Positions 1 through 64,000 of a stretch of 64,000 bases of DNA are shown here, piece by piece. Each line of letters begins with the position of its first letter. The stretch's first letter is position 1. Under the pieces are notes generated by a model, which was not told the origin of the DNA, made no database searches, and saw nothing but the letters and a program-made list of their open reading frames with translations. This stretch comes from Spongiibacter thalassae (GTDB taxonomy: Bacteria; Pseudomonadota; Gammaproteobacteria; Pseudomonadales; Spongiibacteraceae), in contig NZ_JAAWWK010000001.1 in assembly GCF_012272835.1 (NCBI RefSeq), positions 682,001 through 746,000 on the forward strand, written 5' to 3'. A program made the translations under genes and the position numbers.

Positions 1-985
1 TACGGGCTGCCGCGAATTGGTTGCCTCCGCCACTATTCCCGTCGGTGCGCAGGCTTACCGGCATCGCCAGCGGAATCGCATCGTGGGGGCTGTTTAGTGC
101 CTGGTGATAGCGTTGCATCGCACCGGCGATGGCGGCGATGTACACGTCGTTCACAGTGGCGTTGAGTGCTTTCGCACATCGGCGAATATCTGCCAGAGGG
201 AAGTCCAGTACATCAAGATGCCTGCCAAAGCTGCGCCGCATTAACAGCGGTGAGGGAGTGCTGTCACTGGGGCCTAATATGCGTTTACTGGACTGCCACT
301 GTTCCCGCAGGGTATTCAAACTTTCGCTCGGGTTGCGCAGTACGCCTTTGCCGAAAGAGACGCCGCGCTTAAGCGTATTGCCTACCGTGGGCAGTGCGTG
401 GGTGATTGCTCGGTTGAGCCCCCGGCGCGTAAGGGTGAGTGGGTCGAGGTCCTGGGGGATGGGCGGCGGAATATCGGCCTGTGGCTTGCCGTCCGGTGTG
501 GTGCTGAACAACAGCTTCAGTAACAGCAATCCGCCCATGCCATCTGACACGGCGTGATGCATTTTCATCAGCAGGGCGGCATTTGCACCGGGCTCCTGCA
601 GGCCTTCAATCAGGTAGACCTCCCACAGCGGGCGGTCGAGGTCCATGGGTGCCGCCAGAATCTGACTGGCACTGTCGAGCACGTCGCGCAGGCGCGCCGG
701 GGCCGGGGCACTGAGGCGCCGCAGGTGGTAGTTCAGGTCGAAGTCCGGGTCGACCACCCACTTGGGTGGAGTAATGCCAATGGCTGGCATCACCACATGC
801 TGACGCAGGCGAATAAACTGCCGGCTGGCCTGATCGAAGGTGGCGCGCAATTCGGTAAAATCCGGCGCCGTCTCCAATAGCAATACCGACAGCATGGCGC
901 TGCGGGTTTTTACCGAGCCTTCGCCGCGCAGCATGAGTAACTCCAGCGCGTCAACGTCGTCCTTGAAGGTGGGATGGTCAGTCAT
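1..985 (-). CDS. WS/DGAT-family acyltransferase (wax ester synthase / diacylglycerol acyltransferase), 3' end off the left edge
   Basis: Partial gene; about 328 N-terminal residues are inside the window. I translated it by hand from the minus strand. It starts MTDHPTFKDDVDALELLMLR and carries the HHxxxDG acyltransferase motif as HHAVSDG (H143, H144, D148). The last visible residues (NSGGGNQFA) match the region after the motif in the second WS/DGAT of this window (56403-57800). The family esterifies fatty alcohols or diacylglycerol with acyl-CoA to make storage wax or triacylglycerol. Its ATG (985-983) overlaps the last 8 bases of plsB, so the two are probably translationally coupled. Acyl acceptor preference cannot be read from sequence. 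Confidence 0.9.
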   Translation of the reverse strand, partial: MTDHPTFKDDVDALELLMLRGEGSVKTRSAMLSVLLLETAPDFTELRATFDQASRQFIRLRQHVVMPAIGITPPKWVVDPDFDLNYHLRRLSAPAPARLRDVLDSASQILAAPMDLDRPLWEVYLIEGLQEPGANAALLMKMHHAVSDGMGGLLLLKLLFSTTPDGKPQADIPPPIPQDLDPLTLTRRGLNRAITHALPTVGNTLKRGVSFGKGVLRNPSESLNTLREQWQSSKRILGPSDSTPSPLLMRRSFGRHLDVLDFPLADIRRCAKALNATVNDVYIAAIAGAMQRYHQALNSPHDAIPLAMPVSLRTDGNSGGGNQFAAAR

Positions 986-3341
986 TGTGTTGGCCTCGGT
1001 TGAAATACCGTAAGTTAAAGGTGCGGCGGGCGGAGTCAAAGCGTTGATCGCTGAGTTGCAGGAGGGCTTCCAATTCTTCGATATGGGCCTGCCCTGCTGC
1101 GGGCTGGTAGTGGCCCTCGGCATTGGTTACACCGCGATTCTGCGCAATTTGCAAACCTGTTTTAAACAGGTGCAGCGAGGCGGCCTCTAAATGAATAATG
1201 CGCTTTTGCAACAGGTATTGCCGTGCGGCACCGGCGCAGAATTTAAAGAAGTCCTTGTCGCCCGTAATCACACCGCCGCTGCGCAGCTTCATGCACACGG
1301 CGGTGACCCAGTAACTCTCCAGAAAACAGCGCAATACGCTGTCGGCGGTAATCGGCTGCATGCCGTCGAGCAGGGCGAGTGTGGCGTCGCGTCCGCTGGA
1401 AACCGTGTGTTGCCAATTGGGGTTGATGCGGTTCAGGCGGTCATTCAAGGCCTGACGAAACTGGTTCTTTTCCAGAAAGAAAAAGTCGAATTTCAGCAGA
1501 TCGCGCAACTGGTAGGCGGTATTCCAAAAGGTTTCCAGGGCGTCGGTGCCAGCATCGCAATTGGCGGCGGCGGTGAGCGCCAACTCGGCGATGGCGGTGT
1601 CGAGGTAGTGATGAATCACCCAATTTCGATAATACGACGCGGCGACGTGGGCATCTCGGTTAATTGTGTAGACCGCCTCGGGGCCGTCGGTTTCGGCGTG
1701 TATCAGGCCCTGACTGATCAGTGCGTCCAGCTCTTCCTGAATGCCCTCATCGTGCAGCAGGTTGCGGGCACTGGCGGTCATCGGTGCGCCGTGCAGTTCA
1801 GTGTGCTCGACGAATTCGCGCAGGGCCATGCGCAACTGGTCGAAGCTCAGGGCCTGGCGAAAGGCGCTGAGCGCGGTCATGGTAATTAACGAAATAGCGG
1901 TGATGGGCGTGGCCTGGTTAATGCGCAGGGAGATTTCAAAGGCCAACTTTTGCAGGGCAAGGTGGTATTCACTGTCGCTGAGTTGACGCGCCTCCTCGTG
2001 GCTGCCCAGGTAGCTGCTCAGGGAAAGTGGTTCACCGAAGCGAACATATATGCGGCCAAAGCGTCCGTGGGCGGATTTGAAGTAGCTGATCATCCACTTC
2101 AGATCTTCCTTCTTTTTTGCGGCCCCCATCGCCTCTCCGGCGTAGCCTTTTACCTCGTTCAGTTGATCGTAGGTGGTGGAGGCAGGTATGAGGGCGATGT
2201 CGTCACAGCGGCCTTCGCGATAGGCATCCACAACATATTTAAGCAGCCCCAATTTTGGTGGCAGCGACTTGCCAGTGCGGGAGCGAGTGCCTTCGATATA
2301 CCATTGCAAGCTGAAGCGCTTTTCCACCATATAGCCGAGATATTCTTTCAGTACCCAGCGATAGGTCGGGTCTTCGCGAATGTCTCGGCGTATAAAAATT
2401 ACCCCGGAGCGGCGCATGATATAACCCATCGGCCAGAAGCTCATATTGATGCCGCCGAGAGTGCTGGTGCGGGGCAGGCCGGACTCGTGCAGGGCCACTG
2501 ACATGACGCCAACGTCCATATTGGAGCGGTGGGAGGGCAGAATAATGCCGGGTTTACCCCGCAGGGCAGCGCGTACCTTTTCAACTTGCTGAGGGTCGAT
2601 GTCCAATTGTTCGACGTAGCCGCGTCGGTAGAGGATGCGGCCGAGAATCAGGTTGATGTCCAGGCCAAGGGGAGTAAAGCCTGAGGCCAGCTCCTTGAGC
2701 GCCTTTTCGGCGAGCATTTCAGCCTGATCCAGGGGCAGATTCTTCTCTTCAGCGAGTCGGCGCAGTCCCTCTTTGAAACGGGCGGAACTGCGGATTTCCT
2801 CCAGCACCAGTCGCGGCATCTTGTATTGGGGGCCGAGCACCTGCGAGGCCGAACGTTCAAGCGACAGGGTGGCGCGGCGAACGACAAAGCGGGCAAATTC
2901 CCGCTCGACAGTGGCACTGGTCTGTGCGGTCCAGATGTCCCGTAATTCGGCGACTGTCGCCGGCTCGCCTTCAAGAATGCGAGTGCGCTCAGCCTGTTTT
3001 CCTGCCAGTAAATATTTGGCGTATTCTCTGGGGGCGCGCGGGTCGCCGATAATAATAAGGTCGCGCAGATAAACCTGAGGCTTGCCATTGCGGGATTTTG
3101 GCAGCCACGCTACGCGAACCGGACACAGTCGGGGGTTGTCGCCCCTCGCCAGCCGTTGGCGGAGTGCAGCGTTTGTTCGGCTGGCGTCCATGCGCGGATA
3201 GTCAATATAAATAATCTCGGCGTGTTTGCCGTTTTCCTGTTGGCGTAACCACTGCGAGATAATTTTCTTTTCCGTAGGTCCGCGGGTCTGGGCGAGGTAA
3301 ACCAGGCCTTGTTCGACGGTGGTGTTGCCAGATGCATTCAT
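978..3341 (-). CDS. plsB: Glycerol-3-phosphate 1-O-acyltransferase PlsB
   Basis: 787 residues, close to the roughly 800 of enterobacterial PlsB. This inner-membrane enzyme acylates sn-glycerol-3-phosphate, the first step of phospholipid synthesis. The acyltransferase signature blocks are present in order: the HX4D motif HRSNMD (H271, D276), the GGINM block near 296-300, and EGTRSRTGK near 350-358, which contains the glycerol-phosphate-binding EGTRSR. The flanking N- and C-terminal regions are of PlsB type rather than the short PlsC type. The downstream WS/DGAT gene starts inside its stop region, an unusual pairing that puts membrane-lipid and storage-lipid acyltransferases in one transcript. 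An FadH-like gene lies 63 bases upstream on the same strand and may be co-transcribed. Confidence 0.95.
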   Translation of the reverse strand: MNASGNTTVEQGLVYLAQTRGPTEKKIISQWLRQQENGKHAEIIYIDYPRMDASRTNAALRQRLARGDNPRLCPVRVAWLPKSRNGKPQVYLRDLIIIGDPRAPREYAKYLLAGKQAERTRILEGEPATVAELRDIWTAQTSATVEREFARFVVRRATLSLERSASQVLGPQYKMPRLVLEEIRSSARFKEGLRRLAEEKNLPLDQAEMLAEKALKELASGFTPLGLDINLILGRILYRRGYVEQLDIDPQQVEKVRAALRGKPGIILPSHRSNMDVGVMSVALHESGLPRTSTLGGINMSFWPMGYIMRRSGVIFIRRDIREDPTYRWVLKEYLGYMVEKRFSLQWYIEGTRSRTGKSLPPKLGLLKYVVDAYREGRCDDIALIPASTTYDQLNEVKGYAGEAMGAAKKKEDLKWMISYFKSAHGRFGRIYVRFGEPLSLSSYLGSHEEARQLSDSEYHLALQKLAFEISLRINQATPITAISLITMTALSAFRQALSFDQLRMALREFVEHTELHGAPMTASARNLLHDEGIQEELDALISQGLIHAETDGPEAVYTINRDAHVAASYYRNWVIHHYLDTAIAELALTAAANCDAGTDALETFWNTAYQLRDLLKFDFFFLEKNQFRQALNDRLNRINPNWQHTVSSGRDATLALLDGMQPITADSVLRCFLESYWVTAVCMKLRSGGVITGDKDFFKFCAGAARQYLLQKRIIHLEAASLHLFKTGLQIAQNRGVTNAEGHYQPAAGQAHIEELEALLQLSDQRFDSARRTFNLRYFNRGQHND

Positions 3342-3404
3342 GTACGTAATCCCTGTCTCTACTGCAATTTATTGTTGTCTGTGGTCCTGATTCTCCTGCC
3401 CAGG

Positions 3405-5390
3405 CTAGAGTGTGGTGGCGTTTTTGCGCTGCACGAAATCTCTTACGGCGCGGTCAGCGGCGGCGACAGCATCGCCGATGCGGCCCAGCTGGCTAGCGTC
3501 GCCAATGGTCGCGCCGTCACTGATTTTTGCAGCCAGGGCATTGTGCAGGCGCTGTTCTGGATCGCGCCCCTGAGCAAGCACGCAATAGGCAATGCGGCGC
3601 TCGATTGTCGTGTCGGCGGCCCTGAAACAGGCTGTGCCGCCGTCGAGTTTGGTGAAGGTGCTGTCGCTGATAAATTCAAGCCCGGGGTTGGCGAGCAGTC
3701 TGCGCAGCAGGTCGCCGCGATAGATCATTTCCGCTGACCGGGCCAGCTTGTGGGCTGGAGATCGGCTGGAAAGGATGACCCGGTAGCCACGCTCCAGTAG
3801 CGCCTCGCTGGCTTCGCAGCCGGTCTCGCCACCGCCGAGTACCAGAATCGGGCCTGCCTGTGGTGCCGGGAGGGGGTGATGATCGAGGTCATTAAGAAGA
3901 TCGAAGGCATCGCAGCTGTTGAGCTCGTTCAAACCCGGGTACGACTGGGAGCGGGAGCGGCTGCCGGTGGCAAACAGCACGAAGTCGGCGTGCAGGGCCT
4001 CGATAACCCCGGGCTCGGCGCTTGCCCCCAGTTTGACCTTGATCGCGCTCGCGGCGACCTGCCGCAACAGGTATTGGCGGTAGCGTTCCAGTTTGTCCTT
4101 CATCGGCGGTGCAGCGGATACCACCAGACCGCCGCCGAGATGATCCTGACGTTCCAGCAGTGTGGTATCTGCGCCGGCCTCGGCAAGGGCCAGTGCAGCG
4201 GCCATGCCGGCGGGGCCACCGCCGACCACAACGGCTTTGCCGGGCTCCCTCAATAAGGGAATGCCGCCCTCCCGTTCACACCCGGTAAGGGGGTTGTTGG
4301 CGCAGCGAATGCTGTTTTCGGCGAAACCGTTGGCGACGCAGAAATTACAGGAGGTGCAGGGAATAATGTCATCGACCCGGCCAGCGCGGGTTTTGTTACT
4401 CCATTCAGGGTCGGCCAGTAAGGTGCGGCCCAAAGCGATAAGATCGGCATCACCGTCGCGCAGGGCCTGTTCGGCGGTGTCCGGATGACGTATCTGGCCC
4501 ACGGTAATGACCGGCACATTGCAGATTTTGCGGATGCGGCGGGAATAGGGCAGGCGCCAGCCGTCGGGGGCCGACATAGGGTCGATAACCTTGTCGAAGC
4601 TGTCTGGGCCGACCCCGGTAGAGACGTGGATGGCGTCAACACCGGCATCGACCAGCATCGGTGTGATGCGCTCCATGTCTTCAATGGTCAGACCATTCTT
4701 GCTGAATTCGTCCGCCGACAACCGGTAAATCAGCGGGCGGTTGCCGATGGCCCGGCGCACGCGATTGATCACCCGGCGTGGGAATTCCAGTCGTCCAGCT
4801 TCATTGCCGCCCCAGACATCATTGCGCTGGTTGCTGCGCGGCGACATAAATTGGGTGAGTAAATAGCCGTGGGCACCATGCAGCTCCACCGCTTGATAAC
4901 CCGCCTTTATGCCCAACTCGGCGCTGATGCCAAAGCACTCGATCATCGCCTCGATTTCGGCGTGGGACATTTCGCGGCAGGTTCTGCGGCTGGGGTCTTT
5001 GCGGGAGAAAATGTCGCTGGGGCCAATAGGCGTGTCGATCTCCAGCAAACTGCGTTTTGCAGCTGCGCCGCCATGTTGCAGTTGCAGGCAGGCTACGCTG
5101 CCTTCGGCTCTTATGGCGTTGACCAAGCGTTTATGTCCGGCGATATGCGCTGTCGACTCAAGGGCGAGCTGGTTGGGTTCGGACTGCCCGGAGCGCCGCT
5201 CTACGCAGCAAAACTCGACGATAATCATGCCGGTGCCCCCCGCTGCGCGGGCGCGATAAAAGGCGATTTGCTCGTCACTGACCTCGCCCTCTGGGGTGCC
5301 AAGTTGGGTCGACATCGGCGGCATTACCGTGCGATTGGGAATCAGCAGGTTGCGTATTTGCAAGGGCTTGAAAAGCAGTGGGTGATTCAA
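3405..5390 (-). CDS. FadH/BaiCD-type NADH:flavin oxidoreductase (2,4-dienoyl-CoA reductase-like)
   Basis: 661 residues. An N-terminal old-yellow-enzyme TIM barrel (about 1-340) carries the HGAHGYLLTQF block at 171-181. A 4Fe-4S cysteine cluster follows (C345, C348, C351, C363), then a C-terminal dinucleotide-binding half with VVVGGGPAGMAAA from 387. This FMN/Fe-S/FAD layout is that of 2,4-dienoyl-CoA reductase FadH and the bile-acid enzymes BaiCD/BaiH. The enzymes reduce conjugated C=C bonds of enoyl-CoAs or enones using NAD(P)H. Exact substrate is open. In this setting, reduction of a ring or side-chain enone is plausible (inference). The start ATG at 5390 gives the expected MNHPLLFKPLQIRN N-terminus. 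Confidence 0.88.
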   Translation of the reverse strand: MNHPLLFKPLQIRNLLIPNRTVMPPMSTQLGTPEGEVSDEQIAFYRARAAGGTGMIIVEFCCVERRSGQSEPNQLALESTAHIAGHKRLVNAIRAEGSVACLQLQHGGAAAKRSLLEIDTPIGPSDIFSRKDPSRRTCREMSHAEIEAMIECFGISAELGIKAGYQAVELHGAHGYLLTQFMSPRSNQRNDVWGGNEAGRLEFPRRVINRVRRAIGNRPLIYRLSADEFSKNGLTIEDMERITPMLVDAGVDAIHVSTGVGPDSFDKVIDPMSAPDGWRLPYSRRIRKICNVPVITVGQIRHPDTAEQALRDGDADLIALGRTLLADPEWSNKTRAGRVDDIIPCTSCNFCVANGFAENSIRCANNPLTGCEREGGIPLLREPGKAVVVGGGPAGMAAALALAEAGADTTLLERQDHLGGGLVVSAAPPMKDKLERYRQYLLRQVAASAIKVKLGASAEPGVIEALHADFVLFATGSRSRSQSYPGLNELNSCDAFDLLNDLDHHPLPAPQAGPILVLGGGETGCEASEALLERGYRVILSSRSPAHKLARSAEMIYRGDLLRRLLANPGLEFISDSTFTKLDGGTACFRAADTTIERRIAYCVLAQGRDPEQRLHNALAAKISDGATIGDASQLGRIGDAVAAADRAVRDFVQRKNATTL

Positions 5391-5640
5391 GTGGTGCTCC
5401 GCGTAGTAAACATCAAAGAGATCCTTTCCATTACTATGATATTGTCAGTTACCTGTTTTTCGTTTCGTTGTTATTGTCGTCAAGGCCCATAAATGGCCGA
5501 CCCTGGCATATTTCGTTGTATTGCTTGACTAAGCCAGTAGGTAGAACTACTTATAATGGAGCAGTTCATCCAAGAGTATCATCATAATAGCTGACAAATA
5601 GTAAGTTTTAAATGGGTCGATAACCAAAGTGGGTAATAAA
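5391..5640. promoter_or_regulatory. Divergent intergenic region between the FadH-like gene and the first TonB receptor
   Basis: 250 bases, AT-rich near the receptor. A TTGACT box lies at 5524-5529 and a TATAAT at 5552-5557, too far apart (22 bases) to pair as a classical promoter; TACTTA at 5548 would give an 18-base spacer. A short inverted repeat GTAG-AA-CTAC sits at 5541-5550 between them and could be an operator. No strong Shine-Dalgarno is visible before the receptor. Confidence 0.4.
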
Positions 5641-8064
5641 ATGTCACAGGCTAATAGTGCAGGTAGTAACAGGAATACGTTCACGCGGACGATGCTGGCG
5701 ATGTGTGTCGCGAGTGTGTCCGGCGCGGCGATTGCCCAGGATGGCGGGAGAACTCGGGGCAATGTGATCGAGGAGGTCATCGTTACCGCCCAGAAGCGCG
5801 CTCAGGCGATTTCTGATGTGCCGCTGGCGATTCATGCGCTGACCGCCGACAAGCTCGAGTCAGAGCGCTTTGAGTCACTGGCGGATCTCAAGCTGATCTC
5901 TCCAAGCTTTACCTTTAGCCACGGTACGGCAGGTAACTTCTCCAATTCCATTTCCATGCGTGGTTTGGGTTCATTTTCCACCGAGGGCGGCGTGCAGCCG
6001 AGTGTGTCTACCGTGGTGGATGGGGTTGCCCTGGCGCGCTCGACCGAATTTAGCTCTGACCTTGGCGATATTGAGCGCATCGAGGTGATTACCGGGCCAC
6101 AGGGCACCCTGTTTGGTCGGAACTCTATTGGCGGCGCGCTGAACATCGTTCGTGCTGGCCCGTCAGAGGAGTTCGCCGCGTCGGTAGAGGTGGCGGCGAC
6201 CGATGACGACGAGGTGATGACCAAGGCGATGATTAATGGCGCGCTGACCGATTCGGTACAGGTGCGGCTGAACGCTTTTTATAAAGATCGCGACGACCAC
6301 ATTCGCAACCTTGATGCGACCCAGGGCGATGCCGGCGGCGAAAAAACCCGCGGATTTATGGCGAAAATGAATGTTGATGTAAACGACGATGTCAGCGTGT
6401 TGCTGAGCTTCGATTACGTTAACACCGAGACGGGTGGCAATCCCTTGGTCACCTTTGGATTGGATACCCTGTATCCGGCGCCGCAGACACGTCTAGTCGC
6501 GCTGGGTAATGGCGATGCGGCAAGGGGGCAGCAGGTGCTGGATGATCCCTTTACCGTGAATGCCAACACCGAGCACTACCTGGACTACAACCAGAACGGC
6601 TTGGTCGCCGATGTCAGTTGGCAGCTCAATGAAGAGTGGTTGCTGAAGTCGATCAGCGCCTTGCGCCGCTCCGAGCAGTTCTTTAATCAGGACATCGATT
6701 CCTCGCCGGCGTCGATGGGTAACCTGGACAGCACCACCGCGACGTCCACCGTCGGCGGCAGTACCTACGGTATGTTCGGCGTTTACCTGGATGGCACCAA
6801 TTTGTCGCCGGGCGGTCGGTCGGGGATCAGCAATGAAATGGAATATTTCACTCAGGAGATCCGCTTTGAGTACCAGCGGGCGGATTTGAGCCTGGTAACC
6901 GGCTTGTATGTGCAGGATTACCAGGAAGATGGCGCAATCGATGTGCCGCTGTGGATTCGCGGCGCGCCGGGCCTGCCCACGCCCTTTATTCAGTCTGACC
7001 CGTACTACAACGACTACAGCCAGCAAACCTGGGCGCTGTTCAGTGATGTCACCTGGGACTTGAATGCGGTGGTGCAATTGTTCGCCGGTATCCGCTGGAC
7101 CGACGAAGAAGCGACCCTGAAGCACCGGCAGCGTAGCTATGTGGCCCGTGACTTCGACTGTACCAACAACATCTGTGATGTCGACTTGACCACCGCCTAT
7201 GTGAACCGGGAAGTGGACTTTGAATCCGATGGCGATGCGGCAGACTGGTCTGGTCGCGTGGGCGCCAAATGGGATGTCACAGAAGAAAGCAATGTGTACG
7301 CCAGTTACTCCCGTGGCTTTATCGGTATCGGTGTGAACTACACCCGTTCTTCGACGCCGGATAACACCTATCTCGAGCCTTCAGTGGCCGACTCCTTTGA
7401 GGTGGGCTTCAAGAGTGACCTGTTCGATAGAACTGCTCAGGTTCACGGCGCGATCTACCACATGACCGTCGATGATATTCAGTCGACCAAGCGTATCCCC
7501 GGCAGCACGCTGACCGCGCCGGTTAACGTGGGCAAGATCCGCAGTCAGGGTGTTGAGCTGAACACCAGTTGGCTGGCCACCGATATGCTGATGCTGACGC
7601 TGGGCGTGGCGTATACCGATGCGGAGTTCCAGGAGTTTGAAATGGACTGCTATGTTGGTCAGACAGCCGCGCAGGGCTGTGTGGGCGGGCAGCAGGATCT
7701 GAGTGGCGAGCGTCCACCTCAGGCACCTGAGCTGAAATACACCGTGTCGGCCAACTACGAGCAGCCGCTGCCAGCGTTGCCGGTGGTGGGCTTCACCAAC
7801 GTGAGTTACGTTTGGCAGGATGAAACCGCCACTGACCTGGCCCGCGATCCCCGCCTTGAGCAGGATGCCTACGGTCTGTTGAATGTCAGCTTTGGTATTC
7901 GCGATACCCAGGAGCGCTACGAAGTGTCGGTGTTTGGCAAGAATGTCACCGATGAGTACTACTCCCTGAGCAAGGGGCAGGCTGACCCGGTTGGTGGCTA
8001 CTTCCAGTTTACCAACAGGGGCTCGCAGGCTTACTGGGGTATTGCCGCGAAATACCAGTTCTGA
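5641..8064 (+). CDS. TonB-dependent outer-membrane receptor (subfamily A, first of a tandem pair)
   Basis: 807 residues from ATG 5641; a GTG at 5629 would add four. There is a hydrophobic signal peptide ending near ...SGAAIAQ, then a TonB-box-like segment VIEEVIVTAQKR, a plug domain (SISMRGLGSFSTEGG, GPQGTLFGRNSIGG) and a large beta-barrel ending in aromatic YQF, as expected for BamA-dependent insertion. Receptors of this kind import bulky substrates using TonB energy. The next gene is a close paralogue along its whole length (for example the shared ARGFIGIGVNYTRSSTP-like block), so the pair arose by tandem duplication. No N-terminal signalling domain is present. The substrate is unknown. Confidence 0.92.
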   Translation: MSQANSAGSNRNTFTRTMLAMCVASVSGAAIAQDGGRTRGNVIEEVIVTAQKRAQAISDVPLAIHALTADKLESERFESLADLKLISPSFTFSHGTAGNFSNSISMRGLGSFSTEGGVQPSVSTVVDGVALARSTEFSSDLGDIERIEVITGPQGTLFGRNSIGGALNIVRAGPSEEFAASVEVAATDDDEVMTKAMINGALTDSVQVRLNAFYKDRDDHIRNLDATQGDAGGEKTRGFMAKMNVDVNDDVSVLLSFDYVNTETGGNPLVTFGLDTLYPAPQTRLVALGNGDAARGQQVLDDPFTVNANTEHYLDYNQNGLVADVSWQLNEEWLLKSISALRRSEQFFNQDIDSSPASMGNLDSTTATSTVGGSTYGMFGVYLDGTNLSPGGRSGISNEMEYFTQEIRFEYQRADLSLVTGLYVQDYQEDGAIDVPLWIRGAPGLPTPFIQSDPYYNDYSQQTWALFSDVTWDLNAVVQLFAGIRWTDEEATLKHRQRSYVARDFDCTNNICDVDLTTAYVNREVDFESDGDAADWSGRVGAKWDVTEESNVYASYSRGFIGIGVNYTRSSTPDNTYLEPSVADSFEVGFKSDLFDRTAQVHGAIYHMTVDDIQSTKRIPGSTLTAPVNVGKIRSQGVELNTSWLATDMLMLTLGVAYTDAEFQEFEMDCYVGQTAAQGCVGGQQDLSGERPPQAPELKYTVSANYEQPLPALPVVGFTNVSYVWQDETATDLARDPRLEQDAYGLLNVSFGIRDTQERYEVSVFGKNVTDEYYSLSKGQADPVGGYFQFTNRGSQAYWGIAAKYQF

Positions 8065-8096
8065 TGGTAGGCGAGTAATTCAAGCGGCAAAATCAG

Positions 8097-8130
8097 ATGG
8101 CGCGCTCCGGGAGGAGGGCGCCATTTTTTT
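8097..8130 (+). terminator. Intrinsic terminator after TonB receptor A1
   Basis: The stem ATGGCGC (8097-8103) pairs with GCGCCAT (8118-8124) around a 14-base loop and runs directly into a T tract ending at 8130. It lies 33 bases after the receptor stop, so the two tandem receptors are probably separately transcribed. Confidence 0.85.
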
Positions 8131-8420
8131 AAATGACGGGTTAACAGTTATGATATCGAAGAGAGTGATGGCCCAAATCAAAAAATTTAATATTTGCGCA
8201 TAAATCGCCGGGCACAGTGTTCGAAGGCTTTTGGTATTTGTATAAATTACAATTAGTTAGCGCGTTTTGAAGAAATGTCGGAGAAAGTTTTCAAGAGGCT
8301 GATAACATCAATTTGATTGGCGCCAAGACTATTGCCTCGTCTTCCCTATTGTAAAATTTCTCCAAAACTGAATAATAGTCACTTATTGAAGAAATATAAG
8401 TCTGGCTCTTGGAGATAGGA
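8131..8420 (+). promoter_or_regulatory. Upstream region of TonB receptor A2
   Basis: 290 non-coding bases between the terminator and the second receptor, AT-rich, with no supported gene. It presumably carries the promoter and a long 5' leader. A clear GGAG Shine-Dalgarno at 8411-8414 decides the ATG at 8421. I did not find any of the three recurrent operator motifs of this window here. Confidence 0.4.
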
Positions 8421-10859
8421 ATGACGACGACGAACAAAACAATCAAAGCAGGGTGGAGGCAATCTGCACTGGCTCTGCCAACGATGGCTCTGGGTTTGCT
8501 CTCGGTGTCCACGGCAGTGCACGCCCAGCAGGCGCAGTCGCGTAATGTGATCGAAGAGGTGATCGTTACGGCCCAGAAGCGTGCCCAATCTATTGCTGAT
8601 GTTCCCCTGTCCATTCAGGCGCTGGGCGCCGAAAAGCTGGAACGTGAGCGTATTGAGTCGCTGGGCGACCTGCGCTACGTATCACCGTCGTTTACCTTCT
8701 CCGCGGCGACCGGTGGTGGCCTGGCAAACTCAATCTCCATGCGTGGTCTGGGGTCGTTCTCCTCTGAGGGTGGCGTACAGCCCAGCGTTTCAACCGTTCT
8801 CGACGGTGTGCCGCTGTCCCGTTCCGGTGAGTTCAGTGCCGACTTGGGCGATATCGAACGTATCGAGGTAATTACTGGTCCCCAGGGTACGCTATTTGGT
8901 CGTAACTCTACCGCCGGTGCATTGAATATTACTCGTAAAGGGCCGTCGCCGGAGTTCGAAGCCTATGTATCGGGCAGCGTGACGGATGACTCTGAAACCG
9001 TATTGAAGCTGATGCTGAATGGCCCGATCTCGGATTCAGTCATGGGGCGTCTCAATATTCTGAGCAAAGAGCGCGACGGGCATATCAAAAACCTGCACCC
9101 GGGTCGCGGTGATGCCGGTGGCGATGAAACCGTTGCCGCCGTGCTCAAGTTGGCCTTTGATTTTTCTGACGATGTCAGCCTGATGTTCAGCGCCGACATC
9201 AACGATTCCGAAACCGGTGGCAATCCGCTGGTCACCTTTGATACCGACACGCTTTACGATCCCGAGGCGCGTTATACGGCGCTGGGTAACGGCGATGCCC
9301 AACGCGGTCGCGAGATCATGGCGGACCCGTTTACGATTAATAACAACTCACCCGATTTCTACAACTTCGAACAGTGGGGTGTTGTTGCAGATTTGACCTG
9401 GCAGTTGAACGACAACTGGACGCTGAAGTCGCTGACCAGTGCTCGGGGTTGGGAGCAGGAATTCGGTCTGGATATTGACTCCACTCCGGCCAGCCTGAAT
9501 AACCTGAACTCGCTCACTGCCAATAGCACTGAAACCGAAAATACCTTTGGTCTGTTTGCTGTAGCGGTTGATGGCACCAACTATTCTCCCGAAGGTCGCT
9601 CTGGTGGCAAAAACGGCGTGGAGTATCAAACCCAGGAATTGCGCTTTGAATACGGCGATGAATTGATGAGCGTGGTCGCCGGTGGTTATTACCAGAACTA
9701 CCGCGAAGATGGCTCGGTTGCTGTGCCGGTGTGGGTACGCCAAAACCCCAGCATTCCGCTGCCGCCAACGCCCTTTATTGTTTCTGATCCGTATATGAAT
9801 GATCTTAAACAAACCTCATGGGCGGTCTTCGGCGATATTACCTACGATCTCAGTGAAGCCTTCCAGGTATTTGCCGGTTTGCGCTGGACCGACGAGCAGG
9901 CAACCCTGGACCACCGTCAGCGCTCTTTTGTGGCGAGCGTGTACAGCTGTGAAAACAACTTCTGTGATGTTGACCTGACGGCAGCGATATTGAACGAAGA
10001 AAACAATCACGTGACCGACGGCGAAGCGGCAGACTGGTCCGGACGCCTTGGTGGTCGCTGGACACTGTCTGAGGATACTAACGTATACGCCAGCTATGCC
10101 CGTGGCTTTATCGGTATCGGTGTGAACTACACCCGTTCATCAACCCCTGAAAACGCTTACCTGAACCCATCGGTGTCAGATGCCTACGAAATCGGCTTGA
10201 AAACGATGATGTTTGACCGCCGCTTGCAGCTTCACGGCGCGATGTTCTATCAGATTGTTGAAGAACTGCAAACGACCAAGCGTGTGCCGGGTACTACCCA
10301 GACCGCGCCGATCAACGCCGGCGACCTTTATACCCAGGGCTTTGAGTTGAACAGCACCTGGCTGGCGACCGAGTCGTTGGAAATTCAATTCGGCGCGGCG
10401 TTTACCGATGCCGAGTTCCGCAACTTCGAGCTGGACTGCTATGTGGGCCAGACTGCCGCCGACGGTTGTAATACCGATACCGGTATTCAGGATATGGAAG
10501 GGCGTCAGCCGCCCCAGGCACCGCGTTTCAAGTACACCCTGTCGGGTAACTATGAGCGTCAGCTGATGGATCTGCCCCTGGATGTTACGCTTGGTGCCAA
10601 CTACGTTTGGCAGGAAGAAACCGCAACTGACCTGAAGCGTCACCCCAAGCTTTTCCAGGAAGCCTATGGCCTGCTTAACGTCAGTGCCGGCCTGCGTGCC
10701 CACAGTGGCGTGTATGAGATCAGCCTGTTTGGTCGCAACGTAACCGACGAGTTTTATGCGCTGCGTAAGGGTCATTCTGATCCGGTGACCGGCTACTTCC
10801 AGTACACCGTTCGCGGTGCGCAGGCTTACTGGGGCATCAACGGCAAGTTGATGTTCTAA
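8421..10859 (+). CDS. TonB-dependent outer-membrane receptor (subfamily A, second of the tandem pair)
   Basis: 812 residues from ATG 8421, chosen over an upstream TTG because GGAG lies six bases before it. The signal peptide ends at about VSTAVHAQ; the TonB-box-like VIEEVIVTAQKR follows, then the plug (SISMRGLGSFSSEGG, GPQGTLFGRNSTAG) and barrel, ending in MF. It closely matches the preceding receptor throughout, including the cysteine-containing loops (CENNFCDVDL, DCYVGQTAADGC). Both may import related molecules or differ in loop specificity. An AveC-like membrane protein follows after a terminator. Confidence 0.92.
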   Translation: MTTTNKTIKAGWRQSALALPTMALGLLSVSTAVHAQQAQSRNVIEEVIVTAQKRAQSIADVPLSIQALGAEKLERERIESLGDLRYVSPSFTFSAATGGGLANSISMRGLGSFSSEGGVQPSVSTVLDGVPLSRSGEFSADLGDIERIEVITGPQGTLFGRNSTAGALNITRKGPSPEFEAYVSGSVTDDSETVLKLMLNGPISDSVMGRLNILSKERDGHIKNLHPGRGDAGGDETVAAVLKLAFDFSDDVSLMFSADINDSETGGNPLVTFDTDTLYDPEARYTALGNGDAQRGREIMADPFTINNNSPDFYNFEQWGVVADLTWQLNDNWTLKSLTSARGWEQEFGLDIDSTPASLNNLNSLTANSTETENTFGLFAVAVDGTNYSPEGRSGGKNGVEYQTQELRFEYGDELMSVVAGGYYQNYREDGSVAVPVWVRQNPSIPLPPTPFIVSDPYMNDLKQTSWAVFGDITYDLSEAFQVFAGLRWTDEQATLDHRQRSFVASVYSCENNFCDVDLTAAILNEENNHVTDGEAADWSGRLGGRWTLSEDTNVYASYARGFIGIGVNYTRSSTPENAYLNPSVSDAYEIGLKTMMFDRRLQLHGAMFYQIVEELQTTKRVPGTTQTAPINAGDLYTQGFELNSTWLATESLEIQFGAAFTDAEFRNFELDCYVGQTAADGCNTDTGIQDMEGRQPPQAPRFKYTLSGNYERQLMDLPLDVTLGANYVWQEETATDLKRHPKLFQEAYGLLNVSAGLRAHSGVYEISLFGRNVTDEFYALRKGHSDPVTGYFQYTVRGAQAYWGINGKLMF

Positions 10860-10912
10860 GTTCAGGCGCGCTGCAAAAGTGGCGCGCGATCAGATTTCAA
10901 AGTGGTATCTTT

Positions 10913-10941
10913 ACCGGCGACTCCCCTCGTCGGTTTTTTTT
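10913..10941 (+). terminator. Intrinsic terminator after TonB receptor A2
   Basis: An eight-base stem (ACCGGCGA, 10913-10920, with TCGTCGGT, 10927-10934, one G-U pair) encloses a six-base CTCCCC loop and is followed by a run of T to 10941. Confidence 0.85.
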
Positions 10942-10947
10942 AGTATT

Positions 10948-10983
10948 AAATTCCACAATGTTGATATAATAAATTACATTGTG
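10948..10983 (+). promoter_or_regulatory. Candidate operator TCCAC-AAT-GTTGA plus CACAATGT/ACATTGTG inverted repeat
   Basis: The core at 10952-10964 fits the consensus TCYAC-N3-GTDGA also found at 27100, 38162 and 57854, each preceded by A/T-rich AATT or AAAT. Here CACAATGT (10954-10961) also pairs with ACATTGTG (10976-10983). The site lies about 70 bases before the AveC-like gene. The regulator is not known; the TetR protein at 35780-36409 is a candidate (inference). Confidence 0.5.
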
Positions 10984-11032
10984 TAAGTTATTCGCGCGAG
11001 TCCGGGTTGATCAATAATAAAGAGGATATTTT

Positions 11033-11797
11033 ATGAGTTCGCTATGGCTTTCTATCGGGCACGATGCCGACGGGGCGGTGGGGCAGCCGCTGGCGCCCTG
11101 GGTGTTTGAGATAGGCTCTGTCATCGTTTGGTTGGCGCTGGCAGTGTATTTTTACCGCAGTTACCTTCAAAACGGTCAGTTGAGTCGCTATGCGTTGATT
11201 TTTATCGGTGCGACGTCGATGTTCTGGTTGGAGTTTCCCGCAGACTGGGGGGCGTTTCTGGTCTACTCGCCGTCCTTCGCCCTGTTTCCTATCGAGTTGC
11301 CCTACACCACACCCAACAAACCCCTGTTTATGCCCGCCGCCTACGGCTGGTATTTCCTGGCGATCTATTCCTTGATCTGGTTTCTGGTCGACCGTTTGCG
11401 CGCGGCAAAGCCCGGCTGGAGTCGGGTATTGGTGGTTATCGTAATTGCCGCGCCGTTTTTCTATATCTGGAATCTGCTGGTGGAGGGCTTTTCTGCGGTG
11501 GTAGGTTGGTGGACCTACTACGAAGTATTCGGACCGGCGATACATTCAGATCGCGGCAGCTACCCGTTGATTTTTCCGGTGGTGCCCTTTGCCTTGTACG
11601 GCGTGATTGAGGCGCTGGTGCTTACCTGGAAAGACAGTCAGGGGCGACACATGCTGGAGCACCTGACGGGAGCCCACCGTGCGCCGAAGGGCAGTGGCAG
11701 GGAGTTGCGCCGAATACTCGCGTGGATAATCACAATGAATACGATTTTTGGCTTATTTGCATTGTCACTCGTGCTATTCCGCTGCGCTATCAGCTGA
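11033..11797 (+). CDS. Multi-pass membrane protein, AveC-like (first copy)
   Basis: 254 residues with about six hydrophobic segments (near 24-42, 52-70, 100-118, 136-160, 180-205, 225-250). It is homologous to the protein at 59601-60305: both have a [SI]MFW/IFW-x-EF-x-ADWGAFL block, a central W-x-TY-x-E/V-x-GPA block and a P-L-x-[FY]P-x-[VI]PFA block. The overall pattern recalls the AveC-like spirocyclase family (Pfam AveC_like/DUF5135), but I assign that from memory of motifs only. AveC itself acts on polyketides; the role here is unknown. Both copies sit next to TonB receptors, which suggests a membrane step in handling the imported compound. ATG 11033 follows AAAGAGGA, a good Shine-Dalgarno. 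Confidence 0.7.
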   Translation: MSSLWLSIGHDADGAVGQPLAPWVFEIGSVIVWLALAVYFYRSYLQNGQLSRYALIFIGATSMFWLEFPADWGAFLVYSPSFALFPIELPYTTPNKPLFMPAAYGWYFLAIYSLIWFLVDRLRAAKPGWSRVLVVIVIAAPFFYIWNLLVEGFSAVVGWWTYYEVFGPAIHSDRGSYPLIFPVVPFALYGVIEALVLTWKDSQGRHMLEHLTGAHRAPKGSGRELRRILAWIITMNTIFGLFALSLVLFRCAIS

Positions 11798-11877
11798 ATA
11801 TTTGTAGGGCTGGCGGATTGGCGTTGGCCCGATTTACTTGGCAAGCATATTAAAACTTACGGGTCGTCACTTAGTGG

Positions 11878-11932
11878 TTGACAGTGAATTGGACAAGTGT
11901 ATAGGATGGCATTGAGTTGTACGACTGTATAA
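11878..11932 (+). promoter_or_regulatory. Promoter and candidate operator of the TonB receptor at 12008
   Basis: A perfect -35 TTGACA (11878-11883), a 16-base spacer and TATAGG (11900-11905) are followed by the dyad TTGTACGACTGTATAA at 11917-11932. The same three elements recur at identical spacing before the Rieske gene (14686-14740). The operator would overlap the transcription start, which fits repression. Confidence 0.6.
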
Positions 11933-12007
11933 ATGCTCGTGCAAGTGGATGCCTGGAAATTCAACAGGTGGACTCTTCTCTCATGATAATAAAAAGAGGA
12001 AGTTGTA

Positions 12008-14368
12008 GTGGTCTTCTCGTGGATCAACAATCACTTGATGCGAATCAAGCGCATAGACGTTATTTCAATGCTGGTACTGTCGTCGGTCAGTGTAGGAGTA
12101 CTTGCGGAATCCGGAGAAGTTCCGAAAAGAGCCAATAGATTGCTTGAAGAGGTTGTGGTTACCGCTCAAAAGCGAGAAGAAAATGTACAGGAAGTACCTG
12201 TCTCGGTTCAGGCCTTCAGTGGTGAAATGCTGGAGGCGATGGGTGTGGATGATCCGACTGACCTGCAAGCCGTTACCCCTGGGTTGACCTATAGCTCGGC
12301 CACGGGCTTTGCTATCGTTTATTTGCGCGGAGTCGGGTCTGATGCTTTTTTGATGGCTGATCCGAGTGTGGCCACCTATATCGACAATATCTACTACCCC
12401 TTTGCCAGTGGATTAGCGCAATCGTTTGGTAAAGTTGAACGGGTCGAAGTGCTGAAGGGCCCCCAGGGTACCTTGTTTGGCCGCAATACCACTGGCGGTG
12501 CGATAAGTATTACTACTGAAACGCCTATTTTCGACAGCGTTTACGGTGGGGTGGCTTATACCTACGGCAGGTACGAGGAAAATAGCGCAAGCTACAATAA
12601 AATTCGGGGCAATATAAATGTTCCGGTCTCAGATGATATCGCAGTAACACTGGCGGCGTTCACAGACCGCGCGCAGCAGTATATGCGATTCGATGAGGAA
12701 TCCGCTCAGCAGCGATCGCCCGATGAAGTCGCCAAGGGGTATCGCGTTAAGTTCAAGGCGAACCTGTCAGAGAATTTCGATATCTTGCTCGCCAAGGTCG
12801 CGGTGGACCAAAGTGGGTTCAACACGGCACTTGCACCGAATACTGACCCCTCGGATCTGGCGATAGCACTCGGGGCTGAGCAGCAGCCCCGTGACTACTC
12901 CGCTTCGGTCAACGCGCCGATCAATTTCGACATCGATAGCGACGTTTACTTTATAGAGGCAAATGGCTACTTCGACGCCTTCGATGTCAAGCTGCTCGTT
13001 AGCGACCAAAGTATCGAAAATTTAGGTAAAACAGATTTCGATGGCACCAATGCCCCAATTGCGTATTTTGGTGCGCCGGTTTTTTCAGACGTTAAAACCG
13101 CGGAACTTCAGCTGTTGTCAAATGAAAATAGCTGGGGGAGCAGCTGGTTGGAGTGGGTCGCCGGATTGTACTATATCGACAGTCTGGCGGGTGTGTCGGC
13201 TGAGTTATCATTGTTTGGTGGCGAGACAGGTCAGGTGGCAGTATTCGGCCCCCAGGGCGTGCCGATCGGCGACCTGGTGGGCACCGTGCCCGGGCTGTCT
13301 GGCTTTCTCGGGCCTGTTCCCTTGACATCCGGGGTAAATGTTCACCTGGAGGGGTCGATAGCCACCGAGTCGGTTGCCGCTTTCGCGCAGACCACGCTTA
13401 CAATTAACGAATGGTCAGAGGTCGCTGTCGGCGGTCGCTACCAGCAGGAAAAGCGTGATGTTATAGCGTCGAGCTTTGGCCTGACAAATACCGACGGTAG
13501 TTACACGGAGGTAATGGACTGGAAAAATGATGGTGAAGCGCCGACGTCAGCGGAGTCGTCGAACTTCTCGCCAAAGGTATCGTTTAACTTTTACCCGATG
13601 GAAGACACGATGGTTTATGTGTCTGCGCAAAAAGGATACAAAAGCGGTACCTTCAACACCTTCAATATAAATAGCGATATTGATTACGCTGGACCGGAGG
13701 ATGTCACCGCATACGAAATAGGGGTTAAGTACACAAGCGCTTCAGGTAACTACCGAATTAACTCTGCAGTGTTTGAAACCACTATTGATGATATACAGGT
13801 GCAAATTGTCTCGTTGATGGCCGGCGGTACCGTGCGTTTTGAAAACGCGGGGTCGGCTCGAATCCGCGGTGCAGAATTTGACGCCAAAGTTGCACTGATA
13901 CCGAGTAGCGTTGACAACTTTATCGCGACCTTGAGCGCGGCGTATATCGACGGAATCTATACCGACTATCAAAACGGAACAGGCTTTAATGAAGAGACCG
14001 GAGCCTACGAAGAGGGGCAGGATTACACCGGTGTGCCAGTTGTTCGTACTCCCGAATTTTCCGGCACAGTGGCGATCAGTAAACTGTTTGATATTTGGAA
14101 AGGACCTCTCGAAATCACGGCAGATGCCTACTATAACTCTGGCTATTCCTACCTTGCTCAGGGCGATCCCTACAATGAAGAAGAGTACTATCTACTTAAT
14201 GCGCGGATAAGCTATTTTCTCGAAGAAGAAGACATTCGGTTTACGCTGTCCGGAAGTAACCTCAGCGAAACGATCCACGCCTATTCCCAGTTCCCGAATG
14301 ACTTCGGCAGTATTGAAGCTCTGGCGCCGCCGAAAAGTTACAGTCTATCGATAAACTGGAATTTTTGA
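12008..14368 (+). CDS. TonB-dependent receptor (subfamily B, first copy)
   Basis: 786 residues from a GTG start; AGAGGAAG five bases upstream supports it, while the in-frame ATG at 12038 has no ribosome site. A hydrophobic signal segment (MLVLSSVSVGVLA) precedes the TonB-box-like LLEEVVVTAQKR, then the plug (PQGTLFGRNTTGGAIS) and barrel ending in NWNF. The plug block MGVDDPTDLQAVTPG is nearly identical in the receptors at 33433 and 60355, defining a subfamily distinct from 5641/8421. It starts the AT-richer block and sits directly before a small membrane protein whose ATG follows its stop codon with no gap. Confidence 0.92.
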   Translation: MVFSWINNHLMRIKRIDVISMLVLSSVSVGVLAESGEVPKRANRLLEEVVVTAQKREENVQEVPVSVQAFSGEMLEAMGVDDPTDLQAVTPGLTYSSATGFAIVYLRGVGSDAFLMADPSVATYIDNIYYPFASGLAQSFGKVERVEVLKGPQGTLFGRNTTGGAISITTETPIFDSVYGGVAYTYGRYEENSASYNKIRGNINVPVSDDIAVTLAAFTDRAQQYMRFDEESAQQRSPDEVAKGYRVKFKANLSENFDILLAKVAVDQSGFNTALAPNTDPSDLAIALGAEQQPRDYSASVNAPINFDIDSDVYFIEANGYFDAFDVKLLVSDQSIENLGKTDFDGTNAPIAYFGAPVFSDVKTAELQLLSNENSWGSSWLEWVAGLYYIDSLAGVSAELSLFGGETGQVAVFGPQGVPIGDLVGTVPGLSGFLGPVPLTSGVNVHLEGSIATESVAAFAQTTLTINEWSEVAVGGRYQQEKRDVIASSFGLTNTDGSYTEVMDWKNDGEAPTSAESSNFSPKVSFNFYPMEDTMVYVSAQKGYKSGTFNTFNINSDIDYAGPEDVTAYEIGVKYTSASGNYRINSAVFETTIDDIQVQIVSLMAGGTVRFENAGSARIRGAEFDAKVALIPSSVDNFIATLSAAYIDGIYTDYQNGTGFNEETGAYEEGQDYTGVPVVRTPEFSGTVAISKLFDIWKGPLEITADAYYNSGYSYLAQGDPYNEEEYYLLNARISYFLEEEDIRFTLSGSNLSETIHAYSQFPNDFGSIEALAPPKSYSLSINWNF

Positions 14369-14629
14369 ATGATAAAAATACTTAAATACCTTTTGTCAGG
14401 AATTTATTTGTTGGCTATTCCGGCGACATATTATTTCAATGAGCACGTACTTGCGCGCTATTGTGTGTATTTTGTCGGAGCAGTTCTAATCGCTCATGTC
14501 GCCGAAGTTATAATATTTTATAACCGCGTGAAGCTATATGAGGGAGCGATGTACAAGAGCGTCGTGCTGACCATTTTATTCGGGTTTTTGCATTGGTTGC
14601 CCCTGTCCGGTAAGCATTTAGGAAAGTAA
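14369..14629 (+). CDS. Small DUF1145-like membrane protein
   Basis: 86 residues. The ATG directly follows the TGA of the receptor (TGAATG), implying translational coupling. Three hydrophobic segments are visible (about 5-22, 30-52, 63-80). The ending TILFGFLHWLPL resembles the C-terminal block of DUF1145 proteins such as YhhL as I remember them. Function is unknown. Low complexity would be a concern, but the coupling and family-like ending argue it is a real gene. Confidence 0.6.
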   Translation: MIKILKYLLSGIYLLAIPATYYFNEHVLARYCVYFVGAVLIAHVAEVIIFYNRVKLYEGAMYKSVVLTILFGFLHWLPLSGKHLGK

Positions 14630-14630
14630 T

Positions 14631-14648
14631 AAATCAATCGATTGATTT
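14631..14648. repeat. 18-bp perfect palindrome after the DUF1145-like gene
   Basis: AAATCAATCGATTGATTT reads the same on both strands and starts two bases after the stop codon. It is followed by TATTTTCC. It could be a weak AT-rich terminator or a binding site; the sequence does not decide. Confidence 0.5.
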
Positions 14649-14685
14649 TATTTTCCGATATTTTCAACGCTAAGCCTACCAGGTA

Positions 14686-14740
14686 TTGACACAAAGTTAA
14701 CAGAGCCGATAGGATGAAATTACGTTGTACGACTGTATAG
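14686..14740 (+). promoter_or_regulatory. Promoter and candidate operator of the Rieske operon
   Basis: TTGACA (14686-14691), a 16-base spacer, GATAGG (14708-14713) and the dyad TTGTACGACTGTATAG (14725-14740). Operator and -10 are separated exactly as at 11878-11932, and the bases between are also largely conserved. A leader of about 155 bases separates it from the ATG at 14896. Confidence 0.6.
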
Positions 14741-14895
14741 TTTTGGGTTGGTTCTTTGTGACATGCCTTATGTGAATACACCGAGACGATAACCGGTGCA
14801 GCAGCCTTTTTCCCGCTGGCGTAGTGGCGATAAACGCGAGCGCAATATTTGCGAAAGCTACGAACAGACGTGCTTGATAAAATCCGGAGCTAATA

Positions 14896-16242
14896 ATGAC
14901 AAGTCATCAAAAGACAAACAGCGAACTGAATGAAAATTACATTGCTACCGATCGCTATACATCAGATAAATTTGCGAAGCGGGAAATGGAATCGGTTTGG
15001 AAGCGGACGTGGTTGTGGGCCTGTCGCAACGAAGATATTCCCAGACCGGGAAGTGTTACGGTGTTTGATATTGCCGGCCAGTCGGTGCTTATCGTTAGGC
15101 AAAAAGACAACACCGTTAAGGCGTTTCACAATGTCTGTCCTCACCGTGGAAGAGTGCTCGTTGACAAGCCGGCAAACGTTGCCCATATCACCTGTCCGTT
15201 TCACTCATGGCAATGGGAGATAGACGGGTCGCTCAAGCGGGTTCTTGATCGCGACAATTGGGACGGTTGCGAGCATATGAGTGATGAAAATTTAAAGTTG
15301 AATGAAGTAAGCACAGCGCAATGGGGCGGCTTTATATTTATCAATCTCGACAAGAACCCCATGGACTTTGATGAATTTATAAGTCCTGTTCCAGACTGTC
15401 TCAGTGTGCTGGGATTCGAGAATATGCAGTATTGCTGGAAGAAAACGCTGTTGATGAATTGCAACTGGAAAGTAGCTCAGGAAGCATTTATGGAGAGCTA
15501 CCATGTTATGGGTGTGCACCCTCAATTCCTTCCGGTGATTGACGAAAGCAATTACAGTCAGGCTCAGGGTCTGCATGGACATCATATTTACACCTGGGAG
15601 CGGCCGCCAGGGGCTCCTTCTCATCGCACTGGCAAGGAATTTCCCGAAGACTTTCGGCCAGCAGTGGTGAAGTTTTTCAAGACCTTTGATCAAACCGCAG
15701 ATAAATCCCGTAATGGCCAGCAATCGAAGCGCTCCATGGACGCTGGTATTGCCGCAGTAGAATCGCTGGAAGCGGGTGTGGGGCCACAGGAAATTATGGA
15801 GGCGGCGGTAGGGGCCATGTATATGGCAGCCCAAAATGACAAGGCGTTTTTCCCACTTGTTGACGAAGAAACCGCTGCAAAAATCGGTGTTGACTGGAAT
15901 ATATTCCCAAACATGAGCTTGGTGTTGGGCTACGATGGCACTTTGATTATGCGTGCGCGCCCCCACAATGACAACCCGAACCAATGTACTCTCGACCTGT
16001 ATGCCATTATTGCATGGGGAGAAGGAAAGGCGCCGAAAGTAGAGACAGAGTATTACGAAAACTGGCGTAAGGACTCTGACAATATTCCATTCCTGTTGAT
16101 GCAAGATGTAAAAAATATGGAGGAAGTCCAGAAGGGGCTGCAATCCGATAGCATCACCAGGTTACGTCCTAATCCGGTGCAGGAGCACCAAATTATTCAT
16201 TTCCACCAGGTTCTCGATAAGTTCATAGGTCAGGAATCTTGA
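14896..16242 (+). CDS. Rieske-type ring-hydroxylating oxygenase, alpha subunit
   Basis: 448 residues, usual length for the family. The N-terminal Rieske [2Fe-2S] site is C81-x-H83 and C100-x2-H103. The C-terminal catalytic domain has the iron-binding stretch NWK...EAFMESYHVMGVHP with H203 and H208. These enzymes use O2 and electrons from a ferredoxin/reductase to hydroxylate or demethylate hydrophobic substrates. No reductase or ferredoxin gene is in the window, so electrons must come from elsewhere. The gene is followed at five bases by a KstD-like flavoprotein. Substrate is unassigned; I do not call it KshA because nothing discriminating is visible. Confidence 0.9.
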   Translation: MTSHQKTNSELNENYIATDRYTSDKFAKREMESVWKRTWLWACRNEDIPRPGSVTVFDIAGQSVLIVRQKDNTVKAFHNVCPHRGRVLVDKPANVAHITCPFHSWQWEIDGSLKRVLDRDNWDGCEHMSDENLKLNEVSTAQWGGFIFINLDKNPMDFDEFISPVPDCLSVLGFENMQYCWKKTLLMNCNWKVAQEAFMESYHVMGVHPQFLPVIDESNYSQAQGLHGHHIYTWERPPGAPSHRTGKEFPEDFRPAVVKFFKTFDQTADKSRNGQQSKRSMDAGIAAVESLEAGVGPQEIMEAAVGAMYMAAQNDKAFFPLVDEETAAKIGVDWNIFPNMSLVLGYDGTLIMRARPHNDNPNQCTLDLYAIIAWGEGKAPKVETEYYENWRKDSDNIPFLLMQDVKNMEEVQKGLQSDSITRLRPNPVQEHQIIHFHQVLDKFIGQES

Positions 16243-16247
16243 GAAAA

Positions 16248-17939
16248 ATGAATAGTGTCGAGACAGGATCGCCACTACTTAGCTACGTGAGGGGGGCTAG
16301 CATTTGCGACGGGCTGGATAGCGCTGAATGGCATGAGCAGGCCGATGTCGTGGTTGTTGGCCTGGGTGCAGCGGGTGCCAGCGCGGCGATAGCGTTACGT
16401 GATGCCGGGAAAAGTGTTGCAGTCGTGGAACGATTTGAAGGTGGTGGTGCAACGGCGCTAAGTGGTGGAATTGTTTACGCGGGAGCTACAGAACATCTCG
16501 CTAATGCTGGCTACACCGATACTGTTGAAGACATGTTCGCCTATCTGAAAAGCGAGGTCGGCGACGCTGTAGATGATAGCCTGTTGATGGATTTCTGTAA
16601 AAACAGCAGTGACCTTATCGGCTGGCTAGAAAATTTGGGAATTCAGTTTGGTAGTCATGTGGATATGGAAAAGCGTTCTTATCCACGCTGTAACTATGAC
16701 CTTTATTTTTCTGGCAATGAACGGGCGAATAGCAGCAAGAGATTCGCACGTCCTGCGCCCCGTGGGCACCGCGTAAAAGGCAAAGGCTTTACGGGGCGGG
16801 TGTTGGCAGAGACCTTGATCGATAACGCAACCCGTAAGGGAGTAGATATTTATCGCCATACACGAGTCGAAAGCCTGGTGGTGGATGAGCAAGGGGCGGT
16901 GATCGGGGTCGAGGTACGCTCAATCCCGCGCGGGAGCAAGGGTTGGCGACGACATATGTCACTGGTGCGGAAAATTAATCGCTATCAGAGGTTCATACCA
17001 GCGCTGACTTTCAAGACGCTCCGTAGACTGCGCGAAATCGAAAATCAGTTTGGTGTCGTCCGCAGAATACGGGCGCGCGACGGGGTAATACTGGCTACCG
17101 GTAGTTTTTCCTTCAATCGCGAGATGATCGAAGAATACGCCCCCGTCTACCGAGATGCCTTGCCATTGGGTGCGGCCGGATGTGACGGCAGCGGTATGCA
17201 GCTAGGCCGTAGTGTCGGTGGCGCTTTGACGTTAATGGGTCGCGTGTCTGCCTGGCGGTCAATTTCTCCGCCTGTCAGCTTTGTTGAGGGCATTGTGGTA
17301 AATCGGTCGGGGCGGCGGTTTATCGCAGAAGATATTTATCTTGGCCATCTGGGCCGGGCGATTGTAGAGGATCAAGAGGATAGCGCTTGGGTGGTAGTTG
17401 ATAGTCAGGGATATAAGAATGCGCTGTGGGAGGCCCTGCCTCGCCCGAATCAGAGCTGGGGAACCTTCGGTGCACCGCTGTTAGTCAATTTGCTGCTGGG
17501 TGCAAAAAGGGCTTCAACCTTGGTCAAACTGGCGAATGTGTGTGACATCGACGCCGACTGCCTCGTGAATACTGTAGAACAGTACAATCAATATTCTGAG
17601 CAAGGCGAAGAGCCCTTTGGTAAGTCGGAAAAGTACTTGAAGCCGCTTTCCAAAGGGCCTTTTTACGCGCTGGATATATCGACGAAAAGCCGATATTTCC
17701 CGTGTCCTTCGATACCTATGGGTGGTTTGAAGGTATTGCCTTCTACGGGAAGTGTTATGCGGGATGATGGTAGCTGCATCGATGGTCTGTATGCCGCCGG
17801 GCGCTGTGCAGCGGGTATACCATCAGGCTTTTATGTTAGCGGAACATCATTGGCTGACTGTATCTATTCCGGGCGACGCGCCGCGCGAAGTATTGTTAAC
17901 CGTGGGGTGAGTCAACTGTCAGTTGACAAGTGTACTTAG
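16248..17939 (+). CDS. FAD-dependent oxidoreductase of the fumarate reductase / 3-ketosteroid-delta1-dehydrogenase family
   Basis: 563 residues from ATG 16248; a TTG at 16239 overlapping the upstream stop is less likely. The Rossmann motif VVVGLGAAGASAA lies at 35-47 with the ribose-binding acidic residue in VVERFEGGGATALSGG. The C-terminal FAD closure SGFYVSGTSLADCIYSGRRAA is typical of KstD-like and urocanate/fumarate reductase-like flavoproteins. KstD desaturates ring A of 3-ketosteroids, and some relatives act on other enones. Its neighbour is a Rieske oxygenase, the same enzyme class pairing seen in steroid nucleus attack, but the substrate here is not proven. Its 3' end overlaps the convergent tetR gene by 21 bases. 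Confidence 0.85.
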   Translation: MNSVETGSPLLSYVRGASICDGLDSAEWHEQADVVVVGLGAAGASAAIALRDAGKSVAVVERFEGGGATALSGGIVYAGATEHLANAGYTDTVEDMFAYLKSEVGDAVDDSLLMDFCKNSSDLIGWLENLGIQFGSHVDMEKRSYPRCNYDLYFSGNERANSSKRFARPAPRGHRVKGKGFTGRVLAETLIDNATRKGVDIYRHTRVESLVVDEQGAVIGVEVRSIPRGSKGWRRHMSLVRKINRYQRFIPALTFKTLRRLREIENQFGVVRRIRARDGVILATGSFSFNREMIEEYAPVYRDALPLGAAGCDGSGMQLGRSVGGALTLMGRVSAWRSISPPVSFVEGIVVNRSGRRFIAEDIYLGHLGRAIVEDQEDSAWVVVDSQGYKNALWEALPRPNQSWGTFGAPLLVNLLLGAKRASTLVKLANVCDIDADCLVNTVEQYNQYSEQGEEPFGKSEKYLKPLSKGPFYALDISTKSRYFPCPSIPMGGLKVLPSTGSVMRDDGSCIDGLYAAGRCAAGIPSGFYVSGTSLADCIYSGRRAARSIVNRGVSQLSVDKCT

Positions 17940-18554
17940 GCCATTGGCAATGAATTGTATTTTTCGCTGTGTGTGACTGGGATCATTGTTGGGGTCGCAG
18001 ACGTTGTTGGAAAGATGGGAAATAGAGTAGACCTCGACAGCTGACTGGCCGACGACGGTGTGCATGAAGTACACCGCCCAAATGGCATTTTTATTGTTTA
18101 AACCGCAGCTCTCAAAGGCGGCGACGTAGCGTTCATACACAGACTGATAGGCTTCGCGCAGACCGATAATAAGTTCAGGCTTATCAATAAGGCTGTCGCA
18201 GTGAATCAGTAGTTTGAGGTAGGTGCGCCACTTGTTTTTCCTGGAGCTCATCACATCAAAGGCAGTAACGTAGGCCGACACGACGTCCTGTATTGACGGA
18301 TGTGATGAATGTTGAAGAACCTTGTTCAATGATGAGAGCAGAACCCGGTTTATTGTTTTGGTTCGGCGTTGAATAGCAAAGCGGAAGAGATCGTCCTTGG
18401 AGCCAAAATGGTAGCGAATAAGATTCAGCGATATACCGCAGTTGCCGGAAATATCGCGTAATGAAACACCGTAGTAGCCGCGACTTGCAAAGAGCTTTTC
18501 GGCTTCGTCGATTATTTTCGTCTGTGTGTCTGACAGTTCTGTTTTGTTAACCAT
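17919..18554 (-). CDS. TetR/AcrR-family transcriptional regulator
   Basis: 211 residues from ATG 18554. An upstream ATG at 18605 would overlap the start codon of the divergent gene and leave no promoter, so I prefer 18554. The N-terminal helix-turn-helix is clear (TKIIDEAEKLFASRGYYGVSLRDI, then GISLNLIRYHFGSKDDLF). The C-terminal ligand domain has no recognisable family match. It is divergent from the E1-alpha operon and convergent with the KstD-like gene, so it is the natural candidate regulator of the surrounding block, including the TAC-RACT-GTA sites. Confidence 0.88.
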   Translation of the reverse strand: MVNKTELSDTQTKIIDEAEKLFASRGYYGVSLRDISGNCGISLNLIRYHFGSKDDLFRFAIQRRTKTINRVLLSSLNKVLQHSSHPSIQDVVSAYVTAFDVMSSRKNKWRTYLKLLIHCDSLIDKPELIIGLREAYQSVYERYVAAFESCGLNNKNAIWAVYFMHTVVGQSAVEVYSISHLSNNVCDPNNDPSHTQRKIQFIANGLSTLVN

Positions 18555-18603
18555 AGAGCGCAGTTGGTCCACGTTGAAATTACACAAGTAAGAGGATTGT
18601 ATC
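18555..18603. promoter_or_regulatory. Short divergent promoter between tetR and the E1-alpha operon
   Basis: Only 49 bases separate the two starts. AGAGGA at 18591-18596 is the ribosome site for ATG 18604. TCCAC followed directly by GTTGA lies at 18569-18578 and resembles the TCYAC-N3-GTDGA motif with the three-base centre missing; this may be chance. Confidence 0.35.
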
Positions 18604-19584
18604 ATGGATAATCAGCAAGGCCCGACCAATGAGGTGTTGCTAGAGCTGTACAAAAAATGTGCTCTGGCAAAAATCAACGATGAAAATGCCCGCCGGGTAA
18701 TTATGAATGGCACGCTGCCAATGATCTATTATTCACCCCGGGGGCAGGAGGTTATTCCGGCTGCGATGTCGGTGAACCTCAGGGATGACGATACGATTTG
18801 TACGATCTACAGAGGTATGCACGATATGGTGTGCAAGGGTGTTCCCGTTGATGCCCTGTGGGCAGAGTATGCGGGTAAGGCAACCGGCACCTGTAAGGGC
18901 AAGGGCGGGCCTATGCACATAACTCATCCGGAAAGCGGATGTATGCTTACCACAGGAATCGTAGGCTCCAGCCTTCCCATCGCCAACGGTCTCGCGCTGT
19001 CGTACCAACTCAGAAATCTCGATAATGTCAGTGTGGCTTACTTTGGCGATGCCGCCTCAAATATTGGCGCGTTTCACGAGGCTCTTAATATGGCTTCGAT
19101 ATGGAAATTGCCGGTTGTTTTCGTCTGCCAAAACAATCGCTATGGCGAGCACACAACCTTCGCTAAAGCGACATCGGTTAATAAAGTCTCTGATCGCGCG
19201 GCATCCTATGGAATGCCGGGTATTCACGTCGATGGGAACGATGCAATAGCAATGTATAACGCCGCCAAAGAAGCCATCGATCACGCAAGAAGCGGAAAAG
19301 GGCCTGTGTTGATAGAGGCCATGACATTTCGCTTCTACGGCCATGTATTTGGTGATCAGGACGGATACATGGATCAAGCAGAGAAAAAACGCGCCATGGA
19401 GAATGACCCTGTTCCCAAGCTGAGGGATTTGGTGATTTCCAGAGGAATTGCCAGTGACGCAGAACTTACAGAGATGGAAGCAGCAATTGATAGTGAAATC
19501 AAACAGGCCATAGAGGCTGCCCTGTCGGCGCCGTGGCCAGATGTGGATGAACTTGGTAAAGACGTCGTCGCCAGCGCGGTATAG
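18604..19584 (+). CDS. Thiamine-diphosphate-dependent dehydrogenase E1 component, alpha subunit (pyruvate/acetoin/branched-chain 2-oxoacid type)
   Basis: 326 residues. The ThDP-binding motif appears as GDAASN (149-154) ending in QNN (176-178); most relatives have GDG, so the third position is Ala here. The conserved GGPMHI and HVDGND blocks are present. With the following beta subunit it should decarboxylate a 2-oxoacid or acetoin-like compound and pass the acyl group to a lipoyl carrier. The true substrate is unknown. It leads a long plus-strand operon running to at least 26907. Confidence 0.9.
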   Translation: MDNQQGPTNEVLLELYKKCALAKINDENARRVIMNGTLPMIYYSPRGQEVIPAAMSVNLRDDDTICTIYRGMHDMVCKGVPVDALWAEYAGKATGTCKGKGGPMHITHPESGCMLTTGIVGSSLPIANGLALSYQLRNLDNVSVAYFGDAASNIGAFHEALNMASIWKLPVVFVCQNNRYGEHTTFAKATSVNKVSDRAASYGMPGIHVDGNDAIAMYNAAKEAIDHARSGKGPVLIEAMTFRFYGHVFGDQDGYMDQAEKKRAMENDPVPKLRDLVISRGIASDAELTEMEAAIDSEIKQAIEAALSAPWPDVDELGKDVVASAV

Positions 19585-19595
19585 GGAGAATGAAC

Positions 19596-20588
19596 ATGGT
19601 AAATACTGAAGAGCAAACCACAGTAATTCAGGCGTTGAATGCAGCTATGGCTGACGCAATGGAGCAGGATGATTCGATATTTCTGTTGGGAGAAGACATC
19701 GCCGACCCAGAGGAAGGAGGCGTGGCAGGAGTAACTGCTGGTCTGTCTACCCGTTTTGGCGATAGTCGGGTACGTTCCACACCGATCTCTGAGCAGGCTA
19801 TTGTGGGTGCCGGTATCGGTGCAGCCTTGAATGGTATGCGTCCGGTGCTGGAAATCATGATGATGAATTTTGCGACGGTCGCCATGGATATGATTGTTAA
19901 TCATGCGGCGAAATTGCGTTTTATGTCAGGCGGGCAAACGCAGGTGCCGTTGACTATACGCATGGCGACCGGTGCGGGTCTGTCTACGGCCGGCCAGCAT
20001 GCCGATTACCTGGAAGCCTGGTTTGCTCATACAGCGGGCTTGAAAGTTGTGACGTATTCCAATCCGGCGGATGCGTATGGCTTGTTACAGTCGTGCATTT
20101 TCGACAATGACCCCTGCATTTTTATCGAGAACTTTCTCTCCTATTCGGTGAAAGGTGGTGCGCCGGAAAAAGGTAGTCGCGTTCCGTTGGGCAAGGCCAA
20201 AGTGGTACGAGAGGGCAGCGACCTGACTATTGTCTGCTACGGCGCGCAGGTTAGTATCGCCCTGTCTGTCGCCGAAAAATTCGCAGCAGAAGGTGTAAGC
20301 GTTGAGGTTGTGGATTTGCGAACCATTAGCCCCTGGGACCAGGAAACAGTGTTTACATCAGTCGCCAAGACCGGGCGTCTAGTCGTCAGTCATGAAGCGT
20401 TGAAGGCCTTCGGGGTGGGCGCCGAGATTGCTGCGGTGGTGCAACAGGAACTTTGGTCAAGCCTTAAAGCTCCGGTGCGTCGCGCAGGGGCGCCAACCTG
20501 TCCAGTGCCGTATTCCCGTCCTCTCGAACTCGCCTTCATGACGTCGGTCGAGGATCTCGAAACTGAAGCACGTTTGCTCCTTAAATAG
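19596..20588 (+). CDS. Dehydrogenase E1 component, beta subunit
   Basis: 330 residues from ATG 19596, which has GGGAG seven bases upstream; the ATG at 19590 is too close to that site. It has the transketolase pyrimidine-binding and C-terminal domains of E1-beta proteins (LLGEDIADPEEGG, RFGDSRVRSTPISEQAIVG, EVVDLRTISPWD). It starts 11 bases after the alpha subunit and forms the alpha2beta2 E1 with it. The usual E2 acyltransferase and E3 genes are not nearby; instead a lone lipoyl-domain gene follows. Confidence 0.9.
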   Translation: MVNTEEQTTVIQALNAAMADAMEQDDSIFLLGEDIADPEEGGVAGVTAGLSTRFGDSRVRSTPISEQAIVGAGIGAALNGMRPVLEIMMMNFATVAMDMIVNHAAKLRFMSGGQTQVPLTIRMATGAGLSTAGQHADYLEAWFAHTAGLKVVTYSNPADAYGLLQSCIFDNDPCIFIENFLSYSVKGGAPEKGSRVPLGKAKVVREGSDLTIVCYGAQVSIALSVAEKFAAEGVSVEVVDLRTISPWDQETVFTSVAKTGRLVVSHEALKAFGVGAEIAAVVQQELWSSLKAPVRRAGAPTCPVPYSRPLELAFMTSVEDLETEARLLLK

Positions 20589-20635
20589 CTTTCATCAATA
20601 GATAGTCGACAACAATTTGATAAGAGGTAGTACCT

Positions 20636-20872
20636 ATGACCGTAAAGATACTGATGCCGAAAATTGGCTTTTCCATGAGTGAAGGCAAGCTTGCTCAATG
20701 GTTGGTCAGTGACGGTACAGCAGTCGCCGAGGGAGACTTGCTGTTCGCGCTTGAAAGTGACAAGTCAGTGCAGGACATTCCATCCCCCGGCACTGGGACG
20801 CTCAGGATCAGCGCGGCGGAAGGCGAAGTCTACGAGGTGGGCGCGGTGTTGGGTGAATTGGTGCCGAGTTGA
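20636..20872 (+). CDS. Free-standing lipoyl-domain (biotinyl/lipoyl-like) carrier protein
   Basis: 78 residues, consisting only of one lipoyl domain. It opens with ILMPKIGFSMSEGKLAQWL, and the lipoylation lysine is K43 in ALESDKSVQDI. In ordinary complexes this domain is fused to the E2 acyltransferase; no E2 catalytic domain follows here. It probably receives the acyl group from the E1 pair just upstream. Either E2 is supplied in trans or the lipoyl protein works with another acyl acceptor system (inference). Confidence 0.88.
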   Translation: MTVKILMPKIGFSMSEGKLAQWLVSDGTAVAEGDLLFALESDKSVQDIPSPGTGTLRISAAEGEVYEVGAVLGELVPS

Positions 20873-20958
20873 GGGATGGTTGTTGCGCCGTTCTCTGGAT
20901 TTGAGTGTGATTGATTCAGATTGTGGTTCGTATCGTCCAAGTTTGTGAGATTAGGTCT

Positions 20959-22419
20959 ATGAGTGATATCAGAGAGAAACTGAAAGGTCTATTGAGGGAG
21001 GATAATCACCAAACGCTACTGTCCTACCGGGGTGACGAGTGGTTGTGGTCCCACTGTGCCACGATTGTGGCGTCGATTGACCAACTTCTTTCCCGCGCTG
21101 GGATCGAGTCGTCAGTCAATGTGGGCTTGATTGCCAGGAACAGACCACCGCATGCGGCGGTTATCCTTGGCATGATAGCCCTTGATCGGCGTCTTACGAT
21201 GGTGCATGTGTATCAATCTCCTGAGGCTCTGGCGCAAGACGTTAAACAGTTACAGCTTGGTGTTGTTGTTGGAGACAGCGATGACTGGGCGAGCAACCTG
21301 AGTGAAATGGTAGAGCGTGAGGGGGTATTGGGCATCGTGCTCCCCTCCGAACGCGGTAGCAGTTGCTCGGCGGTCGGTGATTATCGGCATAGTGATGATC
21401 ACCGCCGTACGGAATCCAACGGATTTGAAGTGCTTAGCAGCGGTACAACCGGTACTCCGTCGAGGACAATCATGCCGTTTACCGTGGTTCAGCGCGCGCT
21501 GGATAGTATTCTGGCCGTTGGGCCTGAAGTCGCTCGGTCGGCGGAGATTGTCAGTTGGCCCTTCGGCACCATTGGCGGTCTGTGCCAGGTGGTCACTGCG
21601 AGTGTCTTGACCCGTCCCTTTGCCCTATTGGAAAAATTCAATCTCGATGAGTGGCTGGAAGCGATAGATCGCTATCAGCCGATGATCCTGTTTGTGCAAC
21701 CTGCGGTATTGCGCATCGTGCTCGATGCTGCAGTACCCAAGGAACGTTTGTCGTGTCTCCAGGTTATTTCCGGCGGGGCAGGTCCGCTTGAGCCGGAATT
21801 GCAGCGGCGTTTTGAGGAGCGCTATGGCATTCCGCTGCTTTGGGCTTACGGCGCGACAGAATTTTGCGGAACGATCATTAGCTGGACCTTTGAGCTACGT
21901 AAACAGTTTGGTTTGAGCAAAGCCGGAAGTGCTGGCAAACCTATATCCGGGGTGGAGGTGCGAGTGGTTGATGTCACCACGGAGCAACCCTTGCCCCCGG
22001 GTGACACCGGTTGGCTGGAAGCCAAAGTAAACGGACTGGGCGCCGACTGGGTGCGAACAACGGATCTGGCGGCGGTGGATGAAGACGGCTTTGTGTTTAT
22101 CAAGGGGCGTGGTGACGGCTCGATAAATCGGGGTGGGTTTAAAGTTCTTCCCGAGCAAGTCGTAGACTGCCTGCGGACGCATCCTGCGGTGCTGGACGCG
22201 GCGGTAGTCGGCATTGACGATAAAACACTTGGTCAGGTACCGGTAGCGGCCATTGAACTCGCCCGGGATGCGCAGGTAAGTGTGGATGAACTCGATCAAT
22301 TTGTTCGAGGTAAACTGCTCGCTTATCAGGTGCCGGCGCAATGGAAGATAGTTGAAAGCCTGCCAAGAACGTCGACGCTAAAGGTCAAGTTGACGGAAAT
22401 AGCGAGGTTGTTTCCGTAG
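20959..22419 (+). CDS. AMP-forming acyl-CoA synthetase-like (ANL superfamily)
   Basis: 486 residues from ATG 20959. ANL core motifs are recognisable: SSGTTGTPSR (161-170, lacking the usual PKG), YGATEFCG, TTDLAAVDEDGFVFIKGRGDGSINRGG, and a C-terminal LPRTSTLKVKL holding the likely adenylation lysine. It should activate a carboxylic acid as acyl-AMP and then acyl-CoA. The altered P-loop and short length make it a divergent member. It lies in the E1/ACAD operon, about 70 bases before the acyl-CoA dehydrogenase pair that could use its product. Confidence 0.8.
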   Translation: MSDIREKLKGLLREDNHQTLLSYRGDEWLWSHCATIVASIDQLLSRAGIESSVNVGLIARNRPPHAAVILGMIALDRRLTMVHVYQSPEALAQDVKQLQLGVVVGDSDDWASNLSEMVEREGVLGIVLPSERGSSCSAVGDYRHSDDHRRTESNGFEVLSSGTTGTPSRTIMPFTVVQRALDSILAVGPEVARSAEIVSWPFGTIGGLCQVVTASVLTRPFALLEKFNLDEWLEAIDRYQPMILFVQPAVLRIVLDAAVPKERLSCLQVISGGAGPLEPELQRRFEERYGIPLLWAYGATEFCGTIISWTFELRKQFGLSKAGSAGKPISGVEVRVVDVTTEQPLPPGDTGWLEAKVNGLGADWVRTTDLAAVDEDGFVFIKGRGDGSINRGGFKVLPEQVVDCLRTHPAVLDAAVVGIDDKTLGQVPVAAIELARDAQVSVDELDQFVRGKLLAYQVPAQWKIVESLPRTSTLKVKLTEIARLFP

Positions 22420-22489
22420 GACGGGAGGTGATGGCGTGGTATCGCCGCTTTACGTTACCGCCGTACTGCGAAACTATTGAGGAAGACCT

Positions 22490-23701
22490 ATGGATTTTGT
22501 ATTGGATCAATCGTTGGACGCCTTTCGGGCTGAGGTCCGTGAGTTTCTATCGTCAGCATTGCCGAAAGATATGGCTGAGCGAGGCCACCGTTGCTACCAC
22601 GAAGATAAGTCTGATGTGCTTGCGTGGATGAAAATACTCTGCAAAAAAGGCTGGTCGGCGAGCAACTGGCCGGTGGAGTTTGGCGGCACCGGGTGGGGAG
22701 CGGCAAAGCAGTTGGTGTTTGAGGAAGAATGTTTAGCCGCCGGTGCGCCCCAGCGGCCAGTGGTGGGATTGTCTCTGACCGGGCCAGTGATATACACCTT
22801 CGGCAGCGCTGAGCAAATCCAGCGCCATCTACCATTGATTAAAAATGGGGAAACCTGGTGGGGACAGTGCTTCTCAGAACCCAATGCGGGTTCAGACCTC
22901 GCCTCGATGACGTCCACAGCGACGAAGGAAGGCGATAGCTACCGTCTGAATGGCCATAAAATCTGGACGACTTTCGGTCAGTATGCAGACTGGTTGATTG
23001 TGCTGGCTGTCACCGATAAAACCGTGAAGCCCCAGCGGGGAATTTCATTTTTTCTGGTAGACGCCCATAGCCCTGGTATCACCATGAAGCCGATCTACTC
23101 AATGGAACGTGGTCACACATTAAATGAATTTTATTTTGAAGATGTTGTTATTCCCGCTGATGGTCTGGTGGGTGAAGAAGGGAAGGGCTGGTCTTATGCG
23201 AAGTTTCTTCTGGAGAACGAGCGTTCATGGAGTGCCGAAATACCACGGAACAAGGCACTGCTGCAACGGCTATTGCAGATTGCCAGGCTGCAGATAGATG
23301 GCGCAGAGCCAGCGATAAGCCGGCCCGTCTTTCGAGAAAAAATTGCAGACATTACCGCCAGATTGCATGCCCTGGAGATGCTGACTCTTAGGGCGATGAA
23401 TGAACACGAGTCCTGCAAGGGGGAGAGGCTGTCGAACTGGGAGTCTGGCTCGATGCTGCATATCAAGGGCTCTGAAATGCAGCAGGAGATAGGTGCGCTA
23501 ATGATGGAGCTATTGGGCTCCAGCGGAGCGCTCTACTACCCGAGTTATACACAGCGCCCGGGCGAAGAGTATCCGCCGGGGCCTGCGGAGGCCCACGGCG
23601 TTGCGGCAGACTTTCTGTATAGACGGGCGACGACAATTTACGGCGGTAGTAACGAAATTCAGCGAAATATAATCGCCAGGGCCCTGCTTGGGAACGTCTG
23701 A
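22490..23701 (+). CDS. Acyl-CoA dehydrogenase, alpha-type subunit (first cassette copy)
   Basis: 403 residues, preceded by GAGGAAG. FAD and substrate motifs are present (CFSEPNAGSDLASM, KIWTTFGQYADW, and C-terminal TIYGGSNEIQRNIIA). Gly occupies the position where medium-chain dehydrogenases carry their catalytic Glu, as in many bacterial FadE26/28-type subunits that use a Glu elsewhere. It is followed 21 bases later by a second, shorter ACAD, the arrangement of heterotetrameric steroid-side-chain dehydrogenases (ChsE type). A close paralogue is at 46638-47849. Confidence 0.88.
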   Translation: MDFVLDQSLDAFRAEVREFLSSALPKDMAERGHRCYHEDKSDVLAWMKILCKKGWSASNWPVEFGGTGWGAAKQLVFEEECLAAGAPQRPVVGLSLTGPVIYTFGSAEQIQRHLPLIKNGETWWGQCFSEPNAGSDLASMTSTATKEGDSYRLNGHKIWTTFGQYADWLIVLAVTDKTVKPQRGISFFLVDAHSPGITMKPIYSMERGHTLNEFYFEDVVIPADGLVGEEGKGWSYAKFLLENERSWSAEIPRNKALLQRLLQIARLQIDGAEPAISRPVFREKIADITARLHALEMLTLRAMNEHESCKGERLSNWESGSMLHIKGSEMQQEIGALMMELLGSSGALYYPSYTQRPGEEYPPGPAEAHGVAADFLYRRATTIYGGSNEIQRNIIARALLGNV

Positions 23702-23722
23702 ACTGGCATTGGAGCAACAGAA

Positions 23723-24829
23723 ATGAATTTTTTACTGGATGACGAGCAGAAGCAAATCAGGGACAGTGTTCGACGCTTTTTGAGCGGTAACTATCCCTTC
23801 GATGTCAGAACCGAATATGGACGCAGCGGAGAACCTTGCCCGGCAATAGTCGAACAGTTGGTGGCCGGGTCGTGGATTGGCGTGGCGATTTGCGACGAGC
23901 TTGGTGGTGTGGGTGCCGGATTCTCGGAAGCCTGTTTGATTGCTGAAGAGTTTGGTCGCGGACTGGTTGTGGAACCGTTCTGGGCATTGTCGATGGCGCC
24001 GACGGCATTGTTGGAAGGGTTGTCGGAACCATCAGCTCAGAGCACGTTGCAGGGTATTGCTGAAGGACGCTCGTTTGCGGCATTGGGCTTCAAAGGAGAG
24101 CCTCAACCCGGGGTAAGGGCGGAGTCTATTTCCCCTGAACTATTTAGTTTGTCCGGGGGGCCGTTGAGGGTGTATGGCAGTTCGGTAGCAAGCCATGTCC
24201 TTGTGATCGCGGCGATGGATAACAACAGCGCCCGTTGCGGACTGTTTTCCCTTCCAGTGGAGCAACTTTCGAATGAGTTAAAACAGTGGGAACAGCTCGA
24301 TGGCTCACGGGTTGGCTTCCTTGAGCTTAACGGCCTGCAATTGGCGAAAGATTGCCTTATCAGCGAATCCGCTGATTTGGTGGAACGATACGGGCGGGCT
24401 GAAAGCGTCGCCCTTATGGGGTACTGCGCGACAGCGTTGGGCATGATGGAGGCGGTACTGTCGCACACAACCGACTATCTGCAGGTGCGCACTCAGTTTG
24501 GTGTGCCTATCGGGCGCTTTCAAAGTTTGCAGCATCGTCTGGCTGATATGAAGAATGCCCTTGAGGAAGCTCGGGCTATCACACATCGGTCGTTGTGTTT
24601 TGTCGATCAGTCTCCGGAAAAATTCAAGGTGGCGGTTGCCGAGGCGAAGTATCTCGTGGGTAAGAGCGCGTCTTTTGTAGCCGCTCAAGGCGTTCAGCTT
24701 CACGGCGCCATCGGCCTGACGGACGAATTTCTCATCAGCCACTACTTCCGTGCACTGACTGTGTTCTGTCAATCCTTTGGTACTTGTTCCGATCTTTTGC
24801 AGAGCCTCGGAAATACCATTTCTGACTAA
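23723..24829 (+). CDS. Acyl-CoA dehydrogenase, beta-type subunit (first cassette copy)
   Basis: 368 residues. It opens MNFLLDDEQKQIRDSVRRFL and ends with the ACAD block GVQLHGAIGLTDEFLISHYFRAL, but the central TEPxAGSD FAD motif is missing. Such reduced partners pair with an alpha subunit to build one shared FAD site in alpha2beta2 dehydrogenases. It is read from the same transcript as the upstream alpha gene. Its counterpart in the second cassette is 47842-49065. Confidence 0.85.
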   Translation: MNFLLDDEQKQIRDSVRRFLSGNYPFDVRTEYGRSGEPCPAIVEQLVAGSWIGVAICDELGGVGAGFSEACLIAEEFGRGLVVEPFWALSMAPTALLEGLSEPSAQSTLQGIAEGRSFAALGFKGEPQPGVRAESISPELFSLSGGPLRVYGSSVASHVLVIAAMDNNSARCGLFSLPVEQLSNELKQWEQLDGSRVGFLELNGLQLAKDCLISESADLVERYGRAESVALMGYCATALGMMEAVLSHTTDYLQVRTQFGVPIGRFQSLQHRLADMKNALEEARAITHRSLCFVDQSPEKFKVAVAEAKYLVGKSASFVAAQGVQLHGAIGLTDEFLISHYFRALTVFCQSFGTCSDLLQSLGNTISD

Positions 24830-24851
24830 TATTATAAAGGGAGAATACCTC

Positions 24852-26045
24852 ATGACTAACCCCGCTATAGATTTTCCTGTGTATGATGCCGACAGCCATT
24901 TTTATGAGCCGGAGGATGCTTTTCTGCGCCATCTACCCAAAAAGTTTTCCAGAGATTTTCAGTTTGTAGAGATTGGAACGCGAAAAAAGATCGCATTGGA
25001 TGGCGTAATATCGGACTACATTCCCAATCCGACCTTTAGCGTGGTTGCCGAGCCGGGTGCCCACGAGAAGTGGTATCGCGGGCAAAACCATGAGGGCCTG
25101 TCGATCCGTGAGCTTTCCGGGACGCCAATTACGCCGCGCGATTCGTGGCGAACCAGGACCGGGCGAGTGGCCGAGCTGGATCAGCAGGGGATATATTCGA
25201 CGCTGGTATTTCCCACGTTGGCATCAATAATCGAGGAGCGCCTTGGCAACAAACCGGAGACAATAGCGGCGCTGTTCCAGTCATTGAATACCTGGATAGA
25301 AGACGAATGGGGCTTTAGTCGCGATGAAAGATTAAACCCCGTGGCTATGATTAATCTGTCAAACGTCGATCTGGCGGTGGCTGAGCTCGATAGGGCGTTG
25401 CGCCGAGGCGCGAAAGTTGTGGGAATACGTCCGGCCCCAGTGCCGGGAATTCGCGGTGGTCGTTCCCCTGGTGACAAGGAGTTTGACCCGTTCTGGGCGA
25501 AGGTTGCTGAAGCTCGCATTTTTGTTTGCCTGCACGCCTCTGATTCTGGATACGATATAATGAGTCGTCGCTGGATAGGTGGCGCCAATGAGTGGATCGC
25601 CTTTGATATGGATCCCTTCAAGCAATGTCTCGATGCTCTGGGGCGCGCTATTGCCGATAGCCTTTCAGCGTTGATTTGCCACGGCGTATTCGACCGCCAT
25701 CCCAACGTAAGAGTCATGTCAGTAGAAAACGGTGCCCACTGGGTTGCTCCTGCCCTTAAACAATGGCAAAAGGTGTACGGACAAATGCCTGGGGCATTCA
25801 AGCGTAACCCTGTTGATACGTTCCATCGCAATGTGTTCGTCGTTCCTTTCTATGAGGACAACGTGGCTGAGCTGTCGCAGCTTATGCCCGTAGAGCGTAT
25901 CGTTTTTGGCAGTGATTTTCCTCACCCGGAGGGCTTGAAGGCGCCGCTGGATTACTTGAATGAATTTTCTTGTCTGGGTGCCGATGCACGTGAAAAGGTG
26001 ATGTCGCACAACTTGCGCGGTCTTCTCAACGGCGACAGAAACTGA
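24852..26045 (+). CDS. Amidohydrolase 2-family metal-dependent hydrolase/decarboxylase (first cassette copy)
   Basis: 397 residues from ATG 24852 with AAGGGAG upstream; an open frame extends to 24777 but has no support. Metal-site features of the ACMSD-like Amidohydro_2 family are visible: D-x-D-S-H near 12-16 with E19, CLHASD, ICHGVF...NVRVMSVENGAHW and FGSDFPHPEG. Members hydrolyse C-C or C-N bonds or decarboxylate. In this context a ring-opening hydrolysis or decarboxylation of a CoA-bound or free acid is possible. It is strikingly similar to 49128-50345, which also follows an ACAD pair. Confidence 0.85.
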   Translation: MTNPAIDFPVYDADSHFYEPEDAFLRHLPKKFSRDFQFVEIGTRKKIALDGVISDYIPNPTFSVVAEPGAHEKWYRGQNHEGLSIRELSGTPITPRDSWRTRTGRVAELDQQGIYSTLVFPTLASIIEERLGNKPETIAALFQSLNTWIEDEWGFSRDERLNPVAMINLSNVDLAVAELDRALRRGAKVVGIRPAPVPGIRGGRSPGDKEFDPFWAKVAEARIFVCLHASDSGYDIMSRRWIGGANEWIAFDMDPFKQCLDALGRAIADSLSALICHGVFDRHPNVRVMSVENGAHWVAPALKQWQKVYGQMPGAFKRNPVDTFHRNVFVVPFYEDNVAELSQLMPVERIVFGSDFPHPEGLKAPLDYLNEFSCLGADAREKVMSHNLRGLLNGDRN

Positions 26046-26118
26046 CGACGGCGTGCACGAGTGGTAAAGATTTGTATTTTATGGGGTCTGGCTTCCGCCG
26101 GATCTCTCGGGAGAAATT

Positions 26119-26907
26119 ATGAATAGAGCAGCTTCAGGGGAAAGCGATTTTCCTCAAGTGGGTGGCGCGCTGGTTGTGGGTGGCACTGGTGGGCTCGGAC
26201 GGGAGATTGTGCGCCGCCTGGCACACAATGGGGTTCACGTAGCCTTTACCTACAATAGCAATCGCGATGCCGCCGTTGTGTTGCAAGCTGAGCTTGTGGA
26301 ACAGGGTGCGAAGGTTTCTGCCTACCAACTGGACTTGATGGATCAAGGTTCTATCAAGACGGCTGTAGAATCCGTGGCCGAAGCCTTTGGGGGGCTTCAC
26401 ACAGTGGTATATGCCGCGGGCGTACCCCTTTATCTTAGCTATATCAGCAAAATAGCAGCGGAAGATATGCTGTTTCACATGCAGTCTGACGTAATGGGCT
26501 TCTTTCATATACTTCAAACAAGTCTGCCCCATGTTCGGGCAGCGCGGGGGTCTTATATTGCTTGCTGTAGCTGTGGTTTGGATAAGTGGCCCATCAAGGA
26601 CGCCTTATCGGTAGTGCCCAAGTCCGGGATTGCTGCGCTGGTGAAAGGTGTTGCTCGTGAAGAGGGGCACCTTGGCGTGAGAGCCAACGTGGTGGGAACC
26701 GGCGTGATGGATGCCGGCATAACGCGTAGTGGGCGAGAGTCCGGTGATATTCCCGAGAGCTTTATCACTGGAGCCATTAAGACGACACCGTTGGGTCGAT
26801 TAGGTGAAGCCGGCGATGTCGCTGAAGCGGTGTTGTTTCTGGCATCTCAGCGCGCCAGGTTTATTACCGGGCAAACCCTGAATGTCGACGGAGGGTGGAC
26901 GGCGTAG
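26119..26907 (+). CDS. Short-chain dehydrogenase/reductase-like protein with altered active site
   Basis: 262 residues. The NAD(P)-binding GGTGGLG is at 21-27 and the family pattern VYAAGV and C-terminal FITGQTLNVDGG are present. At the catalytic YxxxK position it reads SVVPKSG, so the lysine is kept but the tyrosine is replaced. The nearby serine-equivalent lies in CCSCG. It may be a non-canonical reductase or a binding protein. It ends the operon; the next 550 bases are non-coding. FabG-like sequence otherwise. Confidence 0.82.
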   Translation: MNRAASGESDFPQVGGALVVGGTGGLGREIVRRLAHNGVHVAFTYNSNRDAAVVLQAELVEQGAKVSAYQLDLMDQGSIKTAVESVAEAFGGLHTVVYAAGVPLYLSYISKIAAEDMLFHMQSDVMGFFHILQTSLPHVRAARGSYIACCSCGLDKWPIKDALSVVPKSGIAALVKGVAREEGHLGVRANVVGTGVMDAGITRSGRESGDIPESFITGAIKTTPLGRLGEAGDVAEAVLFLASQRARFITGQTLNVDGGWTA

Positions 26908-27461
26908 CTTACTGATTAACTGTTATTTATCAAATTATGTATCTTCGTTGTCGTAAGGGGCGGGGGGCCTCGGTGCCCGGCCAAAGTCAGTTGCTGATTT
27001 AGCATAGTAAACATGGGTATATCACATTAAAAGTGAGGTCATGTACTGTGCTGAGTAGTGCATGATATTGGCTAGCAGTGATCATTCGAGAGTATTAATT
27101 CTACGACGTTGACATTATAAATAACGAGTAGTAAGTTATTGGTGGCTTACATATTAAAATGAATAATAAATATTGATTGGTATTGTCTGAGCAGGATTGC
27201 TCGTCCACTAGAACACTAATCCTGAGTACATTGAAGTAAGTTATCTGCCGTTGGGAAAGTGCGATTAAAGTGGTACAACTGTACAGTAGTGATTGCTCAT
27301 TAGTGGTGTAGGCGTTTTTCGGGCTCGTTGAGAACCGCATTTTGAATCGTCTTAAGTGTTCACTTGGTTATACAACTGTACAGTTTTGCAGTGAGAGTAG
27401 TGGCCGTTATTTATTAGCTCGGCTTGGTATACATAAAAAAGCAATAGTGACAGGTATCCCT
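26908..27461 (+). promoter_or_regulatory. 554-bp regulatory region with three operator-like sites before the P450 gene
   Basis: AT-rich and without a supported gene; short open frames in it lack ribosome sites. It holds TCTAC-GAC-GTTGA at 27100-27112 and two copies of the dyad TGGTACAACTGTACAG (27271-27286) and TTATACAACTGTACAG (27368-27383), 97 bases apart. TTGAAG (27231) and TTGAGA (27328) lie 40 bases before each dyad, close to the 39-base -35-to-operator spacing at 11878 and 14686. So two regulated promoters are likely. Confidence 0.55.
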
Positions 27462-28793
27462 ATGGACATGGCGCATCGCGTAAGCAAAATTCAGAATAAC
27501 CGCTATATCCAACTCGCTGAGTCGTGGGGTTGGATTTTCGGTGTCGTTGTAAAAGGCGCAGCACAAACAGTGAGTACGCTTGGCAGTGGCCGGCGAGCAG
27601 CGCGGCCTTCTCATGTTCCCGCAGAGCTTGAGATCGATTTTAATTTTTCCGCTATTGATTGTAGTAACAGCGATATTCACTCCGCCTGGCGGGAAATGTT
27701 TAATAAGCCGGATATATTCTGGACGCCGCAGAATGGCGGTCATTGGGTGGTAACGCGGGCAGAGCACATCGCCAAAGTGATGAAAACGCCAGAGATATTT
27801 TCCAGCGACCAAATCATATTGCCGAAGGGTGCCAAACCCATCAAGTTGCTGCCGTTGGAAGCGAGGCCGGACGAGCACGGGCCGTATCGCGCAATCATTG
27901 CCAAACGGCTAACGCCTAAAGCCGTTATGGGAATGCGCGAAGGCGTGCGCTCAATCGCCATAGAAATCATCGACGGATTTTACGCTCGTGGGGAATGTGA
28001 GTTTGTCGAGGATTTTGCAAAGAGGTTTCCTATTGCAGTATTTCTCCAGCTTGTTGACCTGCCTCAGAGCGATAGAGAAAAATTATTGCGTTGGACCGAA
28101 GCTGCCGTTAGATCGAAGCGTCCTACTCATATTCTGACCTCCTTTCTCCATGTGATGAACTATCTGGAGTACTGGATACGTGAGCGACGACGTGAACCGG
28201 GCGACGACCTGATCAGTGATATCGTCAACGCTAAAATAGACGGAAAGCCGTTAAGCCATAATGATATTCAAAGCATGTTGACGGTGGTGTTGTTCGGAGG
28301 TCTGGATACCGTCGCGGCTATTCTGGGCTTTACCGCCAAATTTCTTGCCGAAAACCCGGAGCACCGTCAACAGTTGATCGATAATCCGTCGCTCATTCCC
28401 AAAGCTATCGATGAAATTCTTCGTCTACACGGTATTGTAAATCTGTCTAGGTACGTCGCCGAAGACACTGAGCTAGGCGGTGTTTTGATGAAAAAAGGTG
28501 ACATGATTCAGGTGCCGAATGGGCTTTATGGAGTAGACGATCGCTTTATCAGTGATCCATTAACTGTTGATTTTAACCGACCCAACAGCGCCGCCAGTCA
28601 CGCCGCTTTTGGCATGGGAATTCACCGTTGTGTCGGCTCCACATTGGCGAGGATGGAAATTACGGTATTCCTTGAAGAGTGGCTGTCGCGTATTCCGAAT
28701 TTTCAGATTGAGCCCGGACAGTCCGCGATTACCGTGGCGGGGCAGGTAAATGGCATTGAAAAATTACCGCTTAGTTGGTCGTCACCGCATTAA
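27462..28793 (+). CDS. Cytochrome P450 resembling P450cam (CYP101-like)
   Basis: 443 residues from ATG 27462; an upstream TTG frame from 27342 would run through the operator site. The haem signature FGMGIHRCVG places the ligand cysteine at about 390. The I-helix GGLDT and EILR (ExxR) are intact. The N-terminal WREMFNKPDIFWTPQNGGHWVVTR block resembles P450cam, a terpenoid hydroxylase. No ferredoxin or ferredoxin reductase gene is nearby. It heads a second unit that continues through two oxidoreductase-like genes and two kinases. Confidence 0.9.
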   Translation: MDMAHRVSKIQNNRYIQLAESWGWIFGVVVKGAAQTVSTLGSGRRAARPSHVPAELEIDFNFSAIDCSNSDIHSAWREMFNKPDIFWTPQNGGHWVVTRAEHIAKVMKTPEIFSSDQIILPKGAKPIKLLPLEARPDEHGPYRAIIAKRLTPKAVMGMREGVRSIAIEIIDGFYARGECEFVEDFAKRFPIAVFLQLVDLPQSDREKLLRWTEAAVRSKRPTHILTSFLHVMNYLEYWIRERRREPGDDLISDIVNAKIDGKPLSHNDIQSMLTVVLFGGLDTVAAILGFTAKFLAENPEHRQQLIDNPSLIPKAIDEILRLHGIVNLSRYVAEDTELGGVLMKKGDMIQVPNGLYGVDDRFISDPLTVDFNRPNSAASHAAFGMGIHRCVGSTLARMEITVFLEEWLSRIPNFQIEPGQSAITVAGQVNGIEKLPLSWSSPH

Positions 28794-28901
28794 ATTCCGA
28801 ATACGGGGCAGCGGTGCTTTCTTGTCCGGTGCCGCCAACATCATCAGCTTTCTTTTCCATATTGGGTGTAGGGAAGGCTGGACGCTTGAAAGGTTTTATG
28901 T

Positions 28902-29867
28902 ATGGAAGTTGTTGTGTTTGGCGCTACAGGATACCTGGGTAGCCACGTGGTCGAGCAGCTTATTCTCGCGGGTCATTCGGTAACAGGTGTGGTACGACGG
29001 GGAAGTGATGCACGATTTCTCCATTCAATTTCCTGTTTCGTGAAAGAGTTGGATTTCACGGAATCCGCGATCGAAAAAGTTATTTCCGAAGGAGCCTGCG
29101 TTGTAAATTGTATCGCCGATACCAGAATGCATCTAAGTGATCGTCAACGCGCGAAGGTTGAGGTTGAACTCACTTCCCGTATCTTTACCTGCGCAGAGCG
29201 CGCCGGGGCGAGCAAGTTTCTGCAACTCAGTACTGTCATGGTTTACGGCGCGGATCGACCGGCGCATCCAATTGACGAAAGCTACCCCCTTAGACCGAAA
29301 TATAGCTATAGCCGCATTGCCAGGCAACGGGAAGAAGTGCTGATTGCGCTGGCTGAGTCTGCACGCACGAATCTTATTATAGTCAGGCCATCCAATACCT
29401 TGGGTAAGCGGGACTCTTCGGCGCTACCCGCGTTGATGGGTTCGCTGGAGAAGGGCTTCTTTCCGGTGATCGACGGCGGCAATTGGCGATACTCAAATAC
29501 TGACGCAAGAGATGTGGGAAGGGCATTTGTGCATCTTCTTGACCTGCAGTGTTCATCCCCTGAGGTCTTCCTTGTGCAGGGCTATGAAATGAGCTGGATC
29601 GAGCTGAAACAGCAGTTGGACCATTATCTGGGTCGTTCGAGCCGGTTATTGAACATCCCGAAGAAAGTGGCCTTGGCACTGGGACGCTTCCTTGAGTTCG
29701 TATTTCCCTACGGCAGTTCGCCACCGTTAACTCGATTTATGGTTGAAACAATGAGTACCCATGCGTTGTTTGACGATAGCAAATTGCGGGCGACGGGCTT
29801 TGCGCCCCGCTACAGCTTGAGAGAGACCCTGAATGACGCCCTGACGGACCAGGAATGCGTGACATAG
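28902..29867 (+). CDS. Extended SDR / NAD-dependent epimerase-dehydratase-like (3-beta-HSD-like)
   Basis: 321 residues. The N-terminal Rossmann motif is VVFGATGYLGSHVVE. Active-site region STVMVYG...YSYSRIARQRE has the tyrosine, but the usual YxxxK lysine is replaced (YxxxR or YxxxA depending on alignment). The arrangement resembles 3-beta-hydroxysteroid dehydrogenase/isomerase-type extended SDRs. It follows the P450 by about 110 bases and could oxidise the alcohol the P450 makes (inference). Substrate is not assigned. Confidence 0.75.
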   Translation: MEVVVFGATGYLGSHVVEQLILAGHSVTGVVRRGSDARFLHSISCFVKELDFTESAIEKVISEGACVVNCIADTRMHLSDRQRAKVEVELTSRIFTCAERAGASKFLQLSTVMVYGADRPAHPIDESYPLRPKYSYSRIARQREEVLIALAESARTNLIIVRPSNTLGKRDSSALPALMGSLEKGFFPVIDGGNWRYSNTDARDVGRAFVHLLDLQCSSPEVFLVQGYEMSWIELKQQLDHYLGRSSRLLNIPKKVALALGRFLEFVFPYGSSPPLTRFMVETMSTHALFDDSKLRATGFAPRYSLRETLNDALTDQECVT

Positions 29868-29930
29868 AGTTCGGCGCCGTAGTGTCTCGCGCTGATTGCA
29901 TTATCGGTTGGTAGATAAAAGGAAGTGGTT

Positions 29931-30956
29931 ATGGAAATCGATGTTAACTATGGCGGATCGCTTGACCCCGAGAGAGAGTTCGCCTTGGCAGAGCCCTCGG
30001 GTGAATACCGCTACGCTGAAAATTACATGCTGTCCTGCTATGACGCGTCTGCTGATATTGGCATGTGGCTACATTTGGGCACCTGCCCTGACGATTTCGG
30101 CTTGTGGGAAGATCAGGTGCTTATTTCCTTGCCGGAAAATCAGGGCTTGCTGTGGATGACATCCTATCACCGCACTCCACCGGAATGCCGCCCCGGCGGT
30201 GGTTCGTTGAGTTTCCAGTGTGTCTCCCCTTTTCAACGCTGGCGGGTAGTGTTTGACGGTGTCGTTGTGCATTCCTCCAATGCCGAAATGATGTCCGGGC
30301 GAGTTCGCGATGGAGTAAAACGCCTACTGAATTTCGAGCTTGACGTGGCCTGTGTTGCGCCGGTGTGGGACACCCGAGAAAGTGCGATGGCATCGTCTGG
30401 GCGGGGCAGTATGGAGGATCAATCCTGGGCAAATCAGCACTATCAGCAATTGATTCGTTGTCGGGGAGAGCTTGAACTCAATGGTCGCACCGTGGTGTTG
30501 GACGCGATGGGGGTTCGCGATCACTCCCGTGGGCAGAGGGGACATGCGATGCAGCATTACGGTGGCCACAATCTGTTCACTGCAGCTTTTCCCAGCGGCG
30601 CAGGTTTCGGCTTGATGTCGATGTGGACGCCCGACGGCGCTACCACTTTGTCTGTCGCTTATGTCGTTGACAAGGGGCAGCTTTACCATGCCGATATATT
30701 GAATGCGCCCGTGAAGATAGATCGCATTACCTTGAGCGGAGAGCCACTGGAAGTCGTGTTACGCAGCGCCATCGGCGAGCATGTATTTACCGGTGTGGTT
30801 GAGCGTACTGTGTATGCGACGGCGTCTGACGATTGGGGCATGGCCTTTGGCGCAGACACCCGGGAGGAAAATTTGATCCTTGCACCGTCATTTGCACGCT
30901 GGCGTGTAAATGGAGAAGAGACCACAGGACTGGCAGAAAAATCCAATCGCTTTTAA
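29931..30956 (+). CDS. AttH/CrtC-like lipocalin-fold protein (DUF7064/DUF7065-type)
   Basis: 341 residues from ATG 29931, with GGAAG five bases upstream. No catalytic motif stands out, but the second half has the GVRDHSRGQRGH block and tandem beta-rich regions I associate with the DUF7064/DUF7065, AttH/CrtC-like group. CrtC hydrates carotenoids and AttH-like proteins bind hydrophobic ligands, so a terpenoid or steroid ligand would fit. No signal peptide is seen, so it is likely cytoplasmic. The family call rests on memory of motifs and should be checked by profile search. Confidence 0.6.
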   Translation: MEIDVNYGGSLDPEREFALAEPSGEYRYAENYMLSCYDASADIGMWLHLGTCPDDFGLWEDQVLISLPENQGLLWMTSYHRTPPECRPGGGSLSFQCVSPFQRWRVVFDGVVVHSSNAEMMSGRVRDGVKRLLNFELDVACVAPVWDTRESAMASSGRGSMEDQSWANQHYQQLIRCRGELELNGRTVVLDAMGVRDHSRGQRGHAMQHYGGHNLFTAAFPSGAGFGLMSMWTPDGATTLSVAYVVDKGQLYHADILNAPVKIDRITLSGEPLEVVLRSAIGEHVFTGVVERTVYATASDDWGMAFGADTREENLILAPSFARWRVNGEETTGLAEKSNRF

Positions 30957-30967
30957 TCAGGTACTTG

Positions 30968-30985
30968 GGGCCTGTTAACAGGCCC
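30968..30985. repeat. 18-bp perfect GC-rich palindrome between the AttH-like and kinase genes
   Basis: GGGCCTGTTAACAGGCCC begins 11 bases after the upstream stop. There is no T tract after it. It may be an RNA hairpin separating expression of the kinases from the upstream genes, or an operator. Confidence 0.5.
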
Positions 30986-31013
30986 AGGATAATAACTTTA
31001 CAAGGAGTGCTAT

Positions 31014-32138
31014 GTGAGCAAGGTTCAAAGGCAAAATATTGGTGTGCCCACGCAATCGCTTAAGCGCGACCCGGAGTCGACTAGTGAAATTCTTACTCAT
31101 TGGCTGAGCTCAGCATTGGGATTAACCGGAGAGTTTCGTATTACGAGCATAGATGTGCCCGGAGGGAGCGGCGTTTCCAGCGAGACGTTAATTGTTAAGG
31201 CAATGCTAAACGGCGCGCCAAAAAGCTATGTCATAAAGTGCGACACTCCCAACGGCTTATACATGAATGCCGATCTGCGGCAGCAATACAATGTCGTTGA
31301 TGTCCTTAAAGTAAAGTCAGACGTGCCGGTTCCTGCCGTCTACGGCTTTGAAAACGACGACTCATTGTTGGGGCAATCCTTTTACGTAATGGAGTGTATC
31401 GACGGCAAAGTGCCCGCTGATAATCCACCCTTCCACTTGAACGGCTGGGTCGTGGATTTAACGATCAGTGAACGCCGCGCCATGTTTAGCAGCGCTATCG
31501 AAAGTCTGGTGGCGGTACATCGAACGAATGTTGATTCGCTGGCATTTTTGCAGCGGCCGGAAAGGGGGGTTAGCGGCTTTGATCAGGAGTTTAGCTATTA
31601 CCTTGATTACGGTTTATGGGCGGCCCCTGAAGGCTTGCCAGTGGTGGTACAGCGCGCGATTGACTGGCTAAAAGCCAATTATCCCGATTCGACTCCCACG
31701 GGATTGTCGTGGGGGGATGCGCGACTGGGAAATATGTCTTTCCAGGATCTTCGCTGCAACGCGGTGCTGGATTGGGAGATGGTGTCGTTGGGCGGAGCTG
31801 AGCTCGACCTGGCGTGGTGGGCGTGTATGGATCGAGCGACAACGGTGAGCCTTGGAATTCCTCGTCTGGAGGGGGTCGGTTCACCGGCAGAGCTGGTCGC
31901 TGGTTGGGAGGACGTTATCGGGCGAAAAGCTGAAAATATGCGTTTTTATCTGGCGTTTAATGCCTATCGACTCGCGGTAATCGTGCTGAGGTTATCGCGC
32001 ATGCTGAAAAATGCGGGACGCCTCCCTGCAGAGTCAGAGTGGATGTTGCACAACAATACCGGTATGCAATATCTCGCGACCATGCTGGATTTGGAGCCAG
32101 CGGGTGAAATTACCCAACCGTGGCCTGGTATGGATTGA
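31014..32138 (+). CDS. APH-fold phosphotransferase (ACAD10/11 kinase-domain-like), first of two
   Basis: 374 residues from a GTG at 31014 with AAGGAG six bases upstream. The overlapping ATG at 31012 is immediately followed by TGA, so GTG is the start. The kinase catalytic loop reads WGDARLGN in place of HGDxxxxN, followed by the DWE metal motif. The fold is that of aminoglycoside phosphotransferases and the kinase domain of ACAD10/ACAD11, which phosphorylates 4-hydroxyacyl-CoAs. Antibiotic resistance is unlikely in this catabolic setting. Confidence 0.8.
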   Translation: MSKVQRQNIGVPTQSLKRDPESTSEILTHWLSSALGLTGEFRITSIDVPGGSGVSSETLIVKAMLNGAPKSYVIKCDTPNGLYMNADLRQQYNVVDVLKVKSDVPVPAVYGFENDDSLLGQSFYVMECIDGKVPADNPPFHLNGWVVDLTISERRAMFSSAIESLVAVHRTNVDSLAFLQRPERGVSGFDQEFSYYLDYGLWAAPEGLPVVVQRAIDWLKANYPDSTPTGLSWGDARLGNMSFQDLRCNAVLDWEMVSLGGAELDLAWWACMDRATTVSLGIPRLEGVGSPAELVAGWEDVIGRKAENMRFYLAFNAYRLAVIVLRLSRMLKNAGRLPAESEWMLHNNTGMQYLATMLDLEPAGEITQPWPGMD

Positions 32139-32153
32139 TAGGAGAAGCGTGCA

Positions 32154-33242
32154 ATGAATGTTGAAATTCCGAAAAATATTAAAGAACTGACGCCGGAGTG
32201 GCTGACAAGAGCACTGTCCTCTTATGGCGCCGCTGTAGAAATTAACGATGTCGAAGTGGTTGACATCTTTGAGGGGACCTCCAGCCGGATAAGGGTGCGT
32301 GTCGATCGTAATCACGCAGCGATTGAAGCAGGGCTCCCGGAGTTCCTGTGTGTGAAGGCTAACTGGACAAGCCATGCTGACTTTACGCTTGCCGCCGGTC
32401 TGTGGGCGGTGGAAGCACAGTTTTATCAGCACATCAGGCCAGGCATCGATATGTTGGCACCCGCTTCCTACTATTCAGATTATGACGCCGCTAACGGGCA
32501 GGGCATTATTCTGATGGAAGACCTGGTGCAGAAGCAGGCCCGCTTTGGCAGCAATGTGGCCACGCTGAGTGTCGATCAATTGGCGTCGGTATTGGCAGAG
32601 TTTGCCTCCCTGCATGCTCGCTGGTGGGGGAGTAGTGATCTTGAAAAAATGAGCTGGCTGCCACTCGCTCAGGGGACGGGCACCATCGACGCGGAATTTA
32701 TCAATTTCCAGGGAGGTGTGCCGGGAATGGAGGCCTTGCTGGCGCCACCGGAACGGGCGGCGACGCTGTCGGCCTACGGTAATAACCCTGCGAAAATGGC
32801 GAAGGTAGTCGATGCTCTCGTGGTACGCGAAGCTAAGTCCACGGCGCCGCGCTGCCTCATTCACGGCGACACCCATCTCGGCAACAGCTACTGGCTGGGC
32901 GATCGCTTGGGGTGGCTGGACTGGCAGCTGGTGAGGCGGGGTCGTCCAATACGAGAGGTAGCCTATGTTATTGGCTGTAGTCTGGGCATTGATGACCGAC
33001 GCCGGCATGAGCGCGATTTGCTGAGTCATTACCTTGATTGTCTGCGTGGGCAGGGTGTGGATCACGGTATGAGCGTGGATGACGCGTGGCTGGAGTATCG
33101 GCATTGGCCCGTGTGGGGATTTATCTGTTGGGCAGTAACGCAGGATGGCTGGCAACCCAAAGAGGTGATTTTGGAAACCATGGCCAGATTCGGTGCAGCA
33201 ATTGATGATCTTGAAACGTACTCCCTGTTCGATGGGTGTTAG
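32154..33242 (+). CDS. APH-fold phosphotransferase / EcKinase-like, second of two
   Basis: 362 residues, starting 15 bases after the first kinase. It keeps the canonical catalytic loop HGDTHLGN and has DWQ at the metal site. Sequence similarity to the first kinase is low outside the loops, so these are not a recent duplication. Members of this broad family phosphorylate small hydroxyl compounds, including steroid-like ecdysteroids and hydroxyacyl-CoAs. A hairpin follows at 33269-33296, so this is probably the last gene of the P450 unit. Confidence 0.8.
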   Translation: MNVEIPKNIKELTPEWLTRALSSYGAAVEINDVEVVDIFEGTSSRIRVRVDRNHAAIEAGLPEFLCVKANWTSHADFTLAAGLWAVEAQFYQHIRPGIDMLAPASYYSDYDAANGQGIILMEDLVQKQARFGSNVATLSVDQLASVLAEFASLHARWWGSSDLEKMSWLPLAQGTGTIDAEFINFQGGVPGMEALLAPPERAATLSAYGNNPAKMAKVVDALVVREAKSTAPRCLIHGDTHLGNSYWLGDRLGWLDWQLVRRGRPIREVAYVIGCSLGIDDRRRHERDLLSHYLDCLRGQGVDHGMSVDDAWLEYRHWPVWGFICWAVTQDGWQPKEVILETMARFGAAIDDLETYSLFDGC

Positions 33243-33268
33243 TCGGTGTGACTATTGATATCGAAGCG

Positions 33269-33296
33269 GGCTGAACTGGCTGCCGTCAGTTCAGCC
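33269..33296 (+). terminator. Hairpin terminating the P450-kinase unit
   Basis: A perfect ten-base stem, GGCTGAACTG with CAGTTCAGCC, and an eight-base loop, 27 bases past the kinase stop. The following bases are T-rich (ATTGATTGTCTTGTTG) but not a pure T run. Confidence 0.6.
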
Positions 33297-33432
33297 ATTG
33301 ATTGTCTTGTTGATTTCGGTCGCTTAACGACTGAGTGTTTTCGATTGCACAGGGAGGTGTGCAATAACGTAAAAAAAGCCTGAGCGCGTTGTAGATTAAT
33401 CCATATAACTAATAAAAATGAGTGTGGTGATT

Positions 33433-35760
33433 ATGAAAAAACTCGTAGAAGCTGATTTCAGGTCAGAATGGTTCAGGGTATTTAGTCTGTTGGTTTTATC
33501 CATTCTATTGGCGTCAGGCTCGTGGGCGCAGGAAGAAGCCAAAGTGAGAAAGAGTAAAAACCGCTTGATAGAAGAGGTTCTGGTGACGGCTCAAAAGCGG
33601 GAAGAAAATCTACAGGATGTTCCAGTGTCGGTGTCGGCATTCAGTGGCGAGCTATTGTCGGCGATGGGGGTGGATGACCCCACCGATCTGCAAGCCATCA
33701 CGCCTGGACTCACCTATAACTCCGCTACGGGCTTTGCGATAGTCTATTTGCGCGGCGTTGGCTCCGACGCCTTTTTGATGGCAGATCCCAGCGTGGCGAC
33801 TTACATTGACGGTGTTTACTATCCATTTTCCAGCGGACTTGCTCAGTCTTTCGGAAAAGTTGAACGCATCGAAGTATTGAAAGGGCCACAAGGCACCTTG
33901 TTTGGTCGCAATACCACGGGTGGCGCGATCAGTATTACGACGGAAACGCCTAGTCTGGAAGAATTGTACGGGTCGCTGGACTTCAGCTATGGCAGCTTCG
34001 AGACGAAGAAGGCTCGAGCCTTGATTAATGTCCCCGCGGGCGATGTCTTTGCGGCAACGGTTGCGGTATTCCACGATGTCTCGGACAACTACTACACCTT
34101 TGATCCTGAGTCCACGCAGCAACACGTTCCCGAGGAAGTCGCGAAAGGCTACCGAATAAAAACGAAGTTTTTTTTCAAACATCTCGATCTCATGCTTGCC
34201 GCAGTCAGGGTCGATCAGGCGGGGTTTAACACGGCGCTATCGCCGAATACACAGCCCTCATCGTTGGTTGAGACTTTTGGGGGAGAGGCGCAACCACGCA
34301 ACCATACTGCATCGGTGGATGCGCCCATTAATTTTGACATTGACAGTGAAGTTTTTTATGCGGAGATAAATGCCTATTTCCCCGGTGCGGACAGCAAATT
34401 GATTTTGAGTAGTCAGAGCATCGAGAATCTGGGGCTGACAGACTTCGACGGCACCAATGAGCCGATTATATCTTTTGGGTCGCCAGTATTTTCCGATGTA
34501 AAAACCGCTGAGCTACAGTTTCTTTCCAATGACGACAGCTGGGGTGCGGGTTGGTTAAGCTGGATCGGGGGGTTGTACTACATTGATAGTGTGGCGGGAC
34601 TCGATCCGCAATTGGCGTTGGTGGGGGGCGAGCAGGGGCAGGTGTCGGCCGTTCCGCTTGGAGAATTAATCAAAATGTTGCCCGATCCACTGCGCAATGA
34701 GCTGGACGCACTGCCTCTGGTTAATGGTCTTAACTTTGCTCTGGAGGGCTTCCTCGCGACGGAATCCTACGCAGTGTTTCTGCAGACGTCGCTGCAATTT
34801 ACGGATTGGTTCGAGCTGACTTTGGGTGGCCGCTATCAAGAGGAGGAGCGAGAGGTACTGGAATCTACGGTATCAACGCGCTCTGCCGATGGAAGCACTG
34901 AGCAGCTGTTCGATTGGCGAAATGACGGTGCGGGAGAGCATTATGTTGAAACGACGAATTTTTCGCCAAAAATTTCCCTCAATTTTACGCCAAGGGATGA
35001 AACGCTGATCTATCTCAGTTGGCAGGAGGGTTACAAGAGTGGCACATTTAATACGATCAATATTACCGATGATATTGACTACGCTCGTCCCGAGGAAGTC
35101 GTTGCCTACGAACTTGGTGTTAAATACTCAAGCTCGGGTGGTTTCGCCATCAATGCCGCGTTGTTTCAAACAGAAATCGAAGATCTGCAGGTACAGTTTA
35201 CCTCGCTGTTTACCGGCGGTGCAGTGTCTTTTGAAAATGCCGGCGCGGCTCGAATACAGGGTATCGATTTTGACCTGCGTACGCTGATACTGGAACCCTA
35301 TGTCGATGACCTTGCATTGACTCTCAGTGGCGCCTATCTGGATGGAATTTACACCGACTACAAGGATGGATCGGGTTTTAATGAAGAAACGGGAATGTTC
35401 GAAGGAGGGCAGGATTTTACTGGCAATCGTATGGTGAGAACACCGGAGTACAGTGCCTCAGTAGCGATGAGCAAAACCTTCAGCTTTGATTTGGGCCTGC
35501 TGGAGCTCACGGTGGATGGCTACTATAACTCGGGGTATCCCTACCTGGCTCAGAATACGGTGTTTATCGAAGAGGAATACCACGTGATTAACGCCAGGGG
35601 GAGCTTTTTGCTGGCAGACCCGGACGTGCGAGTCGTTGGTTCGATTAAAAACCTGACTGACGAGGTCTACGCACTCTCTCAATTTCCAAACGACTTCGGC
35701 CGTCTGGAGGCCCTCGCGGCACCTAAAAACTATAGTGTCGCTATACAGTGGAATTTTTGA
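33433..35760 (+). CDS. TonB-dependent receptor (subfamily B, second copy)
   Basis: 775 residues from ATG 33433; ATG 33418 would add five residues and cannot be excluded. A signal segment ends near ASGSWAQ, the TonB-box-like LIEEVLVTAQKR follows, then the plug block MGVDDPTDLQAITPG and a barrel ending in QWNF. It is a close paralogue of the receptors at 12008 and 60355. A half site of the TCYAC motif (ATTAATCTACAACG on the minus strand) lies about 30 bases upstream. It marks the right end of the AT-richer block and converges on the tetR gene 19 bases away. Confidence 0.92.
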   Translation: MKKLVEADFRSEWFRVFSLLVLSILLASGSWAQEEAKVRKSKNRLIEEVLVTAQKREENLQDVPVSVSAFSGELLSAMGVDDPTDLQAITPGLTYNSATGFAIVYLRGVGSDAFLMADPSVATYIDGVYYPFSSGLAQSFGKVERIEVLKGPQGTLFGRNTTGGAISITTETPSLEELYGSLDFSYGSFETKKARALINVPAGDVFAATVAVFHDVSDNYYTFDPESTQQHVPEEVAKGYRIKTKFFFKHLDLMLAAVRVDQAGFNTALSPNTQPSSLVETFGGEAQPRNHTASVDAPINFDIDSEVFYAEINAYFPGADSKLILSSQSIENLGLTDFDGTNEPIISFGSPVFSDVKTAELQFLSNDDSWGAGWLSWIGGLYYIDSVAGLDPQLALVGGEQGQVSAVPLGELIKMLPDPLRNELDALPLVNGLNFALEGFLATESYAVFLQTSLQFTDWFELTLGGRYQEEEREVLESTVSTRSADGSTEQLFDWRNDGAGEHYVETTNFSPKISLNFTPRDETLIYLSWQEGYKSGTFNTINITDDIDYARPEEVVAYELGVKYSSSGGFAINAALFQTEIEDLQVQFTSLFTGGAVSFENAGAARIQGIDFDLRTLILEPYVDDLALTLSGAYLDGIYTDYKDGSGFNEETGMFEGGQDFTGNRMVRTPEYSASVAMSKTFSFDLGLLELTVDGYYNSGYPYLAQNTVFIEEEYHVINARGSFLLADPDVRVVGSIKNLTDEVYALSQFPNDFGRLEALAAPKNYSVAIQWNF

Positions 35761-35779
35761 GTTTCCGCGGTAGTCGAGA

Positions 35780-36409
35780 TTACTTGGGTTCGGCGCCGGC
35801 GAGTATACGGCTAAAGGCGACATCGAGGGCGCCCTTTAATTCCTTTAGCAGGTAGGGTTGGTCGTTGCCGCTGTAATTTCGCGCCAGATCCAGTGCGCCG
35901 AGCAAAACAGTGTTGTAAAGCAACTGGATTTGACGAGTCTCCTCAATACTCAAGCCGGCTTCCAGCATGCAGTCTCTCAGTGCGTTGACGATGCGTGAGG
36001 CGCTCTCGGGATAATTGTGGTCCAAGCTGTTGAGTAAACCATGTCGAGCCAATTCGGGGTATTCCGAGGAGAGCTCAAGGCCTTTTTTGATGATGGTGGC
36101 AAAGCGCTCTTTCCAGCTCTGATTAGTGTCCGGGAGGGTCCAGCGGTCAAGCATGGAGGCGGCAGCCAACTCGTAGAGCTCCTCCTTGTTTTTTACCATG
36201 GTATACAGCAGCCGCGGTGATACGCCGACTTCTGATGCGAGCTTGCGCATCGACAGGCTGCCGGGGCCGTCGCGTTTCTCCATCACAAGCACGGCTCTTA
36301 TCAGATCAGCCCGATTGGGGGTGGGGGCGTCGTCGCGGCTGCGACGACCTCGTTTGGCGGGTGGTTTGGTGGCGGCGTCTTTGGGCGCGGCCGCCGTGTT
36401 TTTTGGCAT
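35780..36409 (-). CDS. TetR-family regulator coupled to the SCP2-P450 gene
   Basis: 209 residues. A basic, Ala/Pro-rich N-terminal tail (about 1-30) precedes the helix-turn-helix (SLSMRKLASEVGVSPRLLYTMVKNKEELYEL). The ATG overlaps the TAA of the upstream SCP2-P450 gene by one base (TAATG), so expression is coupled. It may regulate its own operon through the TCCAC-GAT-GTGGA site at 38162-38174 and the three related sites in the window (inference). The C-terminal domain looks like the TetR_C group but is not assigned further. Confidence 0.88.
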   Translation of the reverse strand: MPKNTAAAPKDAATKPPAKRGRRSRDDAPTPNRADLIRAVLVMEKRDGPGSLSMRKLASEVGVSPRLLYTMVKNKEELYELAAASMLDRWTLPDTNQSWKERFATIIKKGLELSSEYPELARHGLLNSLDHNYPESASRIVNALRDCMLEAGLSIEETRQIQLLYNTVLLGALDLARNYSGNDQPYLLKELKGALDVAFSRILAGAEPK

Positions 36410-38100
36410 TAGTCAGGATTCCAGATAACAGGTATCGCAGTTGGGCTGCGGAAACTTTTGCCGCGAATATGCGCGTCCTGTTTGACAACTTCGTCGCTGT
36501 CAAAACGTAGACCCGGCAGGGCGTCCAGCAATTTGTTGACCGCAATTTTGATTTCTAAGCGCGCTAAATGCAAGCCAATACAGGTGTGTACGCCGGTGCC
36601 GAAGGTGATGTGGCGAAGATTTGCACGGTGAATGTTGAAGCGCTCACCGTCTTCGACAAACTCGGGGTCGCGATTCGCTGCGCCCAGCAGTGGCAAAACG
36701 ATGGCGTTTTCGGGAACGATGGTGTCGCCAAGGCGCATTTCGCGCAGGGCTAGTCGCGGAGTCAGTTGTACCGGAGGGTCCATGCGCAGGGTTTCTTCGA
36801 TGGCGCGGCCGACCAAACCGCGATCATTACGCACATCTTCAAGTTGACTGGGGTTGTCGAGCAAGTGGAAGAGCAGGTTGCCCAGAGCGCGATAGGTGGT
36901 TTCGATACCGGCGGGAAGTAGCAGCAACAAAAAGGAGTAAATTTCCTCGTCGCTGAGTTTTTTGCCGTCGATTTCCGCGTGTACCAGTTCGCTGATCATA
37001 TCCTCTTCGGGGGCAGCGCGACGGGCTTCCAGAAACGGAGCGAGGTAGGCGCGTACTTCCTGGGCGCACTCGGCTGCGCGGTCCGGGTCGGCGACCCCTT
37101 CAAGAATGCCCACTGCCCAAAGTTGAAACTGTGCAAAATTCTCCTGGGGCAGGCCGATAATCTTGCCTACAACGCGGGCGGGGTAGGCGAAGGTGAAATC
37201 TGCGACCAGGTCGGCCTTGTTGCCTTTTGCCTTCATATTGGCAATCAGCTCGTCCACCACTTGGTGGATAAGGCTTTCTTCCCATTTTTTAAGCAGTTTC
37301 GGTCGCAGTGCCGGGGCGACGAGATTGCGATACCCGGCGTGGGCTGGTTCGTCCATGCCGACCAGAATATGGTCGCCCATTACGCTGCTATACATGTTTT
37401 GCAGCACCACACTGGAAAAGTCTTCGTTGTTGCGCAGGCAGGCATTGACCTCGGTGTGACCATACAGGTAGACCAGCGTCCCCGCGTTTTCACCGAAGCG
37501 ATCGGTTTCCAGTTCGACTCTGTTTTGGCTGCGCCGCCGGGCCCATTCGGTATGGGGGGCGCGGGGGTCGCCGGGGGGATCGACGGGGGTTTCCATATAC
37601 AAGAGCCGATCGACAAAGCCTTCGCTGTCGGAATCTTGCTCGGCAGTTGGAGTGGGTGCGAGAGTGGCGGTGTCAGTGGCGGGCGAGGGTGTCGCCTGTG
37701 CAGGGTGAGCCCCAATAATCTGCTTAAGTGTCGCTATGCTGCGCTTAAGCAAGCTTGGCTTCGTATTGTTTGCTGTCGGGGTAGATGAGAGCGCCGTCAT
37801 ATCAAAATAGCTGGTCATGCTTTGGCCGAGTTTCAAGTTGCCTCGAGTTTTCATGCGGCCGGTCATGACGGCTACCATGCCGTTGATCTCACCGGTCAGC
37901 ACCTGGCGCATCACCTCGTCGTTGGCGCTGAGGGTCAGACTCGGCTGGGGCGACTGCCCCAGACTGAACTCACAGCGACCATTGCTGATGCTCAGGTAGC
38001 AGGGTTCGCTGATGTCGAATTGAAAAATAGCGTGGGCATCGCCGGCCACCTCGGGTAAAAAACCCTTGGGGAGTTGTTCAATAAGTTCACGGGTGTTCAC
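36409..38100 (-). CDS. Natural fusion of an SCP2 sterol-carrier domain to a cytochrome P450
   Basis: 563 residues from GTG 38100, which has AGAGG eight bases upstream; the open frame reaches 38166 but that extension crosses the operator. Residues about 1-105 form an SCP2-like domain (AIFQFDISEP...LTLSANDEVMRQVLTGEINGM...GNLKLGQ). A linker rich in Ala, Thr, Pro and Ser follows to about 160, then a complete class I P450: I-helix AGIETT, EETLR, and FGTGVHTCIG with the haem cysteine near 507. SCP2 binds sterols and acyl-CoAs, so the fusion may deliver a hydrophobic substrate to the haem. I know of no characterised enzyme with this order, though I cannot search. Confidence 0.88.
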   Translation of the reverse strand: MNTRELIEQLPKGFLPEVAGDAHAIFQFDISEPCYLSISNGRCEFSLGQSPQPSLTLSANDEVMRQVLTGEINGMVAVMTGRMKTRGNLKLGQSMTSYFDMTALSSTPTANNTKPSLLKRSIATLKQIIGAHPAQATPSPATDTATLAPTPTAEQDSDSEGFVDRLLYMETPVDPPGDPRAPHTEWARRRSQNRVELETDRFGENAGTLVYLYGHTEVNACLRNNEDFSSVVLQNMYSSVMGDHILVGMDEPAHAGYRNLVAPALRPKLLKKWEESLIHQVVDELIANMKAKGNKADLVADFTFAYPARVVGKIIGLPQENFAQFQLWAVGILEGVADPDRAAECAQEVRAYLAPFLEARRAAPEEDMISELVHAEIDGKKLSDEEIYSFLLLLLPAGIETTYRALGNLLFHLLDNPSQLEDVRNDRGLVGRAIEETLRMDPPVQLTPRLALREMRLGDTIVPENAIVLPLLGAANRDPEFVEDGERFNIHRANLRHITFGTGVHTCIGLHLARLEIKIAVNKLLDALPGLRFDSDEVVKQDAHIRGKSFRSPTAIPVIWNPD

Positions 38101-38156
38101 AATGGCATCCTCTGTATTTTTATGTTGTGAGATCGTGTCTGTCGATGTGTACGTAT

Positions 38157-38180
38157 TTAATTCCACGATGTGGATATAGT
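38157..38180 (-). promoter_or_regulatory. Candidate operator TCCAC-GAT-GTGGA upstream of the SCP2-P450 gene
   Basis: The core at 38162-38174 is the most symmetrical of the four TCYAC-N3-GTDGA sites. It lies 62 bases before the GTG start and is flanked by the same AATT and ATATA bases as the site at 10952. Confidence 0.55.
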
Positions 38181-38224
38181 GTTGATCAAAACTGAGCCTC
38201 TGTCAATTGCTGGTGCGTGTGGTG

Positions 38225-38836
38225 TTATTGAAGAGAGTCTATAACAGTGTCGGCGGTGGTCATTGCCGCCAGCGGTGACAGCATATAGGTTACGATGGCA
38301 TCGTGGGTGGCCTGGTCGGAACCGGCAATAGCGTCTTCGGGGATGACAATGCGGTAGCCTCGGTCAAGGCCGCCCAGCATCATTCCCGGTACGGCGGCGT
38401 TGGTAGACACCCCCGCCAGTACCAGATTGGTGCAGCCGAGATTGTGCAACAGGGATTCCAGGTGATTGCCATAGAAGGCGGTCATGCCCGAGTAGCGGCG
38501 AACAATGTGGTCGCTGTCCTGGGGGCGCAGCGCGCCAACAATCTCCACCTGAGGGCTGCCCTCTACCAATCCTCCGCGTTTGCGAATATAGGCGACTGCG
38601 GGATTGTTGAGGCTCACTCCGGCAAAGTCCGGGCGGTGTTCCACATTGATATAGATCACCGGCATATGGTGTCGGCGAAAGGCGTCGGCCAAGGCCGCGA
38701 TGCGCGGCACAATTTGCCGCTGTGCAGCGTGCCGGGTGATGGCCGGCAGCACGCTGTGCTCGGGCTCCAGCAGGCCGCGCTGGCATTCGTTAATCAGGAG
38801 GGCGCTGCGGCCCTCCAGTTGCAGTGGTGCCGTCAT
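38225..38836 (-). CDS. Isochorismatase-fold cysteine-hydrolase-like protein lacking the usual triad
   Basis: 203 residues from ATG 38836. An open frame extends upstream into the acyl-CoA ligase gene but is a shadow. The fold pattern is clear (ALLINECQRG, VIYINVEHRPD, LVLAGVSTNAAVPGM, GYRIVIPEDAI). The catalytic Asp reads as Glu (INECQ), the lysine region has Arg, and the nucleophilic Cys position has Ala. Some subgroups such as YecD also lack the Cys. Either chemistry differs or the protein binds rather than hydrolyses. It follows the ligase by 11 bases. Confidence 0.78.
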   Translation of the reverse strand: MTAPLQLEGRSALLINECQRGLLEPEHSVLPAITRHAAQRQIVPRIAALADAFRRHHMPVIYINVEHRPDFAGVSLNNPAVAYIRKRGGLVEGSPQVEIVGALRPQDSDHIVRRYSGMTAFYGNHLESLLHNLGCTNLVLAGVSTNAAVPGMMLGGLDRGYRIVIPEDAIAGSDQATHDAIVTYMLSPLAAMTTADTVIDSLQ

Positions 38837-38847
38837 GCTTGCGCGGC

Positions 38848-40395
38848 TCACTGGCAGTAGGTTTTGCGCAGGGTGACCTTGTCGATTTTCCCTGTGGGCA
38901 GCTTGGGTATCGCCTCGGCAAAGATTACCGAGCGCGGCTTTTTGTAGCTGGCAATCATTGTTTGGCAATGGCCGATCACCTCTGCCTCGGTCAGGGTCTC
39001 GCCGTCGCGCATCACCACTACTGCGCACACGGATTCGCCCCACTTGTCGTCGGGCATACCGATGACGGCGCACTCGCTGATCGCTGCGTGGCTCAGAATG
39101 GCGTCCTCAACTTCCCGTGAGTAAATGTTCTCGCCGCCGGAGATAATTACGTCTTTTTTCCGGTCCACTAAATACAGCATGCCATCTTCGTCAAACATGC
39201 CCACGTCGCCGGTGTAGCACCAGCCGTCGCGGAAGGTTTCAAGGGTGGCTTTATGATTGTTCCAGTAGCCACGGGCCATGGCGGTTGACTGCACCACGAT
39301 CTCGCCGGCCACCTCAGGCGGGCAGGGTTGGCCGTTGTCATCTTCAATGCGAATGCGGGTGCTTGGGAAGGGTTGACCTACAGAGGTGAGCCAGCGCTTT
39401 TCGCGGTCGCTGCCGTCGGGACGATGCTGTTCGCGCAACAGTCCCGAGCTGAACACTTCGGTCTGGCCGTAGAGATTCATAAATATCGGGCCGAGCAGTT
39501 CCATGCCGCGTTTGAGCAAGGGCAGTGGCATGGCGGCGGCGGAGTAAACAATGGTGTGCAGTTTGCTGACGTCGATCTCGCCGATATTGGGCTGGTCGAG
39601 CACCATTTGCACCAGTGTTGGCGCGAGGTGGAGTATGGTTACGCCGTCGTCGTTAACCGCCTGCAGCAGTGCCGCGGGGTCGAACTGACGGTGCAGTACT
39701 ACCGTGCCGCCGCGAAAATGTACCCCCATGCCCATGGCCATCGCGCCGATATGGAACAGGGGCATGACCAGCAAAATGCGATCCTCAGGGCCAGAGCGGG
39801 TTTCTACCGCCATGGTCTGGGCGCCGAGGCGCATTTCCCGCTGGCCGAGAATACAGCCCTTGGGCTTGCCGGTGGTGCCGCTGGTGTAGATCAGTGCGGC
39901 GATATCTTCTTCCCGAGCGCGATAGCTAGGGCCTGTGGCGTCGCCGCTGGCGATGAAGTCTTCGTAGGAAGTAGCCCAATCGACCTCGCCGTCGATGCAG
40001 ATATAGCGCTCGACACTGGTCAGTTGCTCGCGCAGACCGTCGAGCAATTCCGCGTACTGGGCTTCAAAAAAGAGGATGCGCGGACTGGAGTCGTTAACGA
40101 TATGGGCGATTTCCGGGCCGGCCAGGCGGAAGTTGACCGTTGAAAGGATTAGTCCGCTCCACTGGCAGGCGGCCATCAATTCGCCGTAGGGAAGGTTGTT
40201 CATAGACAGCACGCCAACCCGATCCTGCCGTTGCAGTCCGCTTTTCTCTGCGGCGGAGGCGATGCGCAGTGCGCGCTCCAGCAGCTGACGGTGGCTGATC
40301 TGCTGGTCACCCATAATATAGGCGGGCTGGTCGGAAAAGCGTTGGGCGTTGTCTTCCAGTGTGTCGGCTAGCGTAAAGGGCACGTGGTCTCTCAC
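38848..40395 (-). CDS. AMP-forming acyl-CoA synthetase (FadD-like)
   Basis: 515 residues with every ANL motif: YTSGTTGKPKG, YGQTE, YTGDVGMFDEDGMLYLVDRKKD, and the C-terminal LPKLPTGKIDK with the catalytic lysine. It activates a carboxylate to acyl-CoA. It is transcribed divergently from the FadE34-like gene across a 128-base promoter and in the same direction as the SCP2-P450 gene, so it may prime the acid produced by that P450. FadD3/FadD17-type steroid ligases are possible analogues, but substrate is not determined. Confidence 0.92.
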   Translation of the reverse strand: MRDHVPFTLADTLEDNAQRFSDQPAYIMGDQQISHRQLLERALRIASAAEKSGLQRQDRVGVLSMNNLPYGELMAACQWSGLILSTVNFRLAGPEIAHIVNDSSPRILFFEAQYAELLDGLREQLTSVERYICIDGEVDWATSYEDFIASGDATGPSYRAREEDIAALIYTSGTTGKPKGCILGQREMRLGAQTMAVETRSGPEDRILLVMPLFHIGAMAMGMGVHFRGGTVVLHRQFDPAALLQAVNDDGVTILHLAPTLVQMVLDQPNIGEIDVSKLHTIVYSAAAMPLPLLKRGMELLGPIFMNLYGQTEVFSSGLLREQHRPDGSDREKRWLTSVGQPFPSTRIRIEDDNGQPCPPEVAGEIVVQSTAMARGYWNNHKATLETFRDGWCYTGDVGMFDEDGMLYLVDRKKDVIISGGENIYSREVEDAILSHAAISECAVIGMPDDKWGESVCAVVVMRDGETLTEAEVIGHCQTMIASYKKPRSVIFAEAIPKLPTGKIDKVTLRKTYCQ

Positions 40396-40466
40396 AGTTC
40401 TCTCTCTTTGTTATCCGTTTCGGGTGTGGGTGTTTTCGCCGCGTTGGGAAACTGTTTCTTGAAAAC

Positions 40467-40491
40467 TGAATATATGTTAGTTTATGATTCA
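40467..40491. promoter_or_regulatory. Candidate operator in the divergent promoter of the ligase and FadE34-like genes
   Basis: A 25-base imperfect dyad with TGAAT and ATTCA ends and TATGTTAGTTTATG in its middle. TGTTAGTTTGTG-like sequences recur at 53339 and 53428 in the other divergent promoter of the window. Confidence 0.5.
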
Positions 40492-40523
40492 TTGCAACGC
40501 TTGCACAGAGACCGATAACGCCA

Positions 40524-42749
40524 ATGAATTTGTATTTGACTGACGAACAGAACATGTTGCAGGAGACGGCGGCGCGCCTGTTTGCCGCTGAGTCTACCGG
40601 GGAGCGGGTTCGCTCCGTTGAGGCCACTGGCTTCGACCCTGAGCTGTGGCAGCAACTGCAGGAAATGGGTCTGAATTTGATGCGCCTGCCCGAAGAGGCC
40701 GGCGGATTGGGCAGCAGTCTGCTTGATGCCGTTATCGTGGCGGAGCAGGCGGGGCGCCATATTGCGTCAGTGCCTCTGGTGGAGCATCTGGCAGCCTCTC
40801 GTTTGCTGGCCGGGCTGGCACAGCAAGAGCGCGCTGGTGCAGCACTTGCTCAGCTTGCAGAGGGCAGTTTGATTACCCTGTTGCCGCAGGTGTTGTCCGA
40901 TAAGCAAGCGCCAGTGAATGGTGCAACGGCGGCACAGTACACCCTGTTGGCAGATGCCGAGGCAGTCTATTTACTTGACGCCCGGCACTTTGATCGAGTC
41001 GATAACCTCGGCAGCGGCGCAGTGGGTGTGCTGAAAGAGTCGGTGGCATTGTCCGAGTTTGCTATCGCCAGCGGCGACGACGCTCTGGCGTTGTTCGCGG
41101 CGGCCTGTGATGAATGGCGCCTGCTGTGTGCGGCGGCGCTGGGCGGGCTGGCTGAGCAGGGTTTGCGCATGGCCGCAGAGTACGCCAACGAACGCAAAGC
41201 CTTTGGCACGCCGATCTCCAGTTTTCAGGGTATTTCCCACCCGTTGGCCGATGCCATTTCCCAGGTTGAAGGTGCGCAGCTGCTGACCCGCAAGGCGGTT
41301 TGGGCGCTTGCCACCGCGCGCGCGGACGCGGCGGCCAGCGTGGCAATGGCGTTCTGGTGGGCGGCGGACATCAGCTCCAAGGCAATGGCCAGGGCGCTGC
41401 ACACCTTTGGCGGCTATGGCGTGTCGCTGGAATACGATATTCAAATGTATTATCGCCGAGCCAAGGCCTGGCCGGCCTTTGCCGGTGACGCACAGCGCAG
41501 TCTGCTTGATGCCGCTGATCGGCTGTGGCCGGAACCGCGCAACGCTCGGCGTCCGGCCGTGCTTCCCGACGCGGGAGAAAACCAACAGGATTACAGCTTG
41601 GGCGCCGATGCCGAGGCTTTTGCCGAGCAAACCCGCGCCTTTTTTGCCAAGCATATGACCCCGGAGCTGCGCGCCCACGCGCATCACTCTGTAGATGGAT
41701 TTCACCCCGAATTCAACCGCCTGGCGGCGCAGGAGGGTATGTTGTTCCCCCATTGGCCCAAGGAGTACGGGGGGCTGGAAAAGAGCGCCTACGAGCTGGC
41801 GGCAATGACTGCGGTATACGAGGCCGAAGGCTGGGAGCACGTTACTGCACCGATTACCAATCAGGTCGCGCAGATAGTCATGCGCTTTGGCACCGATGAA
41901 GCGAAGGCGGAATCACTGAACCGCTTTGCCTCGGGTGATGCACTGGCCTGTATGGGCTTTACCGAGCCCTCCTGTGGCTGTGATGTCTTTGCAGCAAAAA
42001 CACTAGCGGAACCCACCGAGAGTGGCGACTGGCTGATTAACGGCCAGAAGATTTTCACCACTGCGGCCAACCTGGCAGATTATTGCTTCCTGCTGGCCCG
42101 TACCAATACTGACAAGCCCAAACATGCCGGTTTGAGTGTATTTCTGGTGCCCATGGATCTGCCGGGTATCGAAGTGCATGCGGTGCACACCCTGCAGGAC
42201 GAGCGCACCAATATTGTGTATTTCAGTGATGTTCAGCTGCCCGCCAAATATTTGGTTGGCGAGGTCGATGGCGGTTTGAAAGTGATGGCCTCTACGCTGG
42301 AAATGGAACACGGTTCGGCGGATCAATATCGCCACGGCCACGTTACGGCCTTCCACGCAGCTGAGTCCTGGGCGCTGAATGCCCAGCGCGACGGCCAGCC
42401 GGTGTTGGCCGACAATCAGACTGCCAGTCGTTTGGCCCGCTCCAGAGTGCATCTGGAAGTGTCTACGATGCTTTGCTATCGCGCTATCTGGTGTATGTCG
42501 GAAAAAATTCACAACCGGTACTGGGGGCCAATGGCCAAGCTGTTTGCCACCGAGTATTACCAGCGTGACGCTGACGACCTGATGGATCTGTGCGCACCGC
42601 ACAGCATTATTCAGCAGCGCGATGGGCTTGGGCATCTTGAAGTCGGCTACAGACAGTCGATTGGCACCACGATTTATGGTGGCACCAGTGAGGTGCAGCG
42701 TAGTCTGGTTGCCGAACAGGCCCTGGGCCTGGCTCGCTCGCGGGGCTGA
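40524..42749 (+). CDS. Fused two-domain acyl-CoA dehydrogenase (FadE34/ChsE3-like)
   Basis: 741 residues, twice the usual ACAD length. Residues 1 to about 345 form a complete beta-type domain (MNLYLTDEQNMLQETAARLF, ERKAFGTPISSFQG, HTFGGYGVSLEYDIQMYYRRAK). Residues about 365-741 form an alpha-type domain with GFTEPSCGCDVFA, KIFTTAANLADY and TIYGGTSEVQRSLVAEQAL. Mycobacterial FadE34 (ChsE3, about 711 residues) has this layout and oxidises steroid side-chain acyl-CoAs. This is the strongest single pointer to steroid-like side-chain degradation in the window. It heads a long plus-strand operon. Confidence 0.9.
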   Translation: MNLYLTDEQNMLQETAARLFAAESTGERVRSVEATGFDPELWQQLQEMGLNLMRLPEEAGGLGSSLLDAVIVAEQAGRHIASVPLVEHLAASRLLAGLAQQERAGAALAQLAEGSLITLLPQVLSDKQAPVNGATAAQYTLLADAEAVYLLDARHFDRVDNLGSGAVGVLKESVALSEFAIASGDDALALFAAACDEWRLLCAAALGGLAEQGLRMAAEYANERKAFGTPISSFQGISHPLADAISQVEGAQLLTRKAVWALATARADAAASVAMAFWWAADISSKAMARALHTFGGYGVSLEYDIQMYYRRAKAWPAFAGDAQRSLLDAADRLWPEPRNARRPAVLPDAGENQQDYSLGADAEAFAEQTRAFFAKHMTPELRAHAHHSVDGFHPEFNRLAAQEGMLFPHWPKEYGGLEKSAYELAAMTAVYEAEGWEHVTAPITNQVAQIVMRFGTDEAKAESLNRFASGDALACMGFTEPSCGCDVFAAKTLAEPTESGDWLINGQKIFTTAANLADYCFLLARTNTDKPKHAGLSVFLVPMDLPGIEVHAVHTLQDERTNIVYFSDVQLPAKYLVGEVDGGLKVMASTLEMEHGSADQYRHGHVTAFHAAESWALNAQRDGQPVLADNQTASRLARSRVHLEVSTMLCYRAIWCMSEKIHNRYWGPMAKLFATEYYQRDADDLMDLCAPHSIIQQRDGLGHLEVGYRQSIGTTIYGGTSEVQRSLVAEQALGLARSRG

Positions 42750-42773
42750 TACACAGAATTCAGGAGAAGTAGT

Positions 42774-43931
42774 ATGGAAAAGTTCCCACGAGGAAAATCT
42801 GCCATTGTTGGCGCCGCGACCTTCGGTATGGGCGAAGCCCACGGCTACAAGCCGATGGATCTGGTGGCACGCTCTGCCCACCTGGCGCTTGCCGACGCCA
42901 ATCTGTCCCTTAGTGACGTTGACGGCCTGTTTGTGTGTACTGGAGACGATGCGCTCTCCGGACTCGCGGCGGCGGAGTATCTGGGGATTCGGCCACGGTT
43001 CACCGACAATAACCGCACCGGTGGCTCGGCGTTTTTCTCCCATGCCATCAATGCGGCAATTTTGCTGGAAATGGGCTATATCGATACCGCACTGATCTGC
43101 TATGGCAGCAACCAGCGCACCGGTGCCGGCGGACTGGTGTCAATGCGCCAGGCTTCTCCCTATGAAAAGCCCTACCGCCCGATGAACCCCTTGTCGTCCT
43201 ATGCCCTGGCTGCTGCGCGGCATATGCATGAATACGGCACTACCGAAACCCACCTGGCCGAGGTGGCGGTTGCTGCCCGGGCCTGGGCTAACCTCAATCC
43301 CGAAGCCTTTATGCACGGCAAGGGTGAGCTGAGCATCGACGACTGTTTGAGTTCGCGGATGGTCTCGGACCCTCTGCGTAAAACCGATTGCTGTCTGATC
43401 ACCGACGGCGGGGCGGCGATCGTTATGACCCGCGCTGATCGTGCCAAAGACCTGGTGAAAAAGCCGATTTATTTGCTCGGCGGTGCCGCCGCAGTGTGGC
43501 ATTCCAATGTCGATCAAATGGAAAATCTGACTGTCACTCCAGCCGCGGAGTCCGGTCAGCGGGCCTTTGCCCTGTCGGGCTACAAGCCCGCTGATATGGA
43601 TGTGGTCAATGTCTATGACGCCTTTTCCATCAACACCATTCTGTTCCTCGAGGATCTGGGCTTTTGTCCCAAGGGCGAGGGCGGCAACTTTGTTTCCGGT
43701 GGCGCCATCGCACCCGGAGGCAGCCTGCCGGTGAATACCAACGGGGGTGGTTTGTCCTGCTGCCATCCTGGGATGTACGGTCTGTTTACGATAATCGAAA
43801 ACTGTCTGCAACTGCGTGGCGAAGCCGGGCAGCGGCAAGTCGCCAATGCCAACCTTGCGGTGTCTCACGGCAATGGCGGCACCCTGTCCAGCGAAGCTAC
43901 CCTGGTGCTTGGCACCGAGGCGACGCTATAA
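42774..43931 (+). CDS. Thiolase-fold lipid-transfer protein (Ltp2 / SCP-x-like)
   Basis: 385 residues. Thiolase-fold features are visible (NNRTGGSAFFSHAINAA, GGGLSCCHPGMYG), but the nucleophilic Cys of true thiolases is absent in the RTGGSA segment. V-N-V-Y281-D282-A-F matches the catalytic tyrosine/aspartate segment of Ltp2-type retro-aldolases. Ltp2 cleaves the last side-chain C-C bond of steroids together with a DUF35 protein. No DUF35 gene is visible here, so any partner is elsewhere. It begins 24 bases after the fused dehydrogenase. Confidence 0.85.
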   Translation: MEKFPRGKSAIVGAATFGMGEAHGYKPMDLVARSAHLALADANLSLSDVDGLFVCTGDDALSGLAAAEYLGIRPRFTDNNRTGGSAFFSHAINAAILLEMGYIDTALICYGSNQRTGAGGLVSMRQASPYEKPYRPMNPLSSYALAAARHMHEYGTTETHLAEVAVAARAWANLNPEAFMHGKGELSIDDCLSSRMVSDPLRKTDCCLITDGGAAIVMTRADRAKDLVKKPIYLLGGAAAVWHSNVDQMENLTVTPAAESGQRAFALSGYKPADMDVVNVYDAFSINTILFLEDLGFCPKGEGGNFVSGGAIAPGGSLPVNTNGGGLSCCHPGMYGLFTIIENCLQLRGEAGQRQVANANLAVSHGNGGTLSSEATLVLGTEATL

Positions 43932-43955
43932 CAATTTCTATACGGAGTCATTACC

Positions 43956-44753
43956 ATGTCTTTTTTTGATCGTTATGAATTCTTCAAGTTTGAGCGTCGC
44001 GGCAAGGTGCTTAACATCATTCTCAATAATCCGGAAAAGCTGAACGCCTTCAGCGAAACCGGCCATAAGGAGTTGTCGCGGGTGTTCTTCGACGCGGCGG
44101 AAGATCTGGAAAGCGAAATCATCGTGGTGAGTGGCGCAGGTCGTGCCTTTACCGCCGGTGGCGATCTGGAATATATGCAAAAGCTGCGGGACAACCCCGA
44201 GCTGATGCATCGCACAATTCGCGAAGCCAAGCGTTTTGTTTACACCCTGCTGGACTGCGAAAAGCCGGTAATCTGTAAGGTCAATGGCGATGCGATTGGC
44301 TTGGGCACTACGCTCTCATTCCTGGCCGACATCACCTTTTCTACCGAAGACGCCAAGTTCGGCGACCCGCACAACAACGTTGCGCTGATTGCCGGCGATG
44401 GCGGCAGCGTGATCTGGCCCCAACTGATGGGCTATGCCCGTGCCAAGCACTACCTGTTCACCGGTGAAGTCTTAAAGGGTAAAGAAGCTCAGGAAATGGG
44501 CCTTATTCACAAGGCGCTGCCCGCCGAAGAGCTGGATGCTGCAGTGGATGCCTACTGCGACCGCCTGTTGGCAATGCCCATCCAGTCAGTGCGCTGGACC
44601 AAGCAAGTAGTGAATATTCCCCTGAAGCAACTGGCCCACAGCATGATGGATGCGGGTATGGCCTACGAGCATATCGCTGGTCAGACAGAAGACCACCAGG
44701 AAGCGATCAATGCCTTCCGCGAGCGTCGCAAGCCGGTTTTCACTGGAAAATAA
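43956..44753 (+). CDS. Enoyl-CoA hydratase/isomerase-family protein (crotonase), first
   Basis: 265 residues, with GGAG before the ATG. Crotonase oxyanion-hole motifs are present (AFTAGGDL, and ADITFS...KFGDPHNNVALIAGDGG). At the second catalytic position it has Asp in GDGG rather than Glu, and the first Glu is not obvious in DPHNN. So hydratase activity is uncertain; isomerase, hydrolase or retro-Claisen chemistry is possible. It ends FRERRKPVFTGK, an ending shared with the two other crotonases of the window. Confidence 0.85.
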   Translation: MSFFDRYEFFKFERRGKVLNIILNNPEKLNAFSETGHKELSRVFFDAAEDLESEIIVVSGAGRAFTAGGDLEYMQKLRDNPELMHRTIREAKRFVYTLLDCEKPVICKVNGDAIGLGTTLSFLADITFSTEDAKFGDPHNNVALIAGDGGSVIWPQLMGYARAKHYLFTGEVLKGKEAQEMGLIHKALPAEELDAAVDAYCDRLLAMPIQSVRWTKQVVNIPLKQLAHSMMDAGMAYEHIAGQTEDHQEAINAFRERRKPVFTGK

Positions 44754-44771
44754 ACCGCAGCTGGTCGTGTC

Positions 44772-44792
44772 GGGGCGGATAACACCCGCCCC
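44772..44792 (+). repeat. Intra-operon hairpin between two crotonase genes
   Basis: GGGGCGG (44772-44778) pairs with CCGCCCC (44786-44792) around a seven-base loop. There is no T run, so it more likely stabilises or processes mRNA than terminates. Confidence 0.4.
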
Positions 44793-44818
44793 TGACAATA
44801 GTCATAAGGCGAAAAAGC

Positions 44819-45613
44819 ATGAGTGACCTGACAGATTCCGGTAGCCCGATCACCCTGAACAAACAGGGGGCGATCAGCCTCATTCAACTGAACAACCCCA
44901 AGCGGCGCAATGCGCTCAGTCGGGAAATGACCACGCTGTTGGCCGATGCCCTGCGCGAAGCCCATGCAGATGAGGAGTGTCGCGCCATTGTGCTCAGCGG
45001 TGCAGGCGAACATTTCTGTGCCGGTGGCGATGTTTCGGCGATGCAGGCGGAGCGACCGATTCTGGGCTCTCGTCTGCGCATCGAACACGCCCATCACATT
45101 GTGCGCCTGTTAGCAGCCGGGCCAAAACCGGTGGTGTGCGCTATTGAGGGCGTTGCCTACGGGCTGGGTATGTCTCTGGCACTGGCCTGCGACATTGTGG
45201 TGGCCGCTGAAGGAAGCTCAATGTGTGCGGTGTTTAACAAGGTCGGTCTGGTCCCGGACATGGGTTTGATGTGGACCCTTGCCCAGCGGGTCGGGGTGGC
45301 GCGATCCAAACAGCTGTGCTTCAGCGCCGAGGCGATTGATCTTGAGTCGGCGCTGGGCCTTGGTCTGGTAGACCACCGCGCGGATAAGGGGGCGGCTGTG
45401 GCGGTAGCCCTCGACCGCGCGGCGGCCTTTACCCGGTCGGCGCCGATGCCCATTGCTCTGGTCAAGGCGGCCTATGCCAAGGGCTTCGGCTCACTGGAAG
45501 ACGCCCTGCGCGCTGAAGTGGACTACCAGCCAGCGCTGTATCTCAGCGCTGACCACCAGGAGGGTGTTAACGCCTTCTTTGAAAAAAGAAAGCCCGAATT
45601 CAAGGGCAAATGA
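44819..45613 (+). CDS. Enoyl-CoA hydratase/isomerase-family protein (crotonase), second
   Basis: 264 residues. Motifs are HFCAGGDV for the oxyanion hole and ACDIVVAAEGSSMCAVFNKVGLVPDMGLMW for the second half. Position two reads PDMGL, so one catalytic acid is conserved as Asp. The ending FFEKRKPEFKGK is shared with the crotonase at 54685. It lies between the first crotonase and the MaoC hydratase, so the operon encodes two chemically distinct hydratase folds. Confidence 0.86.
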   Translation: MSDLTDSGSPITLNKQGAISLIQLNNPKRRNALSREMTTLLADALREAHADEECRAIVLSGAGEHFCAGGDVSAMQAERPILGSRLRIEHAHHIVRLLAAGPKPVVCAIEGVAYGLGMSLALACDIVVAAEGSSMCAVFNKVGLVPDMGLMWTLAQRVGVARSKQLCFSAEAIDLESALGLGLVDHRADKGAAVAVALDRAAAFTRSAPMPIALVKAAYAKGFGSLEDALRAEVDYQPALYLSADHQEGVNAFFEKRKPEFKGK

Positions 45614-45662
45614 GCTGCCCTGGATAATTGGGTCGAGCCTCACTGACAGGAAAGAACACATA

Positions 45663-46523
45663 ATGGCATCACGCTACAAAGACTTGTTGGCACTTGAAAT
45701 ACCGGAAAAAACCGTGCACTACACCGCACGGGATTGCCAGCTGTATGCCTTGAGCCTGGGCCTGGGGACAGACCCCCTCGACCCGGCGCAATTGGCCTTT
45801 GTCTACGAAAAATCACTGCAGGTACTGCCCAGCCTGTCCATGACTTTGGCGCACCCGGGATTCTGGGCCAGGGATCTCGACACCGGTCTGGACTGGGTAA
45901 AAATTCTCCACGCAGGGCAGTCTATGGTTGTGCATCAACCGCTGCCGGCTGAGGCGGATATTGTTGCCCGCAGCCGTGTGGTGGATGTGCTCGACAAGGG
46001 TGAGGGCAAGGGCGCGCTGGTGTATTTCGAGCGTCAATTGATTGATCGCCAAACCGACACCCTGTACTGCACGATGGTGCAAACCATGTTCTGCCGCGGT
46101 GATGGCGGTATGGGCGGCAATCCCGAATTGCAACCGGTGGTACATCGAATACCGGAGCGCTCTCCCGATACAGAGTTCAGTTGGGCAACATCGCCGCAAA
46201 TGGCGTTGTTATACCGACTCAACGGCGACATGAACCCCCTCCATGCGGATCCGGATATTGCCCAAAAGGCCGGTTTCAAACAGCCGATACTTCAGGGCCT
46301 GGCCAGTTTCGGTGTGGCCTGTGCCAGCCTGATTCAACAGTGTTGCGAGAATGACGCGACACGGCTGTTGAGTATGGAGTGCCGATTCAGCGCGCCGGTT
46401 TATCCCGGTGAGACCCTGCGTACGCAAATGTGGCGTGAGAACGAAGGTGTCTATTTCCGCGTTTTGGTCGAGGGACGGGATGCGAAGGCCATCGACAACG
46501 GGTTTATGGCAATTCGCGCCTGA
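45663..46523 (+). CDS. MaoC-like double-hotdog enoyl-CoA hydratase 2
   Basis: 286 residues from ATG 45663 with AGGAAAG upstream; a longer frame from 45453 overlaps the previous gene and is rejected. The C-terminal hotdog has the complete hydratase-2 motif YRLNGDMNPLHADP with D189 and H194. It hydrates trans-enoyl-CoA to (R)-3-hydroxyacyl-CoA. The N-terminal hotdog holds the LPAEADIVARSRVVDVLDKGEGKGA substrate-binding half. A paralogue lacking the motif is at 50544-51458. Confidence 0.92.
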   Translation: MASRYKDLLALEIPEKTVHYTARDCQLYALSLGLGTDPLDPAQLAFVYEKSLQVLPSLSMTLAHPGFWARDLDTGLDWVKILHAGQSMVVHQPLPAEADIVARSRVVDVLDKGEGKGALVYFERQLIDRQTDTLYCTMVQTMFCRGDGGMGGNPELQPVVHRIPERSPDTEFSWATSPQMALLYRLNGDMNPLHADPDIAQKAGFKQPILQGLASFGVACASLIQQCCENDATRLLSMECRFSAPVYPGETLRTQMWRENEGVYFRVLVEGRDAKAIDNGFMAIRA

Positions 46524-46637
46524 TCCCAGGGTTCGCTTCACAATTGGGACGGTTAGTGCTGGACGATAAAGATGTCCTCCAGAGCAACACAAGATAATAA
46601 CGATTGGTTAACGCGGTAAACCGCAAACACAGGGGCC

Positions 46638-47849
46638 ATGACTATGCAGTTTGCAGACGATGGCAGGCTCGACGACTTTCGTCGCGAGGTCAGAGAGTTT
46701 CTTCAACATGCGCTGCCTGACCACATCGCCAAGCGCGGTTTGCAGGCCTACCACGAGCGCAAGGACGAGGTGCAGTGGTGGATGAGCCAGCTCAGCGCGC
46801 GCGGCTGGTCTGCGCCAAACTGGCCTGTGGAATATGGTGGCACCGGTTGGTCGCCGCGACAGCAATTGATATTCGATGAAGAAAGTATGCTGGCGGGAGC
46901 GCCCCAGCGACCCATTGTGGGTTTGTCTCTGGTGGCACCGGTATTGATGGCCTTTGGCAGTCAGGCGCAACGGGATCAACACCTGCCAAAAATTCGCAGT
47001 GGTGAATGTTGGTGGGGGCAGTGTTTCTCGGAATCCGAGGCCGGCTCTGACCTGGCGTCGATGGCCACCCGCGCCGTGCGCGAAGGCGACGGATACAGGC
47101 TCAATGGCAGCAAAATCTGGACGACCCTCGGGCAGTATGCCGACTGGGCAGTGGTACTGGCGAAAACTGACACTCGGTGCAAGCCGCAAAAAGGCATTTC
47201 GTTTTTTCTGGTTGACCTGTCATCGCCGGGAGTGACCTGTCGCCCGATCATCTCCCTTGAAAAGGGTCACACACTGAATGAGTTCCATTTCGACAATGTG
47301 CTTGTGCCCCTGGAAAATCGAGTCGGCGAAGAGGGCGAGGGCTGGCGATATGCCAAATACCTGTTACATCGGGAGCGCGCCTGGAGCGCCGAAATACCTC
47401 GCAACAAGGCCCTTTTTCAACGGGTGGTAAGCCTGGCGAAACAAGCATTGGATGGGCCGCCGCGTATTGACGACCCGGTGTTCCTGCAACGCCTGACCGA
47501 GCTGGAAATTGAGTTACAGGCGCTGGAGTTTCTCACCCTGCGGGCAATGGCGGAAGAGGTCAACGGCGATGACAGCCCCTGGCAGCCAGGAGCCATGCTG
47601 CACATCAAGGGCTCGGAGCTACAGCAGGCGCTGGGGCAATTAATGATGGATGCCCTGGGTTCTTATGCGGCCAATTACTATCCTGATGCCGAGCAGAGAG
47701 GAGCGCCACGCCCCCCGGGGCCGAAAGGTGCAGACGGTGTCGCCTTTGACTTCCTTTATCGACATGCCACCACAATCTACGGCGGCAGTAACGAAATTCA
47801 GCGCAATATTATCGCCGGTGCACTGCTCAAGGAGGGACAGCATGGCTGA
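46638..47849 (+). CDS. Acyl-CoA dehydrogenase, alpha-type subunit (second cassette copy)
   Basis: 403 residues, closely matching 22490-23701 in length and sequence (RGWSAPNWPVEYGGTGW, CFSESEAGSDLASM, HTLNEFHFDNV, TIYGGSNEIQRNIIAGA). It has the same Gly at the MCAD catalytic-Glu position. It overlaps the beta subunit gene by eight bases, tighter coupling than the 21-base gap in the first cassette. The 114 bases before it show no strong terminator or promoter, so it may continue the upstream operon. Confidence 0.9.
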   Translation: MTMQFADDGRLDDFRREVREFLQHALPDHIAKRGLQAYHERKDEVQWWMSQLSARGWSAPNWPVEYGGTGWSPRQQLIFDEESMLAGAPQRPIVGLSLVAPVLMAFGSQAQRDQHLPKIRSGECWWGQCFSESEAGSDLASMATRAVREGDGYRLNGSKIWTTLGQYADWAVVLAKTDTRCKPQKGISFFLVDLSSPGVTCRPIISLEKGHTLNEFHFDNVLVPLENRVGEEGEGWRYAKYLLHRERAWSAEIPRNKALFQRVVSLAKQALDGPPRIDDPVFLQRLTELEIELQALEFLTLRAMAEEVNGDDSPWQPGAMLHIKGSELQQALGQLMMDALGSYAANYYPDAEQRGAPRPPGPKGADGVAFDFLYRHATTIYGGSNEIQRNIIAGALLKEGQHG

Positions 47850-49065
47850 GCTGAATTTCGCCCTGAGTGACGAGCAGCGTTTGCTGCGGGATAGCTGCGA
47901 AGGATTTGTACAAGCGGAATATTCCCTGGCGCAGCGCGCAGAGTCACTGGAACATCCGGCTAACGCCGTGGAGCTATGGCAAAAATTGGCCGAGCAGGGG
48001 TATTTCCATCTTGCCGTGTCTGAGGCTTTGGGAGGGCTGGCGCAGGCCGACGCGGCGCTGGAAAACCTCGCGCTCACCGCCGAGGTGATGGGCACGGCAT
48101 TGATGGCGCTGCCTATGGCCAATGGGGCGATTTACCCGGCGCGTTTGTTATCCGGGTTGGTGGAGGCCGGGGTCAGTCAGTCAGTCTGCGAGGGGCTGAT
48201 CGAACCCCTGCTGTCCGGCGGTGGGCCCATCTATGTCTGCCCCGTTGTTGCCACCCAGGAGAATGGCGTACACGTAGGCAATGGCGCGGTGGAGTTTGCC
48301 GCAGCGCTATCCCGTAGTGAAACTCTCGGCGGCGAAGCGATCAGTTTTAGCGTGGAGTCGCTGGTAACAATGACGGCTTCGCCTTCGGGAAGTGATAGCC
48401 ACGGCCTCAGCGGTTCATTGTTGTTACTGGTGCCCGATGGCGAGAGTTGCCAGTTGATATCGTTGCCCCTCGATGATCCTCGGCTGAGCCGACACCATTA
48501 CCGCCTGCTGGATGACAGCTGGGCGATGACGGTGTCCGGTCACGATATCGATGTATGCGCTGGCGTGCGGGTAAGCGCCGCTGCAGCGGCGGCAGCATTG
48601 ACCGATGCGGAGGCCGCAACAGGGCTTGTTGACTGCGCTATGGCTCTCGGTGCCATGACGCGAATGGTCGATGATAGCCGCGACTACCTTCTGCTGCGAC
48701 GTCAGTTCGGGCGACCGCTTGCTGAATTTCAGGCCCTGCAACACCGGCTGGCGGATATGGCCGTCGCCCGTGAAATGGCCCGTGCCCATCTGCATCGCGG
48801 GTTGAGTGTCAGCAGGCAGTCACCGCTGAATTTTCTGCGGGCGGAGCGTGCCTGCCGGGTGCAGACAGCCAAAAGTGCCTCGCTGATCGGTCGTGGCGCA
48901 ATTCAGTTACACGGGGCGATTGCCCTGAGCGAGGAGCACCACATTGCCCATTACTATCGCAGCCTGGTGGTCTTTATACAGGAGCGCAGGGGGCTGCAAG
49001 CCGCCTTGACCTTCTGTCGAAATGCGCTGCGCGACACGGTGACAAACCAACATGCAATCTTGTAA
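47842..49065 (+). CDS. Acyl-CoA dehydrogenase, beta-type subunit (second cassette copy)
   Basis: 407 residues from ATG 47842, preceded by AAGGAGG; an in-frame extension to 47650 lies inside the alpha gene. It has the reduced ACAD layout without TEPxAGSD and the C-terminal GAIQLHGAIALSEEHHIAHYYRSL block. It is about 40 residues longer than its counterpart at 23723. Together with 46638-47849 it should form an alpha2beta2 dehydrogenase for a bulky acyl-CoA. Confidence 0.87.
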   Translation: MAELNFALSDEQRLLRDSCEGFVQAEYSLAQRAESLEHPANAVELWQKLAEQGYFHLAVSEALGGLAQADAALENLALTAEVMGTALMALPMANGAIYPARLLSGLVEAGVSQSVCEGLIEPLLSGGGPIYVCPVVATQENGVHVGNGAVEFAAALSRSETLGGEAISFSVESLVTMTASPSGSDSHGLSGSLLLLVPDGESCQLISLPLDDPRLSRHHYRLLDDSWAMTVSGHDIDVCAGVRVSAAAAAAALTDAEAATGLVDCAMALGAMTRMVDDSRDYLLLRRQFGRPLAEFQALQHRLADMAVAREMARAHLHRGLSVSRQSPLNFLRAERACRVQTAKSASLIGRGAIQLHGAIALSEEHHIAHYYRSLVVFIQERRGLQAALTFCRNALRDTVTNQHAIL

Positions 49066-49127
49066 TACCACCCGCTGGCCTCGCATCCACACGCCGGCAC
49101 AATGATAACAACTCAGGAGTAAATGCT

Positions 49128-50345
49128 ATGTCCACCGATAAAAGTGCGACTTTCACCCGCGACGATATCGACTTCCAGGTATGGGACGCCGACAGCCATC
49201 TGTATGAAAGTGAAGAGGCGTTTCTGCGCCACTTGCCAAAAAAGTTTTCCCGTGATTTTCAGTTCATCGAAATTAACGGGCGCAAGAAACTGGCGATTGA
49301 CGGGGTGATAACCGATTATATTCCCAACCCGGATTTTGCGGTGGTTGCCTCGCCCGGCGCCCACGAGAAATGGTATCGCGGCACCAATACCGAAGGCTTG
49401 TCGATGCGTGAACTCAGCGGTAAGCCGCTGGCGCCGCCGGAGCCTTGGCGCACGGGTCAGGGCAAGCTGGCGGAACTGGATGACCAGGGCATTCACGCGT
49501 CGATGGTATTTCCTACCCTGGCTTCTGTGGTCGAAGCTCGTCTGGGGCACAAGCCCGAATCCATTGCCGCCCTGTTTTCTTCCCTGAACAGCTGGGTAGA
49601 AGACGAGTGGGGCTTCTCTCGCAGCGAGCGTCTGTACCCCGTGGCGATGATAAACCTATCGAATGTTGAACTTGCGGTAAAGGAGTTGGAAATCGCTTTG
49701 CAAAGGGGTGCGCGAGTGGTGGGGGTACGTCCCGCGCCGGTGCCCGGTCCGCTGGGCGGCCGCTCCCCCGGCGATCGCGAGTTTGACCCCTTCTGGGCGA
49801 GGGTTAATGAAGCGGGTATTTTTGTGTGCCTGCACGCCTCCGACTCCGGCTACGATGACCTCAGTCGGCGGTGGGAAGGTGGCGCGAAAGAGTGGATTCC
49901 CTTTGAGCCAACTCCCTTTAAAGCCTGCCTTGATGCACTGGGCCGGGCGATCAGTGACAGTTTATCGGCACTGATTTGTCACGGTGTGTTCGAGCGCTTC
50001 CCCAACGTGCGGGTGGTGTCGGTGGAAAACGGTGCTCACTGGCTGCCGTCGCTATTGCAGCGGCTTGGACGAGTCTACGGACAAATGCCAGGGCATTTCA
50101 AAGTGCATCCGGTAGAGCAGTTCCGCAAACACATCTTTGTTGTCCCCTTTTACGAGGACAACATCGCCGAGTTGAGTACGTTGATTCCGGTCGAACGAAT
50201 TCTGTTCGGCAGCGACTTCCCCCACCCCGAGGGGCTGCCTCATCCACTGGATTATGTGCGTGAGTTTGCAGTATTGCCGCAGGCGGATATTCGCAAGGTG
50301 ATGAGTGAAAATCTGCAAGGACTGTTGCGCGGCGCGCGGGACTAA
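49128..50345 (+). CDS. Amidohydrolase 2-family metal-dependent hydrolase/decarboxylase (second cassette copy)
   Basis: 405 residues with the same metal-site features as 24852-26045: D22-S-H24 with E27, CLHASDSGYDD, ICHGVF...VENGAHW and FGSDFPHPEG. The two proteins share long identical stretches, such as FLRHLPKKFSRDFQF. It follows the ACAD pair as in the first cassette, so the three-gene unit is duplicated as a whole. It ends the operon, with inverted repeats downstream. Confidence 0.88.
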   Translation: MSTDKSATFTRDDIDFQVWDADSHLYESEEAFLRHLPKKFSRDFQFIEINGRKKLAIDGVITDYIPNPDFAVVASPGAHEKWYRGTNTEGLSMRELSGKPLAPPEPWRTGQGKLAELDDQGIHASMVFPTLASVVEARLGHKPESIAALFSSLNSWVEDEWGFSRSERLYPVAMINLSNVELAVKELEIALQRGARVVGVRPAPVPGPLGGRSPGDREFDPFWARVNEAGIFVCLHASDSGYDDLSRRWEGGAKEWIPFEPTPFKACLDALGRAISDSLSALICHGVFERFPNVRVVSVENGAHWLPSLLQRLGRVYGQMPGHFKVHPVEQFRKHIFVVPFYEDNIAELSTLIPVERILFGSDFPHPEGLPHPLDYVREFAVLPQADIRKVMSENLQGLLRGARD

Positions 50346-50487
50346 GGCTCTGCTTGGCCCGGGATGAACACGGCCCGGGCCTCACCGCTGTTCGAAAAAA
50401 GCAGAATTAAAGATCAATAAAGCAGCGTCTAATCGTGATGATTTCAGTTGGGCGCGACGCTGCGGGGAATCATACCAAACGGCAAAC

Positions 50488-50520
50488 AAAAAAGGGGCAG
50501 CGCGAAGCCTCACCCCAAAA
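50488..50520 (-). terminator. Intrinsic terminator of the MaoC-like minus-strand gene
   Basis: On the minus strand, GGGG and CCCC (50516-50513 and 50497-50494) close a GC-rich loop, followed by a six-base T run. A separate GCAGCGTC/GACGCTGC inverted repeat (50422-50429, 50456-50463) and CCCGGG repeats near 50360 serve the convergent plus-strand operon. Confidence 0.65.
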
Positions 50521-50543
50521 GCGTATCATGTTGGATCATCCGC

Positions 50544-51458
50544 TCAGGCGGGTTCAAATTCCAGTAGACCGTTGTCCATAACCACTGCCTCGCGTTCGAC
50601 GCAGATCACTCTGAAATAGGCCTTTCCGGGCGTGGTGTCGAACCACAGTTCCGTGCGCAGGGTCTCGTCGGCAAATACCGGTGCTTTGTAGCGAAGTCCC
50701 ATATGCTTCATCCGCGCAGCCTGATCGCCGCAGGCCATGTTGAGCAGCGCACGGCCCGCCACACCAAAGGCGCAGACACCGCGCAAGGGCGGCTTGCCTT
50801 CGGCGCCGGGAATGTTTTTCAGCGCGCCGACAAACTGTTCGCCCAGATGATAACGGGTGTTGTCTCGGCTCGGCGTTGATAGCGTCAGCGTCACATCCGG
50901 CGCGCGATCGCTGGGGACTTTTACCGGCGCTGGGGTGGTTGTTTCCGTGCCGCCAAAACCACCATTGGCGGTGAGAAAGGTGCCGATACGTATTGTTGCT
51001 ACCGGGCCTTCGTCGTCGCTCAGTACCCGGCTTTCATACATAAACGCACCCTTGCCTGCACCCCGATCGTAGATTTCATCTACCTGATAGGTGGCGGTCA
51101 GGGTTGCCGCAGCGGGAAGCGGTCGATGCAGGGTGATGGATTCTTCGGCGTGGAGCGTTTTGCGCCAGTTGATCCCGGTGGCTGGGTCCATTGTCCACAT
51201 AGTGCCTTCATTCAGCACGATGGCCATGGTCGGTATAGCCGCGACGCCATTTCCCTCGGCAAGGTACCTGGCCTCCGCTTCAGCAACTGTACTGTCGGTG
51301 CCTGCGCCGATGCCCAGCGCATAGGCGCGGCAGTCGTCGGCGCTATATGACTCCGTCAATGGGGAAAAGACCCAATTCTTAACGGTGTCGTAGTTTAGCG
51401 GTTGATCCGCGGCTGGCGTGGCTGTGGCTGTCATGTTCGGCATTCCATTTGGGCGCAT
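50544..51458 (-). CDS. MaoC-like double-hotdog protein without the hydratase motif
   Basis: 304 residues if ATG 51458 is used; ATGs at 51443 or 51434 are also possible and give better agreement with the MaoC paralogue. The N-terminal half matches that paralogue (LPAAATLTATYQVDEIYDRGAGKGA). In the C-terminal half the GDxNPLHxDP motif is replaced by EQFVGALKNIPGAEG, although the flanking LRGVCAFGVAGRALL is kept. It is therefore probably not an active hydratase on its own. A partner or binding role is possible. Confidence 0.8.
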   Translation of the reverse strand: MRPNGMPNMTATATPAADQPLNYDTVKNWVFSPLTESYSADDCRAYALGIGAGTDSTVAEAEARYLAEGNGVAAIPTMAIVLNEGTMWTMDPATGINWRKTLHAEESITLHRPLPAAATLTATYQVDEIYDRGAGKGAFMYESRVLSDDEGPVATIRIGTFLTANGGFGGTETTTPAPVKVPSDRAPDVTLTLSTPSRDNTRYHLGEQFVGALKNIPGAEGKPPLRGVCAFGVAGRALLNMACGDQAARMKHMGLRYKAPVFADETLRTELWFDTTPGKAYFRVICVEREAVVMDNGLLEFEPA

Positions 51459-51633
51459 AGCGGTGCGCTGGGTTTTCTGAATATGCCGTAACTATAACTT
51501 ATAAATCGTCAGTTTTAAATATCGAACTTGGCGAGTAGCCTGAATAAGAGCGGATAATGTGCGTGGTTTTTCGTTATGGGATCGTGCTTGTATGAATAAC
51601 GGTATTTCTGTTTTTGGGGGTGTTCCCGGCGAT

Positions 51634-52386
51634 TTAACCGGGAGTGTTTGTGGCTGGGGCGGCGGTTAATTTCACCAGTGTTGCGGCGACCAGTTCCGGC
51701 TCGGCGATCATGGCATCGTGGCAGCAGTTCAGGGATTCAATACTGTCCACGCCGCCCAGATTGTCGATGTAGCTTTTTTGTCTGGCCGGACTCAGGGCGC
51801 GGTCCTGCTCAAGCATTATCCAGTGGCGGGGGCAGGCCGGCATGTTCCGCCGGGAAACCGCTTCGCTGGTGATGGAGGTTGCCTCGCGGCACAGGGTTTG
51901 TACTAGGTAGCGTTTTTGTGCAGCGGTCATGCCGTTGCCGAACACCCATTTGGCGAAAAGGCCGGGCATCGGGCGCATGGTGGCGAGATGACGGGCCGCC
52001 AGACGGGAGATGATCGACATGGGCGGATCGAGGGAGTCGATAATACTGCGGCCCTCTTCGGGAATGCAGCAGCTCATGAAAACCAGGCTGTGCAGTCGTT
52101 GTTCGCCAAGTAACGCGGCAATGGCAGGCAGGCTGATGCCGGCCATGGAGTGACCCACCAGTGTGAGCCTGCCACTGAGTTGGTGGTCGGCAATTTGCCG
52201 ACACACACTCTCGGCACATTGTGCGATGGTCAAGGTGCCCAGATTGCCGGGTTCGCCATTGCGTCCGGGTAAATTCACTGCCAGGGCGGGGAGGTCGGTC
52301 AGCCGTTGCAGAGCGTCGAGGGTGGGCTGCCAGCAGCGAGCATCGTGCTGGCCGCCGTGGACAAATACAAATCCGTCAGTCGTCAT
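51634..52386 (-). CDS. Alpha/beta hydrolase
   Basis: 250 residues. It has an N-terminal HGGQHDARCW oxyanion region, nucleophile elbow GHSMAG with S80, and a C-terminal CCHDAM that supplies the likely catalytic histidine. It probably hydrolyses an ester, thioester or C-C bond. It overlaps the upstream hydrolase gene by four bases (ATGA), so two hydrolases are co-translated. Not assignable to a specific family. Confidence 0.85.
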   Translation of the reverse strand: MTTDGFVFVHGGQHDARCWQPTLDALQRLTDLPALAVNLPGRNGEPGNLGTLTIAQCAESVCRQIADHQLSGRLTLVGHSMAGISLPAIAALLGEQRLHSLVFMSCCIPEEGRSIIDSLDPPMSIISRLAARHLATMRPMPGLFAKWVFGNGMTAAQKRYLVQTLCREATSITSEAVSRRNMPACPRHWIMLEQDRALSPARQKSYIDNLGGVDSIESLNCCHDAMIAEPELVAATLVKLTAAPATNTPG

Positions 52387-53243
52387 GGCAAAGGCTGCTC
52401 ATCAAGAAATGTGATTAATGCCTCGCTGGCCATATCATTGCGGTCACCGGCAACCATGTGGCCAGCCCCGGCAATATCGACAAACTTCAGGTGGGGAATG
52501 TCCCGTTTAAGCTCGTCTACGCTGTCCATACTAACAATGGTGCTGAGTTGCCCGCGAATTAACAGGCAGGGTTGGCTGATAAGTGGCGCGGCCTGTTGCA
52601 TCAGGCTGCTGAGTTCGTGAACTTTTTGCTGCCAGTCTCCGGCGATAAAGTTCGGGTCCCAGTGCCATCCCCAGCGGCCGTCGTCGCGTTTGCGCAAAAC
52701 CCGTTTAAGCCCCGACAGGCTGGCAGCCCGTTTGCGATTCGGGCTGTGCCGGGCAATATTCTGCTGGGCTTCTTCCAGATCGGCAAAACCATCGGGATTT
52801 GCACTCATAAATTTAACGATACCTTCGGCGCCAGCGATTTCTATGGTGGGGCTGACGTCTACCAGTACCAGTGCGCGACACAGTTCTGGCCGCCGCGCGG
52901 CCAATAGCAGCGACAGAGCGCCGCCGACAGAGGCACCGACAAGTATGGCTGGCTGAGGGAGCTGTTCGCAGCAACGCTCAACGTCGGCGAGGAGGGTGGT
53001 GAAATCGTAGTCGCCACTGGGGTCCCAGTCGGATTCGCCGTGGCCGCGCAAGTCGATGCTGATCGCCCGGTAACCATTGTCGGCCAGAATCCTGTTGGTG
53101 CTCTGCCAGGATTGGCGAGTCTGGCCGCCGCCGTGGAGCAGAATAACGCTGGGGCCATCCTGAGGGCCGATGGCGTCGGCTTTCAGTTTAATGTCATTTT
53201 TGCCGCGAAGTTCCAGTTCGCAAGCGGCACTACTGCCGGTCAT
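52383..53243 (-). CDS. Alpha/beta hydrolase, co-operonic with the preceding one
   Basis: 286 residues from ATG 53243, chosen because AAGGA lies eight bases upstream; the frame extends to 53312 without support. Motifs are LLHGGGQTRQSW, RGHGESDWD, nucleophile GASVGG with S105, and a C-terminal AGAGHMVAGDRND with the histidine. It resembles meta-cleavage or ester hydrolases of the fold. It is transcribed divergently from the thiolase operon. Confidence 0.87.
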   Translation of the reverse strand: MTGSSAACELELRGKNDIKLKADAIGPQDGPSVILLHGGGQTRQSWQSTNRILADNGYRAISIDLRGHGESDWDPSGDYDFTTLLADVERCCEQLPQPAILVGASVGGALSLLLAARRPELCRALVLVDVSPTIEIAGAEGIVKFMSANPDGFADLEEAQQNIARHSPNRKRAASLSGLKRVLRKRDDGRWGWHWDPNFIAGDWQQKVHELSSLMQQAAPLISQPCLLIRGQLSTIVSMDSVDELKRDIPHLKFVDIAGAGHMVAGDRNDMASEALITFLDEQPLP

Positions 53244-53336
53244 GGCGTCGGTCCTTATGTTTTTACAAAGCGTGTAGCAAAATAACATATCATTACTTTG
53301 CTGGGGAGGCACTGCATTGCTCTGAGGAAATACACG

Positions 53337-53460
53337 GGATGTTAGTTTGGTATTGCAGTGGTGGTTGTCAGCTGGCGACGGGAATAGTGCAACATCGCAA
53401 CGATGTGCTTTAACTAAAAATGACTATGTGTTAGTTTGTGGTTTTGTATACAAACATAGT
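53337..53460. promoter_or_regulatory. Divergent promoter region with two TGTTAGTTTG sites
   Basis: GGATGTTAGTTTGG at 53337-53350 and TATGTGTTAGTTTGTGG at 53424-53440, the latter followed by ACAAACATAGT, which mirrors ACTATG and TTTGT of the site. The related site is 40467-40491. The region controls the hydrolase pair and the thiolase operon. A CAGGAGG ribosome site at 53474-53480 decides the GTG start. Confidence 0.5.
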
Positions 53461-53484
53461 TTGCGGTAATGCTCAGGAGGCAAT

Positions 53485-54672
53485 GTGCGCGAAGCGGTGA
53501 TAGTGGCAACAGCCAGAACCCCCATTACAAAGGCCTATAAAGGCGCGTTCAACAACACAAAATCCCCCAGTATTGCGGCAGCGGCCATTCGCGCAGCGGT
53601 TGAGCGGGCAAAGCTCACTGGCGAAGAAGTAGAAGACCTTGTTATGGGTTGCGTACTGACCGCGGGTACCCAGGGCCTGAATGTTGCCCGGGCATCGACG
53701 CTGGCCGCTGGCTTGCCGGTCACAGTGCCGTCGCAGACCATTGACCGCCAGTGCTCCTCCGGATTGATGGCGATTGCTATTGCCTCGCGGCAGGTGATGG
53801 TTGAAGGCATGAATATCGTGGTCGCGGGTGGGGTGGAAAATATCACCGCGATGAATGCGCCCTATTTCAAATGGGCGCGGGACGAGCGCGACCCCTCGGT
53901 GTTGAAGTATCACGAGCATGCTTATATGCCGATGCTGGAAACGGCTGAGTTTGTTGCGAACAAATACAAGGTCAGTCGAGAGCAGCAGGACGCCTACGCG
54001 CTGGAATCTCAGCTGCGCATGGCGCGGGCTCAGGAGCAGGGCTGTTTCGACGATGAGATTATTGCAGTAACGGCCAATCAAATGTTTAAGGACAAGGAGA
54101 GTGGCGAAGTCAGCTACCGCGATGTCACCGTTGCCAAGGACGAGGGCTGTCGCCCAGGCACCACTTTGGAAGGACTGTCGTCGCTCCAGCCTGTGGTTGA
54201 GGGTGGTTGTGTGACAGCCGGCAATGCCAGCCAGTTGTCGGATGGCGCATCGGCCTGTGTGGTAATGGAAGCCGCAGAGGCGAATCGTCGAGGTCTGGCT
54301 CCGCTGGGTCGGTACGTTGGTATGGCGGTAATGGGTAACGCGCCGGAAGAGATGGGTATTGGCCCCATCTACGCCATTCCCAAATTACTTAAGCAACACG
54401 GCCTTACCGTGGACGATATCGGCCTGTGGGAACTGAATGAAGCCTTTGCTGTTCAGTGTCTCTACTGCCGTGATTACCTGGGTATCGACCCCGAACGTTA
54501 CAACGTAAACGGCGGTGCGATTGCAATGGGCCACCCCTACGGTATGAGTGGTTCGCGCATGGTAGGCCACGCCCTTATTGAAGGCCGTCGCCGCGGAGTG
54601 AAATACGTGGTGGTGTCCATGTGCATCGGTGGTGGCATGGGTGCGGCCGGTCTGTTTGAAGTGCTTTCCTGA
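53485..54672 (+). CDS. Thiolase (acetyl-CoA C-acyltransferase, FadA5/FadA6-like)
   Basis: 395 residues from GTG 53485. The catalytic residues are all present: C90 in [11 protein letters not shown]350 in [10 protein letters not shown] and C380 in [10 protein letters not shown]. It performs the final thiolytic cleavage of 3-ketoacyl-CoA to acetyl-CoA plus a shortened acyl-CoA. It is the only complete thiolase in the window, unlike the Cys-lacking 42774 protein. It forms an operon with the crotonase that begins 13 bases later. Confidence 0.94.
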
Positions 54673-54684
54673 GGCGGTATTGCG

Positions 54685-55476
54685 ATGAGTGAAACAAGTC
54701 GTCCGGTGTTATTGAGCATCGATGGCCCGATTGCCGAAATTACCCTGAATCGCCCTGATTCACTGAATGCGGTCAATGTCGAAATGGCGGTGGCCCTGCG
54801 TGATGTGGTGGCGGAGCTTGGCGAGCGAAAGGATGTGCGGGTAGTGTTGTTACAGGGCGCTGGCCGCGTGTTTATGGCCGGCGGTGACCTCAACTACTTC
54901 CGCGCCGCGGAAGATAAGCGAGCGGCATCTGACGCTCTGATTCAGCCGATTCACGATGCTGTCGCGGCCCTCTCCGCATTGCCGCAAATTGTTGTTGCGA
55001 GTTTGCACGGTGCGGTGGCCGGGGCGGGCATGAGCCTGGCGATGATTGCCGATCTCGCGGTGGCGGAGCAGGGCACGGTGTTTAATATGGCCTATGCCAA
55101 AGTCGGAAACAGCCCGGATTGCTCTGGCTCCTGGTCGCTGCCGAGAATTGTGGGGCTGCGCAAGGCCCTGGAAATCGCCCTGTTGTCTGATGATCTTTCC
55201 GCCGAAGAGGCCCTGCGATTGGACTTGATTAATCGCGTGGCCGACAAGGGCAACGGGGGGCTTGTAGCCCGTGAAATGGCCGAAAGAATCGCGGCCATGT
55301 CACCGGCCGCGATGGCCAATATCAAATCGCTGATGCGCCGCAGCCTTGACACCAGCCTCGAAGACCAGCTTGACGCCGAGGCCAAGGCCTTTGCCGATAC
55401 GGCGTGCACCCGCGATTTCAGCGAGGCATTGGACGCCTTCTTTGAACGCCGTAAACCCGAATTTACCGGCAGTTAG
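54685..55476 (+). CDS. Enoyl-CoA hydratase/isomerase-family protein (crotonase), third
   Basis: 263 residues. The oxyanion-hole motif is VFMAGGDLNYF, and AYAKVGNSPDCSGSWSLPR holds the second active-site region. At the position of the second catalytic Glu it has Asp/Cys (PDCSGSW), so classical hydratase activity is uncertain. It ends FFERRKPEFTGS, like the two other crotonases in the window. It follows the thiolase closely. Confidence 0.87.
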   Translation: MSETSRPVLLSIDGPIAEITLNRPDSLNAVNVEMAVALRDVVAELGERKDVRVVLLQGAGRVFMAGGDLNYFRAAEDKRAASDALIQPIHDAVAALSALPQIVVASLHGAVAGAGMSLAMIADLAVAEQGTVFNMAYAKVGNSPDCSGSWSLPRIVGLRKALEIALLSDDLSAEEALRLDLINRVADKGNGGLVAREMAERIAAMSPAAMANIKSLMRRSLDTSLEDQLDAEAKAFADTACTRDFSEALDAFFERRKPEFTGS

Positions 55477-55479
55477 TTT

Positions 55480-55496
55480 GGCGGCGTTACGCCGCC
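55480..55496 (+). terminator. Possible hairpin terminator after the third crotonase
   Basis: GGCGGCG and CGCCGCC pair perfectly around a TTA loop, four bases after the stop codon. A second small inverted repeat (TGCC...GGCA) follows. The lack of a T run makes full termination doubtful. Confidence 0.45.
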
Positions 55497-55526
55497 CACC
55501 TGCCAGCTGACAGGCAATAAAAATAT

Positions 55527-56351
55527 ATGACCGCTATAGAGCAAAAAGAACACTTTGTTTGCGCTGATGGCGCGCAACTGCGGGTGATTGAGTGGCCGGC
55601 ACTGTCGGCCGATGCGCCAACAGTATTATTGGTGCACGGCTATCGCGCCAACGCTCACTGGTGGGACTGCATCGTGCCGGAACTACTCGGCAAATGCCGT
55701 ATGATTCTGCCGGAGTTTTCCGGTATGGGCGGCAGTGAAGCGAGATCTGAGTACGCGCGTAATCAGGGCGCGGAGGATCTATGCGCAGTAATTGAACACT
55801 TGGACCTGTGCCCTGATTGGGTGCTTGCCCACAGCTGGGGTGGGCACCAGATGGCGCATGTAGTGCGTAAAATGCCCGAGCGCATCGGACGGCTGGTGTG
55901 GATCGACAGCTTCTTAATGGTGGATATCGATGAGGAGCTTCCGGACGGTCCCCCGATTGGAAATACCCGTGTATACGAAGATAAAGATACCGCAGTAGCG
56001 CGTTTTCGCACTTCACCGCCCCAGCCGATACCCGAATCGGTACGCCAATCTCTGGCGGCAAATTCCCTGCGCAAGACTCCGGAGGGCTGGGTGTGGAGCT
56101 ACGACTCAGCATTGCCCATGCTTGAGCCTCAATATGAAGACGAAGTCCTGTTGAAGGACTTGCCAGTAACAAGCTACTACATACTGGCGGGCAGCAGCCC
56201 GGTTGTGGGCCCGGCTCGAGCAGAGCGTATCGCCGCCCTCGCCGGCAGCAAGGCGCTGATAACGATTGCTGGCGGGCACCATCATGTGATGCTTGATGCA
56301 CCGGATAAATTACTGGCAACGTTAAAAGGCCTGGACAACTTTCCGCTATAA
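55527..56351 (+). CDS. Alpha/beta hydrolase
   Basis: 274 residues. It has VHGYRANAHWWD, the nucleophile elbow AHSWGG with S103, and a C-terminal GGHHHVMLDAP histidine region. The sequence resembles epoxide-hydrolase or lipase-like members without a clear subfamily. It lies between the beta-oxidation pair and a WS/DGAT gene, so it could release or cleave an ester or acyl intermediate. Confidence 0.85.
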   Translation: MTAIEQKEHFVCADGAQLRVIEWPALSADAPTVLLVHGYRANAHWWDCIVPELLGKCRMILPEFSGMGGSEARSEYARNQGAEDLCAVIEHLDLCPDWVLAHSWGGHQMAHVVRKMPERIGRLVWIDSFLMVDIDEELPDGPPIGNTRVYEDKDTAVARFRTSPPQPIPESVRQSLAANSLRKTPEGWVWSYDSALPMLEPQYEDEVLLKDLPVTSYYILAGSSPVVGPARAERIAALAGSKALITIAGGHHHVMLDAPDKLLATLKGLDNFPL

Positions 56352-56402
56352 TTCGGGGCTACTTTAAATAACAATGAAATTGCCGACGACGGAGAAGAGG
56401 GT

Positions 56403-57800
56403 ATGCAACAACTGAGTCCGATTGATGCGCTGATGCTGTATATAGAATCGGCAAATGCGCCCAATCAGCTAAATCCGATTATTATCTACGAGCCGGATAC
56501 CGACAACGGCGGCGTTGTTCGCTTCAAGTCCATTCTGCAAAACATCGAATCCCGCCTGCACCTGGCGCCTAGCTTTCGTCGCAAATTGGCTTTTCCCCCG
56601 TTGCATCTCGATGATCCCTACTGGGTCGACGACGAGAATTTCGATCTCGAATTTCATGTTCGCCATATCGCTCTGCCCAAACCCGGCGATTGGCGACAGT
56701 TTTGCATTCTTGTGTCGCGGCTGATCGCTCAACGGGTAGACCTTAGCCGGCCCCCGTGGGAAATTATTGTGGTAGAGGGTTTGGACAATATCGAAGGGCT
56801 GCCGCCGGGCTGCTTTGCGGTGCTCTATAAAATCCATCATGCCTGTATGGATGGTGTCTCTGGCGCGGAATTATTGTCTGTGCTGCAGGACTTGAGTCCC
56901 GATGGCAGTGGCTACCGCCCGGCGCCCGATTGGCAGCCGGAGCCCGCGCCTGGTCAATACCAGTTGCTGTTCCGCGCCGGTAAAAAACTGCTAAGCAGGC
57001 CTACTCACACCCTGGGTGTGGCGAAAAAAATCCTGCCGATATTGCGAGCAGGAAAGACCGTCGAAAAGAAAAACAGTGCCGGATTGCGCGTGCCACACAC
57101 GCGGTTTAACAGCACGCCGAGCCCCCACCGCGCCTTTGAAGCCTGTTTTTTCCCCTTGTCTGAGGTGAAAAAAATACGCGCGCTGGCCCCGCACTCGACG
57201 GTAAATGATGTCGCGCTAGCGATTGTTGCAGGTGGTCTTCGCCACTATTTACAGGCCAAGGAAGAGCTGCCGGACGATTCATTGGTGGCTGCGGTGCCAG
57301 TTTCAACTCGGAGTGACGCCAGTGGTGGTGGCAACGAAATCAGTGCGCAAACCACAAAGCTGTTCACCGAAATCGCCGACCCCCAGCAGCGGCTTGCTGC
57401 GATATGTGCCGCCATGCAGGAAAACAAGGCCTACCTCAACGCAGTGGGCGCCAAAGAGCTGGCCGGGCTGTCAACCATTATGCCGGGGCAGATGCTGGCG
57501 TACATGGCAAAAACAGCCTTGAGCCTGTCGGGCAAGATGGGGCGTGACCTGTTGGCGAATACCGTGGTCACCAATGTGCCGGGGGCTCAGGTGCCGTTGT
57601 ACTTCACCGGTGCCAAAGCGATCAAAATGTTTGGCGGCGGCCCGATTTTGCTCAACATGTCGCTCACCCATGTGATCAGCAGCTACTGCGGTGAAATGGC
57701 CATCAATATCACCGCGTGCCGCAACCTGATGCCAGACCCGGCGTTTTACCGCGAGTGCCTGCAGCGCTCCTTCGACGAGTTACTACAAGCAAGCCTTTGA
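56403..57800 (+). CDS. WS/DGAT-family acyltransferase, complete copy
   Basis: 465 residues, the normal length. The catalytic motif is HHACMDG (H145, H146, D150), followed by the conserved NDVALAIVAGGLRHYL and NVPGAQVPLYFTGA blocks. It makes wax esters or triacylglycerol from acyl-CoA. It is one of two members in the window. Placement after a hydrolase and before an aldehyde dehydrogenase may link sterol- or lipid-derived alcohols to ester storage (inference). ATG 56403 is preceded by GAGAAGAGG. Confidence 0.92.
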   Translation: MQQLSPIDALMLYIESANAPNQLNPIIIYEPDTDNGGVVRFKSILQNIESRLHLAPSFRRKLAFPPLHLDDPYWVDDENFDLEFHVRHIALPKPGDWRQFCILVSRLIAQRVDLSRPPWEIIVVEGLDNIEGLPPGCFAVLYKIHHACMDGVSGAELLSVLQDLSPDGSGYRPAPDWQPEPAPGQYQLLFRAGKKLLSRPTHTLGVAKKILPILRAGKTVEKKNSAGLRVPHTRFNSTPSPHRAFEACFFPLSEVKKIRALAPHSTVNDVALAIVAGGLRHYLQAKEELPDDSLVAAVPVSTRSDASGGGNEISAQTTKLFTEIADPQQRLAAICAAMQENKAYLNAVGAKELAGLSTIMPGQMLAYMAKTALSLSGKMGRDLLANTVVTNVPGAQVPLYFTGAKAIKMFGGGPILLNMSLTHVISSYCGEMAINITACRNLMPDPAFYRECLQRSFDELLQASL

Positions 57801-57805
57801 CCTTG

Positions 57806-57839
57806 ATAGGGGGTCTGTCCCCGGGGACAGACCCCCTAT
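57806..57839. repeat. 34-bp perfect palindrome, REP-like
   Basis: Two 17-base arms (57806-57822 and 57823-57839) are exact reverse complements with no loop. The core GGGGTCTGTCCCC is typical of repetitive extragenic palindromes found in many Proteobacteria. It could act as a terminator for the WS/DGAT gene or mark a mobile REP element. Confidence 0.75.
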
Positions 57840-57853
57840 AATTTAATATTAAA

Positions 57854-57866
57854 TCCACATTGTAGA
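57854..57866 (+). promoter_or_regulatory. Candidate operator TCCAC-ATT-GTAGA before the aldehyde dehydrogenase
   Basis: Fourth member of the TCYAC-N3-GTDGA set, 43 bases before ATG 57909 and flanked by AAA and TAAATT. Confidence 0.5.
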
Positions 57867-57908
57867 TAAATTGGGCGGCCTGGGAATTTCGGCTTACCTG
57901 AAATCAAA

Positions 57909-59528
57909 ATGAGAGCAGAAACCATGACTATGAATACACAAATTGATGCCCCTGAAGTACGGGGGCCGAATCCGGCAAGCAACGTGATCGATTGCTATTC
58001 ACCGGCGACGCGGGAGCCGCTTGGCAGTTTGCCGGTGGACTCGGCGGAAAAGGTGGCAGAAGTGGTCGCTCGGGCGCGCACGGCGCAGCTGGAGTGGCGT
58101 CAATCGACCTTTGCCCAGCGCCGAGAAGTGCTGGGGAATATGCTCGATTATATTCTCGCCCACTCCGATGACATCTGCGAAATGATCGTGCGTGACGCGG
58201 GTAAAACCCGTGAGAATGCGCTGATGGGGGAGGTGTTACCCGCTTGCGAGAAGCTGCGCTGGACGATGAAAAATGGTGAGCGCTATTTGCGTGATGAAAA
58301 GGTATCGTCGGGCTTGTTGCTGCATAAGAAGGCGCGCATTGAATACCATCCACGGGGGGTGATCGGTGGCATTATCCCCTGGAATTATCCCTTTCAGAAT
58401 ATGATGATGCCGGTGATTCCCGCTCTGTTCGCCGGTAACGCGGTAGTTCTAAAGCCCAGTGAGTGGGTGGCCTGGTCCAGTCAGCAGTTTCTTGACATAT
58501 TTCACCAAGCGTTGACAGCCGCAGGTGCACCGGTGGATCTGGTGCAGGTTGTTCAGGGCTACGGTGAAACCGGCAATGCACTGGTACGTTCAGTGGATGG
58601 GGTTATTTTTATCGGCTCCTGTGGCAATGGTCGTCGAGTTATTCAAGCCAGCGCCGAAAGGATCATTCCGGTGACCATGGAGTTGGGGGGGAAAGACGCC
58701 TTCATCGTCTGCGACGATGCCAATATCGAACAGGCGGTGTCAGCAGCCATTACCGGCACGTTTCTTAATAGTGGACAGAACTGTATTGCGTCGGAGCGTA
58801 TTTTGGTCCATGACCGGGTTTACGACGAGTTTGAGCGGCGAGCGGCGGCGGTTGTGGCGGAGTTCAAGCAGGGCAATCCAATGGGCGGCGGCTGTGTTGA
58901 TATGGGCGCGATGAATACCCCGATACAGCTGGCGTTAGTGGAGCGCCTGGTGAATGAATCCGTCGCAGCCGGGGCCAGGCTGGTGACTGGAGGAAAGCGG
59001 GTGCTGACAGAACAGGGTGAGTTCTACGCGCCAACGATTCTTGCAGATGTAGATGCCAGTATGCCGATAATGCGTGAGGAAACCTTTGGTCCTGTGCTGG
59101 TGCTGTGCCGATTCCGCGATGACGACGAGGCGGTGGAAATTGCCAATAGCACGGACTTTGGCTTATCCAATAGCGTCTTTTCAGCCAATAATGCCCGGGC
59201 GAATAATATTGCACGGCGGGTCGAGTCAGGAATGTGTTCGATCAACGAGCTCGGTGGTATGACCTATTTTGCCGGTGATTTGCCCTTTGGTGGGGTGAAA
59301 CAATCCGGCTTTGGCCGTATTGGCGGCCGCGATGGACTGCGTTCCCTGTGTCATGCCAAGGCGGTACTGGACGAGCGGGTACGACTGCCCTTTGCGATGA
59401 GTATGTTGCCTACGTCAGAGAAGACCTACGCCTCGGCGAATGCGGGAATTCGTATGATGTACAGCCCGCGTTTGCGGGATAAGTGGCGGGGGCTGCGTGA
59501 CCTGATGGCGGCGCGTTCGGGGGATTAA
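57909..59528 (+). CDS. NAD(P)-dependent aldehyde dehydrogenase
   Basis: 539 residues from ATG 57909; ATG 57924 or 57930 are alternatives. All core motifs are present: PWNYPF, KPSE, ELGGKDAF with E258 and NSGQNC with C292. It oxidises an aldehyde to the acid, which could then be CoA-activated. The C-terminal tail after VRLPFAMSM is about 40 residues longer than usual and rich in basic residues. The hydrophobic segments near 160-180 are the common fold, not a membrane anchor. Confidence 0.93.
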   Translation: MRAETMTMNTQIDAPEVRGPNPASNVIDCYSPATREPLGSLPVDSAEKVAEVVARARTAQLEWRQSTFAQRREVLGNMLDYILAHSDDICEMIVRDAGKTRENALMGEVLPACEKLRWTMKNGERYLRDEKVSSGLLLHKKARIEYHPRGVIGGIIPWNYPFQNMMMPVIPALFAGNAVVLKPSEWVAWSSQQFLDIFHQALTAAGAPVDLVQVVQGYGETGNALVRSVDGVIFIGSCGNGRRVIQASAERIIPVTMELGGKDAFIVCDDANIEQAVSAAITGTFLNSGQNCIASERILVHDRVYDEFERRAAAVVAEFKQGNPMGGGCVDMGAMNTPIQLALVERLVNESVAAGARLVTGGKRVLTEQGEFYAPTILADVDASMPIMREETFGPVLVLCRFRDDDEAVEIANSTDFGLSNSVFSANNARANNIARRVESGMCSINELGGMTYFAGDLPFGGVKQSGFGRIGGRDGLRSLCHAKAVLDERVRLPFAMSMLPTSEKTYASANAGIRMMYSPRLRDKWRGLRDLMAARSGD

Positions 59529-59539
59529 GCGAGGTGGTA

Positions 59540-59570
59540 ACTCAAGGGCTGCGCCATGCAGCCCTTGAGT
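59540..59570. terminator. Strong hairpin between convergent genes
   Basis: A 13-base perfect stem (59540-59552 with 59558-59570) and a five-base GCCAT loop lie between the aldehyde dehydrogenase and the AveC-like gene. It probably terminates both strands, although the T-tract is poor. Confidence 0.75.
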
Positions 59571-59600
59571 GTTATGGCGTTGAGCCCTTGTTAAGCAGAC

Positions 59601-60305
59601 CTAGCCAAACAAGCTGCGAATGGCAATAAGCGGTGTGCAAAGTGCCAGCCAGTAGCAGGCGTTCCATATGACGACCCAGAACAGAATACGTTTGACTGGA
59701 GAGGCCTGCAGTGAAGGGCCTGCCAGCGCCTCTATCCGCAGCTTGCCGCTGCTGTCATGCCAGTGCAAAAAGAATGACAACAACACCGCAAAGCTGGCGA
59801 AGGGAATGCCGGGATATAGCAGTGGCATGGTACCGGCGTCAGTGCGCAGGGCCGGGCCTATGGTTTCGGTGTAAGTCCACAGCCCAGCCTGGGCGACGGC
59901 CAGATACTCGGTGATCACGTTGAAGCCATATAACACCGGGCCGGCAACCACGGTACATGTGAGAAACAGTTTCCCCGGGGGAATCGATTTCGGCAACCGT
60001 GCCAGTAAAACGTGTATTGCGGTGAATGCCGCCCACATAAACACCGGATAAGCCGCGATATTAAACCAGGGTTTGTGCTCTATAGACCACAGGGTTTTAC
60101 TCCAGGGCATCATATGAAAGCCGGGGTTCCATTCAAGAAAAGCGCCCCAGTCGGCATAAAACTCTTGCCAGAATATACTGGCTCCGCAAATAAAGTAGAG
60201 CAAGTGTCGGCTGAGTTGTTGTGTTTTTATTGAATGTGCCACGGCGAAGCCGAGCAAAGCCAGTGCACTGACAATCCAGAATATTTCAAAAGCGGCGGTA
60301 GACAT
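59601..60305 (-). CDS. Multi-pass membrane protein, AveC-like (second copy)
   Basis: 234 residues with about six hydrophobic segments. It shares IFW-x-EF-x-ADWGAFL (near 45-57), the W-TYTETIGPAL block and PLLYPGIPFA with the protein at 11033-11797. GGAGAATTATC precedes the ATG. It follows the TonB receptor in an operon with the GMC oxidoreductase. The family function is unknown here; AveC-like spirocyclase is a guess from memory. Confidence 0.7.
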   Translation of the reverse strand: MSTAAFEIFWIVSALALLGFAVAHSIKTQQLSRHLLYFICGASIFWQEFYADWGAFLEWNPGFHMMPWSKTLWSIEHKPWFNIAAYPVFMWAAFTAIHVLLARLPKSIPPGKLFLTCTVVAGPVLYGFNVITEYLAVAQAGLWTYTETIGPALRTDAGTMPLLYPGIPFASFAVLLSFFLHWHDSSGKLRIEALAGPSLQASPVKRILFWVVIWNACYWLALCTPLIAIRSLFG

Positions 60306-60354
60306 GATAATTCTCCAAGGACAGGCGCGGGCTTAGCCGCGCCTCTTTGGTGAC

Positions 60355-62682
60355 TTAGAAGTTCCACTGCACTGCAAAGGAGTAGTTTCGCGGTGGCGCC
60401 AGCGCTTCGAGTCGGCCATAGTCGTTGGGGAACTGGGAGTACGCGTAGGTGGTATCGCCAAGGTTTTTCACTGAGGCAGTCATGCGAAAGTCCCACTCTT
60501 CAATCCAGAAACTCGCCCGTGCATTGATCAAATGGTATTCCTCTTCAAGGAATACTGTGTTTTGTGGAAGATAGGCGTAGCCGGAGTTGTAGTAGCCATC
60601 CACCGTGAGTTCCAGCGGGCCTGGGTCGAACATAAGGGTCTTGCTCAGGGCGAGGGTGGCGGTGTATTCCGGGGTGCGCACCATGCGATTTCCGGTAAAG
60701 TCCTGGCCGTCCTGATAGGCGCCGGTGTCCTCGTCAAAACCAAGGCCATCCCGGTAGTCGGTGTACACGGCGTCGAGGTAGGCGCCACTCAGGGTCAGCA
60801 CGAGATCATCGGTCAGGGAGGGCAGCAGTATTAAGCGGGAGTCGAAGTCTATCCCCTGTATGCGCCCGGCACCGGCGTTGTCAAAGGTGACCGTGCCACC
60901 GGCTTCCAATGATGAAAACTGAACCTGAATATTCTCGAGTTCGGTGTAGAAAACGGCGGTGTTCAACACCAGATTGCCCGACGGCGAGGTATATTTTGCG
61001 CCGAGTTCATAGGATTCGACGTTTTCTTCTTCGGCGTAGTCAATATCGTCAGTGATATTGATGGTGTTAAAGGTGCCGCTTTTGAAACCCTTCTGCCAGG
61101 AAAAGAACACCAACAAATCATCAAGAGGCCTCAGGTTAACCGCGACCTTGGGGGAGAAGTTTTCGCTTTCGACGTCGCGAATGCCCTCTCCGTCGTTGGC
61201 CCAGTCGAATAACGGCGTGGTGCTGCCGTCGGCATTCTCGATGCCGGTCGACGAGGCTACCACATAGCGCTCTTCGTACTGGTAGCGTCCACCCACGGTC
61301 AGCTCTGTCCAATCGTTGATAGTAAACGTCGTTTGGAAAAATGCCGCCCATGAGTCGGTGTCGAGAATACCCTGAAGATTAAGCGCGACGCCGGTCAATG
61401 CCGGAACAGGGAGTTGTTGTCCCGGTTCACCCAACAGGTCGCCGATCGGTACCGGGCCAACGTTACCCTGTCCGCCACCGGCTGCGCCAAAGCGTGGAAG
61501 CAGGCCGGCGGTGCTGTCGATAAAATAGAAACCGCCTATCCATTCCAGCCAGTCGCTGCCCCAGCTGCCTTCGTTGGAAATAAACTGCAGCTCTGCGGTT
61601 TTAACATCGGCGAACAGTGGCGCCTCAAAGGCGACGATGGATGCATTGGTGCCATCAAAGTCACTCTGTCCGAAATTCTCGAGGGTTTGGTGGCTGGCGA
61701 GCAGCTTGACATCCAGAGAGTCAAAGTAGGCATTCACCTCACCGAATACCACTTCGCTATCAATGTCGAAATTCAGCGGTGAGTCGACTGAAATCGTGTA
61801 GTCACGGGGCTGGGATTCCCCCCCTGCAGCTATTGTCTGATCTGAAGCGCGAGTGTTTCCGGCAAGGGTGGTGTTGTAACCGGATTGCCGGATTTTGACC
61901 GCGGCGAGGAGCAGGTCGTAATCCTCGTAGGCAAATTTCAGTTTCAGGCGGCCGCCAGCCGCGCGTTCCACATCCATATTTTGCTGGGTGGATTCAGGAT
62001 CGAAGGTGTAATACTGGCCAGACTCGTTGTAGAACAGCGCCAGACTTGTGGCGAACCAGTCGGTAACAGGGGTGTTTATCAGTCCGGCCACTTTCTTGCT
62101 GTTGAAACTGCCGTAGCTAGCGTCCACCGAACCGTAGACCTCTTCAAAGTCCGGTGTCTCAGAAGTGATGCTGATCGCGCCACCGGTAGTGTTACGGCCA
62201 AACAGCGTGCCCTGTGGCCCTTTAAGTACTTCGATACGTTCCACTTTGCCGAAAGACTGAGCGAGGCCACTGGCGAAGGGGTAGTAGATGCCGTCGATAT
62301 AGGTGGCCACACTGGGGTCGGCCATCAGGAAGGCATCGGAGCCCACGCCGCGCAGATAGATAATTGAGAAGCCGGTGGCGGAATTGTAGGTCAGACCGGG
62401 GGTCACTGCCTGTAAGTCTGTTGGGTCATCCACGCCCATTGCCGAGAGCATATCGCCGCTGAAGGCCGACACCGAGACCGGGATATCCTGCACATTTTCC
62501 GCCCGTTTGGTGGCTGTAACCACGACCTCCTCGATCAGTCGGCTGCGACTCTTTCTGGGTTCGTCGGCGGAATCCTGCGCCGAAACCTGCGTCGCAGCCA
62601 GACTGGCAAGAATCGCCAGGGTCAGTGCGCTTTTGCTGTGCCGGGCTGAAACCCGAGGGGGGGTAGCGGTTTGATAAGTCAT
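60355..62682 (-). CDS. TonB-dependent receptor (subfamily B, third copy)
   Basis: 775 residues. Signal peptide ends near LASLAATQVSAQ, then the TonB-box-like LIEEVVVTATKR, the plug block MGVDDPTDLQAVTPG and a barrel ending in QWNF. Close paralogue of 12008 and 33433 but in opposite orientation and in GC-richer DNA. AGGAAGG lies upstream of ATG 62682. The GMC gene is 30 bases upstream and the AveC-like gene 49 bases downstream, so the three probably form one unit. Confidence 0.93.
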   Translation of the reverse strand: MTYQTATPPRVSARHSKSALTLAILASLAATQVSAQDSADEPRKSRSRLIEEVVVTATKRAENVQDIPVSVSAFSGDMLSAMGVDDPTDLQAVTPGLTYNSATGFSIIYLRGVGSDAFLMADPSVATYIDGIYYPFASGLAQSFGKVERIEVLKGPQGTLFGRNTTGGAISITSETPDFEEVYGSVDASYGSFNSKKVAGLINTPVTDWFATSLALFYNESGQYYTFDPESTQQNMDVERAAGGRLKLKFAYEDYDLLLAAVKIRQSGYNTTLAGNTRASDQTIAAGGESQPRDYTISVDSPLNFDIDSEVVFGEVNAYFDSLDVKLLASHQTLENFGQSDFDGTNASIVAFEAPLFADVKTAELQFISNEGSWGSDWLEWIGGFYFIDSTAGLLPRFGAAGGGQGNVGPVPIGDLLGEPGQQLPVPALTGVALNLQGILDTDSWAAFFQTTFTINDWTELTVGGRYQYEERYVVASSTGIENADGSTTPLFDWANDGEGIRDVESENFSPKVAVNLRPLDDLLVFFSWQKGFKSGTFNTINITDDIDYAEEENVESYELGAKYTSPSGNLVLNTAVFYTELENIQVQFSSLEAGGTVTFDNAGAGRIQGIDFDSRLILLPSLTDDLVLTLSGAYLDAVYTDYRDGLGFDEDTGAYQDGQDFTGNRMVRTPEYTATLALSKTLMFDPGPLELTVDGYYNSGYAYLPQNTVFLEEEYHLINARASFWIEEWDFRMTASVKNLGDTTYAYSQFPNDYGRLEALAPPRNYSFAVQWNF

Positions 62683-62712
62683 GGTTATAGCCTTCCTGTT
62701 ATATAGAATTTT

Positions 62713-64000
62713 TTAACTATTTTCGAGAATGAAATCGGCCGCGCGCCATCCCACCGCCATTGCAGGTGCGTTGGTATTGCCGGAAACCATGTCGGGGAAT
62801 ACCGACAGGTCGGCGACGCGAAGTTGTGCGATACCTTTTACTCGCAATTTTTCGTCCAGCACCGCATCGTCGCCGAGGCCCATTTGACAGGTGCCCGTGG
62901 CGTGCAGGGCGGTGGACCCTTTTTGTAGATAGTAGTCGATGATGTCGCTGTCGCTGACGACATCCGCGCCAGGTGACATTTCCCGTGGTTGATAGGGTGC
63001 CATCGCCGAGGATGCAAACAATTGGCGGGTCAGCCGAAATAAATCCACGGCATCTCGCTGGTCATCCTCGTGGGCGAGGTAGTTAGGCTGAATATAGGGT
63101 GCTTGTCTTGCGTCCGCAGATTGAATGCGCAAATAGCCACGGCTTTTGGGCTTAATGAGGTAGCTACAGGCAAGTACTCCAGGCTCTCGATCCGGGGTGA
63201 CCTTTGTGCCGTGGCGGTCTACTGAAACCGGGGTAAAGCCGATTTGTGCGTTGGCTCGGGGAAGGTTTGCCGAGGTCTTGACCAGTGCGCTGGCTTCAAA
63301 GGCGCTATAGGCCATTGGGCCGTCCCGACGGAGCAGGTAGGTCAACAGGGTTCTGGTCAGCCCCAGTGGCCGCAGGGCGCTATTGAGACTGCCGTGGGAG
63401 ACGCGATAGGTTGGCATAACACAGCGATGTTCAATCAGATTCTTGCCGACCAGTGGTGAATGCGCCTGCACCGGGATGCCCAGGCTTTGCAGAGCCGCAG
63501 CGTCGCCGATGCCGGAGCGTTGCAGAATCAGGGGTGAGGCAATGGCACCGGCGCTGAGAATAACTTCACGATTGGCGTAAAAATCCACTTGAGCGCCGTT
63601 GCGGGTGTTTGTCCGTACACCGGTGGCTGTTTGGTTTTCCAGTATCAGCTGCTGCACATCGCAGTGGGTTTTAATGGTGAGGTTTTTGCGATGACGAATA
63701 GGATGGAGAAAGGCGCGGGCGGCACTTTGGCGAAAGCCTTTGTAGATGGTGCGAGGCTGGTAGCCTGCGCCCTGTTCATCGACATCGTTGAGATCTTCGC
63801 AATACGGTGCACCGATTAATTCAGCACTGTGGATAAATGCGTCACAAATGGCCGAGCGAGTGGGGTGCTGGCTGACTCTGAGTGGCCCGCTATCGCCGCG
63901 ATATTCCGCTGCGCCGAGTTCGTGGTTTTCGAATTCACGCATCGCAGCGCCGACCTCTTTCCAGCCCCAGCCGGGGATGCCGAGGGCGTCATAGTCGGCG
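62713..64000 (-). CDS. GMC-family FAD-dependent oxidoreductase, 5' end off the right edge
   Basis: Partial; the frame is open to the window end (upstream residues read DYDALGIPGWGWKEV, a typical GMC segment), so the ATG at 63942 is not the true start. Visible GMC features are EVILSAGAIASPLILQRSGIG and the C-terminal HATGTCQMG...LRVADLSVFPDMVSGNTNAPAMAVGWRAADFI, with the catalytic histidine region. GMC enzymes oxidise alcohols; cholesterol oxidase and choline dehydrogenase are relatives. It could oxidise the substrate that enters through the neighbouring TonB receptor. Confidence 0.9.
   Translation of the reverse strand, partial: ADYDALGIPGWGWKEVGAAMREFENHELGAAEYRGDSGPLRVSQHPTRSAICDAFIHSAELIGAPYCEDLNDVDEQGAGYQPRTIYKGFRQSAARAFLHPIRHRKNLTIKTHCDVQQLILENQTATGVRTNTRNGAQVDFYANREVILSAGAIASPLILQRSGIGDAAALQSLGIPVQAHSPLVGKNLIEHRCVMPTYRVSHGSLNSALRPLGLTRTLLTYLLRRDGPMAYSAFEASALVKTSANLPRANAQIGFTPVSVDRHGTKVTPDREPGVLACSYLIKPKSRGYLRIQSADARQAPYIQPNYLAHEDDQRDAVDLFRLTRQLFASSAMAPYQPREMSPGADVVSDSDIIDYYLQKGSTALHATGTCQMGLGDDAVLDEKLRVKGIAQLRVADLSVFPDMVSGNTNAPAMAVGWRAADFILENS

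Follow-up and report, generated by a model that had tools for sequence, protein, structure and literature searches.

A single reading frame of Spongiibacter thalassae (RefSeq assembly GCF_012272835.1) encodes an N-terminal SCP2 sterol-carrier domain, an Ala/Thr/Pro-rich linker and a complete cytochrome P450 on one chain. The frame is uninterrupted and lies on the minus strand at positions 38100–36412 of the window, by which we mean the whole stretch of 64,000 nucleotides that was analysed (contig NZ_JAAWWK010000001.1, positions 682,001 to 746,000). With its stop the gene occupies 36409..38100 and encodes 563 residues, and a TAATG sequence overlaps its stop with the start of the next gene. Pfam matches to both domains in the expected order bear out the preliminary description, which had read this layout from the letters of the sequence. 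We consider it somewhat more likely than not that the SCP2 domain, on a flexible tether, keeps a hydrophobic substrate close to a class I P450. In the proposed mechanism, the SCP2 domain would take up a hydrophobic compound, or a CoA ester of it, in its lipid pocket, and the flexible linker would keep it close to the mouth of the P450 pocket, whereby a substrate of poor solubility would be locally concentrated for the P450. Electrons would reach the P450 from a ferredoxin whose gene lies at another place in the genome, and the oxidised product would pass into the adjoining CoA-ligase and β-oxidation-like cluster. Ligand binding, transfer to the P450, the redox partner, the direction in which the pathway runs and a substrate resembling a terpenoid or steroid are what we infer. 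As to whether this is a natural P450 with a covalent lipid carrier that draws insoluble substrate out of membranes or lipid droplets and feeds it into the haem pocket, we judge the chances to be even.

The open frame reaches from GTG 38166 (585 residues, 22 more than in the shorter form) to the stop at 36409. We prefer GTG 38100, from which translation is likelier to start judging by the sequence, because it has a Shine–Dalgarno-like AGAGGA (duplex −5.8 kcal/mol, compared with +2.7 kcal/mol at GTG 38166) and lines up with the ATG start of the Zhongshania marina orthologue. The two domains do not appear to be separated by an internal start: from residue 80 to residue 367, every in-frame ATG or GTG scores weaker than −4 kcal/mol, and Met169 at the P450 boundary has a weak predicted site (−1.7 kcal/mol), which argues against production of a free P450. 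A frameshift or two-gene reading, a possibility that the preliminary description had raised in part by naming a frameshift as a refuting finding, is ruled out by the identical single-frame layout in Z. marina, by the dN/dS pattern and by the lack of a strong internal start in that range. A similar AATTGACA-containing stretch is found 5′ of the fusion gene in both species (window 38120–38210; Z. marina L032:14720–14800) and is a possible promoter or TetR operator.

The SCP2 domain (37789..38100, minus strand; residues 1–104) is delimited by PF02036, by alignment with free-standing SCP2 proteins and by a profile match to solved SCP2 domains. PF02036 matches the N-terminal part, as had been anticipated, with 42.6 bits (E = 8.2e-11) against a curated cut-off of 21.3, over residues 44–121 of the 585-residue form or 22–99 counted from GTG 38100. 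The aligned SCP2 proteins, which are mostly free-standing with frames of 110–140 residues, widen the domain to residues 1–104 and show that the family motifs are conserved. Used as a profile with its kin, the SCP2 part retrieves 15 distinct PDB sequences at E ≤ 0.001, including 3cnu, 1ikt and 1c44, and this agreement with solved SCP2 domains lends support to substrate delivery; as a single query it matches eight PDB sequences at 0.01 (best 5.3e-4). AlphaFold models of the SCP2 part with the start of the linker and of the fusion, each with few input sequences, have mean pLDDT values of 33.7 and 44.3 and are too poor to reveal either a pocket or an interface. The SCP2-profile search yields one match in Z. 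marina, which is the fusion, and two in the window genome, the second of which is probably the C12 copy, a sequence with 17% identity that was also among those from which the search profile was built. The name of the family does not prove a sterol ligand; the accessible text of PMC6747719 and PMC9499169 reports ubiquinone intermediates as ligands of the UbiJ SCP2 domain, and quinone intermediates and other lipids as ligands of other SCP2 domains.

The P450 domain (36412..37620, minus strand; residues 161–563) matches PF00067 over 364–548 with 103.7 bits (E = 1.3e-29; curated cut-off 22.8). Direct reading locates MDEPAHAGYR (249–258), AGIETT (397–402), ExxR (436–439) and FGTGVHTCIG (500–509), the last three of which we take to be the acid–Thr motif of the I helix, the ExxR motif and the haem Cys loop; all elements of the P450 signature are thus present. 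Matches extend to 483 distinct PDB sequences, the best being 4rm4 at 2.7e-57. The closest solved relatives by sequence, 4rm4 and PksS (4yzr), are class I soluble bacterial P450s; unlike the fusion, their chains of 396 and 405 residues are too short for an SCP2 part. Pfam places only SCP2 and P450 on the fusion chain in both species, with no redox domain (ferredoxin, flavodoxin or reductase), and a self-sufficient P450 was therefore rejected. The window genome contains 17 Fer2 matches, the nearest on the contig of the fusion being ∼66 kb away, and no Fer2-type ferredoxin was matched within the window. The same genome encodes about 22 P450s, counted from 25 matches of which three each appear to be the second piece of a gene. 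A second unusual P450 fusion is encoded on its contig C7 (L007:698–2464), in which a DUF3237 domain (88.5 bits, cut-off 24) lies C-terminal to the P450; the gene directly 3′ of it is TetR-like by eye.

An orthologue with the same architecture is present in Z. marina ZX-21 (NZ_PQGG01000002.1; genome G016), with 77% identity over query residues 1–561 and Pfam scores of 51.1 bits for SCP2 and 108.7 bits for P450; the two hosts are related bacteria of marine origin. Both domains exceed their curated cut-offs in both species, a further point in favour of delivery. In a codon comparison of the two orthologues, the SCP2 domain has 74% amino-acid identity (dN 0.19, dS 1.38, ratio ∼0.14) and the P450 83% (dN 0.12, dS saturated), while the fast-evolving linker (37621..37788, minus strand; residues 105–160, about 56 residues) retains 33% (dN 0.77, with four gap codons). 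Since both domains change slowly while the linker drifts, the fusion is real and has been kept; neither accidental joining nor a sequencing error would produce such a pattern. By these rates the SCP2 part is retained for function and the linker behaves like a tether, and the low ratio beside a drifting linker adds to the case for delivery. A near-neutral fusion, joined by accident and with the SCP2 part merely aiding folding or solubility, would fit the finding that, among the samples searched, the architecture occurs only in two species of a single genus, but purifying selection on the SCP2 domain alongside a drifting linker, together with its conserved family motifs, makes this very improbable.

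The SCP2–P450 fusion is rare in the samples searched and was observed in two species of one genus. At 1e-5 the SCP2 part matches four of 18 genomes of the genus sample (Zhongshania), being fused in two (the window genome, G000, and G016) and free-standing in two (G002 and G003); another genome of the genus, G008, has one weak SCP2-profile match (7.7e-7). The full protein matches six of 57 relatives at 1e-60, over its whole length in G000 and G016 only, the matches at the five remaining listed places starting at residue 201 or later, and at 1e-70 it matches two of 390 genomes of the order sample. The SCP2 profile at 1e-6 matches 184 of 381 genomes of the order, where the two fusions are the only frames longer than 294 residues among the matches listed, and PF02036 is present in 326 of 398 genomes of the phylum sample, where the matches listed do not reach as far as the window's own; the three longest frames among them (401, 469 and 502 residues) gave no hit with the local P450 profile and were also missed by the local SCP2 profile. 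In the class sample the SCP2 part at 1e-5 matches 10/369 genomes, and only the window's own frame exceeds 298 residues. Among plasmids, the protein matches 1350 of 72,556 records, in none of them over 80% of its length, and no plasmid matches the SCP2 part by itself at 1e-3; a scan of viral contigs with the P450 alignment found no SCP2–P450 fusion. Coverage beyond the sampled phylum consists of the plasmid records and of a narrow scan of genome contigs with two SCP2 peptides from two close sequences, which detects close kin only. Searches of the openly accessible literature on P450s with SCP2, sterol-carrier or fusion partners (subscription papers and preprints lying outside this scope) brought up no paper on an SCP2–P450 fusion, and the main text of a survey of gammaproteobacterial P450s (PMC7998510) does not mention fusion, fused, SCP2, sterol carrier or Zhongshania. 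Within these bounds the architecture is as unusual as first supposed.

Two other members of the genus carry SCP2 and P450 as separate genes. The row in G003 comprises a TonB receptor (called by blastp to TonB genes of the window), P450, FAD dehydrogenase, SDR, CoA ligase, SCP2, E1 alpha and E1 beta, with the free SCP2 gene directly downstream of the CoA ligase, and G002 has a matching row by gene lengths, its P450 and SCP2 being recognized by local profiles. SCP2 and P450 are thus pathway neighbours elsewhere in the genus, and these rows joining a free SCP2 with a P450 favour delivery. Several features of the comparison count against it: the P450 of G003 shares only ∼30% identity with that of the fusion; the free SCP2s do not cluster with the fused one in a weakly resolved tree (13 rows, L009 left out); the rows of G002 and G003 probably represent a single orthologous locus; and none of nine SCP2 loci outside the genus has a P450 beside it (local profile; flanks of up to ∼10 kb, with one contig of 5 kb).

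SCPx and MFE-2 (17-beta-HSD4) likewise have SCP2 covalently attached to a lipid-metabolising (β-oxidation) enzyme, and the solved relatives of the fused SCP2 include 1ikt and 4uei; the partner enzyme there is not a P450, and SCP2 is at the C-terminus in both proteins, whereas it is N-terminal here. UbiJ and UbiT are separate SCP2 accessory proteins of ubiquinone biosynthesis, in contrast to the single chain of the fusion. The partners of UbiT, UbiU–UbiV, are iron–sulphur hydroxylases, whereas UbiJ works with hydroxylases of the flavin type; neither kind is a P450. In PMC6747719 and PMC9499169, UbiJ is reported to bind hydrophobic intermediates as part of an assembly that includes hydroxylases; this is the analogy for the proposed mechanism and speaks for delivery. 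The same sources report that UbiJ both binds intermediates and structures a multi-enzyme complex, and that it touches the membrane in simulations, so that the fused SCP2 domain might mainly serve for docking or membrane contact, anchoring the P450 to the membrane or to other pathway enzymes (the ligase or the dehydrogenase), rather than pass substrate on to the haem. A short basic TKPS–LKR stretch, conserved within the otherwise fast linker, would suit such a role, but its amphipathicity is no higher than in shuffled sequences (0.08–0.22 of shuffles reach the same value), and we regard docking as unlikely from this analysis. An amphipathic membrane helix in the linker was rejected on the same values.

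Returning to substrate delivery, BM3 and CYP116B are, in the openly accessible literature, natural P450s with an extra domain on the same chain; there the extra domain supplies electrons, whereas in the SCP2–P450 chain it has a lipid-carrier fold. If the proposal is correct, this would be a fusion for substrate delivery in place of the electron-delivery fusion usual in that literature, and a template for directing P450s to insoluble compounds (steroids, terpenes and lipids). Comparing the enzyme with its SCP2 part and without it would then also be a clean way to test the direct hand-over of a ligand from an SCP2 domain to an enzyme.

The fusion is the third gene of a minus-strand row of acyl-CoA ligase, isochorismatase-like hydrolase, SCP2–P450 and TetR-type regulator. 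The ligase (38848..40395; PF00501; 86% identical in Z. marina) heads this operon-like row and matches NCBIfam PRK06187 with 486.8 bits (cut-off 476). The hydrolase (38225..38836; PF00857; 76%), the start of which was picked by eye in a listed frame extending to 39073, has the putative isochorismatase 3kl2 and the biuret hydrolase 6xjm as nearest solved proteins; the regulator (35780..36409; PF00440; 60%) lies directly downstream of the fusion. On the plus strand, divergent from the ligase, are a tandem-fused acyl-CoA dehydrogenase (40524..42749; 741 residues; assigned by Pfam), a thiolase or lipid-transfer-protein-type gene (42774..43931; PRK06158, 628 bits, cut-off 421) and three genes of an acyl-CoA pathway that Z. 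marina also has (43956..46523), which by inspection are two putative enoyl-CoA hydratases (43956–44753 and 44819–45613) and a putative MaoC-like protein (45453–46523). Both rows are retained in Z. marina at 60–96% identity; the next window genes, at 46638 (acyl-CoA dehydrogenase) and 47650, lack close counterparts in the stretches compared from Z. marina and G011.

The halves of the tandem dehydrogenase match 6wy8_A and 6wy8_B, two chains of a heteromeric ACAD, its best match being 4x28_A, and PDB matches of the thiolase-type protein include the lipid-transfer protein 6ok1, the best being 4u4e, titled thiolase only. We take 6wy8, 4x28 and 6ok1 to be steroid side-chain enzymes, and the resemblance of the cluster to these ACAD and thiolase structures favours delivery, as does the growth on cholesterol reported for isolates of the same family, Spongiibacteraceae, in the accessible text of PMC5790920. 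A steroid substrate is a lead only, because among the window proteins scanned the named NCBIfam steroid models stay below their cut-offs: the ligase scores 249.5 bits with the CasG model (cut-off 750) and the FAD protein at 16239 scores 164.5 bits with the 3-ketosteroid-delta-1-dehydrogenase model (cut-off 789). A firm steroid pathway assignment was rejected for this reason, and the shortfall also weighs against delivery. The delivery role, which we infer, is partly supported, by the steroid-like acyl-CoA surroundings and by the SCP2/P450 rows of the two sister species.

A third species, G011, retains the ligase, isochorismatase, dehydrogenase, thiolase, next three genes and an amidohydrolase at 76–96% identity, with neither the fusion nor an SCP2-profile match. 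The P450 is thus not required everywhere by the core pathway, and the cluster without the fusion is a point against delivery. An amidase and a different TetR regulator (L042:6285–8695) occupy the place of the window's SCP2–P450–TetR genes in G011, so that the fusion looks like an entry step that varies between strains and leads into a shared acyl-CoA pathway. The SCP2 domain could also serve the product side, passing the oxidised product or a ligase-made CoA ester to the acyl-CoA dehydrogenase, as the CoA ligase at the head of the same row and the position of the free SCP2 gene in G003 would allow; SCP2 is fused to the P450, however, and not to the ligase, and G011, in which genes for ligase and dehydrogenase are present, gives no match to the SCP2 profile, and we hold this arrangement to be distinctly improbable.

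Elsewhere in the window, a second catabolic row (14896–24829) contains a Rieske oxygenase, a KstD-like FAD protein, E1 alpha/beta, a ligase and two ACADs; parts of the G003 row (L035) are similar to it, with P450 and SCP2 in addition. Two adjacent APH-type kinase-like genes are located at 31014–33242, the second of which matches the ecdysteroid-kinase-like family EcKL.
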